Assembly (NCBI RefSeq): GCF_010500615.1
Contig: NZ_JAAGNX010000001.1
Location: 1,193,531-1,257,530, forward strand
Source: Oceanipulchritudo coccoides
Lineage (GTDB): Bacteria > Verrucomicrobiota > Verrucomicrobiia > Opitutales > Oceanipulchritudinaceae
Reading direction: 5' to 3'
DNA length: 64,000 nt
Positions within the stretch are counted from its first letter, which is position 1; every line of letters starts with the position of its first letter. A model generated the notes under the pieces. It made no database searches, had not been told where the DNA came from, and was given only the letters and a program-made list of their open reading frames with translations. Below are positions 1 to 64,000 of this stretch, piece by piece. The translations under genes and the position numbers were made by a program.

Positions 1-2
1 AG

Positions 3-143
3 GATGGCTTGTGCGTGACCCGCCGCTGGGGCTTTCCGGATGATATCGGAAAGGCTGTTGGTTCATTGGCCCGCGGAGATTTTCCTTATTCAACCGGCCA
101 GGTTATCATGGTGGACGGTGGGTTGACCATTCCGCGCCTTTAA
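3..143 (+). CDS. SDR-family oxidoreductase, C-terminal fragment
   Basis: Only the last 46 codons lie in the window; the gene begins upstream. The translated tail contains RRWGFPDDIGKAVGSL, STGQVIMVDGG and a final LTIPRL. That is the usual end of a classical short-chain dehydrogenase/reductase: the P-x-D-I-G segment followed by the TGQxxxVDGG strand. The catalytic Tyr-x3-Lys and the NAD(P) Rossmann Gly motif are upstream and cannot be seen, so the substrate cannot be named. The stop is about 80 bases before comF on the same strand. The family call is fairly secure, the specific function unknown. Confidence 0.75.
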   Translation, partial: DGLCVTRRWGFPDDIGKAVGSLARGDFPYSTGQVIMVDGGLTIPRL

Positions 144-221
144 AGAAGCAGGCCGGCCACCTCAATTAAGGCACTTAAGTGAATTGAGTGCCCTCGGTTC
201 CTGATGGGAGACTGACGCACG

Positions 222-956
222 ATGGAGTGGGGCAGTCGTGGCAAATCCCTTTGGAAGCGGCTTCTGGATATTGTTTTTCCAAGGACCTGTGTCCAGTGTG
301 GGCGTTACCTTGAAGAGTGCGGGGAAGTCCGTTTCACCTGCCGCGCGTGCTTTGAGGCATACAAATTCACAAAGGAGCCCCTTTGCGATCAGTGTGGCGT
401 GCCTTTCTACGGTAAGATCGCCCAGTCCCGCAAATGTGCCGGCTGCGAATCCGCGCCACCGGTTTTCCGGCAGGCGCGATCGATATTCCTGTACCGTGAT
501 ACTGGGGCGCGCGTGGTGCACTGCCTGAAGTATGAAAAGGGGAGTTGGCTCCAACCGGAAATTACCGCTCTCGTCCGGGCCGATCTGCGCTGGAAGGCCT
601 ATTTTGAGGATGCCATCCTGGTCCCTGTGCCGCTGCACTTCCGGAAACTGCAGTCGCGGGGCTACAATCAGGCCGAGGTCATCGCCCGTGCAATCTGCGA
701 GGCCGTTCCTTCCGCCTGTATTAATGCATGTCTGCGGAGGGTCCGCGCCACCCCCAGCCAGACCTTCCTCAGTCGGGAGCAGCGGAAGCACAACATGAGC
801 GGGGCCTTCTCCTGCGTGAACCCACCGGAAATCATGGGTAGGATTATTGTTGTGGATGACGTTCTGACCACAGGAGCCACCCTTAATGCAGCCGTACAAG
901 CGCTCAATATGGTCGGTTTGGAGGATATTTATGCCTTTACGCTCGCCCATGGTTGA
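222..956 (+). CDS. comF: ComF family phosphoribosyltransferase-like protein
   Basis: A 244-residue protein with the ComF layout. The N-terminus has a cysteine-rich zinc-binding region (CVQCG near residue 24, then CRAC, CDQCG and CAGCE). The C-terminal phosphoribosyltransferase domain carries the PRPP loop IIVVDDVLTTGATLNA. ComF proteins are linked to DNA uptake during natural transformation; the exact reaction is not established for most members. The ATG follows GGGAG by about 12 bases. It sits ahead of accD with a 33-base gap and could be co-transcribed with accD and folC. I see no other late-competence genes here, so a competence role is known only from the family. Confidence 0.85.
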   Translation: MEWGSRGKSLWKRLLDIVFPRTCVQCGRYLEECGEVRFTCRACFEAYKFTKEPLCDQCGVPFYGKIAQSRKCAGCESAPPVFRQARSIFLYRDTGARVVHCLKYEKGSWLQPEITALVRADLRWKAYFEDAILVPVPLHFRKLQSRGYNQAEVIARAICEAVPSACINACLRRVRATPSQTFLSREQRKHNMSGAFSCVNPPEIMGRIIVVDDVLTTGATLNAAVQALNMVGLEDIYAFTLAHG

Positions 957-989
957 GTTTAGCTCCCCATTTACTGAATTTTCCGTATT

Positions 990-1865
990 ATGCCTTTCTT
1001 TTCAAAACCGACATACTCGACCATTTCACCGGTCAAGAAGAAGGATATTCCCAAGGACCTGTATACCCGTTGTCCGAAATCCGGCGAGCTGGTATACACC
1101 AAGGAGCTTGAAAAAAACTTGATGGTGGTGCCGAAGAGTGGATTTCATTTTCCATTGGACGCTGCTACCCGCATTGAGTCGTTGATCGACGAGGGAACCT
1201 GGAAAGAGTTCGATGACGAGCTGGAGTCCAAGGATCTCCTCAAATTCAAGGATACCAAGGCCTACGCTGACCGGTTGAAGACCTACAAGAAAAAGACCGG
1301 GCTGAATGATGCCATTGTCTGTGGTCTCGGAGAAATGGGCGGTATTCCGGTGAGCCTTTCGGTCATGGATTTTCGTTTTGGAGGGGCCTCGATGGGATCT
1401 GTCGTGGGCGAGAAAATTGCCCGTGCGGTGGAACGCGCAATCGAGGAATCCTGCCCTGTGATAATTGTTGCCGCCTCGGGTGGTGCCCGGATGCAGGAAG
1501 GCATTTACAGTCTCATGCAAATGGCCAAGACCAGTGCTGCGTTGGCGCGGCTCAAACAAGCTGGTTTGCCCTTTATCTCGGTCTTGACCAATCCCACAAC
1601 GGGCGGGGTGACTGCCAGTTTCGCGACCCTCGGAGATCTCATCCTGGCCGAGCCGGAAGCCTTGATCTGCTTTGCCGGACCGCGTGTCATCAAGGAGGGA
1701 ACCAATGAGGAACTGCCAGCCGGATTTCAGCGCACGGAATTTCTTTTGGATCGCGGCCTGATCGACCAGATCGTCCCCCGCGGGGAAATGCGGGAACGGC
1801 TCATCTATTTCCTGAGCGTGCTCTTTCTTAGAAAAGAGATTCCTTCAGAAGAAGAGGCTTCCTAA
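990..1865 (+). CDS. accD: acetyl-CoA carboxylase carboxyltransferase subunit beta
   Basis: AccD with AccA transfers the carboxyl group from carboxybiotin to acetyl-CoA, the first committed step of fatty acid synthesis. The 291-residue length and the crotonase-like core are typical, with [26 protein letters not shown] and [11 protein letters not shown] followed by GPRVIKE. The N-terminal zinc ribbon is degenerate. The four metal cysteines expected at CxxC...CxxC are C28, S31, V47 and S50, so only one remains although the surrounding sequence ([11 protein letters not shown]) is well kept. It lies between comF and folC, as in several bacteria where accD precedes folC. Confidence 0.95.
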
Positions 1866-1895
1866 GCCGGTTCGCTCACATCCAGGCACTTCTTC

Positions 1896-3194
1896 ATGAA
1901 CCAGACGCTGGATTCTTACGAGGCGGTTCGTTCCTACCTGTATGGCTTGAAGCATCGGGGCGCCCTGTACGGAATTGACCGGATGCGGGAATTTGTTGCC
2001 CATTTGGGCCATCCGGAGCTGGCCTATCCGGTGATTCATGTCGCCGGGACCAACGGAAAAGGCTCTACCTGCGCCATGCTCGAATCCATTTTCCGGACGG
2101 CGGGTTACAAAACCGGACTTTTCACCTCTCCACATCTGGTGCATCAGGGCGAGCGAGTGCAGGTCGACCGCCATATGCTGACCCGGGAGGACATCGTCGC
2201 CTATACCCGACGCCTGAAGCCCATTGCCGAGGCCGTTGAGCAAGCCCATCCGGATCACCATCCGACCTTTTTCGAATTCATGACCGGAATGGCCTTTCTT
2301 CGCTTTGCCGAGGCCGCGGTCGATGTTGGGATTATTGAAACGGGCTTGGGTGGACGCCTCGATGCCACCAATGTCGTCCAGCCTGAGCTGTCTGTCATCA
2401 CCTCGATCAGCTTGGATCATACGGATATCCTCGGAGACACGATTGAGGCCATTGCCTCCGAGAAAGCCGGGATTATCAAGCCCGGAAAACCGGTTGTGAT
2501 GGGCTTGCTTCCAGTTGAGGCAGAACAAGTTATCGAACAAGTCGCCCGTGATCGAGGCGCGCCGCTGCACAAAGTCTCCGAGGCCTTTGGGGCGGATGAA
2601 GGCCAGTTTCCCCTGACCGGCTTGCCCGGGGATTATCAGCGTCACAATGCCGCAACGGCTACACTTGCTGCACGTATCCTTGGTGATTCCTTCAAACTTT
2701 CCGAGGCTCAGATCCGGGAAGGCCTCCTCAGGGTGAACTGGGCCGGACGCTGGGAGCGGCACAATCTCAAGGACCGGGCGATTATTTTGGATGCAACCCA
2801 TAATCCCGAGGGTGCCCTCCATTTGGAGAAGAACCTGCAGCAGTTGGTCCGTAAAACTGGCAAAAAACCTGTCATCCTCGCCGGTACCCTTGGGCTTCCA
2901 CGTGCCCGGGCCCTCATGCCGGTGGTTGCCCGGTATGCCCGGGAAATCCATCTCCTTGTCCCCAAACAACCGCGCGCCTGCAGCTTGGAAGAGCTGCGGG
3001 CCTCCCTCCCTTCAACATTTGAAGGAAAGGTCTTTGAAAGCGCTGTTCACGAGCTTTTCCCCGCCCCGGGAACCTGCGCTGCCGGTAACCCCGCAGAGAC
3101 ACTTGTCGCCACAGGGTCCATTTACCTCATCGGGGAAATAATGGAAGCCCTCTATCACGAGGTACCGGTCGGGGAGCAATCGCTGCAGGATTGA
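1896..3194 (+). CDS. folC: bifunctional folylpolyglutamate synthase/dihydrofolate synthase
   Basis: A Mur-ligase family enzyme that adds glutamate to dihydropteroate and folates in an ATP-dependent reaction. The 432-residue length fits. The ATP loop is HVAGTNGKGSTCAML near residue 50. GLFTSPHLVHQGERV, the IIETGLGGRLDATNVV segment and SISLDHTDILGDTIEAIA are all family signatures. The C-terminal Mur domain has RWERHNLKDRAIILDATHNP. The gap after accD is 30 bases, suggesting one transcript. Cytoplasmic. No oddities seen. Confidence 0.95.
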   Translation: MNQTLDSYEAVRSYLYGLKHRGALYGIDRMREFVAHLGHPELAYPVIHVAGTNGKGSTCAMLESIFRTAGYKTGLFTSPHLVHQGERVQVDRHMLTREDIVAYTRRLKPIAEAVEQAHPDHHPTFFEFMTGMAFLRFAEAAVDVGIIETGLGGRLDATNVVQPELSVITSISLDHTDILGDTIEAIASEKAGIIKPGKPVVMGLLPVEAEQVIEQVARDRGAPLHKVSEAFGADEGQFPLTGLPGDYQRHNAATATLAARILGDSFKLSEAQIREGLLRVNWAGRWERHNLKDRAIILDATHNPEGALHLEKNLQQLVRKTGKKPVILAGTLGLPRARALMPVVARYAREIHLLVPKQPRACSLEELRASLPSTFEGKVFESAVHELFPAPGTCAAGNPAETLVATGSIYLIGEIMEALYHEVPVGEQSLQD

Positions 3195-3196
3195 AA

Positions 3197-3232
3197 TTGA
3201 CTGAAATACAGAATTACTGATATTCTGTATGC
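3197..3232 (+). promoter_or_regulatory. promoter and perfect palindromic operator of the toxin-antitoxin pair
   Basis: A sigma70-type promoter reads TTGACT (3197-3202), 18-base spacer, TATTCT (3221-3226). Overlapping it is a perfect inverted repeat, ATACAGAAT (3206-3214), a 7-base spacer, then ATTCTGTAT (3222-3230). The start codon of the antitoxin is at 3233, where transcription should begin, so the mRNA may be leaderless. A palindrome covering the -10 box fits autorepression by the AbrB-fold antitoxin, as is known for MazE/VapB-type systems. Confidence 0.65.
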
Positions 3233-3484
3233 ATGAGTAAGAAAGTGAAAATCGGCAAGCGGGGCATCATCACCTTACCCGCGGAGTTGCGCAAAAAGTA
3301 TGGGCTTCAGGAAGAGGACGATCTTATTGTTGAGGAAACAGGCGAAGGCCTCCTTTTGCGACCAACAGTAAACCTCCCAATTGAGATCTTTACGGAGGAA
3401 CGCATTGCTGAATTTATGGAGGACGATGAGGAACTGGGAAGGGTGCTTGACCGAATAAAGGCAGCAAGAGAGGAGTCTCCCTGA
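3233..3484 (+). CDS. AbrB/MazE/SpoVT-domain antitoxin
   Basis: An 83-residue protein whose first 45 residues form a swapped-hairpin AbrB DNA-binding domain: KVKIGKRGIITLPAELRKK, then YGLQEEDDLIVEETGEGLLLRP. The acidic C-terminus (EERIAEFMEDDEELGRVLDR) would be the toxin-binding tail. It ends 4 bases before the PIN-domain gene, the typical antitoxin-first order of type II systems. It probably binds the palindrome just upstream. The domain call is strong; antitoxin function is inferred from arrangement. Confidence 0.85.
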   Translation: MSKKVKIGKRGIITLPAELRKKYGLQEEDDLIVEETGEGLLLRPTVNLPIEIFTEERIAEFMEDDEELGRVLDRIKAAREESP

Positions 3485-3488
3485 TTGA

Positions 3489-3896
3489 ATGAAAATTTTT
3501 CTAGACGCAAATGTCCTCTTTTCCTCCGCCAACACCGGGAGCCAGGTCTCTTTGCTGGTGGATGAGTTGGCCAGGGATGCGCAGCTAATCACGTCTGATT
3601 ACGCCTTACAGGAAGCCCTCCGCAATCTGCGCTTGAAGCGGCCGACATGGATCAATGAGTTCAACAGGGTCTGCGACCAACTTGAGATTGTCCATAGCGT
3701 TGACGGGCCCATGCGCATCCGAATCGCATCAAAGGACCGGGCCATTCTCGCCACTGCCATCAAAAACGCCTGCGACTATTTGGTGGCAGGAGACAAGCGG
3801 GACCTCGGCCACCTGATCGGTAAGACGACAGGAATCACGACAGTTGTGACACCATTGCAGATGGCTCTGATACTAGAAGACCGGTACAAGCCTTGA
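3489..3896 (+). CDS. PIN-domain ribonuclease toxin (VapC-like)
   Basis: A 135-residue PIN domain. It opens with MKIFLDANVLFSSAN, giving the first catalytic Asp (D6). Further acidic residues occur in ALQEALRNL (central Glu), SKDRAILATAIKNACDYLVAGD and KRDLGHL, matching the metal-binding quartet of the fold. PIN toxins cleave RNA, often tRNA or rRNA; the target here cannot be told. The gene directly follows the AbrB-type antitoxin and precedes a tRNA-Gly gene. The ATG at 3489 lies 4 bases after the antitoxin stop, so translation is likely coupled. Confidence 0.85.
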   Translation: MKIFLDANVLFSSANTGSQVSLLVDELARDAQLITSDYALQEALRNLRLKRPTWINEFNRVCDQLEIVHSVDGPMRIRIASKDRAILATAIKNACDYLVAGDKRDLGHLIGKTTGITTVVTPLQMALILEDRYKP

Positions 3897-3924
3897 GAGT
3901 ACCCAATTTTACCCGAAAACGGGG

Positions 3925-3967
3925 TTGACATGTGGCGGAATGATCACAGCTTTTCCTTCTTTTACAG
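3925..3967 (+). promoter_or_regulatory. putative tRNA-Gly promoter
   Basis: A consensus -35 box TTGACA lies at 3925-3930, about 38 bases before the mature tRNA 5' end. The matching -10 region (around 3948-3955, AGCTTTTC) is poor, so this is only a partial promoter call. A short CCCG-AAAA-CGGG hairpin just upstream (3912-3923) may close the toxin-antitoxin transcript. Confidence 0.35.
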
Positions 3968-4043
<76 letters not shown>

Positions 4044-4048
4044 ATTTT

Positions 4049-4083
4049 AAAACCCCTAAGTTGTCGAAGACCAGGGGTTTTTT
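4049..4083 (+). terminator. intrinsic terminator after tRNA-Gly
   Basis: The arms AAAACCCCT (4049-4057) and AGGGGTTTT (4073-4081) are separated by a 15-base loop and run into a T tract to 4083. It ends the tRNA transcript. Confidence 0.8.
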
Positions 4084-4150
4084 CGTGTCCAGACCCCAGG
4101 CGTACTTTAACAAGTTCAAAAACCCATCATGGTTTGGGATACTCTCATTT

Positions 4151-4252
4151 GCGCCCAATCCTGTCCCGGCCGCCAGGACCTATGCCCTGCAACTTGTGGG
4201 AAGTGATGGGGATCGCGTCGCAAGGGATGAGATACAGGTCACGATTTCTAAT
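4151..4252 (+). pseudogene. decayed PKD/Ig-like domain fragment
   Basis: The 434-base stretch between the tRNA terminator and the next gene holds no convincing gene. One reading frame from about 4151 to 4252 encodes RTYALQLVGSDGDRVARDE followed by IQVTIS. That resembles the end of a PKD or cadherin-like domain (G-x-Y-x-L-x-L-x-x-S-D-G ... D-E-x-x-V-x-I), common in secreted Verrucomicrobial proteins. No start, signal peptide or flanking domain is present, so it looks like a remnant of a larger secreted protein lost at this site. Confidence 0.4.
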
Positions 4253-4402
4253 AAAGCGGAAGGGAATCGGGGATTCCTGAGTGCCGCTGCCGATGGGTTT
4301 ATTCGGAGGGTCTTGCAAGGTGGCTTTGGATGGCCGGTTCTCTCGTCGGCAGTGGCGGGGCATGAATCTACTCACCCCGGTTCTAGATAGGAATCATGTT
4401 TT

Positions 4403-4412
4403 TTTGCGCACT
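4403..4412 (+). promoter_or_regulatory. partial TTTGCGCAAA-like site upstream of the PEP-CTERM gene
   Basis: TTTGCGCACT matches 8 of 10 positions of the perfect palindrome found at 17546-17555 and 34262-34271. It lies about 105 bases before the PEP-CTERM gene, a similar distance to the other two. Two mismatches break the palindrome, so this is a weak candidate. Confidence 0.25.
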
Positions 4413-4517
4413 TTCGCTGAAATTTGCGGATATTGGCCTTTGTGTTTCAGGGCTCATCCGTTTTCCAATTTACATCCTGAGTTACGCGACTCCAAACCCA
4501 TTGTCTAAGCTTCAATC

Positions 4518-5336
4518 ATGAATAACATAATGAAATCCCTCGCCAATCCTCTCCTTGTTTTGGTTTTTATCGCGCCGATGGCCTTCTCGCAAGTTACCCT
4601 CAACTTGAATACTTATGTGCAGACAGGTGCCCGGGAAGCCACTTTATCTGGGGCCACAACCTCCGGAGCGTCGCTTCTATACCTGGACAATTCAGTCTCC
4701 GGCCGTAATGACACCGCCTTGGTAGCGCCGCTCAACAGTGGTAGCCTGACATCCTTCACCCAGGTTGGCGACACGATGACCTACAGTTTCAGGCTGAGCG
4801 GTATCACCGCAACGAACAATAACACCACGCCACTCTACCGGGTGGGCTTTGACTTCGGCAGCACGGCGGCCTTGCGCTACGAGACCAGCACAGGTACTCA
4901 GGATCAATTGAGATTTGGCTCTAATACCGACGGAAATCCGTTTGCTTCAGGAACCACAACTGACTTTACCACTGACAACTGGACAAGCTTTGCTTTGCAG
5001 AGTTTGCGTTTCGATGACGGCAATGAAATTGATGCGACGGTCTCGTTGGAGCTCGTAGGAACCGGAAGCTATGAGATGACTGTCACCTACGTCAACCCAG
5101 CCGATTCAAACATAACGACGTCCCTTAGCCACACCTTTACCGGTGTGAACGGCAATCAGGTGGTGAGCGTCTTCCACGCGACGAACAGTTCGGGCATGGT
5201 GGACGGCGACGCCTACACAATCAGCAACGCCTCCCTGGAATTCACCGCGGTTCCCGAGCCATCGACCTACGCCCTGTTGAGCGGCATGCTGGCACTAGGG
5301 GCAATCCTCATGCGCCGCCGCTTCCATCGCGGGTAA
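4518..5336 (+). CDS. PEP-CTERM protein, first of three paralogues
   Basis: A 272-residue secreted protein. It has a signal peptide (MKSLANPLLVLVFIAPMAFS, from the second ATG at 4530 or the first at 4518). A beta-rich domain at about 25-243 follows, and then a classical PEP-CTERM tail: VPEPSTYALLSGMLALG and a final Arg cluster RRRFHRG. PEP-CTERM tails are recognised by exosortase, cleaved and transferred to the cell surface. No exosortase gene is in this window. The beta domain recurs nearly intact in the next two genes. Its function is unknown; the fold may be a lectin-like beta sandwich, but that is a guess. Confidence 0.85.
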   Translation: MNNIMKSLANPLLVLVFIAPMAFSQVTLNLNTYVQTGAREATLSGATTSGASLLYLDNSVSGRNDTALVAPLNSGSLTSFTQVGDTMTYSFRLSGITATNNNTTPLYRVGFDFGSTAALRYETSTGTQDQLRFGSNTDGNPFASGTTTDFTTDNWTSFALQSLRFDDGNEIDATVSLELVGTGSYEMTVTYVNPADSNITTSLSHTFTGVNGNQVVSVFHATNSSGMVDGDAYTISNASLEFTAVPEPSTYALLSGMLALGAILMRRRFHRG

Positions 5337-5370
5337 ACCCTAACCAGGCTGATCTAGTCAAAAAAAACCA

Positions 5371-6372
5371 ATGAAAAAACGAGCAAAAACATTCAAAAGT
5401 TATGCCGCCCTTGCGGCTTTTATCGCGCCCCTGGCCGTTTCGGCAACCATCCTCGACATCAATACCTTCGTGGTGATGGGGGCAAGGGAAGCCACTTTAT
5501 CAGGTGCCACAACCTCTGGAGCGTCGCTTCTTTACCTGGATAATTCGGTTTCCGGTCGGAACGACACCGGCATGGCTGCTGTGATCAACAGCGGTAACCG
5601 GCCCCCTTTCACCCAGTTGGGCGATAAGATGACCTACAGCTTCAATTTGAGCGGCATCACGGCCCAGAACAATCAGTTCACGCCGGTCTTCCGGGTGGGT
5701 TTCGACTTCGGGGACACGGCGACCCTGCGTTACGCCACCAGCACCGGTACGGGTCCCCGATTGGAGTTTGGCTCCAACACAAACGGGAATCCGTTTTCAA
5801 GCGGAACCGTCCATATCACTTATGAAGATTGGGTAAGCCGGAGTCCGGAGGATTACATCAGCCTCCGCTTTGATGATGGAAACAATATCGACGCAACGGT
5901 TACCCTTGAGTTGGTCGCCTTCAACGGTTCCAATTATGATTATCAGATGTCGGTGACTTACCAGGACGCGACCTTTCCATCGATCACCAACACGAAGACC
6001 TACACATTTACGAACGTGAACGGCAATCAGGTGTTGAGTCTCTTCCACCTGACCAATAGTTCCGGCATGATCGCCGGCGACGCCTACACGATCAGCAACG
6101 CCTCTCTGGATTTCACTGCTGCTGGCACAACGCTGCCGACGCCGGAGATCCAAATCGCCATTGTGGGGAGCGATGTCCAGGTCAGTGTGGATGCGTCCGC
6201 CTCGAGCGTAAATTACCAGTTGCTCAAGTCCACAAGCGACCTCACCTCCGGTTCATTCGGAGCAGTCGGCTCGCCTCAGGCGGGCAACGACGGCACGCTT
6301 GTATTGACGGATACCGGCGGCCTGCCAGGAACCGGCAACAAGGCGTTCTACAAGGTCGAATCCTCCAATTGA
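5371..6372 (+). CDS. secreted paralogue 2 with short C-terminal domain
   Basis: A 333-residue protein starting 34 bases after the previous stop. A signal peptide (YAALAAFIAPLAVSATI) precedes the same domain as its neighbour: GAREATLSGATTSGASLLYL is identical in both, and RVGFDFG, RFDDGN and GDAYTISNASL recur. The PEP-CTERM tail is absent. Instead residues about 255-333 form a different C-terminal module containing NYQLLKSTSDLTSG and ending FYKVESSN. Tails with an S-T-S-D-L ... F-Y-(K/R)-V pattern are frequent on secreted Verrucomicrobial proteins, and a related pattern closes the next gene. Function unknown. Confidence 0.75.
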   Translation: MKKRAKTFKSYAALAAFIAPLAVSATILDINTFVVMGAREATLSGATTSGASLLYLDNSVSGRNDTGMAAVINSGNRPPFTQLGDKMTYSFNLSGITAQNNQFTPVFRVGFDFGDTATLRYATSTGTGPRLEFGSNTNGNPFSSGTVHITYEDWVSRSPEDYISLRFDDGNNIDATVTLELVAFNGSNYDYQMSVTYQDATFPSITNTKTYTFTNVNGNQVLSLFHLTNSSGMIAGDAYTISNASLDFTAAGTTLPTPEIQIAIVGSDVQVSVDASASSVNYQLLKSTSDLTSGSFGAVGSPQAGNDGTLVLTDTGGLPGTGNKAFYKVESSN

Positions 6373-6450
6373 CGCTTTCTCGAGAACGGGTTGCCCCGAC
6401 TGGTTCCGCCACGCTTTCCACCTGGGGTTAAAAATAGGTATTCAAGGGAC

Positions 6451-6475
6451 GGCCCCGCAAGGGGCCTTTCCTTTT
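6451..6475 (+). terminator. intrinsic terminator between paralogues 2 and 3
   Basis: GGCCCC-GCAA-GGGGCC is followed by TTTCCTTTT. A perfect 6-bp GC stem with a GNRA-type loop and a T-rich tail separates the second and third paralogue, so the third probably has its own promoter in the next 50 bases. Confidence 0.7.
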
Positions 6476-6525
6476 CAACCATCCCTTAAAGTATTGCCGC
6501 CTAAAACCTTCTGTCATAATCCCAA

Positions 6526-9500
6526 ATGAAACAATTCCGAACAATCGTGCTCCTTTCATCCGTGTTGCTTCCGCTGGCTGCCATGTCCGCACCAACTGCC
6601 CTCGATCTGAATACCTTTGGGGGAACGGGAGCGGGTGCCTATACCCTATCCGGAGCCTCCACCTCGGGAGCCTCCATTGCATACGATACCAGTAACGGGG
6701 CCAACGATATAGGAATGGTGACCTCGATCAATAGCGGCAGCCTGAGCCCCTTCACTCAAGTGGGCGACAGCATGATCTACAGCTTCCATCTGGGCGGCAT
6801 CGCGGCAACGAACAATCAGTTCACGCCGATTTTCCGCGTGGGATTCGACTTCGGGGCCACGGCGGCCCTGCGTTATGCCACAAGCACCGGGACCGGGCCG
6901 CGATTGGAGTTTGGTTCCAATACAAACGGGAATCCGTTTACAAGCGGTACCGTGCATGTGACGCATGAGGATTGGTGCCCCTTTGATCTTCAAGACATCC
7001 GGTTTGATGAGGGACACGAAATCGACGTGGCTGTTTCCCTTGAGCTCGTGGCGATCAACGACAGTTTGCATGACTACCAGATGACGGTCACCTATGTCAG
7101 CACCCTCAACCCGTCCGACACGAACTCGAAGACTTACACCTTCACCGGAGTGAACGGTAATCAAGTGGTCAGTCTCTTCCATGTCACGAACAGCGCGGGC
7201 ATGGTCGCCGGCGACGCCTACACCGTCAGTAATGCATCCCTTGTTTTTTCCGGACCGACAGTCCTTGATCAAGTCCGGGCATCGGTTGATGCCCTGCCCG
7301 AATCCACCCCGGAGGAAAGGGTTAAAAAGGCGGTCCTTCAGGTGGAGGTTGAGCGCGCAGCCAACGCAGAGGCTGTTTCCCTGTTGGAAGAAAGCGATGC
7401 GCTCCTTGTGGAGGTGCAACAAGCCCTTTCCCGGAACGCACCAGAATTCACAGCGACCAATCCCGGCGCGCCTGTCAACCTTCCCATTCTTCGACCGCTC
7501 ATCACACCGTATGTGGATAATCCTTACCTGCAAAAGCTTGAGCAGGAAGCCACTGATGGCATTGCCACCGATGATGTGCTCTGGCCGAGGGCCCTGCACT
7601 ATAATCAGGTTATCAATGACGTGCAGGGAAACTACGGGGCCAGGTCGGCATTCAAACTCATGTCGGAATACTTGTGGTTGTTTGGCCACGATGAGAGCCC
7701 CATGAAGTTTGATCCTGAATTGTTAAAGCGTGTTTTGCGTCGAGCCCACGCTTACATGGATTCCCTGGAGCTCACCCCAAGCGTGAATGCCGACCCCGCA
7801 CCGAACTGGTACGATCAATTTTCTGTCTATGTCGCATTTCCCGCCCTCTACGAGCTCCGCATGCTCTATCCCGGCTTGCTAATGCCCGCGCAACTCAGCC
7901 GGTGGGATAGCATTATGAACGCTGTCGCATTGGATATGGAGAGTTGGTACTTCATGGTACTTGGTTACAGCCCATGGAACATCAACATCGAGACCGGACG
8001 GCTTGTGGGTGTGATGGTAGCCGGGCTATGGACAGGTAACCAACAGCTTGTGGACCGTTCCTTTAATCATATTGATGCCACGACGGCGCGGTTGTTTCCG
8101 GATGGAGCCGTCCCTTACCACGGCGTGGGCCAGGCATCCTCCAACTACCATGACATATTGCTCGAGGAGTGGCTTATCCTCTACGAACTAACAGGCTACC
8201 AGCCGATCATGGATGCGATGGTCAATACCCAATGGAGGGGACCCGCCATGGGGCGGACCGAAGAATTCTGGACTTCTCCTTTCTACAAAACCTATCGCTG
8301 GAACTATCAAAAAGGAACCGAGGCTGGAAGCGAGCTGGTCGCCACCATGAGTCGGAATCCATATGTTCGCTGGCTCTTGGACCGGGATATGTTTCCCGAC
8401 TACTTTACACCCGGCAGTCAACTGGGGCACCGCTATCAGGCTCCATGGTATGACGCCACGGTTATCGCCAATCCCTTGCCCGACAATTACACGATTGCGG
8501 ATCGCAATACCGGAGGGCCAAGGGGCTGGTATGGCAACTTCACCTATGCGGGCGCTTTCCGCCCGAACCCCAACTCGACCCGCTACGAAGGCCATGAAAC
8601 CCTCATGGGGGCCATGACTGTCGATGATGATGGCCGCGTCAACTCCATCCTTGTCGATGTCACCCCGCGTATCTGGCAGACCCCTGATAACACAGTCGAA
8701 AATGGATATGACATAAGTGCATGGGCGGACCTGACGATTTACGAGGATCCGGCCACGACGATCAGCAGCAATTACAGCGTCTCGACCTCGATTCATGAAA
8801 TTACCCGCAAAAGAGCCGGTTCGGCTCGCACGGCCAACGTCTCCGGATGGACCGGCCGTCAGGTATGGATCGGATTGCCCGACCGGATTGTGGGATTGGT
8901 CTCGACCGTGCCAACGGCTGGGGAAGCGGCCGCCTATGCTATAAACGGTGTCTTGCGTTTAATTTCGGGAGGCACTGCCGGGGCGGAGACGACCAAAGTA
9001 CTCGAGGAAATCATCCCCGGAACGCATTACCGGTATGGGCAATTGGATGTTTTCGTCCATGACAGCACCTACACCAGCCTCACGGGACTTGAAGTGGAAT
9101 ATCGTGTACCGACCTACCCAGCAACGGAACTCACCTTCAGCAACCGAGCCTCCGAGCCCTTGCCCGCCGGCACCCAAACCACCTTCCCCTCCGCAACCGA
9201 GTTCCGGTTTATTGTCGAGGTTCGGCCTGCATGGACCACAACCGACTTGACGGCCGTTAACGTGCTTGGTGATCAGGATCTGATCGGCTTGGACCTTGTC
9301 AGCAGTGAACTGTCTCTTCAGGTTTGGCTGAATGCAGCCGATACGGGTCGGAGTGTTATGCTCCAAAGAGGAAATCTACCTGCAGGCACGGATTCCATTG
9401 TTCTTTCTAACGGTGTTCTCGGAAGGGTCCCCTTCGATCCGAGTGTTCCGGTTTCCGTTAATCTGGTGCCCGGGCAGCACGCGGTGCTTGTGGTCAGCTC

Positions 9501-9753
9501 TGATCCGGAAGATCATCAGGTCGGCTGGGAATCCTTTACCCAACTGATTGAAACCCCGCTCATTGAATTCACCCGGCATGTTGACGGAATGGAAATTGAA
9601 TACCGTGGAACCCTTCAGGAAAGCAGTGACCTCAATTCATGGACGGATATGAATCCACAGCCGGCCAGCCCTTGGACGTTTATCTTTGAACCCGGCGGGA
9701 AGCGCTTCTTTCGTTCTCGAGGGTATCCTCAGTCCCAAAGCACTATCGATTGA
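6526..9753 (+). CDS. paralogue 3: shared N-terminal domain fused to a large toroid-like enzyme
   Basis: A 1075-residue secreted protein (signal peptide TIVLLSSVLLPLAAMSA). Residues 26-243 repeat the domain of the two preceding genes (RVGFDFG, RLEFGSNTNGNPF, GDAYTVSNASL). Residues about 250-680 are helix-rich, with YSPWNINIETGRLVG, DGAVPYHGVGQASSNYHD and many aromatic residues. That suits an (alpha/alpha) toroid followed by a beta-sandwich, the layout of many polysaccharide lyases. The Asn/His/Tyr-rich segments would be the active site. I cannot name the family. The C-terminus has LQESSDLNSWTDMNP ... FFRSR, a tail type common in secreted proteins of this phylum. It probably acts on an extracellular glycan. 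Confidence 0.65.
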   Translation: MKQFRTIVLLSSVLLPLAAMSAPTALDLNTFGGTGAGAYTLSGASTSGASIAYDTSNGANDIGMVTSINSGSLSPFTQVGDSMIYSFHLGGIAATNNQFTPIFRVGFDFGATAALRYATSTGTGPRLEFGSNTNGNPFTSGTVHVTHEDWCPFDLQDIRFDEGHEIDVAVSLELVAINDSLHDYQMTVTYVSTLNPSDTNSKTYTFTGVNGNQVVSLFHVTNSAGMVAGDAYTVSNASLVFSGPTVLDQVRASVDALPESTPEERVKKAVLQVEVERAANAEAVSLLEESDALLVEVQQALSRNAPEFTATNPGAPVNLPILRPLITPYVDNPYLQKLEQEATDGIATDDVLWPRALHYNQVINDVQGNYGARSAFKLMSEYLWLFGHDESPMKFDPELLKRVLRRAHAYMDSLELTPSVNADPAPNWYDQFSVYVAFPALYELRMLYPGLLMPAQLSRWDSIMNAVALDMESWYFMVLGYSPWNINIETGRLVGVMVAGLWTGNQQLVDRSFNHIDATTARLFPDGAVPYHGVGQASSNYHDILLEEWLILYELTGYQPIMDAMVNTQWRGPAMGRTEEFWTSPFYKTYRWNYQKGTEAGSELVATMSRNPYVRWLLDRDMFPDYFTPGSQLGHRYQAPWYDATVIANPLPDNYTIADRNTGGPRGWYGNFTYAGAFRPNPNSTRYEGHETLMGAMTVDDDGRVNSILVDVTPRIWQTPDNTVENGYDISAWADLTIYEDPATTISSNYSVSTSIHEITRKRAGSARTANVSGWTGRQVWIGLPDRIVGLVSTVPTAGEAAAYAINGVLRLISGGTAGAETTKVLEEIIPGTHYRYGQLDVFVHDSTYTSLTGLEVEYRVPTYPATELTFSNRASEPLPAGTQTTFPSATEFRFIVEVRPAWTTTDLTAVNVLGDQDLIGLDLVSSELSLQVWLNAADTGRSVMLQRGNLPAGTDSIVLSNGVLGRVPFDPSVPVSVNLVPGQHAVLVVSSDPEDHQVGWESFTQLIETPLIEFTRHVDGMEIEYRGTLQESSDLNSWTDMNPQPASPWTFIFEPGGKRFFRSRGYPQSQSTID

Positions 9754-9867
9754 TGCTGGCGGAATTTGATATACGCAATTTGGTTTCAGAATGCGGAAAA
9801 CCGTGATTGTTTGCCTTATGCAGGTCATCTATAACTGATACCGTTCAATAGTGTAAGCAAACCCGCG

Positions 9868-12800
9868 ATGGACCGGGATGACAGTCAGTCAGAACGGTAT
9901 GCGATCAAACCCCCAAAAGACTCCGCTATCATGCATGATCCTCAAAGCAACTTTTCCGCAATAATATCAAGACCCATCTGGAGTCGTTTGGCCGCCATTG
10001 CCAGATCTGTCGGAATTCTAGCAGCGTTTAATTTCTTTTCATTAAGTGGTTTCGCTACAGGAGAACACTTCAATTTCTCTTATCTGTCGGAAGGCCCAAT
10101 TCAACAAGAATTCTACGTTTCTCCGGATGGACGGGATTCTGACTCGGGAACCCTGGATAATCCACTGCAGACTTTACAGGCAGCCCGTGATAAAGCTTCT
10201 GCGTATCTCGCCAGCAACCTATCCTCAGATGGGGCTGTTGTCGTTTACCTGCGTGAAGGAGTATATCAACAAGACAGCACGATCGTATTCAGGCCACAGC
10301 ACAGCGGCCGAGCAAACAGTCCTGTCATTTATGCCGCCTTTGCTGACGAGACTGTTGTCATTAGCGGGGGTAAAGCGATCACCGGGATATGGGAACCCGT
10401 GGAAGGTAAACCCTTCTATTCGATAACTATTCCCGAAGCTGCCTCGGGCAACTGGAAGTTCAATAGTTTGTATGTAAACGGTGAAAGCCGAACACGGGCA
10501 CGCACACCCAATTATGACGAGAAGATGCTGAGAGCGAACGGGCGGGTTCCCCGCTGGAGCCAAGAGCTTTCGCTCCGCTTCTGGGAGGGCGACATTGACC
10601 CGACATGGAGCGATTTGAGTAATATCGATATTGTCATTCCTATGACCTGGACCCCAGTCCATCACCAGATTGATGTCATTGATTTCGATCGTCGAGGTGT
10701 TGAGTTGGCCAGCGTGGGTGGCCAGCACCAGCTTTATGGTGATGACTATTTCCGCTACTACCTTTCCAATGTCTATGAAGGTTTGGATGTCCCCGGTGAA
10801 TGGTATTTGAACCCTCATACAGGTGTTCTCTACTATTACCCTTATTCCGGCGAGAATCTGGGTGAGGTCTCCGTGGTTGCCCCAGTGGTTTCCTCCCAGC
10901 TAATGTCATTTGAAGGCAATGCGGTTGAGGATGAGACGATTTCCTACATTGAGTTCAAAGGACTGGAATTCCGGCATACCGATACCAACCGGGAAAAGTG
11001 GAACGGCGCATACCGGCAGGCACATGCTTTTCTGGATGCTGCAATCTACGCAGAAGGATTGACCCATTGTATCTTCAATGACTGTACATTTGAGAACCTC
11101 GGTGAGTATGCAATTGAACTGGAAGTCGGCAGTCAGGATAATGTCATTTTCCAATGCCTGTTCCGGGATCTCGGTGGTGGCGCTCTTCAAGCGGGTATTT
11201 TCTCCCTTCAGGATATCCAAAGAGCACGAAACTCGGTGGGGTTCGTCTATGAAGATGTGGATACGCACCCGAGAACCGATGTGCTGCGTAACAGGATTGA
11301 AAACTGTATCATAAACAAAATTGGAACCTATTGGACAGGTGTCTATGCCATCAATATCCGCTTCGCTTCGTACACACAAGTCCTTCACAACGAAATCTTT
11401 GATACTCACTACAGTGGAGTTGCGATTGACGCCCGCTGGACGAATTTCTCAGGTGAGAATTACTGCCACGGCAATGAACTCGCCTACAACCATGTCCATC
11501 ATATCGGACGCGGCCTTCACAGTGATGGCGGGGCTTTTTACCAGCATGGTCCAACTGATAATCACTATCACCATAATGTAGTTCATGATCTTACGAAGTT
11601 TCCGCATAGAAATGAGATGAAGGGAATATTTTTAGATGCCCAATCACAGGGTGCCATCGCCGAAAAAAACCTCATCTATGACACTGAAGGTGCCGGGCTA
11701 ATCCAGAACTGGGGATTGGGAAATATTTTCCGCAACAACATTGTTTCCTTCACAGAGGGTGGAGCAAAGAGAGGGAAAGCGGATCCCAATGATGAGTCAG
11801 CTTTCAATCACCTCTATCTTTACAGCAATGTTTTTATATCAAACGATGGGGTAGGATTGGGACAGGCATGGCCACCAAGTCAAGGTGAGGACATCATACG
11901 GGACAACCTGTTTTATGACATTAACCAGGAGACCCTTACTTTCTGGGGTCTGTCCCTTGAAGACTGGCAGGCGCAAAGCGGCCTCGGTCAGGGCACTTTG
12001 ATCGCCGACCCGGGGGTCGCCGATCCATTGCAAAGGGACTTCACGATTTCCACCCAGAATGCGGCCTTGCAGCAAATCGGATTTCAACCCTTCTCGGGCG
12101 AAGTGGAAAATGCAGGCGTCTACGGTGCGGAGAGCTGGACCGGCTTGCCCCAACAATTGGCCGCGAACATTCGGGGCAAAGTCCCGCACTGGACTGAATC
12201 TGAGATACGTGCCCTTGAAAACAGATCTGATCCGGATGTCATTCCTGAAGGGACCATCCATCCCGAGGCGGACGCATCTGTCCGGGGAGGTTCAGCTTCG
12301 GCTACTAATTTCGGAACACTAACTTCGCTTCAAGTTGCAGGAACCGACGGATCCAGCCTGACCCGACAATCCTACCTGCGCTTTGATTTGTCGTCCATCG
12401 TGCAGAGCTTTTCGAAGGCTACCTTGCGCCTCAAACTTTCATCGAATAGAAGCGAAGATGCACATAATGCCCACTTCGTCAGTGATGATTCCTGGGAGGA
12501 AACTGGGATTACCTGGGACAATAAGCCTGTTCTCGGCGAAGAGCTGGATTCCGACCTCATTCCTGAGAACGGGGAGTGGCTTGAATTGGATGTAACGGAA
12601 AAGTTGCGCGATGAGTTGACCGGAGACCAACTGTTCTCTGTTGCCGTGGTTTCAACCGGGGCCGGTGCCGCAAGCTATCGCTCCCGGGAAGAGGAAGCCC
12701 CTTACGTCCGTCCTCAACTGGTTATCAAGGCCAGCAACCCTGACGCCGTTCTGCTGGCACGCGATTGCGCGCCGGGTGAGTCCTGGGAGACGGCTGATGT

Positions 12801-14262
12801 CTGGAGTGATGGCACAGCAGCAGGACCGGGAAAGGATTACCTTGTCGACGGTTTCTATTCGGGCCCAGTCCTCCTGCGCACACCCAACGCGGCCGGTTCC
12901 GTTAAATTCCCCGGCGATTCCCTTGCCTTACTGGCCGATGCGGCCCTCTGGATAACTTCCGCCAGCGGAGGTGAGGTGACCATCGATAACCTGGTTATTG
13001 ACGGGGGAAAACTGGTTGCCTCGTATCCGGATTCCACTGTTCATTTGAGAGGTAACATAGCAATTGGCCCGGGCGGATTGATCGTTGAGGGAACGCCCGG
13101 TACACTGGCAATAGAGTCGGAGGTCAGCGGGGACGGCCCAATTACACAACAGGGACCGGACCGGGACACCAGTTTTAATGCTGGCACTTGGGGTGGAGAC
13201 TTGAGCATTGAGGGAGGCGTGTTGCGTTTTGGGTATGGGGTTGTATCGGGACAGGATCTCTCCATTGACAATGCTGTTTTCGACCTCAATGCAAAGGACC
13301 ATATCTTCGCATCATTGACGATCAACGGGGTGGTTTATGCGCCAGGTACCTACACCGCTGAACAGCTTGGGGAATCTGTTTCGGGGAGTGGTACCCTGAC
13401 GATACGGGATACGACCGTGCGCCTGCTGAAAAGCATGCCCTTCAGTGTTTCCTGGGATGCCGGATCCTACTGGAGCGACGGGAAGCCGGCCCATGCGGAT
13501 GGGGACTATATCGTTGACGGATCCGTCGCCTTTATGCTGCGAACGCCCCACAACATGGGCAACGCCGCCTTCCCGGGAAGATCCCTGACCCTGATGAACG
13601 GAGGCGGCATCTGGATCAAATCCAGCAGTTTCGGAGAGGTCACTTTTCCCAATCTGATCGTCGATGGAGGGAGAATTGTGTCCTCCTACGATGATTCCAC
13701 GGTTACCTTCAAGGGGTTTATCGATATCCTCCCCGGGGGAATGAGGTTCGAGGGAAATCCGGGACCCCTCATCGTCGAGGCCATGATTGCAGGATCAGGA
13801 CCCATCACCCAAATCGGCCCTGGGAGGGATACGACCTTAACCAATGGGTCCTGGGCTGGTGACCTTGATCTTCGTGAAGGTACCCTGCGCTTCGCGTTCG
13901 ATGTCCGGGCTGGCAAGCGCTTCAACTATGGAGGCGGTATCTTCGATTTGAATGGCCGCAACCACGTGTTTGAGTCGCTGATTATTAATGGATCCACATG
14001 GGAGAACGGGATTTATACTTCTGATCAGCTCGGAAGCGGATTCACCGGAAACGGCACCATCGAGGTGTATGATCCCTCAAATGCAAGGCTATGGGGCCCA
14101 TATACAGTGGATAGTAATGGCTATGTGGATACGCAATCCTGGCTGGGATGGCTCTATATCGATAACAGCGGGTGGGTTTACTCCGTTACACTCGGGAAAT
14201 GGATCTGGATGGCAGAGCCCGTCTCCATGGCAAATGGTGCATGGGCGTATTTTCCGCGCTGA
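9868..14262 (+). CDS. modular GH141-like beta-helix protein with DNRLRE domain, tandem repeats and surface tail
   Basis: A 1464-residue protein; ATG 9931 is an alternative start closer to the signal segment (SVGILAAFNFFSLSGFATG). Residues about 85-745 are a right-handed parallel beta-helix opening with FYVSPDGRDSDSGTLDNP, then VVYLREGVYQQDSTI, VISGGKAITGIW and SLYVNGESRTRARTPNY. This layout is typical of GH141 and related enzymes. About 797-956 form a DNRLRE (CBM96-like) domain with SYLRFDLSS and EETGITWDNKP. Residues about 970-1180 and 1190-1400 are two copies of one 210-residue beta repeat. The last 60 residues form a Trp/Tyr/Gly-rich domain (SWLGWLYIDNSGW), also found at the end of the secreted protein at 34.3 kb. 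Probable cell-surface glycan enzyme. Confidence 0.65.
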   Translation: MDRDDSQSERYAIKPPKDSAIMHDPQSNFSAIISRPIWSRLAAIARSVGILAAFNFFSLSGFATGEHFNFSYLSEGPIQQEFYVSPDGRDSDSGTLDNPLQTLQAARDKASAYLASNLSSDGAVVVYLREGVYQQDSTIVFRPQHSGRANSPVIYAAFADETVVISGGKAITGIWEPVEGKPFYSITIPEAASGNWKFNSLYVNGESRTRARTPNYDEKMLRANGRVPRWSQELSLRFWEGDIDPTWSDLSNIDIVIPMTWTPVHHQIDVIDFDRRGVELASVGGQHQLYGDDYFRYYLSNVYEGLDVPGEWYLNPHTGVLYYYPYSGENLGEVSVVAPVVSSQLMSFEGNAVEDETISYIEFKGLEFRHTDTNREKWNGAYRQAHAFLDAAIYAEGLTHCIFNDCTFENLGEYAIELEVGSQDNVIFQCLFRDLGGGALQAGIFSLQDIQRARNSVGFVYEDVDTHPRTDVLRNRIENCIINKIGTYWTGVYAINIRFASYTQVLHNEIFDTHYSGVAIDARWTNFSGENYCHGNELAYNHVHHIGRGLHSDGGAFYQHGPTDNHYHHNVVHDLTKFPHRNEMKGIFLDAQSQGAIAEKNLIYDTEGAGLIQNWGLGNIFRNNIVSFTEGGAKRGKADPNDESAFNHLYLYSNVFISNDGVGLGQAWPPSQGEDIIRDNLFYDINQETLTFWGLSLEDWQAQSGLGQGTLIADPGVADPLQRDFTISTQNAALQQIGFQPFSGEVENAGVYGAESWTGLPQQLAANIRGKVPHWTESEIRALENRSDPDVIPEGTIHPEADASVRGGSASATNFGTLTSLQVAGTDGSSLTRQSYLRFDLSSIVQSFSKATLRLKLSSNRSEDAHNAHFVSDDSWEETGITWDNKPVLGEELDSDLIPENGEWLELDVTEKLRDELTGDQLFSVAVVSTGAGAASYRSREEEAPYVRPQLVIKASNPDAVLLARDCAPGESWETADVWSDGTAAGPGKDYLVDGFYSGPVLLRTPNAAGSVKFPGDSLALLADAALWITSASGGEVTIDNLVIDGGKLVASYPDSTVHLRGNIAIGPGGLIVEGTPGTLAIESEVSGDGPITQQGPDRDTSFNAGTWGGDLSIEGGVLRFGYGVVSGQDLSIDNAVFDLNAKDHIFASLTINGVVYAPGTYTAEQLGESVSGSGTLTIRDTTVRLLKSMPFSVSWDAGSYWSDGKPAHADGDYIVDGSVAFMLRTPHNMGNAAFPGRSLTLMNGGGIWIKSSSFGEVTFPNLIVDGGRIVSSYDDSTVTFKGFIDILPGGMRFEGNPGPLIVEAMIAGSGPITQIGPGRDTTLTNGSWAGDLDLREGTLRFAFDVRAGKRFNYGGGIFDLNGRNHVFESLIINGSTWENGIYTSDQLGSGFTGNGTIEVYDPSNARLWGPYTVDSNGYVDTQSWLGWLYIDNSGWVYSVTLGKWIWMAEPVSMANGAWAYFPR

Positions 14263-14474
14263 TGGAATTCAAGTTTCATCGTGCGGATTCATACCGGTGA
14301 GGTTCCTTTCCTTAACGACAGTCCTTTCAGGGGAACCAGCTATGGACGAGCTATTCGAGAACAACTTGATCAAGAATTCCGTACGATCAACGGCTGTTGG
14401 CAAAGGAACTGGCTCTATCGGCACTCGAAGAGCGCCGCGATAATAATCGGGATTTTGTCATTTTCGAAAAAGTA

Positions 14475-15611
14475 TTAGAGTTCTGATGGATCAATGTTCT
14501 CAACCTTTCGAAAGACATCGTCCATGTGTCGCTTCGACGAAAAGCCGCAACTTCTTGCGACTTCGTGCAAGTCCAATTTCGGGTAATCGGCTATAAGCTG
14601 CCTGGCCTTTTGGATACGCAGTGATTGTATGTAATTTGCAGGGGTGGTCTTTAAGTGGTTTTTAAAGGCCGTTTCCAACCATCTTCTCGAACAGTTGGTC
14701 ACGGCGATGACATCCTCCATGGAAAAGAACTTGGACAGATTCGCTCGGATGAACTTGATGGCCTCGTTCAACTTGGGATTATCGACAAACGTGAAAGCTG
14801 TCGATTGCCGTGCGAAGATTTTGTGTCCTTGAATGATGACATCCTCAGGTTTTTTCGAACTCCGGTTAACGATGAGATCGTGAAGTGTTTTCATCGCGGT
14901 GTAGCCGTACTTTCTGTCACCATATTCAATGCTGCTTAGAGAGGGGGAGCGCGTCAGGCAGATAGCTGAAAAGTTGTTGATGCCGATGACAGGCAAGTCT
15001 TCCGGGATCGACCAGCCTCGCTCAATGCACAATTCGTTCAAGATGCCGTAAAGGGCATCTGTATCGAGCAGGATACCAACTGGCGCTGAGAGGCCGTCCA
15101 ACCAATCCCTGATCGATTCGAAAGCCTTTTCCTCGCCCTCCAGATCCTCGATTTTATCAACAAAAATATAATGAATTGGGTAACCTGTGTTTTTCAGGAA
15201 GCTTTGAAAACCAGCAAATTTCTGATCTGAATACCATCGGTTATTGATCCCAATGTAGCCAAATGCGGTAACACCGGTGGCGGCAAGGTGTTCGGCCGCC
15301 GATCTACCTACGCCAAAATGGTCTTTTAACACCCTTGTATGGCCTGTTTGTTCGAAGGCACCCGAGATATTGACGACAGGGCATTGCAGGGTATCCGCTA
15401 TTTCGATGCTGTGCGGGCTGTTCAGCGAGACGATAGCCCCATCTCCAGTCCATGAGGTCAATTGCTCCACGCCATGCAGGTCATTCGGACCGGTGTGTCG
15501 AAAAGTGAATAGGGGAAAATCCTGAGCATATTCAAGAATTCCTTTATACAGGCCCCTTACGGTCCCATGCTCATGAGGAAAGGCCAGGGCGATCCGGTAA
15601 ATTCTTTCCAT
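14475..15611 (-). CDS. XylR/AraC-type transcriptional regulator
   Basis: A 378-residue regulator. Residues 1-270 are a LacI-type periplasmic-binding-protein fold sensor (IALAFPHEHGTVRGLYKG, then HFGVGRSAAEHLAATG and VIGINNFSAICLTRSPSLSS). Residues about 285-378 are an AraC helix-turn-helix domain (FSMEDVIAVTNCSRRWLETAF and the second helix pair LDLHEVARSCGFSSKRHMDD). Such proteins sense a sugar directly and activate catabolic genes, as known for E. coli XylR. It sits downstream of the GH67-like gene on the same strand. It is the obvious candidate controller of the surrounding glycan genes and of the palindromes at 17.5 and 34.3 kb. Confidence 0.85.
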   Translation of the reverse strand: MERIYRIALAFPHEHGTVRGLYKGILEYAQDFPLFTFRHTGPNDLHGVEQLTSWTGDGAIVSLNSPHSIEIADTLQCPVVNISGAFEQTGHTRVLKDHFGVGRSAAEHLAATGVTAFGYIGINNRWYSDQKFAGFQSFLKNTGYPIHYIFVDKIEDLEGEEKAFESIRDWLDGLSAPVGILLDTDALYGILNELCIERGWSIPEDLPVIGINNFSAICLTRSPSLSSIEYGDRKYGYTAMKTLHDLIVNRSSKKPEDVIIQGHKIFARQSTAFTFVDNPKLNEAIKFIRANLSKFFSMEDVIAVTNCSRRWLETAFKNHLKTTPANYIQSLRIQKARQLIADYPKLDLHEVARSCGFSSKRHMDDVFRKVENIDPSEL

Positions 15612-15692
15612 AGTGATGGAATGTAAAATGTAACAAGTGAGTCTTCAGCTCAAGTCCGAAGAGATGGGAACTCCGCTGCATCTGCGGCAAAG

Positions 15693-17429
15693 CTATTTTA
15701 CCATGGTCCTGCATATTTTATTGTAAATATCCGAGATGGCTTCCCCGAGCCCTGGTGGAGGTGTGCTGCCAGGCCAATGCCATCCGTGCGACCGGTACAG
15801 TGTGGCACAGCAGGGATAATCGGCACTGAGTTGGCAATAATCGTTCCACTTGAGGTTGGTTTCCCGCAGGCAATTCTCCAACTGCTTGAGGGGGATTTGG
15901 CTTCCCTGACGCAGGCTGTAGTCCAAGTATAAGGCCTGCCAGGCGTGGGCAATGTAAGAAAACAGTCTCAATCCGTACTGGCAACTGGATTGAATCACTT
16001 TTTTCATATTATTATCATGCGTCAGGTCCAGATCGCATGAAATATCGACGATTTGCTTCCATGTGGTGACCGATCGCATCTTTTCCTGGATCGCTGTTTC
16101 ACCCAGATTGTGTTCGTAGAGGTAGGCGAAAATAGGTTCCAACAGGTCCCAGCCGCCGAGTACATCATCCCGCATCCATTGGTTTGTCGGGAACTTGTCA
16201 AACTCCGAACCAGGGCGAGTGTCCCATACGGCGCAGAATTTTCCTTTCAGGACCGCATCCAGTGAAAGAGTTGAGAGTCTGTACAATATATGCTGGTCAC
16301 CAATTTGCAAATTGAGTCCATCACGGGTTACCTCCTCGAACAGGGAGGATTCATTTTTGTGACTATTCTTTAGGAAGCTGGTTATGTAGCGGACATTCAG
16401 GTCGACCCAGAACTCATTGCTTTTATCGACGTAAGGTCCGTACCAACCACCTCCCCGGGACCAGTTGTAGACTCCGGCAAAGTGTTCGTCCTGAACAAAG
16501 CTTCGGAGGCACGGTTTCTGGTCCACCTCGGGAAAGCCATCGATAACCCCGGCACTGGAGAAATTCGGATAGGCTCCTTTTCCCTCGTATTCACGCTGGC
16601 ATTGTACTTCCACTATTTGCGGGTGTTTTCCGATCCCGAGGCAGGGATTCCACCTCGCATACCGGTGAAAGTCGATATGCGTGTGCTTGATGGAGAAAAT
16701 TAGATTTTCGTGTGGGGAAATACGATCGGTGACCTTGAGATAGAATTCGGGATTGCTGTGGAAGCGGTTGTTTTGGATGTCCCATGTCCGGTAAATCAGC
16801 ATGCGATTGTGCTTCTCGCAGACATGCTCACGGAGAAAGCGGATAAGCGTCACGAAACCATCGATTTCCTGCTCCGAGTAAGTTTCACCCTCGTATGTAA
16901 CAGCGCTGTTTCCTGCATGGAATGGCGTATCGAAGAGATAGTTTTCCCCGACCCGAACGATGAGGCCGTCGACCCCCGGGAACCTTTCGAACATTTCCTC
17001 AAATAGATGCTGATGGAGATCGAGAACCTTAGGACTACTGACCGAGATCTTGCCTGTTTTCGGATCGATGAGCTCTTCGTGAAAAGAATCAATGATGCGC
17101 TTCGGAAGGATAAAGAGGTCAATATGGTAATAAACACGTAATCCCGCCTCTTTAGCCTTTTCAATTTCTTTGGAAATTTGGGCTGTCATTTTATCCAGCC
17201 ACTCAATTTCCTCCTCTGAGGGAGCAATGGCTCCTTTTAAACCGTCAAACCGGATGATGGTATTGATGTGCTTGAGGCACTGACCATTGAAGCCCAACGA
17301 CTTGAGATGAAAAGGGTCCGTGTAGGCGGTTTCAAACGGTTTTTCTCCCGGATTGTGATGAACCATATCAATTATGAGGGGCTCTTTCATTTTGTCATAG
17401 CTCTCGGGAGGAGTATCTAAAGCTTCCAT
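15693..17429 (-). CDS. GH67-like alpha-glucuronidase-type TIM-barrel protein
   Basis: A 578-residue protein without a signal peptide, so probably cytoplasmic. The central region resembles GH67 alpha-glucuronidases: a GVDGLIVRVGE segment, NRMLIYRTWDIQNNRFH, IFSIKHTHIDFHRYARWNP, then PQIVEVQCQREYEGKG. In GH67 the corresponding E-x-Q-x-x-x-E-Y segment holds one of the water-activating carboxylates, and the Glu after DGL..RVG would be the acid. Similarity is partial, so it may form a distinct family. It would release glucuronic acid from oligosaccharides. It runs divergently from the fucosidase with a shared 235-base control region and precedes the regulator by 81 bases. Confidence 0.55.
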   Translation of the reverse strand: MEALDTPPESYDKMKEPLIIDMVHHNPGEKPFETAYTDPFHLKSLGFNGQCLKHINTIIRFDGLKGAIAPSEEEIEWLDKMTAQISKEIEKAKEAGLRVYYHIDLFILPKRIIDSFHEELIDPKTGKISVSSPKVLDLHQHLFEEMFERFPGVDGLIVRVGENYLFDTPFHAGNSAVTYEGETYSEQEIDGFVTLIRFLREHVCEKHNRMLIYRTWDIQNNRFHSNPEFYLKVTDRISPHENLIFSIKHTHIDFHRYARWNPCLGIGKHPQIVEVQCQREYEGKGAYPNFSSAGVIDGFPEVDQKPCLRSFVQDEHFAGVYNWSRGGGWYGPYVDKSNEFWVDLNVRYITSFLKNSHKNESSLFEEVTRDGLNLQIGDQHILYRLSTLSLDAVLKGKFCAVWDTRPGSEFDKFPTNQWMRDDVLGGWDLLEPIFAYLYEHNLGETAIQEKMRSVTTWKQIVDISCDLDLTHDNNMKKVIQSSCQYGLRLFSYIAHAWQALYLDYSLRQGSQIPLKQLENCLRETNLKWNDYCQLSADYPCCATLYRSHGWHWPGSTPPPGLGEAISDIYNKICRTMVK

Positions 17430-17545
17430 AAATTACTCCTTGGATTATGGTTTCCGTCCAATCTTCTGAGCAATTGCTAAAAACCGCAAAAATTGTCGAA
17501 ATTGCGCAGAGTACAATTCAACAGGCTTCAACGATACCTGAAAAG

Positions 17546-17555
17546 TTTGCGCAAA
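17546..17555. promoter_or_regulatory. candidate operator TTTGCGCAAA between the GH67-like and GH29 genes
   Basis: A perfect 10-bp palindrome sits 117 bases before the GH67-like start and 110 bases before the fucosidase start. An identical copy is 80 bases before the TonB receptor gene (34262-34271). ATTTGCG and AATTGCGCAG variants occur around it. Likely bound by the local XylR/AraC-type regulator or another transcription factor; this is inference. Confidence 0.45.
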
Positions 17556-17617
17556 GATGGTTGTATTTGCGTGAATGCGCGATTGCCCGGCATGATGCCA
17601 ACCGAAATATAGTTAAT

Positions 17618-17634
17618 CTACAGTTGGACTGTAG
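17618..17634. promoter_or_regulatory. inverted repeat CTACAGT-TGG-ACTGTAG upstream of the fucosidase gene
   Basis: Perfect 7-bp arms (17618-17624 and 17628-17634) with a 3-base spacer lie 31-47 bases before the GH29 start codon. It could be an operator overlapping the promoter or a 5'-UTR hairpin. No second copy was noticed in the window. Confidence 0.4.
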
Positions 17635-17664
17635 TTAGGAATCCCCGGAAATCCCCCTCAATTT

Positions 17665-18993
17665 ATGAATGCCCGACCCCTTCTTCCCATAGCTTGTGCG
17701 CTATTACTGAATTCATCCATGCTTCTGGCGGAGGTGGAGAGAAGCTACGATCTCCGCAATACTCAAGCCCGCAACGAGTCGTTTATGGATTGGGGGATGG
17801 GTCTGTTTATTCACTGGAGCCTGGATGCTGAATTGGGAAGCGTTATCTCACACAGCATGGTCGGGGCCTCCGATGATTATCTACAGCGGTATGTCCACGA
17901 ATTACCCGGTTACTTTGATCCGCAGGAATATGACCCTGAAAACTGGGCAAAACTGGCAAAGCTGGCTGGTTTTAAATACATGGTCCTGACAGCCAAGCAC
18001 CACAGCGGATTTTGTCTTTGGCCCACCGCTACGACTGAATTCTCGATCAAGAACACTCCGTATGGGCGTGATATCGTTGGACCCTACATAGATGCCTGCC
18101 GAAAGTATGGATTAAAGGTGGGCCTCTACTTTTCCCCTGAAGATTTCTGGTTTCTCCTTAAACAGGATCAAGTAATCCGCCGCCGAGGAGCAGATTATCC
18201 CCATATAACGCATAACAATGAGCTTCTGGAGTATGCTAAATCCCAGATCAAGGAGTTGCTGACGGGTTATGGGCCTATCGATGTCATCTTCCTGGATGGG
18301 CAGAAAAATGATCCGGTGCGTGAGTATGTCCACGAGCTTCAACCCCATTGCATCGTATCGCGGGGAGAAATGGAAACCCCCGAGCAGCGCATTCCGGATG
18401 AGCCGATCCCAGGACCTTGGGAATCCTGTTTTACACTTGGCACCCAATGGCAGTTTAAGCCAACCAATGAGGATTATAAATCCGGAGGTGAGCTGATCCA
18501 GATGCTGATTGAAATCAGGGCAAAGGGTGGCAACCTTTTAATCAACACGGGGCCCGATCCTTCTGGTAAAATACCTTTTGAGCAGGAACGGCGTTTTCGG
18601 GAACTGGCCTTGTGGATGTTTGTCAACGGGGAAGCGATTCATGAAATTCGTCCATGTCCCGTAATCAGGGAGGGAGACATTTGGTTTACACGAAGTGCAG
18701 AGAATCCCGATACAGTCTACGCCTTCATCCCGCAAGGTGAAGACCTATGGGATCGTGGGGAGCGGAGGGAGTTCATCCTGAAGTCCCTTGTGGCCGACGA
18801 GTCCTCGTCAGTCTCCGTATTAGGCCAAAATGATCAGGTGGTGGAGTATGCCCCGGAAACTGATCCTCGATCACGCTTTGAGCAGACGCCCGAAGGATTG
18901 AAAGTCTCAGTCGTACGGGCCCAGCGGCTATACAACAATCATAGATGGCCCAACCCAATGGTCGTGAAACTTACGAATGTATTATTTAATTAG
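17665..18993 (+). CDS. alpha-L-fucosidase (GH29-like)
   Basis: A 442-residue enzyme with signal peptide (LLPIACALLLNSSMLLA) and the GH29 catalytic barrel. Motifs are WGMGLFIHWSLDAELGS, YDPENWAKLAKLAGFKYMV, LTAKHHSGFCLWPT and YGLKVGLYFSPEDFW. GPIDVIFLDGQ carries the Asp at the position of the nucleophile, and GGNLLINTGPDPSGKIP is also typical. GH29 enzymes remove terminal alpha-L-fucose with retention. It is the first gene of a plus-strand operon (fucosidase, beta-helix enzyme, symporter, sulfatase, dehydrogenase). Likely periplasmic. The acid/base residue could not be fixed by eye, and substrate linkage cannot be told. Confidence 0.85.
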   Translation: MNARPLLPIACALLLNSSMLLAEVERSYDLRNTQARNESFMDWGMGLFIHWSLDAELGSVISHSMVGASDDYLQRYVHELPGYFDPQEYDPENWAKLAKLAGFKYMVLTAKHHSGFCLWPTATTEFSIKNTPYGRDIVGPYIDACRKYGLKVGLYFSPEDFWFLLKQDQVIRRRGADYPHITHNNELLEYAKSQIKELLTGYGPIDVIFLDGQKNDPVREYVHELQPHCIVSRGEMETPEQRIPDEPIPGPWESCFTLGTQWQFKPTNEDYKSGGELIQMLIEIRAKGGNLLINTGPDPSGKIPFEQERRFRELALWMFVNGEAIHEIRPCPVIREGDIWFTRSAENPDTVYAFIPQGEDLWDRGERREFILKSLVADESSSVSVLGQNDQVVEYAPETDPRSRFEQTPEGLKVSVVRAQRLYNNHRWPNPMVVKLTNVLFN

Positions 18994-19006
18994 TCATGAT
19001 TCATTT

Positions 19007-21121
19007 ATGAAGAATAGCCTTATAATCGCTTTCCTGTGTTTGACTGGAGGATCAATGACATTGGCTCAACCCAATGCCACTATTTACGACATTTCAGGAA
19101 ATACCTATTTTGTCTCTGCGTGTGCTTCAAGCGATGGAGATGGCTCCCGTGAAAACCCGTTTGCGACGCTTGAGCAGGCCAGGGACCAAGCCAGGAAGGA
19201 TTTACTCAAAACGTTCACCCCACCGGAAGGAGCGGTAATCCAGTTGGAACCCGGTGTCTATTACCTTGAGGAAAGTTTTATCCTCGATCATCAGGATGCC
19301 TATCCCGCTTACAGCCAATTGACCATTCAGGGTTCAGACGATGGTGAGAGTATCCTTAACATGGGAAGAAAAGTCCCCATGGACGAGATTAAACCTGTGT
19401 TGGATGAAAGCATTCTGAAGCGTCTTCGTCCGGAAGCAAGGGATCACGTCAAGGTGATTGACCTGCTGGTATTGGGTATCGACCTGGAACCGTTGCCTGT
19501 TCTTTACAAGGATCTCGATGGGGGCCAGCCGGAAATTTTCTGGAATGATGAAAGGCTTCCTCTTTCGCGCTATCCGAATGAAGGCACCCTGACGATGGGA
19601 GAATTGATTTCCCCGGGAGTTTGGTGGGATAGTGAAAACCTCGGAGGCATCTTCAAATTCAAAGATGATCGTCACCTGGACTGGACAGAAGCTGTTGATG
19701 CCGGTCTCTGGCTGAACGGATATTGGAGGATTCCATGGCAATCGTGGAGCGTTCGGGTTGAATCGATCAATCCCGAAGAGAGGACGGTAACCCATGCTGC
19801 TCCCATTGCTGAGGGCAACAAGGAAAACTCAGCCTTTGCCGGTATTGGTTCGAAGTATTCGCGGCCAGAAGGTAGTCTGGAGGAACCTTATTTTGCATTT
19901 AATCTAGTTGAAGAGATCGATTTGCCCGGCGAGTGGAGTATCGATTACAGCACATCGCGGCTTCACATATGGCTGCCCGAAGGAGAGGGCGAACTCAGGA
20001 TCGGTCATGACACGGCGCCCCTTATTGAGCTCAAAGGCTGCTCTCAGGTGACGATTAGAAACCTTACTTTCACAGGCGCTCGGGAGAACGGTATCGAGAT
20101 GATCGGAGGTCTCGATAATGTGGTTGAAAATTGCACCTTCAAGAATCTTGGTGGATGGGGGGTAGTTGTTTCAGGTGGCTTCAGGAATGGCGTTAGAGAA
20201 AGTCATTTTACCCAATTGGGTAAGGGAGGTATTGAGCTCAGTGGTGGGGACCCGGTTAGTCTCGTCAAGTGTTACAATTTTGCTGTTGGGAATCGTATTC
20301 ATGATATTGGGCTCCTGCAAAAAACCTGGACTGGAGCCATTAAGCTTGGTCTGTCGCGCATGCATGGGGGCTCGATAGGCACTCGTCAGGCTGTCGGTGT
20401 TTCCCTAACCGACAATGAAATATATAACCTGCCACATATTGGAATTCTGGCTGGAGGGAATTTGAATGAAATCCGACGTAATATTATCTACGATATTGCA
20501 AAGGAGACACATGATGTCGGCTATATTTACACGCGGCATGACATGACAAGTCGTGGGAATGCTATTACAGATAATTTATTCTACGGTTCTCCACATGCGC
20601 ACGGATATCACGTCGATGACGGAGACAGTGGTGACACCATAGAACGCAACGTGATCATCGGGAGTAATGTCGGCGCACAAATCGGTGGAGGGCATTACAA
20701 TGTCGTCCGCAACAATTTCTTCATTGATTGCGAACGTGGAGCCCGCTTGGACGATCGCGGCATACGCCGGGACTACAGGCTTACCAACCCCATGAAAATG
20801 GCTGAGTTGATGATCACTGAGAGGGACCCCGAAGCTTGGTACGGATCGTTTCCTGAACTTATCGATCTATATGAAGACAAACCGGAATGGCCAAAGGGTA
20901 ACGAAATTACCGGTAACTTTCTCGTGCGTTGTCAGGAAAATGCGATCTACGAAATAAAGGAAAATGGTCTTCTGGAAGTAATCGAGGGCCGAAACAAAGT
21001 CGAAAAAAACCAGATCATAAGTGCTGATGAATTCCAGGCTCAACCTGCTGAAATGATCGAATTTTTCCGAGCCTACCTCTTGGAGCATAAGCGAATGCCT
21101 GATTATCTGCCCTTATTTTGA
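19007..21121 (+). CDS. secreted right-handed beta-helix protein, GH141-like
   Basis: A 704-residue protein from the ATG at 19007, chosen because it gives a clean signal peptide (MKNSLIIAFLCLTGGSMTLA) and avoids overlap with the fucosidase (18977 is possible). After YFVSACASSDGDGSRENPF come AVIQLEPGVYYLEESFIL, IFWNDERLPLSRYPNEG and a series of beta-helix rungs (VTIRNLTFTGARENGIEM, NVVENCTFKNLGGWG, HYNVVRNNFFIDCERGA). This is the same enzyme type as the 1464-residue protein but without accessory domains. GH141 members include alpha-L-fucosidases and xylanases; which applies here is unknown. Second gene of the operon, 13 bases after the fucosidase stop. Confidence 0.65.
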   Translation: MKNSLIIAFLCLTGGSMTLAQPNATIYDISGNTYFVSACASSDGDGSRENPFATLEQARDQARKDLLKTFTPPEGAVIQLEPGVYYLEESFILDHQDAYPAYSQLTIQGSDDGESILNMGRKVPMDEIKPVLDESILKRLRPEARDHVKVIDLLVLGIDLEPLPVLYKDLDGGQPEIFWNDERLPLSRYPNEGTLTMGELISPGVWWDSENLGGIFKFKDDRHLDWTEAVDAGLWLNGYWRIPWQSWSVRVESINPEERTVTHAAPIAEGNKENSAFAGIGSKYSRPEGSLEEPYFAFNLVEEIDLPGEWSIDYSTSRLHIWLPEGEGELRIGHDTAPLIELKGCSQVTIRNLTFTGARENGIEMIGGLDNVVENCTFKNLGGWGVVVSGGFRNGVRESHFTQLGKGGIELSGGDPVSLVKCYNFAVGNRIHDIGLLQKTWTGAIKLGLSRMHGGSIGTRQAVGVSLTDNEIYNLPHIGILAGGNLNEIRRNIIYDIAKETHDVGYIYTRHDMTSRGNAITDNLFYGSPHAHGYHVDDGDSGDTIERNVIIGSNVGAQIGGGHYNVVRNNFFIDCERGARLDDRGIRRDYRLTNPMKMAELMITERDPEAWYGSFPELIDLYEDKPEWPKGNEITGNFLVRCQENAIYEIKENGLLEVIEGRNKVEKNQIISADEFQAQPAEMIEFFRAYLLEHKRMPDYLPLF

Positions 21122-21138
21122 GCAACTTTTAACTACTT

Positions 21139-23580
21139 ATGAAGTACAAACTTATATTTCTATTTGTCCTCAGCCTTGGGCAGGGACTCTGCCATGCAGA
21201 ATTAAAGGATGCATTCAATTGGTCAAGCGCTCAAATACCTGATGCCGTTGTCAAAACAGGTCAAGTGGGAGCTTACACCAATGAAACCCTGTTATTGGCA
21301 GGGGGATTTGAGAATGACGGTAATCCTTCAGCGAGTATTTATGCTTTGGTCAGCGAGACACCCGGGCAGTACAAGTTAGTCAGTGAATCTGAAACAGATC
21401 ATCCCATCGGACTTTGCAAGAGTACCTATCGAGAGGATGGTCTCTATTTGGCTGGTCTTGCTGGTGAGGTTTCCCGAACTGTATTTAGGATAACATACAC
21501 CGAAGGAACGATCGGCTGGGAAGAACTCACAGCCTTTCCGAAACCTGTAGCAGTAATCGGAATGGATTTTATCGAATCCTTGCTCTGTGTTTTTGGGATG
21601 GATCCGGAGACGGGTTTAAATGTCTTATACACCCTGGATATCGATTCACCCGGGTTAGGATGGGTGACCGAAGAAGACTTTCAATGGCCAGTTGTGAACG
21701 ATGCCGTTGTGAAGTCAAATTACGGGATGTTACACATATTCGGGGCGTCTCGAACAGGAGACAACTCCTTGGGGCGAACTTGCTACGGCTGGCGCAAACT
21801 TCCCGTCGACGGAACCGTTCAGAAGGGATGGATTAAGCTGGCCTCCCTGCCCGATGATTTCAAGGCGGCAACAACCTTTACCACCGGGCAGAGCCATATC
21901 GGGTTTTTCGGTGTTGGATTCGGCGATACTCTTTCAAAAAGGACGTCACTGCTTATCTATCACACGGTTACGGATACCTGGGTGGAGGCTGATCAGTACC
22001 CGGAGTCTATCAGTGCGGTCACAGCCGTAAGGATTGATAATTCCTGCCTGTTTACGGGTAATGGGCAGAGTAAGGTGCCTTTAGTTGGTTTTGCGCCGAC
22101 TGTCAGCAAGCTCAAGTTCATTGATTATGTGGTAATGGCGATTTACTTTCTTCTTTTGGCCGCAATCGGATATCACTTTGCCCGGAGACAGAAATCATCG
22201 CGAACCTTCGCCATTGGCGGTGGAAAAGTAGCTTGGTGGGCCGCCGCCATCAGTATGTTTGCCACCGGGGCCAGTGCGATCAGCTTCATGGCTATTCCGA
22301 GCCTTGTTTTTCGCACCAACTTGATATGGCTGTTCCCAATCGTGGTTTTCGTTCCGTTTTACTTTGTGCAGGCCTATCTGCTTTTTCCCTTGTTGCGGAA
22401 ACTCGACATCATCTCGACCTATGAGTATCTTGAAAGGCGGTTTCATCCAAGCCTTCGACTGTTGGCCAGCTTGCAGTGTATCGCCTTCCAGACCTTTGGA
22501 CGGATCAGTGTGGTAATTCTTCTTCCTGCCCTGGCTATATCCGCCACGACCGGTCTGGATGTATTTGTCAGCGTGTTGTTGATGGGGTTAATCACGACGC
22601 TCTACACGACATTCGGGGGGTTTGAGGCAGTGGTCTGGACGGATGTCCTCCAAGGCCTGCTGATGATCGGCGGGATTGGATTGATGATCTGGTTCGGTAT
22701 CAGCGGAATGCCAGGCGGAATCAGTGAATTTGTCCAGGTTGGCCAGCAATACAACAAGTTTGATTTCTACATTGGCGGGTGGAATATCACCCTGGCACTA
22801 GGGATTTTCCTTGTCATTCGGCAACTTGCGGAGTCCTTTGCTGCAACAGCGGATCAACCTATGATTCAAAGGGTCTTTTCCACGCCCTTGACCAAAGTCC
22901 GTAAATTTGCGGCCATGTTCGCCTTTTTCGCGATACTCATCGCGGTATTTGTCCAATTCATGGGGCTGAGCATGTTTGGCTTTTTCCATGCCAACCCGGA
23001 GAAACTGGATCCATTCATGACAAACGACCAGATAGTCCCGTTGTTTGTTACGCAAACGCTGCCTGCAGGCATTTCCGGCCTCATCATCGCCGCCTTGTTT
23101 GCCGCCTCAATGTCCACGCTGTCAAGTAGTGTCAACAGTGTGTCAACTCTCCTTTCGGAGGACTTTTATTGCAAAATCAAGAAGAATGTCACGGATCGGG
23201 AAAAACTGGTGGTGCTGAAGATATCATCCCTGGTGATCGGGCTCTTCGGAACGGGGACTGCGTTGTTCATGGCCTCCTTGAATATTAAATCCATGTTCCA
23301 GTTATGGATTGAAATTTCGGCCCTGATCGGCGGTGGCTTTGTGGGCATGTACTTTCTTGGGATGTTTACCAACAGGGCGAATTCACCCGGGGCTGTTGTT
23401 GGGGCGATTTCCAGTATATTCGCCCTCATTTGGATTAAAAACTACACCGATGTCCACTGGTCACTCTATCAGGCATTGGCAATAGTTTCCTGTGTCGTCG
23501 TTGGCTACCTGTTCAGTCTGTTCCTGCCGCACAAGGAAAGGGATTTAACCGGCTTAACGGTATTTAAACCCGCGAAATAA
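21139..23580 (+). CDS. beta-propeller domain fused to sodium:solute symporter
   Basis: An 813-residue fusion. A signal peptide (LIFLFVLSLGQGLCHA) leads into about 310 residues of Kelch-like propeller resembling the NanM-type mutarotase family (LLLAGGFENDGNPSASIYAL and repeated GF/GMD motifs). From residue about 325 there are 13 or more membrane helices of the SSS family: IDYVVMAIYFLLLAAIGYHF, ARRQKSSRTFAIGGGKVAWW, FATGASAISFMAIPSLVF, TTFGGFEAVVWTDVLQG. The propeller would sit in the periplasm and convert or bind the sugar before sodium-driven import. Similar fusions are known in the sialic acid mutarotase/symporter family. Here the genes around it suggest fucose or another glycan monomer. Confidence 0.85.
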   Translation: MKYKLIFLFVLSLGQGLCHAELKDAFNWSSAQIPDAVVKTGQVGAYTNETLLLAGGFENDGNPSASIYALVSETPGQYKLVSESETDHPIGLCKSTYREDGLYLAGLAGEVSRTVFRITYTEGTIGWEELTAFPKPVAVIGMDFIESLLCVFGMDPETGLNVLYTLDIDSPGLGWVTEEDFQWPVVNDAVVKSNYGMLHIFGASRTGDNSLGRTCYGWRKLPVDGTVQKGWIKLASLPDDFKAATTFTTGQSHIGFFGVGFGDTLSKRTSLLIYHTVTDTWVEADQYPESISAVTAVRIDNSCLFTGNGQSKVPLVGFAPTVSKLKFIDYVVMAIYFLLLAAIGYHFARRQKSSRTFAIGGGKVAWWAAAISMFATGASAISFMAIPSLVFRTNLIWLFPIVVFVPFYFVQAYLLFPLLRKLDIISTYEYLERRFHPSLRLLASLQCIAFQTFGRISVVILLPALAISATTGLDVFVSVLLMGLITTLYTTFGGFEAVVWTDVLQGLLMIGGIGLMIWFGISGMPGGISEFVQVGQQYNKFDFYIGGWNITLALGIFLVIRQLAESFAATADQPMIQRVFSTPLTKVRKFAAMFAFFAILIAVFVQFMGLSMFGFFHANPEKLDPFMTNDQIVPLFVTQTLPAGISGLIIAALFAASMSTLSSSVNSVSTLLSEDFYCKIKKNVTDREKLVVLKISSLVIGLFGTGTALFMASLNIKSMFQLWIEISALIGGGFVGMYFLGMFTNRANSPGAVVGAISSIFALIWIKNYTDVHWSLYQALAIVSCVVVGYLFSLFLPHKERDLTGLTVFKPAK

Positions 23581-23662
23581 TTCCCTCAACGCTTTAAATC
23601 CGTCCACATACCGAAGAACCTTGAACAGCCCGGTTCCCCTCGAATTTGCAATTCCCTGTAAA

Positions 23663-25183
23663 GTGAGAAATTTTAACAAAGTTAAACCGGGAATATTCGT
23701 GCTGCTGTCTGGCCTAATCCTAAGTCCAGTCTGGAGCGGCACTTTTTCAACCATGAAACCCAATATCATACTCATCTACGCAGATGACCTCGGGTATGGT
23801 GATGTCAGCTGTTACAACCCTGATTCGAAAATCTCCACCCCTAATATAGACCGGCTGGCGGAAGAGGGGATTCGATTTGCCGATGCTCATGCCCCAGACA
23901 CAGTTTGCAGTCCCAGCAGATATGGTATCCTCACAGGGCAATACTCATGGAGAACCGATCGAAAATCTGGAAACCCACCACCTGGCACGCAGCCTTGGAT
24001 AAAGAAAGGGAGAGTTGCTCTCCCTGAAATGCTTCAGCAAAAGGGTTACACCACCGCTGTTTTCGGGAAATGGGGACTTGGAGCCGATTGGAATTCCGCT
24101 GCCAAGCCGGGGAGAGAAGGGCTTGATACAAGCCCGAGGGGGATCGATTACACGAAACCCATTTTTGCGGGAAAGGACTTCGGCTTTTCCCATGAGGAAG
24201 TACATCTTTGGTACGGTAAAGAAGTTCATCAAACCACCTATCCTTGTCATTCAGATCCAAATGCTTACGAGAAAGTTGACGGAGGGCGTTGGTACTTTGT
24301 CAACGGAATGAGCCGGGGTGGGGATCCTAACTTTTCTGCCTTTGATATGGAAGAGGCCCAGATGCATTACATCGAACGAACCGTTGATTGGATAAAATCG
24401 AACGATTCGCCCTTCTTCATTTATTATGCCCCCCATATCCCGCATTGGCCTCATGTGCCTGCGAAGCAATTTCATGGAGTCACTTCCCTGGGATACTATG
24501 GCGATTTTGTGGCTCAGTTGGACTGGGCGGTGGGTCAAATTGTGGATGCTTTGGAATCCAGTGATGAGCTTGAAAACACTGTGATCATTTTCTGCTCTGA
24601 CAATGGACCGGAAGTCCAGACTTATGATTATCACAAGCTGGGGCATGCCTCATCTGGCGATTGGCGGGGCGTCAAGCGGGATGCTTGGGAAGGAGGGCAC
24701 CGCACGCCTTTCATTATCCGGTGGCCGGAAATATCCAATCCAGGTAGTGTCACTGATCGGCTTGTCTGCCAAACGGATATCTATGCCACTGTGGCTGACC
24801 TTCTGGATGTTTCCTTATCGAAGGACTGTGCGGAGGATAGTTTTAGTTTCCTCGATGAACTGCTTCCAGAACATTGCGTTAAGGAACAGCGGGAGTTAGC
24901 CATTTACCACACGGGTTTCTCGAATAAGTTGGCAATCCGGAAAGGAGACTGGGTCTTGATTGATGATCCTTCCGGTGACAATGGCGAACAGGAACCCGAA
25001 TGGCTTTGCCGGGAGCGCGGAGTTGTTCCCCATGAGCTAGGTGTTGAATTATTTGACCTCAATTCAGACATGCAACAGACGACCAATCTTGCGGTCGAAC
25101 ATCCTGAGATCGTGGAGAATTTACTACGCCACCTAAGGAAGGCTGTTCAAGCCGGTCGTACGAGGAAGTGCGTAATTAACTGA
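23663..25183 (+). CDS. sulfatase (S1 family, formylglycine type)
   Basis: An arylsulfatase-fold enzyme. The modified cysteine is in TVCSPSRYGILTGQYSW, a standard C-x-P-x-R site. Metal-binding ILIYADDLGYGDVS and IFCSDNGPEVQTYDYHKLGH are also present. I chose GTG 23663 because it opens a signal peptide (KPGIFVLLSGLILSPVWSG). TTG 23621 or ATG 23753 (no signal peptide) remain possible. It would hydrolyse sulfate esters on a glycan after conversion of the cysteine by a formylglycine-generating enzyme or anSME, neither seen in the window. Fourth gene of the operon. The S1 subfamily was not assigned. Confidence 0.88.
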   Translation: MRNFNKVKPGIFVLLSGLILSPVWSGTFSTMKPNIILIYADDLGYGDVSCYNPDSKISTPNIDRLAEEGIRFADAHAPDTVCSPSRYGILTGQYSWRTDRKSGNPPPGTQPWIKKGRVALPEMLQQKGYTTAVFGKWGLGADWNSAAKPGREGLDTSPRGIDYTKPIFAGKDFGFSHEEVHLWYGKEVHQTTYPCHSDPNAYEKVDGGRWYFVNGMSRGGDPNFSAFDMEEAQMHYIERTVDWIKSNDSPFFIYYAPHIPHWPHVPAKQFHGVTSLGYYGDFVAQLDWAVGQIVDALESSDELENTVIIFCSDNGPEVQTYDYHKLGHASSGDWRGVKRDAWEGGHRTPFIIRWPEISNPGSVTDRLVCQTDIYATVADLLDVSLSKDCAEDSFSFLDELLPEHCVKEQRELAIYHTGFSNKLAIRKGDWVLIDDPSGDNGEQEPEWLCRERGVVPHELGVELFDLNSDMQQTTNLAVEHPEIVENLLRHLRKAVQAGRTRKCVIN

Positions 25184-25237
25184 TTAACATTATAGATTTT
25201 CCCTTTTGAGTCAGTTGATCCTCAACAAAAGAAATAT

Positions 25238-26308
25238 ATGTTAAAGGCTGGCATACTCGGATTGGGCGAAGGCAGGAGTGCCTTGGCCGCAATAAGTTCC
25301 ATGGAGAACTGGCAAACGCGGTGGATCTGCGATCTTGACCAGCAATTGTTAGACGCTAGGAAAAGTGAATTTTCGATTTCCAGAACGACGACGGATTATG
25401 ACGAGATGCTGGCGGATCCAGAAGTCGATGTGATCTTCATCTACACGCCCGATCCTTTTCATGCGGACCACATATTGAAGGCATTTTCTGCTGGGAAGCA
25501 CGTCTTCTGCACTAAGCCGCTAGTCGATTCGCTTGAAAAAGGACAAGAACTCCTCAAAGCGCAAAAGGCTTCCGGTAAGGAACTGATTGTTGGTCACACA
25601 AGCCGGTTTTATCCGACGACAATGCAGCAGTACTCAGATTTCAAAGAGGGCCGTCTCGGGGAAATAGTTTCCTGTGAGACGCATTACAATAGTGATAAGC
25701 GATTGGGCTCCGCTGGGAAGCGTGGAAAAAAGGGAGAAGTCAACTGGCTCTATTCTGGATTGTGCCATCCGCTTGATCTCGTTTTCTGGTTCCTTGGTCC
25801 GATCAAATCGGTTTCGGCAATGTCGGTTCTGAGTCCGGCCGGCAAGCGATTGGGCTCTAGGGTTCCCGACAGCTTTCATGCTGTGTTGAAGGCCGAAACC
25901 GGTGCCTTGGGACAAGTGAGCGGAGTCTATGGGGCCGCGTCGACAGTTCAGGAGGCGCACCCGCAAAGCGGCTGTATCCTTCGTGGAGATAAAGGAAGCA
26001 GTGTTGCTTCTGCACCCCAATTTGAATACTCAACAAATCTTGATGGATTCCCTCAAACCACTAGCAGTTTTCCAGATGATGCTGGGGAGTATTTCCCCTG
26101 GGGCGGGTCAAAGTACCATGTGGGGGAGACCCGGAATCTTTTGGTTCACTTCGCCGAGTGCTTGCAGAGACAGCAAAGCCCGCGTCCAAACCTAAAGGAT
26201 GGTCTCAAAGTGGTTGCGATTTTGAAAGCGATTCAATTATCAATGGAATCGAATTGCCAGGTCGAGGTGTCCGATGTGCTTCGGAAGTACGGTTTAGTAG
26301 ATTTGTAA
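25238..26308 (+). CDS. Gfo/Idh/MocA family NAD(P)-dependent oxidoreductase
   Basis: A 356-residue cytoplasmic dehydrogenase. The N-terminal Rossmann fold is modified (AGILGLGEGRSALAAISSM), with IYTPDPFHADHILKAFSAGK and the family signature CTKPLVDS carrying the catalytic-region Lys. The C-terminal beta domain includes HTSRFYPTTMQQYSDFK and a WLYSGLCHPLDLVFW helix with the conserved His. Members oxidise sugars, inositols or uronic acid derivatives; the substrate here is unknown but probably comes from the glycan degraded by the locus. Last gene of the plus-strand operon, meeting the minus-strand operon tail to tail with a 31-base gap and no clear terminator. Confidence 0.88.
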   Translation: MLKAGILGLGEGRSALAAISSMENWQTRWICDLDQQLLDARKSEFSISRTTTDYDEMLADPEVDVIFIYTPDPFHADHILKAFSAGKHVFCTKPLVDSLEKGQELLKAQKASGKELIVGHTSRFYPTTMQQYSDFKEGRLGEIVSCETHYNSDKRLGSAGKRGKKGEVNWLYSGLCHPLDLVFWFLGPIKSVSAMSVLSPAGKRLGSRVPDSFHAVLKAETGALGQVSGVYGAASTVQEAHPQSGCILRGDKGSSVASAPQFEYSTNLDGFPQTTSSFPDDAGEYFPWGGSKYHVGETRNLLVHFAECLQRQQSPRPNLKDGLKVVAILKAIQLSMESNCQVEVSDVLRKYGLVDL

Positions 26309-26339
26309 GATGTGAGATGAGGTAGAAAATCGTGAAGCG

Positions 26340-27959
26340 CTATTTGGCGACCCGCCAAAGCCAATGTTGGTATAATGAGCCGAGTTGCTTTACGACTCCG
26401 GGATGTTCTTCAGCCAAATCCCTGGATTCAGTTCGATCGTATTCCAGGTCGTACAACTCCCATTTCTCAGGCAATCCGGGGTCATTATTCCAACAAACCA
26501 GCTTCCATCGACCATTGATAACAGCTTTTCCTGCATCCCATTGCCAGAATATCGGAGTTGCGCGGTCGACAGCAGATTCCTTGAAGACGGGCACGATGCT
26601 GGTACCTTCATAAGGTAAAACCTTCTCCCCGTTAAATTCAGCCGGATAAATGGCTCCACTAATCTCAAGCAGTGTAGGCATGATATCGATGAAGTGACCT
26701 GCGAAGTCATCAAACCGACCAGGATTGCTGATCCCCGCGGGCCAATGGGCAATCAAGGGGGTGTTAATACCTCCTTCGTGACTGTAATTTTTGAAAAAGC
26801 GAAAAGGGGTGTTGCTGACGTTGGCCCAGTTGTGCTCCTGTGACGTCCAGCGTGACATGCTTCCCATTTCGCCGTTACCTGGAATATTGTCTCCGGCATG
26901 GACCACCTCGGCTGAGGCTCCGTTATCGGAGGCGAAAAGAATCAATGTGTTTTCCAACTCATTCAGGCTATCCAACTTGGCCAGAATCCTACCGATATTC
27001 TGATCCATACGATCAACCATCGCGGCATATACTTGCATGCGCAGGGCCTCTGTCTTCCTTTCATCTAAGGAAAGATTTTGCCATTGACTGTATGTGGGTT
27101 CAGTCAAGGGGTATCGCCCGTCGATAAGGCCCAAGTCCAGTTGTTTTTTGTAGCGTGCGTTTCGTATTACCTCAAACCCTTCATCATATACACCGTCGTA
27201 GGTTTTTATGTCCTCCGGCCATGCCATCAACGGATCGTGGGGGGCTGTGTAAGCCACGTAGAGAAAGAAGGGTTTCCGTTCGTCCCGATACGTGTCCAGA
27301 TAGTCAAGGGCTGTGTCGGTGAATGCGTCGGTTGTATAGAAGTCCTTATTCGGTGGTGTATACGGTACCAGTTCCTTATCATCAATGCACCAGACCCGGT
27401 CATCTCTTTTCCTCGCGGGCACTGCTTCTCCATCGCGCTGGAGACCGGGATTAAAATGGTTACAGGCGCCGTCGCGAAGGCCAAAGTATCGGTCAAATCC
27501 ACGATCAACAGGGTTTTCGGTTCCATGATGTTTGCCAACCCATAGGGTGCGGTAGCCTCTGGCTTTCAAAACCTCACCCAAAGTAACTGCATTCCTGATT
27601 TTTTTCGGAAGCATCATGTCGGTTTGCTGCGGGTACAAACCGGTCAGGAGGGAAGCCCGCGTTGTCATGCACTTGGCTGTGTTTCGGAATTGGCGGAAAC
27701 GGATTCCATTGTCCGCAAGGCGGTCCAGATTCGGTGTCTGAATCTCCCCGCCATAGCAGCCAAGATCGGACCATCCCATGTCATCGGCTAAAATGATCAG
27801 TATGTTGGGAGCGTTACTCCCACAGTCACCGGCTTTTTCTTCAAGGCCAATCGGTTGTGGAAGATAAGGCGTGGATTGCTCGACGGCATACAAGAAGGCG
27901 GGAAGTGAGAAAACTTGAACGAAACAAGCTGCTGTGAATGAGGTAAGGATTTGTTTCAT
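26340..27959 (-). CDS. sulfatase with atypical C-x-T-x-R site
   Basis: A 539-residue S1 sulfatase with signal peptide (MKQILTSFTAACFVQVFSLP). Metal-binding NILIILADDMGWSDLGCYGG, HDPLMAWPEDIK and LFASDNGASAE are clear, as is WVGKHHGTENPVDRGFD. The residue to be converted to formylglycine is C97 in AKCMTTRASLLTGLYP. The +2 residue is Thr rather than the usual Pro or Ala. Its start overlaps the stop of the upstream toroid/SGNH gene by 4 bases, so the two are coupled. Probably periplasmic and acting on the same sulfated glycan as the sulfatase at 23.7 kb, at a different position. Confidence 0.88.
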   Translation of the reverse strand: MKQILTSFTAACFVQVFSLPAFLYAVEQSTPYLPQPIGLEEKAGDCGSNAPNILIILADDMGWSDLGCYGGEIQTPNLDRLADNGIRFRQFRNTAKCMTTRASLLTGLYPQQTDMMLPKKIRNAVTLGEVLKARGYRTLWVGKHHGTENPVDRGFDRYFGLRDGACNHFNPGLQRDGEAVPARKRDDRVWCIDDKELVPYTPPNKDFYTTDAFTDTALDYLDTYRDERKPFFLYVAYTAPHDPLMAWPEDIKTYDGVYDEGFEVIRNARYKKQLDLGLIDGRYPLTEPTYSQWQNLSLDERKTEALRMQVYAAMVDRMDQNIGRILAKLDSLNELENTLILFASDNGASAEVVHAGDNIPGNGEMGSMSRWTSQEHNWANVSNTPFRFFKNYSHEGGINTPLIAHWPAGISNPGRFDDFAGHFIDIMPTLLEISGAIYPAEFNGEKVLPYEGTSIVPVFKESAVDRATPIFWQWDAGKAVINGRWKLVCWNNDPGLPEKWELYDLEYDRTESRDLAEEHPGVVKQLGSLYQHWLWRVAK

Positions 27960-30900
27960 TTCTTCGTGGAATATCTGTGATTTAATAGTTGCTCAAGGCT
28001 CAATGCACCCTCTACCAATTGGATTTCCAATTCATGCTCACCGTGCGGCAGACATTGTATCAGGGTTGTCTGGCCACTAGGGTTGTCCGGACGCGGGCTC
28101 AGATCCCAGACATCGACCAGCATTGGATAAACCTCCCAAGTGATTTCAAATGGGGTCGGTATGGGCTCATTTTTTATTCGAATGACATGTTCCATGGTAA
28201 ACCATTCAGGCCGCAATTCGATGACCCCATTGTCGGAAAGGAAGTTACCTGTGTGGTCACCACTGCCTTGGTGTCCACTTACGGAACCTTTAACAGCGTA
28301 GCTGAATTCATTACCGTCGTCGCTGCAGGATTCCACGGTGACTGTCCATTTCTCCTTAATAGGTTGTCCGTGTAACATCACCCGCATAATCGCAGGGCGG
28401 TAGTCAAACGGAGTTGGTGAGGGTAGGGTGGCAGCCCAATTGCTAAGGAGTTCCGAGGGCCGTTTCCCGTCCACGCGGATCTCGGCCTGTCCGCTTCCGG
28501 TGTGGCTGATGACATCCACCCGGGATCCTTTAAAAGGAATGGTCAAGGTAGCGTTTTCGCCGCGGGTGCTCAATCCATCGATACCGGAATTCCACTCCGA
28601 GTGGTTGTATTGAAAGGTACTTGGGATAGCGTCTCGCAGGTCAATGCGCGTGACCTTGTCTTCCCATTCAACAGGAGTTCCCGGTTGGACCTGGAAGTGA
28701 CGGGCCTGCAGTGCGCCCCAAAGCTCGCCCCCGTGGGTATTGAGGTGGATTTTGTCCACGAGAAAGTCATGAACCTTCAGGTCATGCATTTTGATGTATT
28801 CGCGCCACTCTTCTCGAACTTCAACGAGCTCGGCTCCGTATTTTTCGGCTAATTCCCGGCGCAGCTGGGAGGCCTTATCCTTCTTCGCATCGATTTCCGG
28901 ACCGTAGTTGTCGAGGTGGTGGGTTACGCAGATCAACTCGGCAGACGTTTTTGTACGAATTTGCCTCAGGATCTCCTCGTAGGTGCCGTCTTCCTCACCG
29001 CTGTAAACATGAAAAACCACCAAATCCGGCTGCTCCGGGATAAGAGTGTGGTGCATTGTGAGCAAACTTCGAGGGGCCTCGTATCCCCCAATCGCCGGGT
29101 TGAGAACTTCCAGTTGGGCATGGGGAAATTGTTCGCGCAGCTGAGCTTCGATGATTTCCCGGGAGTAGTCCTGCCGAGTGATCGACTGTCCGTAGAAAAG
29201 GATTTTCACCTTATTGGGCCGCTCTTTGGTACTGGTCGAGAGCAAATGCATCGTCCGTTTGATGTGCTCGCCGAGGGGCTTAGTATTTTCTGGCTTTGGA
29301 AGTTCCTTCAGAAGCTTGAAGTCGTAAGCAGCTTCAGCGGGCAAGGAGCGTTTCAGTGGATTCGGACTTAAAGGATCAATCTCGACATGCCAGTCGATGC
29401 CCGGCCACTTCCACTTGAGCACGTAGGGCTGCTGTTCCGGATTGCGTTGCATTGGGACAGTTTCCAGTGGAATAAGTTCCGGGGCACTGGTGATTTTACC
29501 ATCAATCGAAATTCCCCAAATCCCAATCAACATGTGTTTGCCAAGTTCATTCGCCGGGGGGGCCTGCAGGTCCTTATTTGGCCACGTGACTCGCCAGTCA
29601 ATTCCCCCAAATTCGTTTTCCTGCAATGCAGGTCCATGAAGATCCATCAAGTCGATATGGTTGATGCTGACCTGACGACCTTCGTAATCCAGAAGTAATT
29701 GTGACCAATTTCCTTTTTGAGAAAGTGCTTCAATCTCTCCGTGATTGTTGATGATACGATATTGATCGGCCGCCATTTCCCAGTTCATATCTGTTGCCGG
29801 GAGAATGCGGAGAACCAGGATATTGCCTTGGTGCTGCAAGGTGTAGGTTTGGCCGACAATAGGAGGGGAGATCGCTTCAGACAAAGCATTATTCAAATAA
29901 GCACTACCCCATTCAATGGCAGGATGCGCTCTTTGCGATCCGTCCTCTTCGACCAGCCATTGTAGAAATCCCCAGTCGCCTTCAGGTTTCCATAGGGCAA
30001 CCGGGAAACTTTGCCAGGCAAGCCCCCATCCATTGTGCTCGGCCGTTGGCATGAGCGGGAAAGCGGATAGGCTGCCTACCCGTATATCATCCTGCAGCCA
30101 GGCTTGGGCGAAATTGTTGTTGAAGCATTTGATTTGAATATGGGTCCCTTGCGGCTTCCTTGGAGCAACCCGATTGTGCCAATCCAGATTATTCAGGATG
30201 TGTCCAAGATTCAGGGAATCCTTCTGCGCCATGAATTCCTCGGTCCTCCAATCACGCACTATGTCCCGGTAGTTCTGGTGTTTCGGGGAATTTGTAAAGG
30301 CATAGGAGCGCACCGCGGGAACTCTTGGGAGTCCGCCGTAAATATCTTCGATTGTCAGAAGGTCATTAATTAATCCGGTATAGGCACCCCGGACGGGTTC
30401 CGGTAAATTTTCGGAGAGGCAAAGAAGAAGAGAAAGTTCATTAAGGCAAACGCCAGTGTAACCGTCACTCATATGCTCTCCCCAGCCCCAGCCGTGTTCT
30501 GTCCAGTAATTCGCTGATTTGAGCATCTCATTGGCCACGGAGGACATTTGCTCTTCATTTCCGCTACGATCAAGAAGCAACCAGGCACACACTAGATCCC
30601 CGAGAAATTTATTGGGGTAGTAGACTCGTGGGTGGTCGTAAACCGCTCCGACAAACCAAGTCTGTAAATCCCCCAATATTGTATCGAGAATCTCCAGTCC
30701 ATCAGGTTCCAATTGTTCACTGTATTGACTTTTGATAACGATTAATGGAAGGCCGATAAAAAAGGCCGCATTGGTATCATCGACCTTCGTTTCTTCAGCG
30801 TACCAGCGCATGCATCCATAGGTTTGGCTATCCGGATCCAAATCCTGCATATTGCGAAGAGCTTTGAGCACCCAGGTCGACTCAATCTCATCAAGCCGGT

Positions 30901-31117
30901 TCATGGCTGCTGCATTCAAAAGGCGGTTGGCGGCAGCGCGTCCGATATGAACCCTCTCCAATCCCTGCACGGCAAAGGTATGTCCCGGCCCAGGAGAATA
31001 CCAGAGGCCGACCTCAGGGTCCCAATTCGTATTTAAGTTGTTTGGCTCACTGCAGATTGTTTCAAATGGGAGTAAGGTCATTATTAGAACAATAATTTTG
31101 GTTAGGTAAGATCCCAT
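27956..31117 (-). CDS. toroid-like domain fused to SGNH/GDSL esterase
   Basis: A 1053-residue protein from the ATG at 31117, which gives a signal peptide (YLTKIIVLIMTLLPFETICS); a longer frame extends to 31210. The N-terminal 400 residues are helix-rich (RRAANRLLNAAAMNRLD-like helices, ANYWTEHGWGWGEHMSDGY), consistent with an (alpha/alpha) toroid, followed by beta segments. Around the middle comes an SGNH hydrolase: KILFYGQSITRQDYS (block I Ser), NPAIGGYEAPRS (block II Gly), PDLVVFHVYSGEED, and DKIHLNTHGG (the Asp-x-x-His). SGNH domains of this kind remove acetyl groups. A C-terminal beta domain follows. The combination suggests one enzyme that both cleaves and deacetylates a glycan. Family unassigned. 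Confidence 0.65.
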   Translation of the reverse strand: MGSYLTKIIVLIMTLLPFETICSEPNNLNTNWDPEVGLWYSPGPGHTFAVQGLERVHIGRAAANRLLNAAAMNRLDEIESTWVLKALRNMQDLDPDSQTYGCMRWYAEETKVDDTNAAFFIGLPLIVIKSQYSEQLEPDGLEILDTILGDLQTWFVGAVYDHPRVYYPNKFLGDLVCAWLLLDRSGNEEQMSSVANEMLKSANYWTEHGWGWGEHMSDGYTGVCLNELSLLLCLSENLPEPVRGAYTGLINDLLTIEDIYGGLPRVPAVRSYAFTNSPKHQNYRDIVRDWRTEEFMAQKDSLNLGHILNNLDWHNRVAPRKPQGTHIQIKCFNNNFAQAWLQDDIRVGSLSAFPLMPTAEHNGWGLAWQSFPVALWKPEGDWGFLQWLVEEDGSQRAHPAIEWGSAYLNNALSEAISPPIVGQTYTLQHQGNILVLRILPATDMNWEMAADQYRIINNHGEIEALSQKGNWSQLLLDYEGRQVSINHIDLMDLHGPALQENEFGGIDWRVTWPNKDLQAPPANELGKHMLIGIWGISIDGKITSAPELIPLETVPMQRNPEQQPYVLKWKWPGIDWHVEIDPLSPNPLKRSLPAEAAYDFKLLKELPKPENTKPLGEHIKRTMHLLSTSTKERPNKVKILFYGQSITRQDYSREIIEAQLREQFPHAQLEVLNPAIGGYEAPRSLLTMHHTLIPEQPDLVVFHVYSGEEDGTYEEILRQIRTKTSAELICVTHHLDNYGPEIDAKKDKASQLRRELAEKYGAELVEVREEWREYIKMHDLKVHDFLVDKIHLNTHGGELWGALQARHFQVQPGTPVEWEDKVTRIDLRDAIPSTFQYNHSEWNSGIDGLSTRGENATLTIPFKGSRVDVISHTGSGQAEIRVDGKRPSELLSNWAATLPSPTPFDYRPAIMRVMLHGQPIKEKWTVTVESCSDDGNEFSYAVKGSVSGHQGSGDHTGNFLSDNGVIELRPEWFTMEHVIRIKNEPIPTPFEITWEVYPMLVDVWDLSPRPDNPSGQTTLIQCLPHGEHELEIQLVEGALSLEQLLNHRYSTKK

Positions 31118-31216
31118 GAATTGATAATTGAAATTTTGAAAAACGAATTTGGTTTTAACTATAGTTTGACGATGGATTCTCCATTGCGGGTTATCTGAAT
31201 ATGGGTGCACCCGGTT

Positions 31217-31500
31217 TAGTCTTCATGGAAGGTGATAATATCCTTTTGATCAGGCCATTCTACTGTGACGATTGTGCGCTCATCATTCCAAGTGACTTGA
31301 GGCATGGCATCCGGGTCAACGCCGGCCAGAGGTATTGGCCGTGGAGAATCTCCTCAGCTACCAGTTCGCCAGGAAGGATCTCGAATGTCGTTTCCTCGAA
31401 GCCTTGGCTTATTTGGACCATAGGGAGTATCGTGGAGAAAGTTACTTTGAAACTCGGCATGCAGGGGCAAAAAGACACTCATCCTACAATGCATGGAAGG
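31217..31500 (-). pseudogene. frameshifted C-terminal remnant of a heparinase-type lyase
   Basis: The roughly 410-base gap between the TonB receptor and the toroid/SGNH gene holds a broken coding fragment on the minus strand. One frame reads PSFKVTFSTILPMVQISQGF. A second frame then reads DAMPQVTWNDERTIVTVEW and finally PDQKDIITFHED with a stop near 31217. Together they resemble the C-terminal beta domain of heparinase II/III-like polysaccharide lyases (T-x-L-x-P-M, then V-x-V-x-x-x-D-x-K-D-x-I-x-F). At least one frameshift separates the parts, and the catalytic toroid is missing. It points to loss of a lyase from this operon. Confidence 0.4.
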
Positions 31501-31527
31501 CATGACTGAAGGAGAGAAAACTTTGGT

Positions 31528-34182
31528 TCAATATGAGTAATGCAGAGAAAGTATCCAGATTCTTGGAGGGGAAAAGCCCAAACCCCCGCTGGAGTAGAGC
31601 TTGTCGGTGACATTCTTTACGTTCAAGGCCAAGTTGAAGTTCCCCTTCAGTGCCTCGAATTTATAAGCTAAGCGGGCGTCGTAGATAGTGTAAGAGCCGT
31701 TGGTGATGTCATACTGCCAATTGTAGACAAAGGGTTTGCTTGCGCTCGCATAGCGGACTCCTCCGCCAATGGAAAAACCCTCCAGTCTTCCTTCTTGAAT
31801 CTCATAGTTTGTCCATAGGGACAGCCGCTGCTTGCTGACATTGGGTAGTCCCTGTCCGATCACGGCCTCTGCCTGGAAATCAGCAAGTGATGGGTCTGAG
31901 ACAACATTTGCATCGAAGTAGTAGGTGTAACTCAGGAGTATCTGCCAGCCGGGGAGAGGTGTAGAGAGAATTTCCGTCTCAAAGCCCTCGGCTCTCTCAA
32001 GACCCCCATTAACATAATACCTCACTCGGAATGAATCGTCCGTCCAACCCTCGTCAAGCATGCGTTGCAGGGATCGTTGATAGTCCAGTCTGGATATTCC
32101 CTCACGCTCAATCTCAAAGTAGCTGAACTGGCCGGTCAACTTGCCATCAAAAGCCTCCACCTTTAACCCCAGGTCAATTCCAGTCCCTGTCTCATCTTCC
32201 AGCCATTGCCGCTCATTGAGGTCCTGCTGGTTGAAATCTCCGAGGTCACTTGCTTCCACGGAAAACCGCGTATTCGGTTGATAGTTCTGGTTCCAACTGG
32301 CATAGATATTCACTGAATTGGTCACTTCATAAACAAACCCAATTGCTTGTGACGTACCGCTCGTGGTGCCCAAATCGCGCCAATCGATGGAGAGGACTCC
32401 TCTTGATTTCTCCTTGGAATTTTCATGCCGGATCCCTGCCATGGTGTGGAGGCGTCCGTTGAGGAATTCCCCCTGATGCATGACATAGCTTCCCAGTCGC
32501 TCTGAGCGATTATACGCCCGACTTGCGTCTGAAGGTTCGAATATCCCGATGACATCGGGTTCACGTGAAGTGAGGGGATAAATCTCATCCAAAGGAGGAT
32601 AGTATGCTGCCCGGGGATCCCATTCCCGGTAAATTTGTGTCAGCTCCTGGGTCCAAGTCCGGTCGTTTCTCCAGCGTACAGTCTCGCTCCAGCGAAGCTC
32701 ACCTCCTGTAACAATTTTCTGTGGCGTGCCAAATAAATCGAAGCGGAATACCATGTCGAAAATGTGATTGGTAAACTTACTCTCAAGTTGTCCCGTGTTC
32801 ACGCTTGTCCCGGCCAAGGTCATATCCCCATAGGGCATGTTTACTCCGGTCATTCTGAACTTTCTACTGTTTTCTCCATAATTCCCGCTGGCTTTAAGCG
32901 ATAACCAGGAATACGGGCGTACGCTGATCTCATAATAAGCCACCTCGCCGACATCACTGGTGAATCCGTTTGGGCCCGATAGATTCGCATCGGGTCCATA
33001 GACGTCGGCAGCGGCATCCTCGAAAGACTGACGATTATTCTCATATTCCTTCACGCCATCGAAGAAGTATTGAGTGATCACAGATGGATATCCTTCTTCA
33101 GGGAATGCAGACTGCCGGGCATTGACCCAATTGTCACGGTTTCGGAGGATCGTTTGTTGCCAGCGCCGCAAAGTATCTTCCCGTCCGAAACCCCGATTCC
33201 ATGGATTACGTCCATAGGTCGAGTCTTGTGGGAGAAACAGGATTTCATCCGGGGGATTGAAAAAATCGTTGTGGTAAAGGGGATTGGTAACAATGGGGGA
33301 GCCGCCGGAATTGCCCGTTCGGTCGATCTTCTCACCTTCCAGCACAATGGTCAGCCATGGCGTCGGATCCCATTTGAGCACGAGACCCAGATACTCCTCA
33401 GTGAAATTGACAAACTGCCTCCAATCATCGGATTCCTGCCAGGATCCCAGAAGGCGGATTCCCAGACTGTCAAGGAGGGGAGCGTTGGCGTCGAGTTCAA
33501 CGGCCCTTAGATTGTCTTCACCGACTCGGGTTTTGACCTTGTACTGGTAAATGTCGACGGGCCGTTTCGTCACGTAATTGATGGCGCCTCCGGGCTGGCT
33601 TTGACCGAAGAATATAGCCACAGGACCTTTTACCACTTCCACGCGGTCGACACCCTTCAAGGTGTGATTCCCTCCCCGTGGCAGCCCATTGCGGAGAATA
33701 TTGGATATGGGGAAGGCACGGAGGCGAATGCCGTTGGGCGGCGTGACACCGACCCTTCCTTGTCCGGAGATGTTGCTTGGACCTGTAGTATCGCCCCGCT
33801 GTCCAGCGTTCAACACAGAATTGAAATTGGATCCATTGACCGCATCCTGGCTAAAAGAAGAGCTATAGCTGGTGATTTCCTCAAAGTTCAGCATCGCCGC
33901 ATCATCAAGGAACTCCGCCGTCATTACCTGAACATTCAACGGGGTATCCTTGATTGCGGTGCCGATCTTCGTGGCGGTCATGGCTGTCGTTGCAATGTAG
34001 CCTTGGACATCGTCGGTTTGCACGGTGAACGGATCCAGCTCGAAGACATCGCTGCCCGCTTCCTCCTGTGCGTAGGCTGTGCCCTTTTCTATAAGTAAGC
34101 TTAGCGAGACCAACAGTAAGAAGGTCCTGAAATTTTTGGTTCTGGGATAAAATCGGGGGGAGGGCTTTTTACTCATTTCCAT
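31528..34182 (-). CDS. TonB-dependent outer-membrane receptor
   Basis: An 884-residue outer-membrane barrel with signal peptide (FLLLVSLSLLIEKGTAYAQ). The N-terminal box DVFELDPFTVQTDD is typical of Opitutae receptors. The plug domain has TATKIGTAIKDTPLNVQVMT, RAFPISNILRNGLPRGG, VDRVEVVKGPVAIFFGQSQ and PGGAINYVTKRP. The barrel ends in an aromatic residue (IWILSLHYSY). The plug resembles FhuE/siderophore-type receptors, but the neighbours suggest uptake of glycan oligosaccharides. It is the first intact gene of the minus-strand operon ending with the sulfatase at 26.3 kb, and carries the TTTGCGCAAA palindrome 80 bases upstream. Confidence 0.92.
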   Translation of the reverse strand: MEMSKKPSPRFYPRTKNFRTFLLLVSLSLLIEKGTAYAQEEAGSDVFELDPFTVQTDDVQGYIATTAMTATKIGTAIKDTPLNVQVMTAEFLDDAAMLNFEEITSYSSSFSQDAVNGSNFNSVLNAGQRGDTTGPSNISGQGRVGVTPPNGIRLRAFPISNILRNGLPRGGNHTLKGVDRVEVVKGPVAIFFGQSQPGGAINYVTKRPVDIYQYKVKTRVGEDNLRAVELDANAPLLDSLGIRLLGSWQESDDWRQFVNFTEEYLGLVLKWDPTPWLTIVLEGEKIDRTGNSGGSPIVTNPLYHNDFFNPPDEILFLPQDSTYGRNPWNRGFGREDTLRRWQQTILRNRDNWVNARQSAFPEEGYPSVITQYFFDGVKEYENNRQSFEDAAADVYGPDANLSGPNGFTSDVGEVAYYEISVRPYSWLSLKASGNYGENSRKFRMTGVNMPYGDMTLAGTSVNTGQLESKFTNHIFDMVFRFDLFGTPQKIVTGGELRWSETVRWRNDRTWTQELTQIYREWDPRAAYYPPLDEIYPLTSREPDVIGIFEPSDASRAYNRSERLGSYVMHQGEFLNGRLHTMAGIRHENSKEKSRGVLSIDWRDLGTTSGTSQAIGFVYEVTNSVNIYASWNQNYQPNTRFSVEASDLGDFNQQDLNERQWLEDETGTGIDLGLKVEAFDGKLTGQFSYFEIEREGISRLDYQRSLQRMLDEGWTDDSFRVRYYVNGGLERAEGFETEILSTPLPGWQILLSYTYYFDANVVSDPSLADFQAEAVIGQGLPNVSKQRLSLWTNYEIQEGRLEGFSIGGGVRYASASKPFVYNWQYDITNGSYTIYDARLAYKFEALKGNFNLALNVKNVTDKLYSSGGLGFSPPRIWILSLHYSY

Positions 34183-34261
34183 ATGGTTAAATAGATGATT
34201 TATTGGATTTTCGCCCTCACTCGATGGGACGCAAATGCAATAAAGCGTAAAGGGATTCGAA

Positions 34262-34271
34262 TTTGCGCAAA
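34262..34271. promoter_or_regulatory. candidate operator TTTGCGCAAA upstream of the TonB receptor
   Basis: Second perfect copy of the 10-bp palindrome found at 17546-17555. It lies 80 bases before the receptor start and just downstream of the terminator of the preceding gene. Confidence 0.45.
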
Positions 34272-34276
34272 CGAAA

Positions 34277-34311
34277 CAAAAAAAAACGCTCTTCCTCGAA
34301 AGGAAGAGCGT
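34277..34311 (-). terminator. intrinsic terminator of the secreted-protein gene (minus strand)
   Basis: Read on the minus strand, ACGCTCTTCCT-TTCG-AGGAAGAGCGT is a perfect 11-bp stem with a UUCG-type tetraloop, followed by a run of nine or more T. It closes the gene at 34.3-35.4 kb and insulates it from the TonB receptor gene. Confidence 0.9.
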
Positions 34312-34335
34312 CGGTAATAAATTCTATTCTGTTAA

Positions 34336-35418
34336 TTACTTGAAGGCATAAATCCATCCACCGGCTGCGGTGTTTCCCTCTGCGGGGATATAGATGTAGC
34401 TTTCGAGAGAATAGCTATAGATCCATGGATCGTCGGTCACATTCAGCCACCCCATCCATGGGCCGGTGTCGACAAGCCCATTTGGATCGACGCCGTAGCC
34501 AGCCCAAGTCATGCTAGGTTGCGGAACTACCGAATCCCAGCTATTGGCGATCATGATATTGTCATAACGCATCGTTCCGCCATAGGTTGTGATGTCCAGA
34601 GAAACGATGGGATTGACAAAGGTATCGTACCCGGGTTGCGCATGATTGGAAACCAGGTCAGGTGTGCCCATATCTGCAAAGTTCGGATTCACCCAGGCAG
34701 CCTGCCCCTGCAGGACGCCGGCAGCATCGAAGTCGTACCGGGTCACGACAAGGTAGGTGGTCATTGGCTGCGGCTCACCGAGCTTGCCTTCCAGACGCAC
34801 AATGCTTCTCTGCCCGGTGGCAAGATCCTTGTCATCATGCAGTTCAAACATGAAGCCTAAAACCTGATTCTCGGCTGTTTCGTATTCACGGAACTTCAGC
34901 ACAGAACGCATCTGCCACGAACCGTTGAAGCGGACCAGCGGCCAGACACTCCGAGGGTCTTCCGGCCCTGTGGAATTCTGGGAGATCCACTCAAACTGAT
35001 CGAAGGATATCAGATAACGCAGGTAGATCGATGTTGCCTGCCCGATATCGGTTGGCAATGGATTCGGGAAATCATAGTAGGCGCGACCGGTAATGTTGCT
35101 CACAGAGCGCATGTCGAGGTGCTTGTTGCCGCCGTCAATGACACCGCCATCCTCAGCCACCCAAGTGAGCCCTGATCCTTCTTCAATCTCCCAATCAGAA
35201 GGATCCTGCCCAGCTGTGTTGCCTTCCAGCATCCCTCTCCAGTCTGGATGGGTTGCTGCGGAAAGGGTACCTGTTGCCATGTTCTCGAAGTTTTCCTCAA
35301 GGATGACTTCAGCATTAATCATGCTGGAAAAGCCCAGAAGTGACAAGGCCATGGTGGGGAGTCCAAGCCAGGATAAAGCCCATGGCTTAATTTGTAGTTT
35401 TGCGGTATTTATTTTCAT
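34336..35418 (-). CDS. secreted protein with Trp/Gly-rich C-terminal surface domain
   Basis: A 360-residue protein from the ATG at 35418, preferred over 35460 because it gives a standard signal peptide (LSWLGLPTMALSLLGFSSMINA). The body (residues about 40-290) is beta-rich, with EVILEENFENMATGTLSA, YYDFPNPL, SIYLRYLISFDQFEW and GGTMRYDNIMIA; it looks like a concanavalin-type jelly roll but no catalytic motif was found. The last 65 residues (TWAGYGVDPNGLVDTGPWMG, WIYSYSLESYIYIPAEG, GGWIYAFK) match the end of the 1464-residue protein. Possibly a surface glycan-binding protein. It has its own terminator and lies directly upstream of the receptor gene. Confidence 0.7.
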   Translation of the reverse strand: MKINTAKLQIKPWALSWLGLPTMALSLLGFSSMINAEVILEENFENMATGTLSAATHPDWRGMLEGNTAGQDPSDWEIEEGSGLTWVAEDGGVIDGGNKHLDMRSVSNITGRAYYDFPNPLPTDIGQATSIYLRYLISFDQFEWISQNSTGPEDPRSVWPLVRFNGSWQMRSVLKFREYETAENQVLGFMFELHDDKDLATGQRSIVRLEGKLGEPQPMTTYLVVTRYDFDAAGVLQGQAAWVNPNFADMGTPDLVSNHAQPGYDTFVNPIVSLDITTYGGTMRYDNIMIANSWDSVVPQPSMTWAGYGVDPNGLVDTGPWMGWLNVTDDPWIYSYSLESYIYIPAEGNTAAGGWIYAFK

Positions 35419-35877
35419 ATGAGGTGCTTTTACTGTGATTAAGTATCTCCTAGAACACAAAATCGGGTGAATAGACGTTACGGGTTATTCGGCTACTAGG
35501 ATAGGAGGGTTAACTTGCCTGATTTCTATTCATTTGCTGAAATCCCCCATTATCACAAATGCGAAAATACGAAATCTTTGGCGAGATTCCGCAGTCTCCT
35601 TGGGAGTCCGACCTACAGGCAAGCCATACCCGACGGCACGCCAGATACACACACCGGACGTGAAAAAATACTACTTGAACAGCTTCTCGGTTACCAATGG
35701 TCACGCACCGTTTCTTACTCAGCCGGATAGCGGAGGCCTTCGCCACAAATATACGAAAAGAGGGGATCAAGATCGTCGTCGAGGCGGATTAACCTCCTGA
35801 AGCCCGCTTCGAGGGGGAATGTTTCAGCCGTAGATATCGTATTGCCTTGCCGCGCCTGTTTTGGCAACTTCGGGGGC
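35419..35877. other. 459-base intergenic stretch, no gene recognised
   Basis: Short open frames exist on both strands, but none has a recognisable motif, a plausible start context or neighbours suggesting translation. The part near 35419-35520 should hold the promoter of the minus-strand secreted protein. The rest separates the glycan locus from the envelope cluster and may contain decayed sequence. Confidence 0.4.
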
Positions 35878-36786
35878 ATGACAAAGCGTCTGGTCATTTG
35901 GCGGCTGATTGACGGCAAGCCCGGTCACGAAAACCAGAGTGGGGGACTGGTCAATGCCCTTGCCCGACTGATCAACCTGGAGTGTATTGATGTACCGGTA
36001 AACCGGCCCCGTCCCAAATGTAGTCGTCCCGACATTATAATCGCTGCCGGACACCAAACTCATTGGAAGTTGTTGCGTTGGTCGATACTCCACCGGGCCA
36101 AGTCGGTTGTCCTGATGAAGCCAAGCCTGCCGATGGGACTTTTTGATCTCTGCCTTGTTCCCGAGCATGACTTGAAGGAAGGCTTTTCCCAACGAAAGAA
36201 CCTGATCCCAACAAAGGGTGTCCTGAATAGCGTTCGTCCGGGAAAAAAGACCCAGCCGCCCACAGGGTTGATCCTGATCGGGGGCGTTTCAAAGGAGTAT
36301 GATTGGGATGGTGAAACCCTGAAGAAGGCGATTGAGACGGTAGTCCGTGAGAATCCCTCGATTAATTGGCTGGTCACGGATTCACGCCGCACACAGGGGG
36401 GATTTCTCCTCTCCCTCGACGGTCGGATTACCAAGTATCCACATAAGAAGACTGCCCACGGATGGCTTCCTGAAAAACTGGCCTCCGCATCCAAGTGTTG
36501 GGTGACCGAGGACAGTGTATCGATGATTTACGAGGCCCTCTCAAGCGGGGCCCAAGTGGGACTGTTGCCCATGTCCCGGAAAGGCAAACCTGGCCGTGTC
36601 GCCCGTGGCATTGAGCAGCTTGTCGAATCTGGATGGGTTAGCCGTTTCGGACAGGTTAAGCCCGTCTCTTCAATACAGGAGGACAAGGCTGTCTTGCGCG
36701 AGGCCGACCGTTGTGCTGAGCTACTAGTGAAACAATTCGAACTTCCTGAAAAATCCGACAAGCATGATTATCAGCCATCGCCATAA
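35878..36786 (+). CDS. ELM1/DUF1022-family protein
   Basis: A 302-residue protein from ATG 35878. It matches the ELM1-like family (mitochondrial fission protein ELM1 in plants, bacterial homologues near envelope genes): VIWRLIDGKPGHENQSGGLV at the start, then PDIIIAAGHQTHWKLL, LILIGGVSKEYDWDGETL, INWLVTDSRRT and VTEDSVSMIYEALSSGAQVG. The fold is that of a GT-B-type glycosyltransferase, and the final E-D-S-x-S-M-x-x-E-A motif looks like a nucleotide-sugar site. The role is probably in lipid-A or surface-glycan modification, by context. Its end overlaps the next gene by 23 bases. Confidence 0.75.
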   Translation: MTKRLVIWRLIDGKPGHENQSGGLVNALARLINLECIDVPVNRPRPKCSRPDIIIAAGHQTHWKLLRWSILHRAKSVVLMKPSLPMGLFDLCLVPEHDLKEGFSQRKNLIPTKGVLNSVRPGKKTQPPTGLILIGGVSKEYDWDGETLKKAIETVVRENPSINWLVTDSRRTQGGFLLSLDGRITKYPHKKTAHGWLPEKLASASKCWVTEDSVSMIYEALSSGAQVGLLPMSRKGKPGRVARGIEQLVESGWVSRFGQVKPVSSIQEDKAVLREADRCAELLVKQFELPEKSDKHDYQPSP

Positions 36787-37456
36787 ATTCATCTTCATCA
36801 AGACACACAAGACGGCTGGAAGCAGCTTGGAAATGGGGCTCGGCGCCCTGTGCGGCCCGGATGACATTATCAGTTCGATGGAGACAAATGATGATTCGGG
36901 AATACCACGGAACTATCACGGGACCAGTTTTCTTGGGCGCCTGTATGCAAAATCGAAGTTTACCCGGAAACTGATCAATCGACATTCAAGGCTTGTGGAA
37001 CCATGGTACTACGAGCATATGCCGGCATGGAGAATTCGTGAACAGGTTGGTGAGGATGTATGGAATTCCTACTACAAATTTTGCTTTGAGAGAAATCCTT
37101 GGGACAAAGTGGTCTCCTATTATCTGTGGAAAAAGCATGGACAGGATAAACCGCTTCCGGAGTTTGAAGAATATGTGCTGACCAAGACACATCGCCTGCC
37201 CATGGATGGTGGACTGTATTGCGATGATTCGGGGGATTGTCTGGTGGACCGGATTTATGACTTTCATAATCTCATGTACGAGGTCTCGTCGCTCTACAAG
37301 CGGCTGGGGCTGCCCTTTGATGGTCGTCTTCCGCGTGAGAAGACTGATATCAAGCTGGACCGGAAACCTTACCAGGAATATTACACGGACAAGACCCGTG
37401 ATAAGGTGGCGGAAGTGTTCAGTCGGGAGATCAAGCTCCTGAATTATACTTTCTAA
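36764..37456 (+). CDS. sulfotransferase family protein
   Basis: A 230-residue protein with the PAPS-binding 5' phosphosulfate loop FIFIKTHKTAGSSLEMGL at the N-terminus and the 3' phosphate motif CFERNPWDKVVSYYLWKKH in the middle, both diagnostic of sulfotransferases. It would transfer sulfate from PAPS to a carbohydrate, probably a surface glycan of the cell itself. The start lies inside the end of the ELM1-like gene (23-base overlap), so the two are likely translated together. It is of interest next to a sulfatase-rich locus, as the bacterium may both make and degrade sulfated glycans. Confidence 0.85.
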   Translation: MIISHRHKFIFIKTHKTAGSSLEMGLGALCGPDDIISSMETNDDSGIPRNYHGTSFLGRLYAKSKFTRKLINRHSRLVEPWYYEHMPAWRIREQVGEDVWNSYYKFCFERNPWDKVVSYYLWKKHGQDKPLPEFEEYVLTKTHRLPMDGGLYCDDSGDCLVDRIYDFHNLMYEVSSLYKRLGLPFDGRLPREKTDIKLDRKPYQEYYTDKTRDKVAEVFSREIKLLNYTF

Positions 37457-37481
37457 AACAAGGGATTTTGGGAGGGGCAGT

Positions 37482-38243
37482 CTAGACCCGGGCAATGACA
37501 ATCATGTCCTTGAAGCCGACTCCCGGTTCACGGATTTCCTCAGGAAAGTCGTCCTTCATCTCTCCCTCGACAACAATGCGGTTCATCAGTTGGTACTCGG
37601 CGGGATAGCGGTCACCCTTTAGCAGGTCGAGTGAGGTAAAGCGCTCCCGCAACATGTCGAGCAGGTCGACCCCGATCTCCCGGGCCCGCTCGTTGATGAT
37701 CTTCCCGAACTCAACCGTTTTTTCATGTGTGAAGATCTCGGCAACGACCGCTGCGCCGCCCGGCTTGAGAATCCGGCGGAGCTCATTCAGGCAGGGCTCC
37801 AGAAGCGGCGGTTCAGTCAGGACGCGCGAGATGACAACCCAGTCATAGGTGGCATCGGGAAAGGACATGTTTTGCAGGTCCTCCTTGTGATCAACCCCTT
37901 TCATGAACAGGTCAGCTGTTTCGTATCCACCAAACAAGGACTTCAATTGATCGCCGAGGCAGTCTTCCGGGGCGATGTGCAGGACAGTTTTTTTCTTGAA
38001 GTTTTCCGTCTTCGCAAGGTCGTTCATGACCAGATGAATCAGGCGATGACGTTCTGTCGAACCGCAGCCGAGACATTTGGAATCAGTCCGGATGGTTCGC
38101 GGTTCGGGCCGGACAAATTTGTCTTTGAACGGCCCCTTGTATCCACAAATTGGACAGGTGTACGGGGTGCGTGACGAATTGAATAACTTGTACCAAGCCG
38201 GGCGAACCAGCTGCTTAATTTTTTCCGACCAACGGCTTCTCAT
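37482..38243 (-). CDS. zinc-ribbon SAM-dependent methyltransferase
   Basis: A 253-residue protein. The N-terminal 65 residues form a zinc ribbon: YTCPICGYKGPF and CLGCGSTERHRLIHL. The class I methyltransferase domain follows, with KKTVLHIAPEDCLGDQL as the SAM loop and YDWVVISRVLTEPP then LRRILKPGGAAVVAEIF. The substrate is unknown; proteins of this layout are often found in surface-polysaccharide clusters. It converges with the sulfotransferase gene (25-base gap). A basic N-terminus (KIKQLVRPAWYKLF) might associate with the membrane. Confidence 0.8.
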   Translation of the reverse strand: MRSRWSEKIKQLVRPAWYKLFNSSRTPYTCPICGYKGPFKDKFVRPEPRTIRTDSKCLGCGSTERHRLIHLVMNDLAKTENFKKKTVLHIAPEDCLGDQLKSLFGGYETADLFMKGVDHKEDLQNMSFPDATYDWVVISRVLTEPPLLEPCLNELRRILKPGGAAVVAEIFTHEKTVEFGKIINERAREIGVDLLDMLRERFTSLDLLKGDRYPAEYQLMNRIVVEGEMKDDFPEEIREPGVGFKDMIVIARV

Positions 38244-38301
38244 GGCTTTCCTTTAAATTGTGGGTACTCAAGGGATTAATTAATTAGATTTGTATAAGGG
38301 A

Positions 38302-39027
38302 TTATCGGTGGCGCAACAAGCCCTGATCCCAAGTGCTTTCCTGTCGCATCTTTTCTGATACTCCGCCGGATTTCCAGAATGCCTCGAATCGGGGCCACGC
38401 TGTGCTAATTCGTTTCTGGACCTTTTTTCTGCCGAGGTGACTGCTCCAACGGGCGAGGGGCAGCCATGCTGGATCGCCCACACCGTCAATCAGGTACAGT
38501 TTCCACGCCCCGCCAGCGAGGTGACGGGCGACGAGGTTATGATCATGCAGGTTGCGAGTCAGGACCCTGTTCTCCAACAGGAACGCTGCAAATTCATCAA
38601 AAGCCTGCCTGAACTGATCCGGCTCAAAACCCGCGGTAAAGAGCTCGCGCAGGGACCGGCTGATCTTTCCATCAGCGTCCCGCATGAGGTCGAGGACCAG
38701 TCCGGGTCCTTCATCCGTGGCTTCGTAGCCGTAGCATTTTGGCAAATGCTCGCGCATTTTTAGACCGATCCGGTTTTCTATTCGCTCAAGGACAATGCGT
38801 TCCTCCTCATTGTTATCATGTTCACGCCGGATGGCTGACGGGATCAACTTGCTCTTCTTGTGGCGCCGGGTCCGCTTGTCATCGCGCCTCAGGACCTTCA
38901 CACACTTGGACGGGTCCGAAGGATGGACATAGCATTTGCGACGACCGCCCACACCGAACGGTTCGAGGCCCTTCAGGGTGAGAAGGGTCGCCGATTGGTC
39001 CGGGGATTGCTGGGCTGTTTTGTCCAT
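38302..39027 (-). CDS. YrbL-like kinase-fold protein
   Basis: A 241-residue protein from the ATG at 39027, chosen because the longer frame to 39141 runs into the divergent deacetylase gene and its extra residues look non-coding. It matches the PhoP-regulated YrbL family: FGVGGRRKCYVHPSDPSKCV, KVLRRDDKRTRRHKKS, HLPKCYGYEATDEGPGLVLD and LTRNLHDHNLVARHL, ending in LYLIDGVGDPAWLPLARW. The His-x-x-Asn and Asp-Gly motifs are those of a protein-kinase-like or sugar-kinase fold. It may phosphorylate a lipopolysaccharide sugar; the function is not established for the family. Confidence 0.8.
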   Translation of the reverse strand: MDKTAQQSPDQSATLLTLKGLEPFGVGGRRKCYVHPSDPSKCVKVLRRDDKRTRRHKKSKLIPSAIRREHDNNEEERIVLERIENRIGLKMREHLPKCYGYEATDEGPGLVLDLMRDADGKISRSLRELFTAGFEPDQFRQAFDEFAAFLLENRVLTRNLHDHNLVARHLAGGAWKLYLIDGVGDPAWLPLARWSSHLGRKKVQKRISTAWPRFEAFWKSGGVSEKMRQESTWDQGLLRHR

Positions 39028-39140
39028 TAATTCAGTGGGGAGGCTATCCAATTGGCTGGGAATGCGGCAAGGAATTAAGGATGATCCAACTTGTTCCGGT
39101 TGCCATTTTTGTGAGTACCCGCTTACCTGTTCGCGAATCA

Positions 39141-39938
39141 ATGCCCATTTTATTCCAGAGAACTGTTAAGTCACCCCAGAAGCCACGTGTCCTGATGTAC
39201 CACATGGTGAGGGAACATATTCCTAAGGCTCGCTTCAATAAGATGCGTGTGCCGCCGGAGGATTTTGTCTGGCAGATGAAATGGCTCAAGGAGGACGGAT
39301 GGCAGTTTCTTTCGACTCGTGATCTTTTCGGGCAATGGGGTAAGTGGCCGGAAAAGTCGGTTGCTGTCACATTCGATGACGGTTTTGAGGACAATTACAG
39401 GAACGCCTTTCCCGTGCTCAAGGAGCTTGGCATTCCCTTCACGCTTTATCTGGTGAACAACCGCCATGACAAAGACTGGTCGACGAATAAAAAGAGCCAC
39501 CATTCCGGAGGTGAATTGAAGGAGGAACCCAAGTTATCCGATTCACAGGTGAATGAGATGTTGGAATCAGGGTTGCTCGAGTTGGGTGGGCATACCATCG
39601 ATCATGTGAATCTACTCAAAGAGGACACCGAGTCACAGGTGGAGCAAATTGTCGGGTGTGCACGCAGACTAAGTGAGACCCACCATGTGGAGGTGCCGAC
39701 ATTTTGTTATCCCTTCGGTCTGTTTGATGAGGAATCCCTTCGAATCGTCAAAGGGGCTTCCTATGTGGGAGCGTTCACCGTTGAGGAATCGTTTGTTGAT
39801 CCGGCATCGGATCCTTTTGACACCGGGCGACTGAAAGTCAGCGGGAAAATGAGCCGAAGGCAATTTCGCCGGATGCTGCTCACCGGCAAGCGCAAGTTGT
39901 TTTCCCGAGGCCGGTCCTCAGCGGGATTGGGCCGCTAA
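39141..39938 (+). CDS. polysaccharide deacetylase (CE4/NodB-type)
   Basis: A 265-residue protein from ATG 39141. It has the NodB fold signature: PRVLMYHMVREHIPKARFNK, VAVTFDDGFEDNYRNAFPVL (the catalytic and metal Asp pair), LELGGHTIDHVNL (metal His residues) and TFCYPFGLFDEESLRIVK. Such enzymes remove N- or O-acetyl groups from chitin-like or surface polysaccharides using a divalent metal. No signal peptide is obvious, so it may act on a lipid-linked precursor at the membrane. It is divergent from the YrbL-like gene and overlaps the GT4 gene tail to tail by 21 bases. Confidence 0.88.
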   Translation: MPILFQRTVKSPQKPRVLMYHMVREHIPKARFNKMRVPPEDFVWQMKWLKEDGWQFLSTRDLFGQWGKWPEKSVAVTFDDGFEDNYRNAFPVLKELGIPFTLYLVNNRHDKDWSTNKKSHHSGGELKEEPKLSDSQVNEMLESGLLELGGHTIDHVNLLKEDTESQVEQIVGCARRLSETHHVEVPTFCYPFGLFDEESLRIVKGASYVGAFTVEESFVDPASDPFDTGRLKVSGKMSRRQFRRMLLTGKRKLFSRGRSSAGLGR

Positions 39939-41030
39939 TTCCTTGTAGCATTCAAGTGTCTCCCGCTGCATGGCCTCAAGTGTGAAAGGACGCTCATTGG
40001 AAATGGAAGGGAAACCATTATCGAGCCAATCAATGATCAACTGAGTAAGCTTCTCCCTGTCGCCGAACGGGACCCGACCTTCCGGAAACATTGCCTGGAG
40101 TATCTCCCCGACACCTCCGTGCTCGTAGCCGATCACGGGCGTTGAAAGGCAGAGGGCTTCCAATGTCGTGCGGCCGAATGATTCGGGCTGGGTCGTGAGG
40201 GACAGGACGATATCCGATAATCCCAGAACCTCCCGCAAATCTGACCGGTGTCCGGTGATAGTAATGTGGTCGGCTAGGCCGGCCTTCTTGATCTCTTCCC
40301 TGATTTCATCCAGGTAAGCCTGCTTCTTCTCGTGCGCCCCGCCGGCAATGATCCCGTGGATACGAGGATTAACAGAAACAAGGGACTGGATGATTTGTAT
40401 GAAATCGGCATGCCCCTTTAGCCGGGTCACCCGGCCGGGTAGGGTGATCAGGATTTTATTTGCCGTTTCTGGATAAGCTTGATGCCACTTGGTTCTCCAC
40501 TCTTGGGAGGGCTGAAAATCGTTGGGGTAGTCACCCGGATCCACACCACGGTGGACCACCCGGATCTTTGAGGGATCCGTTTCAGGATAGTTTGTCAGGA
40601 CGAACTGCCGGCAACTATCCGAGACTGTAATCACCAGCTCCCCACGTGTCATGATTCTTGAATACGCGTTAACCGAGTTGAATCCGTGAACGGTCGTGAC
40701 CAGACGGGGGCGGGTTGTCCGGTCCATTCGTCGCCATGCCAGCCAGGTGATCCAGGCAGGTAAACGGGAACGCACATGAATGATATCGGGGGATTCATCC
40801 TCGAATACCTTCCTCAGCACCTTGACCTGGCTGAGCGAAAGAAGGGATTTCTTATGCACGGGCAGGGTGATGTGGCGTGAGCCGTCCTCAACAAGCGATT
40901 TGACGAGCTTGCCCCCGTTGGAAATTACTACCGACTCATGCCCCTGTTCCACCAGATAACGCCCGATTTCCAGGGTGCCGCGTTCAACACCGCCGGAATT
41001 CAGCTCGGGGAGTATCTGGATGATCTTCAT
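39918..41030 (-). CDS. glycosyltransferase family 4
   Basis: A 370-residue GT-B fold enzyme. The N-terminal domain begins MKIIQILPELNSGGVERGTL, with SPDIIHVRSRLPAWITWL and LVTTVHGFNSVNAYS. The C-terminal donor domain contains ILITLPGRVTRLKGHADFIQ, HGIIAGGAHEKKQAYL and SLTTQPESFGRTTLEALCLS, the E-x7-E motif of GT4 enzymes, followed by PVIGYEHGGVGEIL. It transfers a sugar from a nucleotide donor, retaining configuration, most likely in lipopolysaccharide core or capsule synthesis given the neighbours. Cytoplasmic face of the inner membrane. Confidence 0.9.
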   Translation of the reverse strand: MKIIQILPELNSGGVERGTLEIGRYLVEQGHESVVISNGGKLVKSLVEDGSRHITLPVHKKSLLSLSQVKVLRKVFEDESPDIIHVRSRLPAWITWLAWRRMDRTTRPRLVTTVHGFNSVNAYSRIMTRGELVITVSDSCRQFVLTNYPETDPSKIRVVHRGVDPGDYPNDFQPSQEWRTKWHQAYPETANKILITLPGRVTRLKGHADFIQIIQSLVSVNPRIHGIIAGGAHEKKQAYLDEIREEIKKAGLADHITITGHRSDLREVLGLSDIVLSLTTQPESFGRTTLEALCLSTPVIGYEHGGVGEILQAMFPEGRVPFGDREKLTQLIIDWLDNGFPSISNERPFTLEAMQRETLECYKELAAQSR

Positions 41031-41154
41031 TTCACGTCTTCAAGGGCAAACCGTCAGCACAGAGCTGGCTGAGTATTGGAGATCAGGATTAACCGGATAT
41101 CCCGTGCCCTCAAGACTTTTGAATCCGTCTTTGGGAAGATTAGCGTGAAAGCCC

Positions 41155-42489
41155 TTAACGGCCGGATGCCCGACCACGGCTCTTGTGCTTGAAGTGCCCG
41201 CCACCGCGAGGAGCGGGATGACGGCCGCTTCTGCCGAATGGCTTTCTCTTGCCAAAGAACTTCTTGCCTCCGCCTTGACCACCGCCACCGCCGAATGGAC
41301 GCTTGCTGTGGTGTGTTGAGCGATCGGCTGCCTGCGGATCGTGGAAAGGATGATTCACATCCACCTCAATCTTCTTACCAATGTACTTTTCGATCTGGGC
41401 AAGTAATCCCACATCATTACCGGTACAGAAACTCACGGCGTTGCCTTCGGCTTCCGCGCGTGCGGTGCGCCCGATCCGATGAACGTAGCTGTCTGCCATT
41501 TCCGGCAGGTCGAAGTTCACCACGAGAGAAATTGAGCGTACATCAATTCCGCGAGCGGCTACATCTGTCGCCACAAGGATCGGAACCTTGCCTGAACGGA
41601 ATCCGTCCAGTGCTCGCTGGCGAGCGCCTTGGGATTTGTCGCCATGGATGGCGTCGCTACGGAAACCGTGCTTGTTGAGTTGCTTGGAAAGTTTTTCCGT
41701 TCCGTACTTCGTGCGGCAGAAAATAATGGTTGAGTGATGTCCGGAGCGATCGCCCTGTCCGCGCAAATATGCCTGAAGCAGCGGCATCTTGTTTTCCTGC
41801 TTCACGAAGCAAACCTCTTGTAGGATATTTTCCACTACAGGCTTGTCAGGTGTAACAGTAATGCGAACCGGATCCTCGACAAAGTCCTTGGCGATGCGCT
41901 CCACATCACGGCTCAAGGTGGCGGAAAAGAGGGCAGTCTTTCGGTGGCCCGGCATTTCCTTGGCGATACGGCGCACATCGTGGACAAAGCCCATATCGAG
42001 CATGCGGTCAACTTCGTCCAATACAAGGAATTCAACTCCGCTGAGGTCGATATGCCCCTGATCCATCAGGTCAAGCAATCGTCCGGGCGTCGCAACAAGG
42101 ATATCCACACCCCGGGCGAGAGCTCGGGTCTGGGGATGCTGGCTGACGCCACCATAGACAAGCGCGTGGCGCAAGCGGATGTTTCTTCCGTATGTGTTAA
42201 AGCTCTTGCCGACCTGGACGGCGAGTTCACGCGTCGGGGTCAAGACAAGGGTCCGCGCCATGCCGCGTCGCAATCCCTTCGGATTGGCCGCAATATGATT
42301 CAGGATCGGCAGGGCAAAAGCCGCTGTCTTACCTGTGCCTGTCTGGGCGCAACCAATGATGTCGCGTCCTTCAAGCTGGGCGGGGATGGCCTGCGCCTGG
42401 ATAGGCGTCGGAACCGTGTATTTCTCTTCACGCAATGCGCGTTGAATGGGCTCTGCCAATGGCAGATCCGCGAATGTAATAGATGACAT
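41155..42489 (-). CDS. DEAD-box-family RNA helicase (RhlE-like, DEVD motif)
   Basis: A 444-residue RNA helicase from ATG 42489 (42513 also possible). All family motifs are present in order: the Q motif PTPIQAQAIP, ATP loop AQTGTGKTAAF, PTRELAVQ, GVDILVATPGRLLDL, motif II LVLDEVDRMLDMGF, LFSATLSRDVE, and C-terminal VATDVAARGIDV and YVHRIGRTARA. Motif II is DEVD instead of DEAD. The C-terminus is a basic Gly/Lys/Arg-rich tail (FGGGGGQGGGKKFFGKRKPF), typical of RhlE-type proteins that bind ribosomal or degradosome RNA. Its role in cold adaptation or ribosome assembly is known only from relatives. Confidence 0.92.
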   Translation of the reverse strand: MSSITFADLPLAEPIQRALREEKYTVPTPIQAQAIPAQLEGRDIIGCAQTGTGKTAAFALPILNHIAANPKGLRRGMARTLVLTPTRELAVQVGKSFNTYGRNIRLRHALVYGGVSQHPQTRALARGVDILVATPGRLLDLMDQGHIDLSGVEFLVLDEVDRMLDMGFVHDVRRIAKEMPGHRKTALFSATLSRDVERIAKDFVEDPVRITVTPDKPVVENILQEVCFVKQENKMPLLQAYLRGQGDRSGHHSTIIFCRTKYGTEKLSKQLNKHGFRSDAIHGDKSQGARQRALDGFRSGKVPILVATDVAARGIDVRSISLVVNFDLPEMADSYVHRIGRTARAEAEGNAVSFCTGNDVGLLAQIEKYIGKKIEVDVNHPFHDPQAADRSTHHSKRPFGGGGGQGGGKKFFGKRKPFGRSGRHPAPRGGGHFKHKSRGRASGR

Positions 42490-42666
42490 GTATTTTTTAA
42501 GACCGTTAATCAATCAGGCTACCAGAACATGGGCCATGACCGGTCTCCCCTGCAGGACTTGCCTGCGCGAAGGGCGTGACACTCCTGAATCTGGATGGGC
42601 TGGCAAGCACTAAATCGAATTATCTTTGGATTGTGCGGATGCTTTTCATGTATTTAATCACATTTA

Positions 42667-45534
42667 ATGCAAAAACTGATCAGTTTATCACCATCCGTTG
42701 CAGATCAATTTACCGAACTGACAGGGAAAGCGTCTCCCGAGTGGTTTTGCACGCATGATCCAGCTGGAAGCAAGCTGGGCAGCGGGGGAGGGACGATCCA
42801 TCTGCTGCGCGAGGCGTGGGCTTCTGCCGGACGCAAGGGAGACTTCCCGGAGTGGATTGAAAGAGAAAAAGGCATTCTGTTGCATGCCGGGGGACAAAGC
42901 CGGCGATTGCCGGGTTACGCGGCGGAGGGGAAGGCGCTCATTCCGGTACCAGTCTTTCGCTGGTCCACCGGGCAGCGTATCAACCAGACCCTTCTCGACT
43001 TGCAGGTGCCGTTTCTCGAGCAGGTCATGGAAACGGCCGGGGAGGATTCCCGATGGCTCATTGCCAGCGGTGATGTCATGCTCCATGCGGATCGCCTTCC
43101 GGCGTCGCTTCCTTCCGCGGATGTGGTATGCCTGGGAATTTGGGGCGAGCCGGAACAGGCCACCCGACACGGGGTCTTTTTCACACCGCGAAATGATCCG
43201 GAATCCCTATCGTTCATGTTGCAAAAGCCGACACTGGACGAAATCCGCAATTGTGCACGGGACCATTATTTCCTGTTGGATGTTGGTGTCTGGCTACTCA
43301 GTGGGCGCGCCATGCGTGTCCTGCTGGAGCGGTGCTTTACCTCAAGTGGAGGGGAATCCGGCAACAGCCCGGTCGAGGCGTATGATCTCTACGGGGACTT
43401 TGGTCCGGCTCTGGGAATGAATCCCCACCGCAAGGACGAGGAAGTCAATGCGCTCAGCTCAGCCATACTCCCGTTGGAGGGTGGGGAGTTTTATCACTTC
43501 GGCAGCGGCCCGGACTTGATTGAATCGACCTTGAGGCTGCAAAACCGGATCATCGACCAGCGCCAGCTTTCCACGACCAATATCAAGCCGCACCCATCCA
43601 TGTTCGTGCAGAATAGTTTTCTCGGAAAGGGGCTTCTATCGGAGAAACAGTCTCAGATTTGGGTTGAGAACAGCCACTTGGGGGCCAATTGGTCATTGGA
43701 TAGCGAGCATGTCATTACCGGTATTCCGGAGAATGACTGGTCACTTTCCGTTCCGGCAGGCCTTTGTCTTGATTGCGTGCCTTTAAAGGATGGGGGGCGA
43801 GTAGTGCGGGTTTACGGCATTCGTGATCCGTTCCGGGGACCGGTTGGTGATGAACAGACGCTCTATGCTGGAGTATCCTTCAACAGCTGGCTGATTAGCC
43901 GTGGAATCAGTCTGGAAGAGCTTGGGCTGGACCCTTCAACTGATTTACAAGAGGCAGCGATCTTTCCGGTTTTTAAAGGGGAAATTGATTCAACAATTCT
44001 CCAGTGGCTCCTCACTGGCGAGGGTGATTGTGCCAATGCTTACAAGGATTTGCGGCGTATCTCGGCGGAGACTATTTCCCGCGACGCGGACTTGCCTGCC
44101 ATCAAGGAGCAACGCGATGCCTTTCTCACCTCCAGCCTGCCGTTACTGGCGAAGCATGCCGACCGTAGCGTCTTCTACCAAGTCGATCTGGAACATCTGG
44201 CCGGGCTTTATGCGGAAAGTGAATTTTCCCTGCCGGAAGCCCGCCCCGATGAAGAAAGGGAATTGTTCAAGTTTATCCGGGACGCGATGTTCCGGGCATG
44301 TGTCCTGAAGCGCCGCAACAAGAACTGGGAGAATGAGGAGGAAGCGGCATTTGCTGCATTGCGTACCGCCTTGATCAAATCTGCAAAGAGTGACCCGGTA
44401 CGCCCCGCTTTGGATTGCCTGGAAGACCAGATTATCTGGGCTCGGAGTCCTGTTCGTTTGGACCTCGCTGGTGGATGGACGGACACACCTCCGTATTGTT
44501 TCCTCAATGGGGGAAAGGTGGTGAATGTGGCTGTCGAGCTGAACGGACAACCCCCCATCCAGGTTTTTGTCAGGCCACGAAGGGAAGGGGGAATCAAAAT
44601 CCGCTCCATCGATCTGGGGATATCCGAGGAGTTGTATACCTACGATGACCTGCGCAGCTACGCTGATCTTGGTTCCGGATTTGCCATAGCCAAGGCGGCC
44701 CTTGCCCTCTGTGGGTTTCTGCCGGAGTTTCATTCCGGAAAGTGCCCGGATACTCTGGAGGAGTTTCTCCGTAATTTCGGCAGCGGTATCGAAATTTCAC
44801 TACTGTGCGCGGTGCCGAAGGGATCCGGACTGGGTACCAGCAGCATTCTCTCGGCGACGCTTCTGGGCGCCCTGAGCGAGCTCTGTCAGCTCGGGTGGAA
44901 TCACTACATTATCGGGCAGCGTGTGTTGGTCCTTGAGCAGATGCTGACTTCGGGTGGCGGATGGCAGGACCAATTCGGTGGAATTTGCCGCGGCTTGAAA
45001 TACCTTGATACAGCTGCGGGGCTGGACCAGTCACCAAAAGTCCATTGGCTTGACGACCATTTGTTCACGGATCCATCGGCCCAGCCGAACATTCTTCTTT
45101 ACTACACCGGGATCACGCGTGTGGCCAAAAATGTCTTGGGCGAGATTGTCCGGGGCATGTTCCTGAACAGCCAGCACCGCCTGCGGGTCCTTGAGAAGAT
45201 AGGAAAAAATGCCTTAAGGTTACAGGCGTCCCTTCAGGAGGGTAGCTACGAAGACCTTGCGGCATCAGTAGATCGGAGTTGGCAGCTGAATCAGGCCTTG
45301 GATTCCGGGACCAACACTCCCGAAATCGAAGGAATACTGAAAGGGCTTGAGCCTTGGATGGCTGGTTGCAAATTGCTTGGCGCAGGTGGGGGCGGCTACC
45401 TTCTCATGTTGGCCAAGGACAGTTCCGCAGCCCAGAAGATCAAGGAACACCTCAGCAAGAATCCTCCGAATCCACGAGCTCGATTTGTCGACGTGGCCAT
45501 TTCAAATGAGGGCCTGCAGGTGACGCGTAGCTAG
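42667..45534 (+). CDS. fkp: bifunctional L-fucokinase/GDP-fucose pyrophosphorylase
   Basis: A 955-residue two-domain enzyme, close to the length of Bacteroides Fkp. The N-terminal half is the fucose-1-phosphate guanylyltransferase: LGSGGGTIHLLREAW and LHAGGQSRRLPGYAAEGKAL. A beta-helix-like linker follows. The C-terminal half is a GHMP kinase: RSPVRLDLAGGWTDTPPYCF, the ATP loop VPKGSGLGTSSILSATLLGA and GCKLLGAGGGGYLLMLAKD. It phosphorylates L-fucose and couples it to GTP, forming GDP-L-fucose for fucosylated surface glycans. It lies 7 kb beyond the fucose-glycan locus, so salvage of released fucose is possible but not shown. No adjacent fucosyltransferase is evident. Confidence 0.93.
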   Translation: MQKLISLSPSVADQFTELTGKASPEWFCTHDPAGSKLGSGGGTIHLLREAWASAGRKGDFPEWIEREKGILLHAGGQSRRLPGYAAEGKALIPVPVFRWSTGQRINQTLLDLQVPFLEQVMETAGEDSRWLIASGDVMLHADRLPASLPSADVVCLGIWGEPEQATRHGVFFTPRNDPESLSFMLQKPTLDEIRNCARDHYFLLDVGVWLLSGRAMRVLLERCFTSSGGESGNSPVEAYDLYGDFGPALGMNPHRKDEEVNALSSAILPLEGGEFYHFGSGPDLIESTLRLQNRIIDQRQLSTTNIKPHPSMFVQNSFLGKGLLSEKQSQIWVENSHLGANWSLDSEHVITGIPENDWSLSVPAGLCLDCVPLKDGGRVVRVYGIRDPFRGPVGDEQTLYAGVSFNSWLISRGISLEELGLDPSTDLQEAAIFPVFKGEIDSTILQWLLTGEGDCANAYKDLRRISAETISRDADLPAIKEQRDAFLTSSLPLLAKHADRSVFYQVDLEHLAGLYAESEFSLPEARPDEERELFKFIRDAMFRACVLKRRNKNWENEEEAAFAALRTALIKSAKSDPVRPALDCLEDQIIWARSPVRLDLAGGWTDTPPYCFLNGGKVVNVAVELNGQPPIQVFVRPRREGGIKIRSIDLGISEELYTYDDLRSYADLGSGFAIAKAALALCGFLPEFHSGKCPDTLEEFLRNFGSGIEISLLCAVPKGSGLGTSSILSATLLGALSELCQLGWNHYIIGQRVLVLEQMLTSGGGWQDQFGGICRGLKYLDTAAGLDQSPKVHWLDDHLFTDPSAQPNILLYYTGITRVAKNVLGEIVRGMFLNSQHRLRVLEKIGKNALRLQASLQEGSYEDLAASVDRSWQLNQALDSGTNTPEIEGILKGLEPWMAGCKLLGAGGGGYLLMLAKDSSAAQKIKEHLSKNPPNPRARFVDVAISNEGLQVTRS

Positions 45535-45548
45535 GGCGCGGAAAGAAA

Positions 45549-45689
45549 TTAACCGGGCCTGAAGGCCCGACTCATTGTGAGCGTGAACAGGCGATACTTG
45601 CGAGTCGGCGCTTCAGCGCCGGTGCCGATGTGAGGGAAGTTAACCGGGCCTGAAGGCCCGACTCATGGAAGGCCCGACTCGGGCTCGGG
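45549..45689. repeat. REP-like palindromic repeat cluster
   Basis: A 27-bp unit (TTAACCGGGCCTGAAGGCCC then GACTCAT) occurs perfectly at 45549-45575 and 45640-45666. Its core CCGGGCC-TGAA-GGCCCG is self-complementary. Between the copies, 45602-45622 (GAGTCGGCGCTTCAGCGCCGG) is a diverged inverted copy, and 45667-45689 holds a partial fourth. The direct-inverted-direct layout is that of REP/BIME elements. It lies between the convergent fkp and HAD genes. A related unit occurs at 52778-52798. Confidence 0.75.
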
Positions 45690-45692
45690 ATA

Positions 45693-46283
45693 TTAGAACG
45701 GGTGGGGGACCAGGACCGAATCCATCCCGGCTGTATCCGCAGCTTCGATACCGAGCAGGCTGTCCTCGATGACCAGGCAATCCGCCGGGGCAATCCCCAT
45801 TTTTTCAGCAGCGAGCAAAAACAGGTCCGGGGCGGGTTTGGAGTGTTTGACATCTTCAGCGGTGGTGATGACTGGGAAGAAGCCATCCATGCAAATGAGC
45901 CGCAATGTCTCAAGCACGTCAGGTCTTTCCCCGCCGGAAGCAACACTTACGGCGGCCCCGGAGGCCTTGCAGCTCCGGGCAAATTCAAGGACGGGGATTA
46001 TCGGGTCAATTTCCTCATGGTGGCGCTTGAAGTAATCATTCTTTTCCCGCATGACGACTTCGGCATCGATTTGGAGCGAGTGTGTCTCGTTCCAGTGTTT
46101 GATGGTTTGCTCAAGGGCCATGCCGGCCACGGACATGAAGGAGTGGCCATCCAGTTCCAATCCGCTGTTGGCTGCTTTGAGCCCGTAGTTCCATGCCCGC
46201 AAATGCAATGGCATTGTGTCGGCAAGGGTGCCGTCACAGTCGAAGATGTAGCCAAGATAGGATTTTTTTGGTGGTATAAACAT
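45693..46283 (-). CDS. HAD-family phosphatase/phosphoglucomutase-like hydrolase
   Basis: A 196-residue HAD-superfamily protein. Motif I is GYIFDCDGTLADTMPLHLRA (nucleophile Asp and acid Asp), motif II VSVASGGERPDVLETL, motif III KHSKPAPDLFLLAAEKMG and motif IV LVIEDSLLGIEAADTAGMD. The cap is of the helical C1 type. The D-C-D-G-T-L-A-D-T-M-P pattern resembles the beta-phosphoglucomutase/YqaB fructose-1-phosphatase group. It would hydrolyse a small sugar phosphate. It lies downstream of the aldolase gene but is separated by a strong terminator. Confidence 0.88.
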   Translation of the reverse strand: MFIPPKKSYLGYIFDCDGTLADTMPLHLRAWNYGLKAANSGLELDGHSFMSVAGMALEQTIKHWNETHSLQIDAEVVMREKNDYFKRHHEEIDPIIPVLEFARSCKASGAAVSVASGGERPDVLETLRLICMDGFFPVITTAEDVKHSKPAPDLFLLAAEKMGIAPADCLVIEDSLLGIEAADTAGMDSVLVPHPF

Positions 46284-46293
46284 GAATTTTTCA

Positions 46294-46326
46294 GAAAAAA
46301 AACCGACCCCGAAGGGTCGGTTTTTA
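46294..46326. terminator. bidirectional intrinsic terminator
   Basis: AAACCGACCC-GAA-GGGTCGGTTT is flanked by A-rich sequence on the left and T-rich on the right, so it can terminate in both directions. Its main use is to close the aldolase transcript on the minus strand. Confidence 0.85.
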
Positions 46327-46351
46327 TAGGTTTAGGAGTCAGGGTAACAAA

Positions 46352-47386
46352 TTAGATCTTCCCGAAAAGCGTCTTGCCGGTTGAAAGCAAGTCGTCACAG
46401 GCACGAGCAATACGGGCTGACATTCCGGCCTCACCCTTCTTCAGGTAGCCGCGTGGGTCGTAGGCCTTCTTATTGCCGCATTCGCCATCGATCATGAGGA
46501 TTCCGTCATAGTTTTTCATGACGTGGTCAACAATCGGGCGCGTAAAGGCATACTGGGTATCCGTATCGACGTTCATCTTAACAACGCCGTAGTCCAATGT
46601 TTCACGGATCTGCTCAAGCTCACTGCCGCTACCACCGTGGAAGACGAGATCCATTTCGGCATCCGCGCCGTGCTTTTCCATCACAACAGCCTGACCCTGC
46701 TTGAGGATTTCCGGGCGTAGTTTGACCGCACCTGGCTTGTAGTGGCCGTGGACATTACCGAATGTCGCGGCGAAGGTGAAGCTTCCCAGCGGACTGAGGG
46801 CCTCATAGACCGCCAACATGTCTTCCGGCGTGGTGTAAAGTTTTTCTTCCGGAGTATCTTCGCTTCCGGAAGCTCCGTCTTCTTCACCACCGACTACACC
46901 GGCTTCCACCTCAAGAACGATTTCGTTCTCAGCGCAGAGCTTCATGTATTCCTTGCTGATGGCGATATTCTCTTCGAGCGGCAAGCCAGAGGCATCCAGC
47001 ATGTGGTTCTGGAAAAGGTTGTTTTCACCCTTTGCCCGGCGAGCGGTTGTGGCCTCAATGAGTGGCTTGAGGAAACTGGCTGCTTTCTCGGGCTGGCAGT
47101 GGTCGGTATTGAGTGCGACGAGGACGTCGTACTGCTCGGCCAGCCGGTGAGCTGCTTCGGCGAGGATGATGACCCCGTAGGCGGCATCAGAGTTATTGAG
47201 GCCGGAGGCAAACTGCCCGGCACCCGTTGAAAACTGGATGATCCCGTCGGACTTTTGGTCGGCGAAGGCCTTGAAAGCGGCATTCAGCGTCTGAATCGAG
47301 GTGCAGTTAATGGCCGGGTAGGCGTATCCGCCTTTTTGAGCCGCATCCAGCATGGACGCGAATTGTTTCGGTGTGGCTATAGACAT
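46352..47386 (-). CDS. fbaA: class II fructose-bisphosphate aldolase
   Basis: A 344-residue zinc-dependent aldolase that cleaves or forms fructose-1,6-bisphosphate in glycolysis and gluconeogenesis. Typical segments are GGYAYPAINCTSIQTLNAA, VLVALNTDHCQPEKAASFLK (zinc His), LEENIAISKEYMKLCAENE, VLEVEAGVVGGEEDGASG, FTFAATFGNVHGHYKPGAV and MDLVFHGGSGSELEQIRE, with VKMNVDTDTQYAFTRP near the end. This is the longer (E. coli FbaA / yeast) subgroup. The start lacks a clear Shine-Dalgarno sequence. Monocistronic by the terminator downstream. Confidence 0.95.
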   Translation of the reverse strand: MSIATPKQFASMLDAAQKGGYAYPAINCTSIQTLNAAFKAFADQKSDGIIQFSTGAGQFASGLNNSDAAYGVIILAEAAHRLAEQYDVLVALNTDHCQPEKAASFLKPLIEATTARRAKGENNLFQNHMLDASGLPLEENIAISKEYMKLCAENEIVLEVEAGVVGGEEDGASGSEDTPEEKLYTTPEDMLAVYEALSPLGSFTFAATFGNVHGHYKPGAVKLRPEILKQGQAVVMEKHGADAEMDLVFHGGSGSELEQIRETLDYGVVKMNVDTDTQYAFTRPIVDHVMKNYDGILMIDGECGNKKAYDPRGYLKKGEAGMSARIARACDDLLSTGKTLFGKI

Positions 47387-47537
47387 GTTATTTTCTGTTT
47401 TATGTTAATGAAAGTGAGGGGAGAGTCTTTAGGACCCAAGCGGCTTAGATCAAGAATTATTATAAAAGCCGGGAATTAGCTGCCTTGAATGGGTCTGGAA
47501 TCAAAGTCTCGATGGCATTGAATCAGGCATGCGGCCA

Positions 47538-47687
47538 TCAATCGGCAAAAAAGAGGAAGAAAATCGTCTGAAAGGCAATGTAAGCGAGGATGACGATTAA
47601 AATCCATGAAAGAGGCCAAGGCTTTTTGGCCTGAGGCAATGGGTCGATGTTCTCCGATTCCACAGGATCTGGGCTGTTTTCAGGCAT
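47538..47687 (-). CDS. small single-span membrane protein after hemE
   Basis: A 49-residue protein. The start at 47687 is chosen because it follows the hemE stop by one base (TAG-A-ATG), strongly suggesting coupling. A hydrophilic acidic N-terminus (PENSPDPVESENIDPLPQ) precedes one membrane helix (PLSWILIVILAYIAFQTIFF). Similar tiny membrane proteins are often missed by gene finders. No function can be assigned; a role near heme metabolism or respiration is only suggested by position. Confidence 0.55.
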   Translation of the reverse strand: MPENSPDPVESENIDPLPQAKKPWPLSWILIVILAYIAFQTIFFLFFAD

Positions 47688-47688
47688 T

Positions 47689-48726
47689 CTATCCCTTTTG
47701 CTTTGCCCCATCAATTGTCTCAAGCACGGCTTGCACCGTTTCGATACGGGCTTGCGGGGTAATGCCGTGTCCAAGATTGAAGATATAACGTTTCCATGGT
47801 GCCATGGCGTAAAGGAGTTTGTGCGTGGCCTCGGCGGCAGCCTTGGGCTCGCCTGTCATGATCTCCGGGTCAAGATTGCCCTGGACTGCGATGTCGGCGG
47901 GCAGATGGCTACGCCAGGAGGGAAGATCAATGGAATGGTCTGCGGCGAGCGCGCGCGCCCCGGATTTGGCCAGTTCACCCCGATGGCTGGTCATGCCTTT
48001 TGAGAAGAGGATGACGGGTGTGGTCTTGGGAATCGCCTCAATGATCCGGTTAATCCACTTGAGGGAGCAGTCCCAGTAGTGACCCTCGGGGGCAGCTGCG
48101 GCCCACGAGTCAAAAATCTGCACGGCATCCACGCCCGCCTCGACCTGGCTCTTGAAGAGCTCAATGACGGCTAGGGTGAGTTTTTCCATCAAGCAGTCGA
48201 AGAGTGCGCGGTCCTTGATGAACATGTCCCTCGCATGCGAAAAATCCTTGCTCGAGCCGCCCTCAATCATGTAGGTCGCCAGCGTCCAGGGAGCGCCCCC
48301 GAAGCCCAGCAGGGCCTTGGAATTTCCAAGTTCGGCCCGGACAAGCCGGAGGGCATCAGCGATATAGGCAGTCTTTTCGCGCACGGCTGAGGGATCGAGG
48401 GTTTCGACTTCCCCATGGCTGCGGATGGCTCCGGCCATTTCAATCCCGCCCTGTTCCCGGAAGGAATAGGGAAGTCCCATCGCTTCCGGGACGATGAGGA
48501 TATCGCTGAAAATGATAGCGGCATCAAGCTGCGGGAATCGCCTGAGTGGCTGAAGCGTGACCTCAGTCGCCAGATCAGGGGTCTTTACCATGGTGACAAA
48601 ATCGTATTTCGTCTTGAGCTCCCGGTATTCGGGCAGGTAGCGCCCGGCTTGCCGCATGATCCAGACAGGCGGGCGGTCCGGGGCGTTATTCGTGAAGGCA
48701 TTCAGGAAACGGTCGCGGGAGGTCAT
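47689..48726 (-). CDS. hemE: uroporphyrinogen decarboxylase
   Basis: A 345-residue enzyme that decarboxylates the four acetate side chains of uroporphyrinogen III to give coproporphyrinogen III. Diagnostic segments are PVWIMRQAGRYLPEYRELK with the substrate-binding Arg residues, IIFSDILIVPEAMGL with the catalytic Asp, FGGAPWTLATYMIEGGSSK, VQIFDSWAAAAPEGHY and YIFNLGHGITPQARIETV. It follows hemF by 43 bases on the same strand, and a small membrane protein gene is coupled behind it. Heme genes hemC and hemD are found 11 kb further on. Confidence 0.96.
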   Translation of the reverse strand: MTSRDRFLNAFTNNAPDRPPVWIMRQAGRYLPEYRELKTKYDFVTMVKTPDLATEVTLQPLRRFPQLDAAIIFSDILIVPEAMGLPYSFREQGGIEMAGAIRSHGEVETLDPSAVREKTAYIADALRLVRAELGNSKALLGFGGAPWTLATYMIEGGSSKDFSHARDMFIKDRALFDCLMEKLTLAVIELFKSQVEAGVDAVQIFDSWAAAAPEGHYWDCSLKWINRIIEAIPKTTPVILFSKGMTSHRGELAKSGARALAADHSIDLPSWRSHLPADIAVQGNLDPEIMTGEPKAAAEATHKLLYAMAPWKRYIFNLGHGITPQARIETVQAVLETIDGAKQKG

Positions 48727-48769
48727 GTAATTTTCAGGGACTTGGGCTGAAGGGTTTAATTTAATGGAA

Positions 48770-49681
48770 TCAGGAGCTTATCCAATCGCGTGGTTTTAAA
48801 AAGTCACGCACAAGTGACTCCTCGGGAGAACCCGGGACCGGTGTGTGATTGTAAGCCCATTGAACCTGTGGAGGAAGCGACATCAGGATGCTCTCCGTAC
48901 GGCCGTTGCTTTGGAGGCCAAAGAGGGTTCCGCGGTCGTAAAGCAGATTGAACTCAACATAGCGTCCCCGGCGGATTTTCTGAAAGGATTTTTGATCGTG
49001 ATTGTAGGGCGTGTTTTTCCGCTTGAGAGCGATTCCCTCCCATGCGGGGAGGAAGGCGTTCCCGATGGATTGGGTAAGGGAAAAGGAGTCCTGTGGTCCC
49101 AATTCATCAAAATCGTCAAAGAAGAGCCCACCGATGCCCCGGGCTTCCCCTCGATGGGGGAGATGGAAATACTGGTCGCAAGCAGCCTTGAATCTTGGAT
49201 AGAGGTCATTGCCGAAAGGCGCGCAGGCATCGTGTGCCGCTTGGTGCCAGGTGATGGCATCCTCCTCAAACCCATAGCAGGGAGTGAGGTCGAAGCCGCC
49301 TCCAAACCACCAGATGGGTGGCGCATCGGTATCATCCCGGGTGGAAAAGTAACGCACATTCATGTGTGTGCAGGGGACAAAAGGGTTTTGTGGGTGAAAG
49401 ACCACGGAGACGCCCATTGCCTCAAAGGGACGGTTTGCCAATTGCGGGCGGGTCTTCGTGGCCGAGGGAGGGAGGCTTGCTCCTGTGACATGCGAGAAGT
49501 TCACGCCGCCTTTCTCAACAAGCCGTCCGTCGGTAATGACATGGCTCAGTCCTCCTCCACCTTCTTCCCGTTGCCATGAATCCTCGGCGTGGAGGGCCTC
49601 CGGATCCAGAAAAGTGAGGCGTTCGATCAGGCCCCGATGCAGTCCGGTAAAGTAGGCTTTGATGGCGGAGGATTCGATCAT
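48770..49681 (-). CDS. hemF: oxygen-dependent coproporphyrinogen III oxidase
   Basis: A 303-residue HemF from ATG 49681 (the longer frame from 49750 lacks support). It converts coproporphyrinogen III to protoporphyrinogen IX using O2, indicating aerobic life. Signature stretches include DSWQREEGGGGLSHVITDG, EKGGVNFSHVTGASLPPSA, HMNVRYFSTRDDTDAPPIWW, FGGGFDLTPCYGFEEDAITW and RGRYVEFNLLYDRGTLFGLQ. First gene of a hemF-hemE-small protein operon, divergent from the epimerase gene with a roughly 200-base spacer that contains a palindromic repeat. Confidence 0.96.
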   Translation of the reverse strand: MIESSAIKAYFTGLHRGLIERLTFLDPEALHAEDSWQREEGGGGLSHVITDGRLVEKGGVNFSHVTGASLPPSATKTRPQLANRPFEAMGVSVVFHPQNPFVPCTHMNVRYFSTRDDTDAPPIWWFGGGFDLTPCYGFEEDAITWHQAAHDACAPFGNDLYPRFKAACDQYFHLPHRGEARGIGGLFFDDFDELGPQDSFSLTQSIGNAFLPAWEGIALKRKNTPYNHDQKSFQKIRRGRYVEFNLLYDRGTLFGLQSNGRTESILMSLPPQVQWAYNHTPVPGSPEESLVRDFLKPRDWISS

Positions 49682-49748
49682 GTCCAACTTTGTTTCATTG
49701 AATAGGGAAGAAGCGGTCAAAGAAAAAGAGACAAGGAGCAGCGGGATC

Positions 49749-49820
49749 AACCACGGATTACACGGATCACACAGATATAGAATTGGGATCAGCCTAATCT
49801 ATGAAATCCGCGTAATTCCT
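49749..49820. repeat. palindromic dispersed-type repeat between hemF and the epimerase gene
   Basis: The left arm GGATTACACGGAT (49755-49767) and right arm ATCCGCGTAATTCC (49806-49819) are near-perfect reverse complements around a 38-base centre. Sequences of the type CCACGGATTACACGGAT are seen as intergenic repeats in many environmental bacteria. Only one copy was noticed in this window, so repeat status rests on that recollection and on the palindrome. Confidence 0.4.
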
Positions 49821-49877
49821 GGACCGGAATTCTGCTCAGGACTTGCTGATCAATGCCAAGGCAGGTATAGCTGCGAT

Positions 49878-50783
49878 ATGGAATCAAAACGCCTCATGAT
49901 TTTCGGATGCGGATATGTCGGTAGATCCCTTGCCAAGGCAACAGCTGAGGCAGGCTGGGAGGTGTGGATCCATTCGCGCAATGCGAAGTCTTTGGCAGAA
50001 GTGAATGAAATACCGACGGAACGTCGCATCATTGGAAACCTGCACGAGGATGAATGGCAGAGTCGCTTGAAAGGGCAATGGGATGCCGTGGTCAATCTGG
50101 TCAGCTCAGCCGGCGGGGGGTTGGAAGGATACAAATTGTCCTACCTCGAAGGAAACCGCTCCATTCGCGCATGGGCGGAGGAAGCTGCGGTCAGGCGCTT
50201 CATCTACAGCAGCGCGACCTCGGTCTATCCGCAAACCGAAGGAGAGTGGGTGTCGGAAGATGATGTGCCCGAAATGAATCACCTGTCCCCAAGCGGGGCA
50301 GTCCTGCGTGAGGCAGAACTGGAAATTTTGCAGAGCGATATTTTTCCTGAGCGAGTCGTGGCCCGTCTGGCGGGAATCTATGGCCCGGGTCGGCATTTGT
50401 ATTTAAACCGTTTGCAGGAGGGGGCCCAATCCCTGCCCGGGGATGGGTCAGCATGGCTGAACCTGATTTACCTGAAGGACATTGTGACCGCCCTGATCCA
50501 ATTGTTAGATGCGCCGATGCCCAACGTGGCGGAGGTTTTTAATGTGGTTGATGATGAGCCTGCGCGGAAGCAGGAGATCGTCGACTGGCTGGCGACCAAG
50601 CTGGGACTGCCGACAATCCCTTTTAATCCAGATGATTTGGGCCCACGCGCCTCGCGCCGGACTACTCAGGGCGGCTTGCCAAATCGTCGGGTCAGCAACG
50701 CGAAACTAAAGGAATCCATTGGCTGGAAACCGTCCCATCCAAGTTTTCGCGAGGGCTATGCAGATATCCTGAAGGGGCGGTGA
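49878..50783 (+). CDS. NAD(P)-dependent epimerase/dehydratase-like protein (YeeZ type)
   Basis: A 301-residue extended-SDR-fold protein from ATG 49878; the longer frame to 49659 crosses the repeat and is unlikely. It begins RLMIFGCGYVGRSLAKATAE, a Rossmann loop, with VVNLVSSAGGGLEGYKLSYL, RFIYSSATSVYPQTEGEWV and RVVARLAGIYGPGRHLYLN. The catalytic Tyr in the Y-x3-K position is replaced in the SSATSVYPQ segment layout usual for YeeZ-like proteins, so it may bind rather than oxidise its substrate. Function unknown; nucleotide-sugar or small-metabolite conversion is possible. Confidence 0.82.
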   Translation: MESKRLMIFGCGYVGRSLAKATAEAGWEVWIHSRNAKSLAEVNEIPTERRIIGNLHEDEWQSRLKGQWDAVVNLVSSAGGGLEGYKLSYLEGNRSIRAWAEEAAVRRFIYSSATSVYPQTEGEWVSEDDVPEMNHLSPSGAVLREAELEILQSDIFPERVVARLAGIYGPGRHLYLNRLQEGAQSLPGDGSAWLNLIYLKDIVTALIQLLDAPMPNVAEVFNVVDDEPARKQEIVDWLATKLGLPTIPFNPDDLGPRASRRTTQGGLPNRRVSNAKLKESIGWKPSHPSFREGYADILKGR

Positions 50784-50827
50784 TACTCTCATAAGCTTTA
50801 GGATTCGCGCGCTCTCAGCTCGTACAA

Positions 50828-51409
50828 TCAGTGTGTGAGCTCCCATGTCCGCTCGATCGAGTAGACCCGCTTTCCCTCAATCTCCTGGCTTTGCATCAAA
50901 TGGAAGGCATCGACCTTGAAGGGCGCCGCTCCAAAATTCTGGTGGCGCTTGAGGAATTGGCGGACTGACTCATCGGCAGCATGGTTGACCCGTGCCACCG
51001 TGATGTGGGGATGATAAATGCGCTTTTCCGGTTCAATGCCGATATTGAAGAGGGCGTCCTCTATTCGCTTGTGAAGCTGGAAGAGGTGAGGATGTCCGGT
51101 AGCGAGTCCTGCCCAGACGGCATGGGCCTTTCCCATCGGTGGAAAGCTGCCGAGTCCATCAATCGGGAGCAAAAACGAGCGCACCTGGATCGGGTCAATA
51201 GCCGCTTCGATGGTCTCCTGAAATTGGCCCGGGATATCCCCGATGAATTTCAGGGTGAGATGAAAGCGCTCACGCGGGACCCAGTTGAAACCCTTGAGAG
51301 TCTCCTCCTGAATTGCCAGCAGGCTGTCCTTTACGTAATCCGGTAGATCAATCGAAAGGAAGAGCCGCTTGCCGCGGAAGGTGTGGATGGGCTCGCTGGA
51401 GTCAGTCAT
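50828..51409 (-). CDS. thpR: RNA 2',3'-cyclic phosphodiesterase
   Basis: A 193-residue member of the 2H phosphoesterase superfamily (also called 2'-5' RNA ligase). The two catalytic H-x-T/S motifs are visible in RFHLTLKFIGDIPGQ and YHPHITVARVNHAAD. LFLSIDLPDYVKDSLLAIQ at the start and FPPMGKAHAVWAGLA in the middle are typical. The ATG at 51409 overlaps the end of the upstream trhO gene by 8 bases; the longer open frame upstream is the antisense shadow of trhO. It hydrolyses 2',3'-cyclic phosphates on RNA ends. Confidence 0.9.
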   Translation of the reverse strand: MTDSSEPIHTFRGKRLFLSIDLPDYVKDSLLAIQEETLKGFNWVPRERFHLTLKFIGDIPGQFQETIEAAIDPIQVRSFLLPIDGLGSFPPMGKAHAVWAGLATGHPHLFQLHKRIEDALFNIGIEPEKRIYHPHITVARVNHAADESVRQFLKRHQNFGAAPFKVDAFHLMQSQEIEGKRVYSIERTWELTH

Positions 51410-52349
51410 CCTTGTTTTCTTCAAATGGTTCAGGGTTGGGAAGGGAACCGATGTGGTGATCCCCCCGCGCCTCGGCCAGGCGGACCTGCAGTTGCCGTTC
51501 GCGCAGCCGGGCAATCTTTTCCTCGGAAAGTGTATTGGCGCAATGAGGACACATGACGCCCGGTTCATAGAGGGGACTGTCCCGGTCCTGATCGGAGAGG
51601 GGATTGCGGCAGCCGTGACACAGCGTGTAGTCGCTCGCCCGCAGCCCGTGCTCCAGACCGACGCGTTGGTCAAATACGAAGCAACTGCCCTCCCATGTCG
51701 ATTGCTCGGGCGGTATGGTTTCAAGGTACTTTAAAATACCACCCTTCAAGTGATAGACATTTCGGTAGCCCATCTGCTTGAGCAGGGAAGTGGCTTTCTC
51801 ACAGCGGATGCCCCCTGTGCAATACATGGCGATTTTCTGGTCGGGCTTCTTGGCAAGGTGTTCCTCAGCCCATTTGGGAAAATCGCGGAATGAGGGTGTC
51901 TCCGGATCGATGGCGCCCTTGAACTTCCCCATTGCCACTTCGTAATCGTTACGCGTGTCAATGAGGACGGTATTCGGATCCTCAATCAGGTTGTTCCATT
52001 CCTGCGGGTCCACATATTTCCCAACCGCTTTACGCGGGTCAGCTTCGGGAACCCCGATAGTCACAATCTCCTTTTTCAGGCGAACCTTGAACCGATAGAA
52101 GGGTGGACCCTCCGATCCAGATCGTTTTTCCTCAAGATCCTCAAAGGGTTCCAGGGAGCGGAGAAATGCCATGAAGGTATCCAGTTTCCCAGGAAGTCCT
52201 GCAATCGTGCTGTTGATCCCTTCCTCCGCCAAGAGGATGGTACCGAGAATCCCTAGCTCGGAGCCCTTGGTTTCCAGAATGGACTTCAGGCTGGCGAGAT
52301 CCTTCAGATCAACGAATTTATAAAAGGCAGTCACCGCGTAATGGGTCAT
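51402..52349 (-). CDS. trhO: tRNA uridine(34) hydroxylase, rhodanese-type
   Basis: A 315-residue YceA/TrhO protein from ATG 52349. An N-terminal acylphosphatase-like domain (YKFVDLKDLASLKSILETKG, ILLAEEGINSTIAGLPG) precedes a rhodanese domain: NTVLIDTRNDYEVAMGKFKG, then KIAMYCTGGIRCEKATSLLK with the active-site Cys, and HLKGGILKYLETIPPEQSTW. A C-terminal part has DYTLCHGCRNPLSD and MCPHCANTLSEEKI, a zinc-binding pair. TrhO makes 5-hydroxyuridine at tRNA position 34. Forms a two-gene unit with thpR, both acting on RNA. Confidence 0.92.
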   Translation of the reverse strand: MTHYAVTAFYKFVDLKDLASLKSILETKGSELGILGTILLAEEGINSTIAGLPGKLDTFMAFLRSLEPFEDLEEKRSGSEGPPFYRFKVRLKKEIVTIGVPEADPRKAVGKYVDPQEWNNLIEDPNTVLIDTRNDYEVAMGKFKGAIDPETPSFRDFPKWAEEHLAKKPDQKIAMYCTGGIRCEKATSLLKQMGYRNVYHLKGGILKYLETIPPEQSTWEGSCFVFDQRVGLEHGLRASDYTLCHGCRNPLSDQDRDSPLYEPGVMCPHCANTLSEEKIARLRERQLQVRLAEARGDHHIGSLPNPEPFEENKDD

Positions 52350-52473
52350 GGTAGGGGCACGAAAGGATATGATGGCGGAATTGACAAGGAAAGGATGGGG
52401 GCGGGACACCACCGTAAGACGAAGGCGGAACTCCAACTTTGACAGTTTACCGAATTTTGGTCAGGAATAGATT

Positions 52474-52770
52474 ATGAGCCACATGATATCTGAGGGTGAG
52501 TTGCAAGCGGCATTGAGCGGATTACCCGGCTGGTCGGGGAAGAATGATCAATTGGTGAAATCCTTCACCTTTCAATCATTTCGCGAAGCGGTGACCGCGA
52601 TGGTCCGCATCAGTTATGAGGTAGAGGAGACCAACCACCATCCGGATGTCCTCATCAGCTACAATACCCTTGAAATCCGCCTGTGCACGCACGATGCCGG
52701 TGACAAGATTACCGACAAGGACCTGCGCCTCGCCGCCCTCATTGAGAAGGTGGTCGAAGGGCTCTTGTAA
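52474..52770 (+). CDS. 4a-hydroxytetrahydrobiopterin dehydratase
   Basis: A 98-residue pterin-4a-carbinolamine dehydratase of normal family length. It contains LPGWSGKNDQLVKSFTFQSF, MVRISYEVEETNHHPDVLIS with the active-site His-His-Pro-Asp, then YNTLEIRLCTHDAGDKITDK. It regenerates the pterin cofactor of aromatic amino acid hydroxylases; no such hydroxylase is in the window. Some bacterial members also act as transcription cofactors. Single gene, divergent from trhO with a 124-base spacer. Confidence 0.92.
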   Translation: MSHMISEGELQAALSGLPGWSGKNDQLVKSFTFQSFREAVTAMVRISYEVEETNHHPDVLISYNTLEIRLCTHDAGDKITDKDLRLAALIEKVVEGLL

Positions 52771-52777
52771 TTAATTG

Positions 52778-52798
52778 GAGTCCCGCCTCCAGGCGGTC
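52778..52798. repeat. palindromic REP-like unit
   Basis: GAGTCCCGCCTCCAGGCGGTC has the same design as the elements at 45.6 kb: GAGTC plus a GC-rich hairpin (CCGCC-TCCA-GGCGG). It lies in the 28-base gap between two convergent genes and may serve as a terminator for one of them. Confidence 0.5.
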
Positions 52799-53674
52799 TC
52801 AAACCTTGTATACTGAAAACAGTGCCTCAGCAATATCGCTGGGAGTCGGGGCAACGGCGATGCCGGCATCCTTGAGGGCAGCAACTTTCGCTTCGGCGGT
52901 TCCGCTTCCACCAGATACAATTGCACCGGCATGTCCCATCCGGCGCCCGGGGGGAGCTGTCATGCCGGCGATAAAGGCCGCCACTGGCTTTTTCACGTGC
53001 TCCTTGATGTAGGCCGCCGCTTCCTCTTCCGCGGATCCACCAATTTCGCCAATCATGACGATCGCCTCAGTTTCCGGATCCTCATTGAAAAGCTTGATGG
53101 CATCGGTGTGATTAGTCCCGTTGATCGGGTCTCCACCAATTCCAATGCAGGTGCTTTGACCATGCCCGCGTTGAGTCACCTGGTACATTGCCTCATAGGT
53201 GAGGGTGCCCGAGCGACTGACTACGCCGACCTTGCCCGGCTGGGCAATGTATCCCGGCATGATGCCAATGTTGCAGACACCCGGCGTGATGATGCCCGGG
53301 CAGTTTGGACCGATCAGGCGCGTGCTCGATTTCTTGAGTGCGTCCTTCACCACGGCCATGTCCTTCACGGGAATTCCCTCAGTGATGCAAATCACCAGCT
53401 CAATACCTGCGTCAATCGCCTCGAGAATGCCATCCGCGGCAAAAGGTGGCGGGACGAAGATAACGCTGGTGTTGGCGCCTTCCTTCTCCACAGCCTCTTT
53501 CACCGTGTTAAAGATTGGCAGCTTTCCTTCGAAAGTTTGTCCACCTTTCCCCGGAGTGACTGCGGCTACATATTGTGTGCCGTATTCAATGTTTTTCAAC
53601 GCGTGCAATTTGCCAAAGGTTCCTGTGATCCCCTGACCGACGACGCGGGTTTCTTTTCCGACTAGTACCGACAT
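52799..53674 (-). CDS. sucD: succinate-CoA ligase alpha subunit
   Basis: A 291-residue TCA-cycle subunit carrying the CoA-binding domain and the phospho-histidine. Motifs: [94 protein letters not shown] and [20 protein letters not shown] with the active His. Follows sucC by 24 bases. The complex makes ATP or GTP from succinyl-CoA. Confidence 0.97.
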
Positions 53675-53698
53675 TTAAATTTTCCTGTATTAAGAATT

Positions 53699-54892
53699 TC
53701 AGTTGGAGGCCTTGACCAGTTCGACGACCTTCTTGGCCGCGTCGCTCAAGCTGTCCGCAGAAGTGAGAGCAAGTCCGCTTTCATCAAGCAGAGCCTTGCC
53801 TTCCTTGACTTCATTTCCTTCCAGACGGACCACCAGCGGAACTTTGATTTCGACATTCTTGGCGGCGGCAATGATGCCTTTGGCAATCACCTTGCAACTC
53901 ATGATGCCTCCGAAAATGTTGACCAGGATCCCTTCCACGTTCGGGTCGCTGAGGATGATCTTGAACGCTTCCGTGACAGCCTCCTCACTGGCTCCACCAC
54001 CCACATCGAGGAAGTTGGCCGGATTGCCGCCAAAGTGCTTGATGATGTCCATCGTGGCCATGGCCAAGCCGGCTCCGTTCACGAGGCAGGCGATATTCCC
54101 GTCCAGCGCAATGTAGCTCAGGCCGTGCTTGCTGGCCTCGACCTCCTTCGGATCCTCCTCGTCGAGGTCGCGCAGGTTAACCACGTCCGGATGGCGGAAG
54201 AGCGCACTTTCATCAAAGCCAACCTTTGCGTCCAACGCGATGATTGCGCCGTCAGGAGCTGTGATCAGGGGATTGATCTCAACGAGGCTAGCGTCCTTTT
54301 CCCAATAAAATTTATAAAGCCCGGTGAGCAGTTTATCCAGCTGTTTGAGCTGGGCCTTGTCGCTGAATCCCAAACCGAAGGCGACTGATCGCTTGTGGTG
54401 TGGCTGAAGGCCCTGGGCCGGGTCGATGAAGACGCGGGTGATCTTTTCCGGGGTCTCCGCGGCAACGGTCTCAATATCCATCCCACCTTCAGTCGAGGCG
54501 ATGATGACCGGCCGGCTGCCAGCGCGATCCAGCGTGATGGCCAGGTAATATTCCTTCTCGATGGCGCAAGGCTCATTGAAGTAGAGGGTTTTCACTAATT
54601 TACCCTCCGGGCCCGTCTGATGCGTGACCAAGGTGTTATTCAGCATTTTCGAGGCGGTTTCCCGTGCCGTTGACTTGTCCGGGCAAACGTGAACGCCCCC
54701 TTTGAAACCATCCGTGAAGGTCCCTTTTCCCCGGCCTCCAGCATGGATTTGGGCTTTTACAACTATCTTTCCATCAGGTAGTTGCGCGAGCGCATTATCA
54801 AATTCGGACTCAGCTTTTACAGCAATACCCTTGGCAATCGGGATCCCGTATCCGGCAAATAGTTCCTTTGCTTGAAATTCGTGTATGTTCAT
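53699..54892 (-). CDS. sucC: succinate-CoA ligase (ADP-forming) beta subunit
   Basis: A 397-residue subunit with an ATP-grasp domain, from ATG 54892 (MNIHEFQAKELFAGYGIPIA, the universal SucC start). Typical parts are KIVVKAQIHAGGRGKGTFTD, LVEINPLITAPDGAIIALDA and KVGFDESALFRHPDVVNLRD, then GNIACLVNGAGLAMATMDII and NFLDVGGGASEEAVTEAF. With sucD it forms a two-gene TCA-cycle operon. No Shine-Dalgarno sequence precedes the start; the upstream region is A+T-rich. Confidence 0.97.
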   Translation of the reverse strand: MNIHEFQAKELFAGYGIPIAKGIAVKAESEFDNALAQLPDGKIVVKAQIHAGGRGKGTFTDGFKGGVHVCPDKSTARETASKMLNNTLVTHQTGPEGKLVKTLYFNEPCAIEKEYYLAITLDRAGSRPVIIASTEGGMDIETVAAETPEKITRVFIDPAQGLQPHHKRSVAFGLGFSDKAQLKQLDKLLTGLYKFYWEKDASLVEINPLITAPDGAIIALDAKVGFDESALFRHPDVVNLRDLDEEDPKEVEASKHGLSYIALDGNIACLVNGAGLAMATMDIIKHFGGNPANFLDVGGGASEEAVTEAFKIILSDPNVEGILVNIFGGIMSCKVIAKGIIAAAKNVEIKVPLVVRLEGNEVKEGKALLDESGLALTSADSLSDAAKKVVELVKASN

Positions 54893-55173
54893 TCGTTTTG
54901 TTATTCGATAAAGATTTGATAGAAAACCTACAAAATTTCCTGACAACCCTTTTCTTATTTACTATAAAGATTGGTTTTACTTTCATCATATTCGGTTTTT
55001 CACTCTTTTCAGAGGGCAGGTTGATTTCAGTGGATTTTTGGATAAAAATAGGGTATAGACCTTACCTTAACTGATTAATACAATTCACTTGACCGAAAAC
55101 TTTAGCCCACGTATAGGTATAAGTCCCTATAATGACTCGAAATGGCAAATTCTAGGGATCTGCTGCTGTCAAC
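54893..55173. other. A+T-rich divergent control region between sucC and the histidine kinase gene
   Basis: 281 bases without a gene, clearly richer in A and T than the flanking genes. It must hold the promoters for sucCD (minus) and the hybrid kinase (plus). No single promoter is convincing enough to fix, and no strong palindrome was seen. Confidence 0.5.
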
Positions 55174-57222
55174 ATGTCTGAAAACGAGATAGAGGAAGGA
55201 AATTCCTTCCGTACAGGCGTATCCGCGAAACCGGATGACCTGGCTCTGCATGTCCTTCATGCGTTGGATCAACCGATTGGGATCGTTGATGCAGCGGACA
55301 GTTTCCTGTTCATGAACAAGGCGTATGCCGCGCAGTATGGCCTGGGGTTAGAGACGGTCCGCGGGCAATCGATCAGCGAGGTGATGGGGGCAGACATTTA
55401 CGAGAAGCGGCTGAAAGTGCTTCTGCAAAGGGCGCGCAGCGATGGGCAGGCAACTTTTCGTGGATGGATCGAATTTCCGGAGACAGGCCGACGGTACATT
55501 GAGGCGGATTTGCGCGAGTACAAGCATCCGGGGTTGGTCGACAAAGATTGCCTGATTTTGCAGTTCCGGGACGTCACGGAACGCGAGGAACTGGACTTGA
55601 GGCGACGCAAATCACTGGATTTCCAGGAGGATCTTCTGGGCCGTATTCCGGCAATGGTCTGGATTTCAGGTGAGGACGGAATTCCCTATTTTTACAATGA
55701 ATCCTGGCTCAATTTCACAGGCAGCACGCTTGTCGAGCAAGTTCGTGAAGGCTGGTCCGGTATGGTGCACCCGGATGACCGGCAACAGGTTATGGACCGA
55801 ATCCAGTACGCCATTGGTAACCGTGAAGTGGTCCAATTGGAGTTCCGGCTTCGCCACCTGATGGGCGGTTATCGCTGGGTACGTCTCAGTGGCCGGCCGG
55901 CTGAGCCGGAAGCCGAGGGCAAGACTGATTTCATTGTTTCCGCCCTGAATATTGACGACAGCCGCAAACGGGTGGAAGTCATGCGTCAGGACCTTGAGGA
56001 GGCTCGCCATTTGCGAGAGCAGGCGCTCCTTCAGAAGGCGGCCGCAGACAAGGCCAACCGGGAAAAGTCGGCTTACCTCTCATTGGCCAGTCATGAGATA
56101 CGGACCCCGATGAATCCTGTCATCGGTTTTGCTGATTTGCTTGCCTCTGATCCGAACCTTGACGGGGACTCGAAGGAAATGGCGCAGATGATCCTGAAGG
56201 CCGGAAAGAACCTCCTGAAACTGCTTGATGAGGTCCTGGACTACGCGAAGATCGAAGCAGGTGCGCTTAAACTTTCCCCGGAACCGACCGATGTGCACGA
56301 CCTCCTGATGGAGATCGACAACCTGTATGCTTTCGACGCCAAGTCGCGGGGAATCGAGCTGAGGGTGAAGGACAATGTGGAGGGCGACACTGAGCTTTAT
56401 CAGGACAGACTGAGGCTGCAGCAGGTCCTCGGCACGCTCATCACAAATTCCATCCGGTTCACGCACACCGGGCATGTCGATCTGGAAGCGGCGGTTGAAA
56501 AAGTTCGTCTCAACGGCGGGCATGTGCAGATGCTGAAGTTTACCTTGAGCGATACCGGCGTGGGCATGAAACCGGAACAGGTGGATAAGCTCTTTGAGCC
56601 GTTTGCCCGCGCAGAAACTGAATTTGCCGAGAAATATTCCGGGGCCGGGTTGGGCCTTGCCATTGCCCAGAAGCTGGTGGACGCAATGCACGGCACAATA
56701 AGTGTCCAAAGCGAGGAAGGGAAAGGAACAACGATTGAGTTAACAATTCCTTTCTCCCCGGTCCCGGAGCATCTGCAACGACCCAAGACGCGGCGGAAAA
56801 AACATTCCGGTTCCCCGGAGGAGGGTGCAGAGGAAAAGGCCACAGTGATGGTCGTTGACGACGAAAAAAGCAGCCTCGAGGTCAACAGCAGCCTGATGCA
56901 TTTTCTGGGCTATGTTTGCGATACAACTGAAAACGGGCGCGAGCTGCTGGAACAGTTGAAGAGGCAGAACTACGAGATCATCCTGATGGATCTAATGATG
57001 CCCGGAGTGGATGGATATGAGGCAACGAGGAGAATCCGCGATGGTGATTGTGGCGAAGTCAACCGCGAGGCCTACATAATCGCAGTCACCGGATGTGTCG
57101 CCGACGAGGACCGTGAGCGGGCTTACAAATCAGGTATCAATGCATTCGTGAACAAGCCGCTGACAATTCAGGATTTGAAGGAAGCGATCAAGGCCTACAA
57201 GTCGATGGGGCGTTCCAGTTGA
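55174..57222 (+). CDS. hybrid sensor histidine kinase, PAS-PAS-HisKA-HATPase-REC
   Basis: A 682-residue soluble kinase without membrane segments. Two PAS domains lie at about 25-145 and 155-270 (second: MVWISGEDGIPYFYNESWLN, MVHPDDRQQVMDRI, RYRWVRLSG-like end). A helical linker leads to the dimerisation domain with H307 in LASHEIRTPMNPVIGF. The ATPase domain shows LRLQQVLGTLITNSIRFTH, LSDTGVGMKPEQVDKLFEPF and YSGAGLGLAIAQKLVDAMHG. The C-terminal receiver has VMVVDDEKSS and D606 in IILMDLMMPGVDGYEATRR. No partner regulator is adjacent, so its output is unknown. Its end overlaps rph by 28 bases, tail to tail. Confidence 0.93.
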   Translation: MSENEIEEGNSFRTGVSAKPDDLALHVLHALDQPIGIVDAADSFLFMNKAYAAQYGLGLETVRGQSISEVMGADIYEKRLKVLLQRARSDGQATFRGWIEFPETGRRYIEADLREYKHPGLVDKDCLILQFRDVTEREELDLRRRKSLDFQEDLLGRIPAMVWISGEDGIPYFYNESWLNFTGSTLVEQVREGWSGMVHPDDRQQVMDRIQYAIGNREVVQLEFRLRHLMGGYRWVRLSGRPAEPEAEGKTDFIVSALNIDDSRKRVEVMRQDLEEARHLREQALLQKAAADKANREKSAYLSLASHEIRTPMNPVIGFADLLASDPNLDGDSKEMAQMILKAGKNLLKLLDEVLDYAKIEAGALKLSPEPTDVHDLLMEIDNLYAFDAKSRGIELRVKDNVEGDTELYQDRLRLQQVLGTLITNSIRFTHTGHVDLEAAVEKVRLNGGHVQMLKFTLSDTGVGMKPEQVDKLFEPFARAETEFAEKYSGAGLGLAIAQKLVDAMHGTISVQSEEGKGTTIELTIPFSPVPEHLQRPKTRRKKHSGSPEEGAEEKATVMVVDDEKSSLEVNSSLMHFLGYVCDTTENGRELLEQLKRQNYEIILMDLMMPGVDGYEATRRIRDGDCGEVNREAYIIAVTGCVADEDRERAYKSGINAFVNKPLTIQDLKEAIKAYKSMGRSS

Positions 57223-57956
57223 GCGGACGCCAGCGACTCGTTCTGCAATTGAACCAACTTCATGATACCGCCTTTCGCGAGATCCAATAGCTGGATCAGT
57301 TGATCGTGCGAGAAGGTGGCTTCCTCACCTGAGGCCTGTGCCTCGACAAATTGTCCTGATCCGGTCATGACAATGTTGGCGTCGACGGAAGCATCGCGAT
57401 CCTCAACATAACACAAATCCAAAAGGCCAAGGTCTTCAAGGACACCCACACTGACCGCGGCCACCGGCTCACGGAAAGGGGACTCCGCCAATGCGCCTTT
57501 GTTGATCGCGCGGCGAATGGCCACTTCGGCGGCGAGCCATGCGCCGGTGATGGAGGCGGTACGCGTCCCGCCGTCGGCTTGCAGGACATCACAATCCACC
57601 CAGAGGGTATGACCTGGCAGCTTGGAAAGGTCGGCCACAGCGCGCAGGCTGCGCCCGATCAGGCGCTGGATTTCCACGGAGCGCCCATCCTGGCGTCCTT
57701 TGGCAATATCGCGCTTTTTGCGGTCGAGGGTCGAGTAGGGGAGCATGCTATATTCGGCCGACATCCATCCGCCCTCCACGCCCTGGGCCTTCATCCAGCG
57801 TGGCACGTTGGGCTCTAGGGTGGCAGCACAGATAACCCGGGTGTTCCCGAAGCACGCCAAAACCGATCCGCTGGCGTGCGGGGCAAAATCCAATTCGAAA
57901 TGGATGGGCCTTAATTCATCGGGCTGTCGTCCGTCAGTGCGTGTTTTATTCTCCAT
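57195..57956 (-). CDS. rph: ribonuclease PH
   Basis: A 253-residue phosphorolytic 3'-5' exoribonuclease that trims tRNA 3' ends. The start ATG 57956 gives MENKTRTDGRQPDELRPIHF, the standard family opening. Motifs include GSVLACFGNTRVICAATLEP, GWMSAEYSMLPYSTLDRKKR, IQRLIGRSLRAVADLSKLPG and VDCDVLQADGGTRTASITGA. The phosphate-binding Arg residues are present. The C-terminus (QLQNESLASAQLERPIDL) reaches into the antisense end of the kinase gene. Confidence 0.96.
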   Translation of the reverse strand: MENKTRTDGRQPDELRPIHFELDFAPHASGSVLACFGNTRVICAATLEPNVPRWMKAQGVEGGWMSAEYSMLPYSTLDRKKRDIAKGRQDGRSVEIQRLIGRSLRAVADLSKLPGHTLWVDCDVLQADGGTRTASITGAWLAAEVAIRRAINKGALAESPFREPVAAVSVGVLEDLGLLDLCYVEDRDASVDANIVMTGSGQFVEAQASGEEATFSHDQLIQLLDLAKGGIMKLVQLQNESLASAQLERPIDL

Positions 57957-58284
57957 GCCGGCAAGGTAGAGGCAGGTTGGGAAAAAAAGCACGAAAAAAG
58001 TGAACAAAGAGAGAGGTGACCCCGTCTCAATCCCTACAAGCATTTCATGTGTTTAGATTGTAGTAGTTTGTCGTAGTTTAACTTGGTTGTTTGGATATCA
58101 GGAGTGAGGAACAGCCCCGACAGTGCACCAGCACCGTCGGGGCTTTCTTTTATTTGCTTGCCAAGAACCGTGGATGGCCTGAATGGTGAGGGTTTTGAGC
58201 GGGCCCAAATTGATGAGATAACCACCTATTCCAAACTGCTTGCGAGGTCCGCGCAGGGAGTGAGGAGAGCAAAGAAAACCAATC
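57957..58284 (+). other. leader region upstream of ilvH
   Basis: 328 bases with no protein gene recognised. A short frame at about 58047 could encode MCLDCSSLS, but nothing supports its translation and it is not rich in branched-chain residues. The stretch contains the terminator-like hairpin listed separately and probably the promoter of the ilvH-ilvC operon. Confidence 0.4.
58113..58151 (+). terminator. terminator-like hairpin in the ilvH leader (possible attenuator)
   Basis: AGCCCCGAC (58113-58121) pairs perfectly with GTCGGGGCT (58136-58144). The inner part GTGC-ACCA-GCAC extends the stem, and TTCTTTTATTT follows. No plus-strand gene ends nearby (the neighbour rph points the other way). 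It could therefore attenuate ilvH-ilvC or end a small RNA. Confidence 0.6.
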
Positions 58285-58773
58285 ATGCGACACACGCTAT
58301 CCGTCCTTGTGGAAAACAAGTTTGGGGTGCTGGCCCGAGTGGCCGGGATGTTCAGCGGGCGCGGGTTCAACATCGACACCCTGAATGTTGCCCCGACTCA
58401 CGATCCGCGATACTCGCGCATCACCGCCACCGTCAAAGGCGATACCCAGCAGCTTGATCAGGCGATTAAACAGCTTCACAAGCTGATTGACGTGATTGAG
58501 GTCCAGGATCTGGCGCAAGGCCAGTACGCGGCCCGTGAACTTGTATTGGTCAAGGTGGCTGCCGATGGCTCCAAGCGCGCCGAATTGTTGCAGATTTGTG
58601 AAATTTTCCGTGCGAACATTGTGGATGTCTCGCATCGAAGCATGATTATCGAAATGACTGGCCGCCAATCCAAGATTGATGGCTTTCTTGAGATGATCAC
58701 ACATTTTGGAATCAAACAAATGGCACGGACAGGGACAGCAGCCCTTCCGCGCAATCGCAAACTCGAACTCTAA
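58285..58773 (+). CDS. ilvH: acetolactate synthase small (regulatory) subunit
   Basis: A 162-residue regulatory subunit with an N-terminal ACT domain (HTLSVLVENKFGVLARVAGM, FSGRGFNIDTLNVAPTHDPR) and the C-terminal half (AARELVLVKVAADGSKRAEL, RANIVDVSHRSMIIEMTGR). It confers valine feedback inhibition on the catalytic subunit. The catalytic ilvB/ilvI gene is not next to it in this window, since a non-coding leader lies upstream. It precedes ilvC by 26 bases. Confidence 0.94.
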   Translation: MRHTLSVLVENKFGVLARVAGMFSGRGFNIDTLNVAPTHDPRYSRITATVKGDTQQLDQAIKQLHKLIDVIEVQDLAQGQYAARELVLVKVAADGSKRAELLQICEIFRANIVDVSHRSMIIEMTGRQSKIDGFLEMITHFGIKQMARTGTAALPRNRKLEL

Positions 58774-58799
58774 TTCAAAACAGGAAAGGTTGATAAACA

Positions 58800-59831
58800 A
58801 TGCCTGCAAAGGTGTATACAGACAAGGACGCGGATCTCCGTACAATCAAGAACAAGACCCTCGCCGTTATCGGCTTTGGTTCCCAGGGGCACGCACATGC
58901 GTTGAACCTCAAGGAAAGTGGCATGACCGTGCTGGTCGGGCTTTACAAGGGGAGCAAATCCATTCCTGTGGCCAGAAAGCTCGGGTTTGAGGTGGTCGAG
59001 GTGGCTGAAGCGGTTCAGCGGGCCGATGTGATCATGATTGCCGTTCCGGACATGAAGCAGAAGTCCGTCTACGAAAGCGAGATCCAGCCGAACCTGACCA
59101 AGGGCAAGACGCTGGTCTTTATCCACGGTTTTGCGATTCTCTACGGTCTCGTTACTCCGCCGAAGGGTGTGAGCGTGATCATGGTCGCCCCGAAGGGACC
59201 CGGCCACACCGTGCGTGCGCAGTACCTCGAGGGGAAGGGCGTGCCAGCATTGATTGCTGTTCTGAAGGGATCCGCAAAGGATTCCAAGAAGATCGCCCTG
59301 GCATGGGCCAAGGGGATTGGCTCGGCTCGGGCCGGTGTTATCCAGACAACTTTCAAGGAAGAGACGGAAACAGACTTGTTTGGCGAGCAGGCAGTTCTTT
59401 GCGGTGGCGCCAGCGCACTTGTCCAGGCCGGCTATGAGACACTTGTCGATGCCGGATACCAGCCGGAGATGGCTTACTTTGAGTGTCTGCACGAATTGAA
59501 GTTGATCGTCGACATGATGGTTGAATCCGGGGTCAGCGGAATGCGTTTCAGCATTTCCGAGACCGCCGAGTATGGTGACTACACCCGTGGACCAAAAGTG
59601 ATTAACGCTTCCTCCAAGAAGGCCATGCAAAAGGTCCTGAAGGATATCCAGAGCGGCAAGTTTGCCCGTGAATGGATCAAGGAAGCTGAAGCCGGTTTCC
59701 CGAACTACAAGCAGTTCCAGAAGGATAGTGTGAAGCACCCGATCGAAAAGACCGGGGATCGCTTGCGCAGCCTCATGCCCTGGGTCAAAAAGCGGAACCT
59801 GAAGGGTGCGCAAGCCGGGTATTCTTCCTGA
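58800..59831 (+). CDS. ilvC: ketol-acid reductoisomerase
   Basis: A 343-residue class I enzyme of branched-chain amino acid synthesis that isomerises and reduces acetolactate with NADPH and Mg2+. Motifs are LAVIGFGSQGHAHALNLKES, VIMIAVPDMKQKSVYESEIQ, VSVIMVAPKGPGHTVRAQYL, TFKEETETDLFGEQAVLCGG with the metal-binding acidic residues, and MAYFECLHELKLIVDMMVES. Follows ilvH in a two-gene operon closed by the terminator at 59842. Confidence 0.97.
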   Translation: MPAKVYTDKDADLRTIKNKTLAVIGFGSQGHAHALNLKESGMTVLVGLYKGSKSIPVARKLGFEVVEVAEAVQRADVIMIAVPDMKQKSVYESEIQPNLTKGKTLVFIHGFAILYGLVTPPKGVSVIMVAPKGPGHTVRAQYLEGKGVPALIAVLKGSAKDSKKIALAWAKGIGSARAGVIQTTFKEETETDLFGEQAVLCGGASALVQAGYETLVDAGYQPEMAYFECLHELKLIVDMMVESGVSGMRFSISETAEYGDYTRGPKVINASSKKAMQKVLKDIQSGKFAREWIKEAEAGFPNYKQFQKDSVKHPIEKTGDRLRSLMPWVKKRNLKGAQAGYSS

Positions 59832-59841
59832 TTTTTAATTC

Positions 59842-59877
59842 CCGGCTCGTGGTTCACTCCACGGGCCGGATTTTTTT
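59842..59877 (+). terminator. intrinsic terminator after ilvC
   Basis: CCGGCTCGTGG (59842-59852) pairs with CCACGGGCCGG (59859-59869), with one G-T pair and a 6-base loop, followed by seven T. The T-run ends 3 bases before the hemC start codon. Confidence 0.85.
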
Positions 59878-59880
59878 ACA

Positions 59881-60744
59881 ATGCCTGAGGAGAAGCGCAC
59901 AATCCGGGTGGTGACCCGCAAGTCCCCACTCGCCATGCGGCAAACCGAGATTGCCATTGAGGCCCTCGGTGCGGCTTGCCCTCATTGGGACTTTGAGCTG
60001 ATTCCGATGAGCACGACGGGCGATGAGCGCCTTGCCTGGTCGCTTGAAACGAGCGGCGGCAAGGGACTTTTCACGTCTGCATTGGAAGAGGCGATCGTCA
60101 AGGGAGACGGCGACCTGGCAGTGCATTCCTCCAAGGACCTCCCTACGGAAATGCCCGAAGGGGTTGTTCTTGCAGGCTTTCTGCCCCGGGCACCTGCAGG
60201 GGATTTGCTCATCATTCGGGAATCAGTGACCGAGCCGGCTTTGATTGCCACCAGTAGCCCACGGCGCCGTGCGCAGCTGAAGGCGGTCTATCCAAATGCC
60301 GCGTGGAAGGAGATCCGGGGCAATGTGAATACACGCCTGAGGAAGATTTCTGAAGGGGAGGCGGAAGCCACCGTAATGGCGCAGGCGGGTTTATACCGCT
60401 TGGGCATTGATCATTACGAGGGCCTGCGATTTCTCCCTATCCCGATCACCCGCAGCGTACCGGCTGCCGGTCAGGGAGCGATCGGGTTGCAGGTACGGGC
60501 CGAAGATGGACCGGTTTTTGCCAGTCTGCTCTGTGAGCAAACAGCCCGTGCGGTTCATCTCGAGCGGGCTTATCTCGCGGCCATGGGGGGTGGATGCCAC
60601 TCCGCCACAGCAGCCCATTTCACCGATGGCCAACTGCATGTTTTCGATGAGGCCACCGGCTATCGTTGCTTGGAGGTTCCGGAAGAAGTGAGTCATCTGA
60701 ATCCCACGGGGATGACGGAGTGGGTAGCCGAACAAGTGTCATGA
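59881..60744 (+). CDS. hemC: hydroxymethylbilane synthase (porphobilinogen deaminase)
   Basis: A 287-residue enzyme that joins four porphobilinogen units into hydroxymethylbilane. It shows RVVTRKSPLAMRQTEIAIEA, SGGKGLFTSALEEAIVKGDG, LAVHSSKDLPTEMPEGVVLA, IATSSPRRRAQLKAVYP, RGNVNTRLRKISEGE and VPAAGQGAIGLQVRAEDG. The cofactor-bearing Cys is in AAMGGGCHSATAAH. The C-terminal domain is slightly short. The start abuts the preceding terminator, leaving no room for a ribosome-binding site; its own transcript may be leaderless or start inside ilvC. It overlaps hemD by ATGA. Confidence 0.96.
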   Translation: MPEEKRTIRVVTRKSPLAMRQTEIAIEALGAACPHWDFELIPMSTTGDERLAWSLETSGGKGLFTSALEEAIVKGDGDLAVHSSKDLPTEMPEGVVLAGFLPRAPAGDLLIIRESVTEPALIATSSPRRRAQLKAVYPNAAWKEIRGNVNTRLRKISEGEAEATVMAQAGLYRLGIDHYEGLRFLPIPITRSVPAAGQGAIGLQVRAEDGPVFASLLCEQTARAVHLERAYLAAMGGGCHSATAAHFTDGQLHVFDEATGYRCLEVPEEVSHLNPTGMTEWVAEQVS

Positions 60745-61535
60745 TCCAGTCACAACCATTGAGTGGCAGGCGCATTGTCCTCACGCGCAACGTCGAGGGC
60801 GCTAGTCGGCTTGCTGGCCGTCTGAAAGCACTTGGGGCGGAAATTCTTGAAATTCCCCTGATTGAGGTCCGCTTTGATATCGACGGTGAAAGCGCAGTCG
60901 AGATTTTCAAGGAGTTTGCCAGCTATGAATGGTTGATCTTTACCAGCCGGAATGGCGTGAAACACTTCTTCAATGCTTTTCTTAAGGCTTATGATGATAT
61001 CCGCTCGCTCGGATTTGTCCGCATCGCGGTTGTCGGAAAGGGGACTGTTGAGGCACTGGGTGAGTATCATCTTCGGGCGGATCTGGTTGCTCCCAGTGCC
61101 ACGGCCGATGATTTGGCAAAAGCCCTCGAGGATGAGGAGACCTTGGACAACTTGAAGGTGCTCGTCATCACGGGTAACCGAAACAAGGAGGATCTGGTCA
61201 AGCGGCTCTGGGAAGACCGGGCCATTGTCGATTCGCTGAGGGTTTACTCGACACACTTTTGTGATCTGGAGGGGAACGAGGAAGCTTCGCGATTCCGCAA
61301 GGAAGGCGCAGATGCCCTGGTCTTCGCCAGCGCCTCGTCCGTGGAGGCATTCGGGGAGCAGGCAAAACATCTCCAACTGGAAAAGGGTGCCAAGGTGCCG
61401 GCTCTTTGTAGTTTTGGACCCACTACAAGCGAGCGCATGAAGAAAGCGGGTATTCCGGTTGCTGTCGAGGCTTCGGATCCCGGACTGGACGGCATGGTGG
61501 CCGCCCTTGTGGACTATTTTTCGGGCAAGGCCTGA
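60741..61535 (+). CDS. hemD: uroporphyrinogen-III synthase
   Basis: A 264-residue enzyme that closes and inverts the D ring of hydroxymethylbilane. The start ATG 60741 overlaps the hemC stop (ATGA). Sequence is variable in this family. Recognisable parts are LSGRRIVLTRNVEGASRLAG, WLIFTSRNGVKHFFNAFLKA, IAVVGKGTVEALGEY, DALVFASASSVEAFGEQ and LCSFGPTTSERMKKAGIPV. Position behind hemC supports the call. The C-terminus ends 12 bases before trpF. Confidence 0.92.
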   Translation: MIQSQPLSGRRIVLTRNVEGASRLAGRLKALGAEILEIPLIEVRFDIDGESAVEIFKEFASYEWLIFTSRNGVKHFFNAFLKAYDDIRSLGFVRIAVVGKGTVEALGEYHLRADLVAPSATADDLAKALEDEETLDNLKVLVITGNRNKEDLVKRLWEDRAIVDSLRVYSTHFCDLEGNEEASRFRKEGADALVFASASSVEAFGEQAKHLQLEKGAKVPALCSFGPTTSERMKKAGIPVAVEASDPGLDGMVAALVDYFSGKA

Positions 61536-61547
61536 ACCAGCTGAAAG

Positions 61548-62231
61548 ATGGCGACGCAGGTCAAAGTTTGTGGAATCACACAGCCCGGGGATGCCGAACT
61601 GGCATTGTCCCTTGGAGCAGATTTCATTGGAGTGATCATTTATGAGAAGTCTCCGCGGGCGGTTGAGCTGGAGAAAGTTCCCGAACTGCTGGAGTCGATT
61701 CCCAAGGGCAAACGGGTGCTTGTTGATGTGGCCCCATCGGCTCAGCGCCTCGAAAGCTGCCTTTCCCTTGGATTTGATGCCTACCAGATTCATTTTGACC
61801 TGGATATTCCCATGGCCTCGATCGCCACCTGGTCCGGTCTGGTTGGGCCGGATGCGCTCTGGGTGGCTCCGCGCCTCCCCGACAGCGAGCCGGATTTTCC
61901 TCAGGTCTTGATGGAGTTTGCCGAAACCATCCTTGTCGATGCATTTGACAAGAATGCGTATGGCGGAACCGGCCACGCCGGGGCAAACTGGCAACGATTC
62001 CTTGACTGCACGCTCCTTTACCAGCACAAGAGGTGGATTCTTGCTGGCGGGTTGTCACCGGATAACATCCGTGAGGCGCTCGGCTTCACGCAGGCTGAGA
62101 TGGTTGATGTCAATAGTGGCGTTGAGCAGTCTCCCGGCGTCAAGGACCCGGATAGATTGAAGGAACTCTTCGCAATAATCAGGCAGCATGACAGACAACA
62201 GGACGATACTCGAACTCAAGGGGATTCATAA
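61548..62231 (+). CDS. trpF: phosphoribosylanthranilate isomerase
   Basis: A 227-residue TIM-barrel enzyme of tryptophan synthesis. It shows VKVCGITQPGDAELALSLGA with the catalytic Cys, DFIGVIIYEKSPRAV, RVLVDVAPSAQRLESCL, LVDAFDKNAYGGTGHAGANW with the catalytic Asp, and WILAGGLSPDNIREALGF. The final DVNSGVEQSPGVKDPDRLKE is the phosphate-binding end. No other trp genes are adjacent. The 3' end overlaps the ABC transporter gene by 44 bases in another frame, so the last 15 residues (QHDRQQDDTRTQGDS) may be poorly constrained. Confidence 0.95.
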   Translation: MATQVKVCGITQPGDAELALSLGADFIGVIIYEKSPRAVELEKVPELLESIPKGKRVLVDVAPSAQRLESCLSLGFDAYQIHFDLDIPMASIATWSGLVGPDALWVAPRLPDSEPDFPQVLMEFAETILVDAFDKNAYGGTGHAGANWQRFLDCTLLYQHKRWILAGGLSPDNIREALGFTQAEMVDVNSGVEQSPGVKDPDRLKELFAIIRQHDRQQDDTRTQGDS

Positions 62232-63123
62232 GGAATTCGGGGATCTGGTTGCCCTGAAAGAGGTGGACCTATCCATTTGCAAGGGCGAGTTTTTCGGGCT
62301 GTTAGGACCCAACGGTGCAGGGAAGAGCACGCTCATGAAGATCCTCAGCGGATTTATTGAATCTGATTCCGGAGAGGTTCTTATCGATGGGCAAACAGTT
62401 GGTTTGCATGACATGGCGGCGCGCCGTCGATGCGGACTCGTTCCGCAGGAAATTGCCCTTTACGAGAGCCTTAATTCGCTCGAGAACCTGAGGATTTTTG
62501 CCCGCTTATATAAGCTACCGCACAAGCAGGCTGAGGCAAGAAGCGAGGAACTCCTGAAATCCGTTGGACTTTGGGAACGACGGAATGATCGCGTCAAGGA
62601 ATTCTCAGGTGGCATGAAGCGGCGTCTCAACATTATCGTCAGCCTCCTCCACAATCCTGACATTCTCCTCTGCGATGAGCCGACGGTGGGCGTCGATCCA
62701 CAATCGAGAAATGCGATTTTTGATTTCCTCGAGGCCCGCAACCGCGAAGGCCTGACCGTCCTCTACACAACACATTACATGGAAGAGGCTGAGCGCCTTT
62801 GTCCGCGCATTGCGATCATTGATCATGGGGACATCCTCGCCTGCGGTGAACAAAAGGAATTGCTGCGCAAGGCTGATTTCGAAAGAGAGATTGTCATCCG
62901 CAAAGGCCCGGACCAGGAATCGTTCCTCGCCGGGTTGAAGCAACATGGAGAGCTCATGGAGGATGAGTTGGTCTATCGGCTTATGCCGTCCAGCAAGAGC
63001 CGGCTATCGGAAATTTACAGCGCCCTCGAGTCGGCCGGGCTTCCCTACGAAATCCTTGATGTTCGTCCGCCCTCCCTGGAGAGCCTTTTTCTTAAATTAA
63101 CCGGCCACCGCCTCAGGGACTGA
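62188..63123 (+). CDS. ABC transporter ATP-binding protein (ABC-2/DrrA type)
   Basis: A 311-residue ATPase. Walker A is GLLGPNGAGKSTLMKILSG, the Q-loop CGLVPQEIALYESLNSLEN, the signature VKEFSGGMKRRLNIIVSLLH, Walker B ILLCDEPTVGVDPQSRNAI, and the switch His VLYTTHYMEEAERLC. The C-terminal extension (YEILDVRPPSLESLFLKLTG) is typical for DrrA-like and NatA-like exporters. It is translationally coupled to trpF by a 44-base overlap and pairs with the permease gene 15 bases downstream. The exported substrate is unknown. Confidence 0.94.
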   Translation: MTDNRTILELKGIHKEFGDLVALKEVDLSICKGEFFGLLGPNGAGKSTLMKILSGFIESDSGEVLIDGQTVGLHDMAARRRCGLVPQEIALYESLNSLENLRIFARLYKLPHKQAEARSEELLKSVGLWERRNDRVKEFSGGMKRRLNIIVSLLHNPDILLCDEPTVGVDPQSRNAIFDFLEARNREGLTVLYTTHYMEEAERLCPRIAIIDHGDILACGEQKELLRKADFEREIVIRKGPDQESFLAGLKQHGELMEDELVYRLMPSSKSRLSEIYSALESAGLPYEILDVRPPSLESLFLKLTGHRLRD

Positions 63124-63138
63124 ATTTAACCGATTGGA

Positions 63139-64000
63139 ATGATGAACACTCTGCTTGCACTGGTCTCAAAGGAACTGCGGGTCTTCTGGAATGACCGGAC
63201 CGCCGTTGTCCTGTCCTTCCTTGTTCCAATGGTTCTTATCACGATTTTTGGGATGATATTCGGTGGCGGGGGAGGGGGACCCTCCGGGATCAGGGTCCTT
63301 GTCGTCGATGAAGCCAACAGTGAAACGTCAGAAAAACTGATCGAAATTCTCCGGTCCGAAGATACCTTCCGCATTTTTACTGACCGCAGTCTTCCTGAAG
63401 GAGAATCCGTTCCGCTTGAGCGTGAGTATGCAGCCTCACTTTTGCAGACGGATGCGAGCACGTATCGCTATCTCCTGATCCTTCCTGAGGATCTGCTCTC
63501 CGAGGACTTTGGCTTCAACCTTGAACTGCTCTACAATCCGCAAAACACGATTGAGAACAACATCGTTCAGGGAATTCTCCAGAAGACCTTGTTCTCGCAG
63601 GGCTTCCCCCTGCTCCTCAATAACATCGAATACGGCATCACCGACTCCGTTCAAGACGCCTTCAACGGTGATCTGGCGATGATCATTTCCGAACACTTCG
63701 GAGCGGATCCCGATGAAATCCTTGAGGAGATTAATTCAGGCGGTTTCTTTGGTGGCGCATTCAGCGCGGATTCCTCGGCGGAGGGTGAAGAAACTGACGC
63801 CTCGGATGACCTCCTCGGCGGTGTTTTCAACATGGAAAAGACGCAGGTCTTCGGAAAGGGGAAGAACCCGGCCTCCCAGAGCGTTGGTGGATGGGCAGTG
63901 ATGTTTCTGCTCTTTTCCCTCACGGGTGCCGCTTCCAGCCTCTTTGAAGAGCGGGACCAGGGACTTTTCCTGAGAATTCTCGCAGGCCCCGCCAACCGCA
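63139..64000 (+). CDS. ABC-2 type transporter permease, partial
   Basis: The gene runs off the window end after 287 codons. Two ATGs in a row (63139 and 63142) are possible starts. The first membrane helix is DRTAVVLSFLVPMVLITIFG, then a Gly-rich turn. A long extracytoplasmic domain of about 200 residues follows (IRVLVVDEANSETSEKLIEI, LILPEDLLSEDFGFNLELLY), and the second helix begins at SVGGWAVMFLLFSLTGAASS then LFEERDQGLFLRIL. This is the ABC2_membrane_3 / YhgE-like architecture of drug or Na+ exporters. It partners the ATPase just upstream. The C-terminal membrane helices are outside the window. Confidence 0.9.
   Translation, partial: MMNTLLALVSKELRVFWNDRTAVVLSFLVPMVLITIFGMIFGGGGGGPSGIRVLVVDEANSETSEKLIEILRSEDTFRIFTDRSLPEGESVPLEREYAASLLQTDASTYRYLLILPEDLLSEDFGFNLELLYNPQNTIENNIVQGILQKTLFSQGFPLLLNNIEYGITDSVQDAFNGDLAMIISEHFGADPDEILEEINSGGFFGGAFSADSSAEGEETDASDDLLGGVFNMEKTQVFGKGKNPASQSVGGWAVMFLLFSLTGAASSLFEERDQGLFLRILAGPANR

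Follow-up and report, generated by a model that had tools for sequence, protein, structure and literature searches.

A candidate glycan-binding domain with a predicted ConA-like lectin fold recurs on a PEP-CTERM protein, a short-tailed protein and a putative polysaccharide lyase of Oceanipulchritudo coccoides

What might a single domain be doing near the N-terminus of three neighbouring proteins of very different length? The question is raised by three tandem genes in a 64,000-nucleotide stretch of Oceanipulchritudo coccoides DNA (hereafter the window), all on the + strand and all encoding a signal-like N-terminus followed by a common domain of about 220 residues: (i) protein 1 (4518..5336, 272 aa), where the domain (4596..5249, +, residues 27–244) is followed by a PEP-CTERM tail; (ii) protein 2 (5371..6372, 333 aa), where the domain (5449..6120, +, residues 27–250) is followed by a short C-terminal module; and (iii) protein 3 (6526..9753, 1075 aa), where the domain (6598..7254, +, residues 25–243) precedes an enzyme body and a C-terminal module. 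Genes 1 and 2 are separated by 34 bp and genes 2 and 3 by 153 bp; the longer gap contains a GC-rich hairpin that ends in a T-rich tail (6451–6466). Promoter- and terminator-like sites in the region 4300–10000 show no excess over shuffled sequences.

The relationship between the three copies is clear: amino-acid identity is 67.7% (1–2), 62.8% (1–3) and 68.5% (2–3), and local alignment scores of 663–766 lie far beyond chance, the maximum among 200 shuffles per pair being 85. The motifs that had been quoted for the domain are all present in the alignment of the three copies, the DNA identity of which is 65–71%; the exact DNA pattern of one of these domain motifs has no match in the organism's own genome. 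The original prediction also held the duplication to be recent. The divergence at synonymous sites contradicts this: NG86 gives dS values of 1.06, 1.88 and 1.15 over the three pairs (dN 0.24–0.29), YN00 gives 1.37 and 1.28 for two of the pairs, and a recent duplication of the three genes was rejected on a dS above 1. The local DNA-level identity that had been remarked upon is nevertheless real, with best 20-codon windows of 82–90%. Identity reaches 90% for pairs 1–2 and 2–3, a level that 29 and 26 of 2000 column permutations attained, and 82% for pair 1–3, which is not unusual (202 of 2000). As the source of this local identity, gene conversion is suggestive only.

Downstream of the domain the proteins part company. 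The tail of protein 1 (5247..5333, +) is a PEP-CTERM sorting signal, as had been proposed: it scores above the curated cut-offs of PF07589 (22.8 versus 20.7 bits) and TIGR02595 (24.4 versus 16) and displays the PEP motif, a hydrophobic stretch and a basic C-terminal end, and exosortase genes are found in the genome. The C-terminal module of protein 2, or FYKVE tail (6121..6369, +), has matches in eight of 19 genomes at E ≤ 0.1, including its own. The C-terminal module of protein 3 (9568..9723, +), about 54 residues located after the enzyme body, resembles it, and both tail queries weakly match one place of another protein of the same genome (G000:C2:199.8 kb; E 0.0098 and 0.06), so that, judged by sequence, the two tails look like one kind of module. 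Four matches to the C-terminal module in this genome have E < 1e-4; since three of them are rows of the query alignment, only one is new. The idea of domain shuffling onto three different C-termini thus stands as regards the shuffling and the differing ends, but two of these ends, in proteins 2 and 3, resemble each other.

The enzyme body of protein 3 (7255..9540, +, about 760 residues) belongs to an undescribed family, probably of polysaccharide lyases, as its conserved residues suggest: N487, Y541 and R666, among others, are kept in all 21 aligned sequences. The family was matched in 14 of 387 genomes of the phylum. A Pfam scan of 12 members gave nothing useful, the only match being Rpn9_C in one member (E 0.096); the PL8 and heparinase-type toroid lyase families went unmatched in these 12 members, and a profile search of the PDB returned no match. 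The order of conserved residues, Asn followed by DG..Y....Y, is presumably reminiscent of PL8, which we treat as a lead and not as a test. The toroid shape claimed for the large enzyme at the third C-terminus was not confirmed, given the absence of a useful Pfam or PDB match and a model, built from two sequences only, with a pLDDT of 32.3. Related enzymes carry other accessory modules. A domain-less sister of a domain-bearing G055 enzyme has a CBM6/35 in its C-terminal region (for the G055 protein of about 1290 aa, the Pfam, NCBIfam and PDB scans covered residues 1–1036); other members bear CBM96, F5/8C or Laminin_G_3, and known modules occur in four of the six members scanned. Sugar binding is not universal among F5/8C and Laminin_G_3 modules.

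The domain itself had been left unrecognised, and one result named as a refutation was that it should match a Pfam family of described function. This refutation did not materialise, since searches of Pfam, NCBIfam, PHROGs and PDB sequences gave no convincing match; among 14 family members scanned against Pfam, the best hit was a kinesin DUF (E 0.0043), and the described lectin families, legume lectins included, went unmatched, H_lectin appearing once (E 0.062). The predicted structure of copy 2 (pLDDT 84.4, pTM 0.86) is more telling, with a two-sheet jelly roll of the ConA-like lectin/glucanase type that spans the whole domain. Foldseek matched this model to lectins and other sugar-active jelly rolls, and structure comparison aligned 633 of 998 chains at Z ≥ 8; the 50 chains listed have Z values of 12.1–13.8 at an identity of 5–14%, and TM-scores are modest (0.4–0.55). 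The ConA-like fold is widespread and includes enzymes and non-sugar proteins. Thus, the fold is ordinary and the sequence undescribed; it is the deployment of the domain that is interesting.

Because the best Foldseek match is a PL28 ulvan lyase (E 1.8e-6), the domain could itself be catalytic, a jelly-roll lyase or hydrolase comparable to PL28 or GH16. His200 (numbering of the protein 2 domain) is indeed present in all ten core-branch members, but it is replaced by Ile or Val in all six deep-branch members, and neither Glu nor His is kept at any alignment position in at least 12 of the 16 members, which leaves no candidate for GH16-type catalytic acids. Moreover, an enzyme body distinct from the domain is already present in five of the 15 proteins. 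We consider a catalytic role quite unlikely.

In all, 16 copies of the domain were found on 15 proteins from four genomes, one of which belongs to another class (Pontiellaceae). A first contig profile scan detected no relative, a second detected Pontiellaceae bacterium B12227, and plasmids and viral contigs had no match. The count leaves out three matches in the genome of the window (E 0.008–0.027), which cover only the PEP-CTERM end of a longer profile, and weak ones in G425 (E 0.0065) and in G002, G003, G054 and G137 (E 0.004–0.008). Six of the proteins have a PEP-CTERM motif, two consist of the domain alone, two have a C-terminal tail only and five are enzyme fusions, in keeping with a carbohydrate-binding module (CBM) as a discrete domain on enzymes that are here putatively carbohydrate-active. 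The domain lies at either the N- or the C-terminal side of these enzymes, which come from separate branches of the family plus one other enzyme, and the enzyme-borne copies occupy different branches of both the enzyme and the domain trees. Domain and enzyme family occur in the same three of 177 genomes of the order (p 1.1e-6, kinship ignored), and all three domain genomes are among the 14 enzyme genomes of 387 (p 3.8e-5, kinship ignored); the enzyme profile also finds further enzyme genomes devoid of the domain, including G048 of the same order.

An anchored and an enzyme-borne copy in one locus might also mean docking: the domain would bind a second copy of itself or another protein, and protein 1, being anchored, would thereby retain the enzyme of protein 3 at the cell. 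On the domain tree, the copies from the window are each other's closest relatives and form one clade (support 95/96). However, tandem duplication explains this closeness, the enzyme-borne and PEP-CTERM copies of G105 fall in different parts of the tree, and no dockerin or cohesin family was matched in the scans that returned PF07589 and TIGR02595. Docking thus appears unlikely.

The domain copies lie in or near clusters containing sulfatases, fucosidases and the undescribed enzyme family. Downstream of protein 3, the window encodes a β-helix enzyme with a CBM96 and a sub-threshold GH141 insertion domain (9868..14262, +; 61% identity over 716 aa to a Pontiellaceae cluster protein), an AraC-type regulator with a periplasmic-binding-protein-like domain according to Pfam, in an XylR-like layout (14475..15611, −), a 578-aa protein with no Pfam family (15693..17429, −; 42% to its Pontiellaceae counterpart), a GH29 α-L-fucosidase (17665..18993, +; PF01120, E 2.7e-62; 73%), a second β-helix protein (18977..21121, +; 64%), a sodium:solute symporter (21139..23580, +; 51%), a first sulfatase (23621..25183, +), a Gfo/Idh/MocA oxidoreductase (25238..26308, +), a second sulfatase (26340..27959, −; 68%), a 1084-aa protein that is GDSL-like below the cut-off (27956..31210, −) and a TonB-dependent receptor (31528..34182, −). 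The sulfatase/GH29/transporter cluster is conserved in one Pontiellaceae genome. Despite the TonB receptor, no SusD family was matched among 16 window proteins scanned against Pfam. The association of PEP-CTERM/EpsH with exopolysaccharide loci, reported in PMC1569441, raises the alternative of a matrix protein that binds the cell's own exopolysaccharide, a role suggested for PEP-CTERM proteins generally, and shares only regulation with the degradation cluster; the position of the domain genes amid sulfatases, fucosidases and transporters, together with the enzyme fusions, makes it very improbable.

The original suggestion of a binding module, possibly for a glycan, is the one that we retain. 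A glycan-binding role is made probable by the ConA-like fold, by the independent occurrence of the domain on enzymes from different branches, by the known CBMs of related enzymes and by the polysaccharide-degradation context. From sequence family, predicted fold, architectures, gene context and co-occurrence, we infer glycan binding, the nature of the ligand, surface display and lyase activity: the domain probably represents a new CBM family of ConA-like lectin fold, used in anchored, free and enzyme-borne forms for one sulfated, fucose-containing polysaccharide, which all three proteins would bind. Protein 1 would bring the domain to the cell surface via the PEP-CTERM/exosortase route, protein 2 would be free or held by another tail, and protein 3 would join the domain to a depolymerase, probably of the polysaccharide lyase type. 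The anchored form would keep the polymer at the cell and the fused form the enzyme on the polymer, the remaining work falling to the neighbouring sulfatases, GH29 fucosidase, β-helix enzymes and transporters. A Pontiella strain belonging to the same family group was reported not to grow on fucoidan (PMC10880615); the ligand is therefore uncertain. Such a module would address how Verrucomicrobiota catch sulfated fucose-rich polysaccharides, their speciality; its three formats suggest how these bacteria may retain algal-type sugars during digestion, and the domain leads to an undescribed putative lyase family.

Among known systems, proteins of ConA-like fold (legume lectins, the thrombospondin L-type domain, galectins and PL28 ulvan lyase) resemble the predicted structure over the whole domain, but differ from it in sequence (5–14% identity for the 50 matches listed) and in the absence of a convincing Pfam lectin match. 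CBM6, CBM35 and CBM96 likewise sit at either end of CAZymes, and related enzymes bear those modules instead; the domain has no sequence match to them, and its binding is presumed. The (α/α) toroid polysaccharide lyases, PL8 for instance, differ from the enzyme body by the lack of a useful Pfam match (12 members) or PDB profile match. As regards the surface glycan-binding proteins (SGBPs) of Bacteroidota (SusD/SusE/F type), the probable capture of glycans at the surface beside depolymerases and a TonB receptor is similar, and the fold matches include a chain of a levan SGBP (8aa2_E, Z 12.4). SGBPs are held by a lipid anchor, whereas an exosortase-type tail is present here and SusD is absent from the scanned cluster proteins. 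Since SusCD genes are reported to be absent from the Verrucomicrobiota genomes studied in PMC8857213, a module in anchored, free and enzyme-borne forms would fill a gap. PEP-CTERM proteins, tied to exopolysaccharide production by Haft et al. (2006; PMC1569441) and reported there to be matched by a Pfam family in fewer than 10% of cases at that time, are akin to protein 1 by PF07589, TIGR02595 and the exosortase; here, in contrast, the cluster is degradative and the ectodomain recurs on enzymes, which offers a concrete, testable function for one PEP-CTERM protein. Tentatively, Verrucomicrobiota might use exosortase-anchored proteins of lectin fold as surface glycan receptors, with one module in anchored, free and enzyme-borne forms serving a single polymer, a possible arrangement separate from both Sus systems and cellulosomes.

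The genes of proteins 1, 2 and 3 (4518–5336, 5371–6372 and 6526–9753) lie on a single strand (+), separated by intergenic gaps of 34 and 153 bp. As stated in the original prediction, they have a domain in common (residues 27–244 of protein 1, 27–250 of protein 2 and 25–243 of protein 3): pairwise identities between the copies are 63–69% for protein and 65–71% for DNA, shuffled controls score far below the real alignments, and two of the three pairs contain a 20-codon stretch with 90% local DNA identity. The duplication had also been presented as recent, which is not borne out by the divergence of the copies (NG86 dS 1.06–1.88, dN 0.24–0.29). The gap that separates gene 2 from gene 3 contains a 6-pair GC hairpin and T-rich tail (6451–6466), which could mark a transcription end ahead of the enzyme gene; overall, terminator-like sites are not in excess of shuffles.

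The domain has no convincing match in Pfam, NCBIfam, PHROGs or PDB sequences; its sequence family is undescribed in the libraries searched. Its distribution is sporadic. The three window copies are the sole strong matches within their own genome (G000), and a profile of these copies gave strong matches in 3 of 387 genomes of the phylum: G000, G055, from the same order, and G374 (Pontiellaceae bacterium B12227), from another class. With the set grown to 14 by using the neighbourhoods of strong matches and an iterated profile, the resulting profile matched strongly three of the 177 genomes of the order sample (G000, G055 and G105; four more weakly), the same three of 384 in the class sample and one of the 288 genomes sampled from the class to which G374 belongs. 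Altogether, 16 domains were found on 15 proteins from four genomes. Whole protein 3, searched against 17 genomes of the taxonomic family, matched only G000 and G007, the latter via the C-terminal module alone.

Six of the 15 proteins display a PEP-CTERM motif (protein 1, one G374 protein, three from G055 and one from G105). Protein 1, above the cut-off of two curated models, and the G105 protein pass a curated PEP-CTERM model; among the other four, two lack any NCBIfam match at E ≤ 0.01 and the remaining two have sub-threshold matches only. Exosortase was found in all six genomes searched, with three matches in G000. Two proteins (one G374, one G055) consist of the domain alone, and protein 2 and a 599-residue G374 protein with two domains add only a C-terminal tail. 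The remaining five are enzyme fusions: protein 3; a 1424-residue G105 protein, in which the domain precedes the enzyme; two G055 proteins of 1151 and 1166 residues, in which the enzyme precedes the domain (a Big_9 linker is present in the one scanned); and a G055 protein of about 1290 residues, the enzyme part of which resembles heparinase II/III by motif, although searches of Pfam, NCBIfam and PDB with its first 1036 residues found no match.

Protein 2 has an 83-residue tail module. At E ≤ 0.1, it matches in 8 of 19 genomes; G000 accounts for four of the matches, itself counted. The tail of protein 3 (about 54 residues) has six G000 matches at E ≤ 0.1; of the four with E < 1e-4, three belong to the query alignment itself. 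Weak matches of both queries overlap at 199.8 kb of contig C2 of G000, and a tail at 1026 kb of this contig (locus L116) reads as intermediate, so these weak scores suggest that both tails, originally described as different, may represent one broad kind of C-terminal module. Two other window proteins (9868–14262 and 34336–35460) end in a similar Trp-rich module of about 60 residues (39% identity over 59 residues); the cluster thus has at least one further kind besides PEP-CTERM and the FYKVE/FFRSR tails.

The enzyme body of protein 3 (7255–9540) has relatives, by profile, in 14 of 387 phylum genomes; besides the window, members lie in loci L036, L037, L039–L041, L062, L063, L099–L103, L106 and L107. 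Twelve members gave no useful match in Pfam, and both enzyme profiles no convincing match among PDB chains. Eleven residues are invariant over 21 sequences (P333, S391, N487, G527, Y541, K588, D659, R666, G695, Q779 and G790); the Asn/Tyr/Arg pattern is, in our view, reminiscent of polysaccharide lyases. With its invariant Asn, Tyr, Lys and Arg, the family is a candidate new, undescribed polysaccharide lyase family. The proposed toroid enzyme is plausible; a model built from just two sequences (pLDDT 32) was of no use. In L041 (11200–14826, G374), the reading frame of a Gfo/Idh-type oxidoreductase runs on into that of the enzyme, and a signal-like stretch lies midway; the two may be fused, the start may be wrong or a stop may be missing. 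In G105 (joined L062–L064 coordinates 27712–30078 and 18367–21768), a domain-less enzyme and a different neighbour protein open with near-identical stretches of about 35 residues, which suggests local rearrangement at the 5' end of the enzyme gene.

Domain and enzyme co-occur. In the order sample, strong domain matches and single-sequence enzyme-body matches fall in the same three genomes (p 1.1e-6, kinship ignored), three further genomes matching through the C-terminal module only being left out; in the phylum sample, all three domain genomes are within the 14 enzyme-family genomes (p 3.8e-5, kinship ignored), 11 of which have the enzyme without the domain. The enzyme tree places protein 3 as sister to a domain-less G471 enzyme (100/100) within an eight-member branch (97/97), and the G105 and G055 domain-bearing enzymes are in a different branch (100/99). 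In the domain tree, the window copies form a single clade (95/96), the enzyme-borne G105 copy groups with a G374 copy (96/92) and the enzyme-borne G055 pair is in a second, deep branch (100/99). From these placements, we infer that the domain was joined to this enzyme family at least three separate times. Both domain-bearing G055 enzymes have a domain-less sister, one of which bears CBM6/35 C-terminally (E 1.6e-17); three of the other five proteins scanned carry F5/8C and CBM96 (G362), F5/8C (G471) or Laminin_G_3 (G457), one gave a sub-threshold match only and one gave none. At the sequence level, this interchange with known modules argues most strongly for a carbohydrate-binding role; docking, also proposed originally, is a weaker reading.

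An AlphaFold2 model of the protein 2 copy, computed with six relatives, is almost entirely beta (pLDDT 84.4, pTM 0.86). Foldseek returned 105 PDB matches at E ≤ 0.001 with modest TM-scores, headed by ulvan lyase and legume lectins, and VIA-align gave Z 12.1–13.8 across the best 50 rows, with 633 of the 998 chains reaching Z ≥ 8. The predicted fold is the common ConA-like jelly roll, an ordinary one and on its own no proof of sugar binding. The presence of a lyase among the top matches raises the question of a catalytic unit. Five residues are the same in all 16 aligned members (G24, G100, G119, L153 and N203, numbered as in the protein 2 domain). No Glu or His column is conserved in as many as 12 of the 16, and His200 occurs in all 10 core members and in none of the six of the deep branch, which argues against a family-wide acid–base machinery; catalysis is a weaker reading.

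The three genes open a polysaccharide-utilization-type cluster (4518 to about 35460) comprising a CBM96 beta-helix enzyme with a sub-threshold GH141 insertion domain, a GH29 fucosidase, a second beta-helix protein, two sulfatases, an AraC-type regulator, a symporter, an oxidoreductase, a GDSL-like protein and a TonB receptor. When 19 proteins of the window were compared with ORFs from a set of selected loci, the Pontiellaceae cluster proved to have counterparts of the GH29 (73% identity), one sulfatase (68%), the two beta-helix proteins (64 and 61%), the symporter (51%), a 578-residue protein without a Pfam family over cut-off (15693–17429; 42%) and, at up to 44%, the domain proteins. Levels this high across classes suggest that the cluster moved horizontally. 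Fucoidan is reported to support growth of two Pontiella species (PMC7356697) and not of a third, P. agarivorans (PMC10880615), GH141 includes endo-fucanases (PMC12786026), and verrucomicrobial fucosidase clusters were reported to lack SusCD (PMC8857213). The substrate is likely a sulfated polysaccharide that contains fucose and, if protein 3 is a lyase, also uronic acid.

The best reading is that a single binding module would be issued as an anchored receptor, a free protein and part of an enzyme; binding to the matrix instead is a weaker proposal. In the portions of the literature available, we noticed no account in which a PEP-CTERM protein serves a degradation cluster as its glycan receptor, which is no proof of absence; the triple presentation of the domain, anchored, free and enzyme-borne, is unusual.
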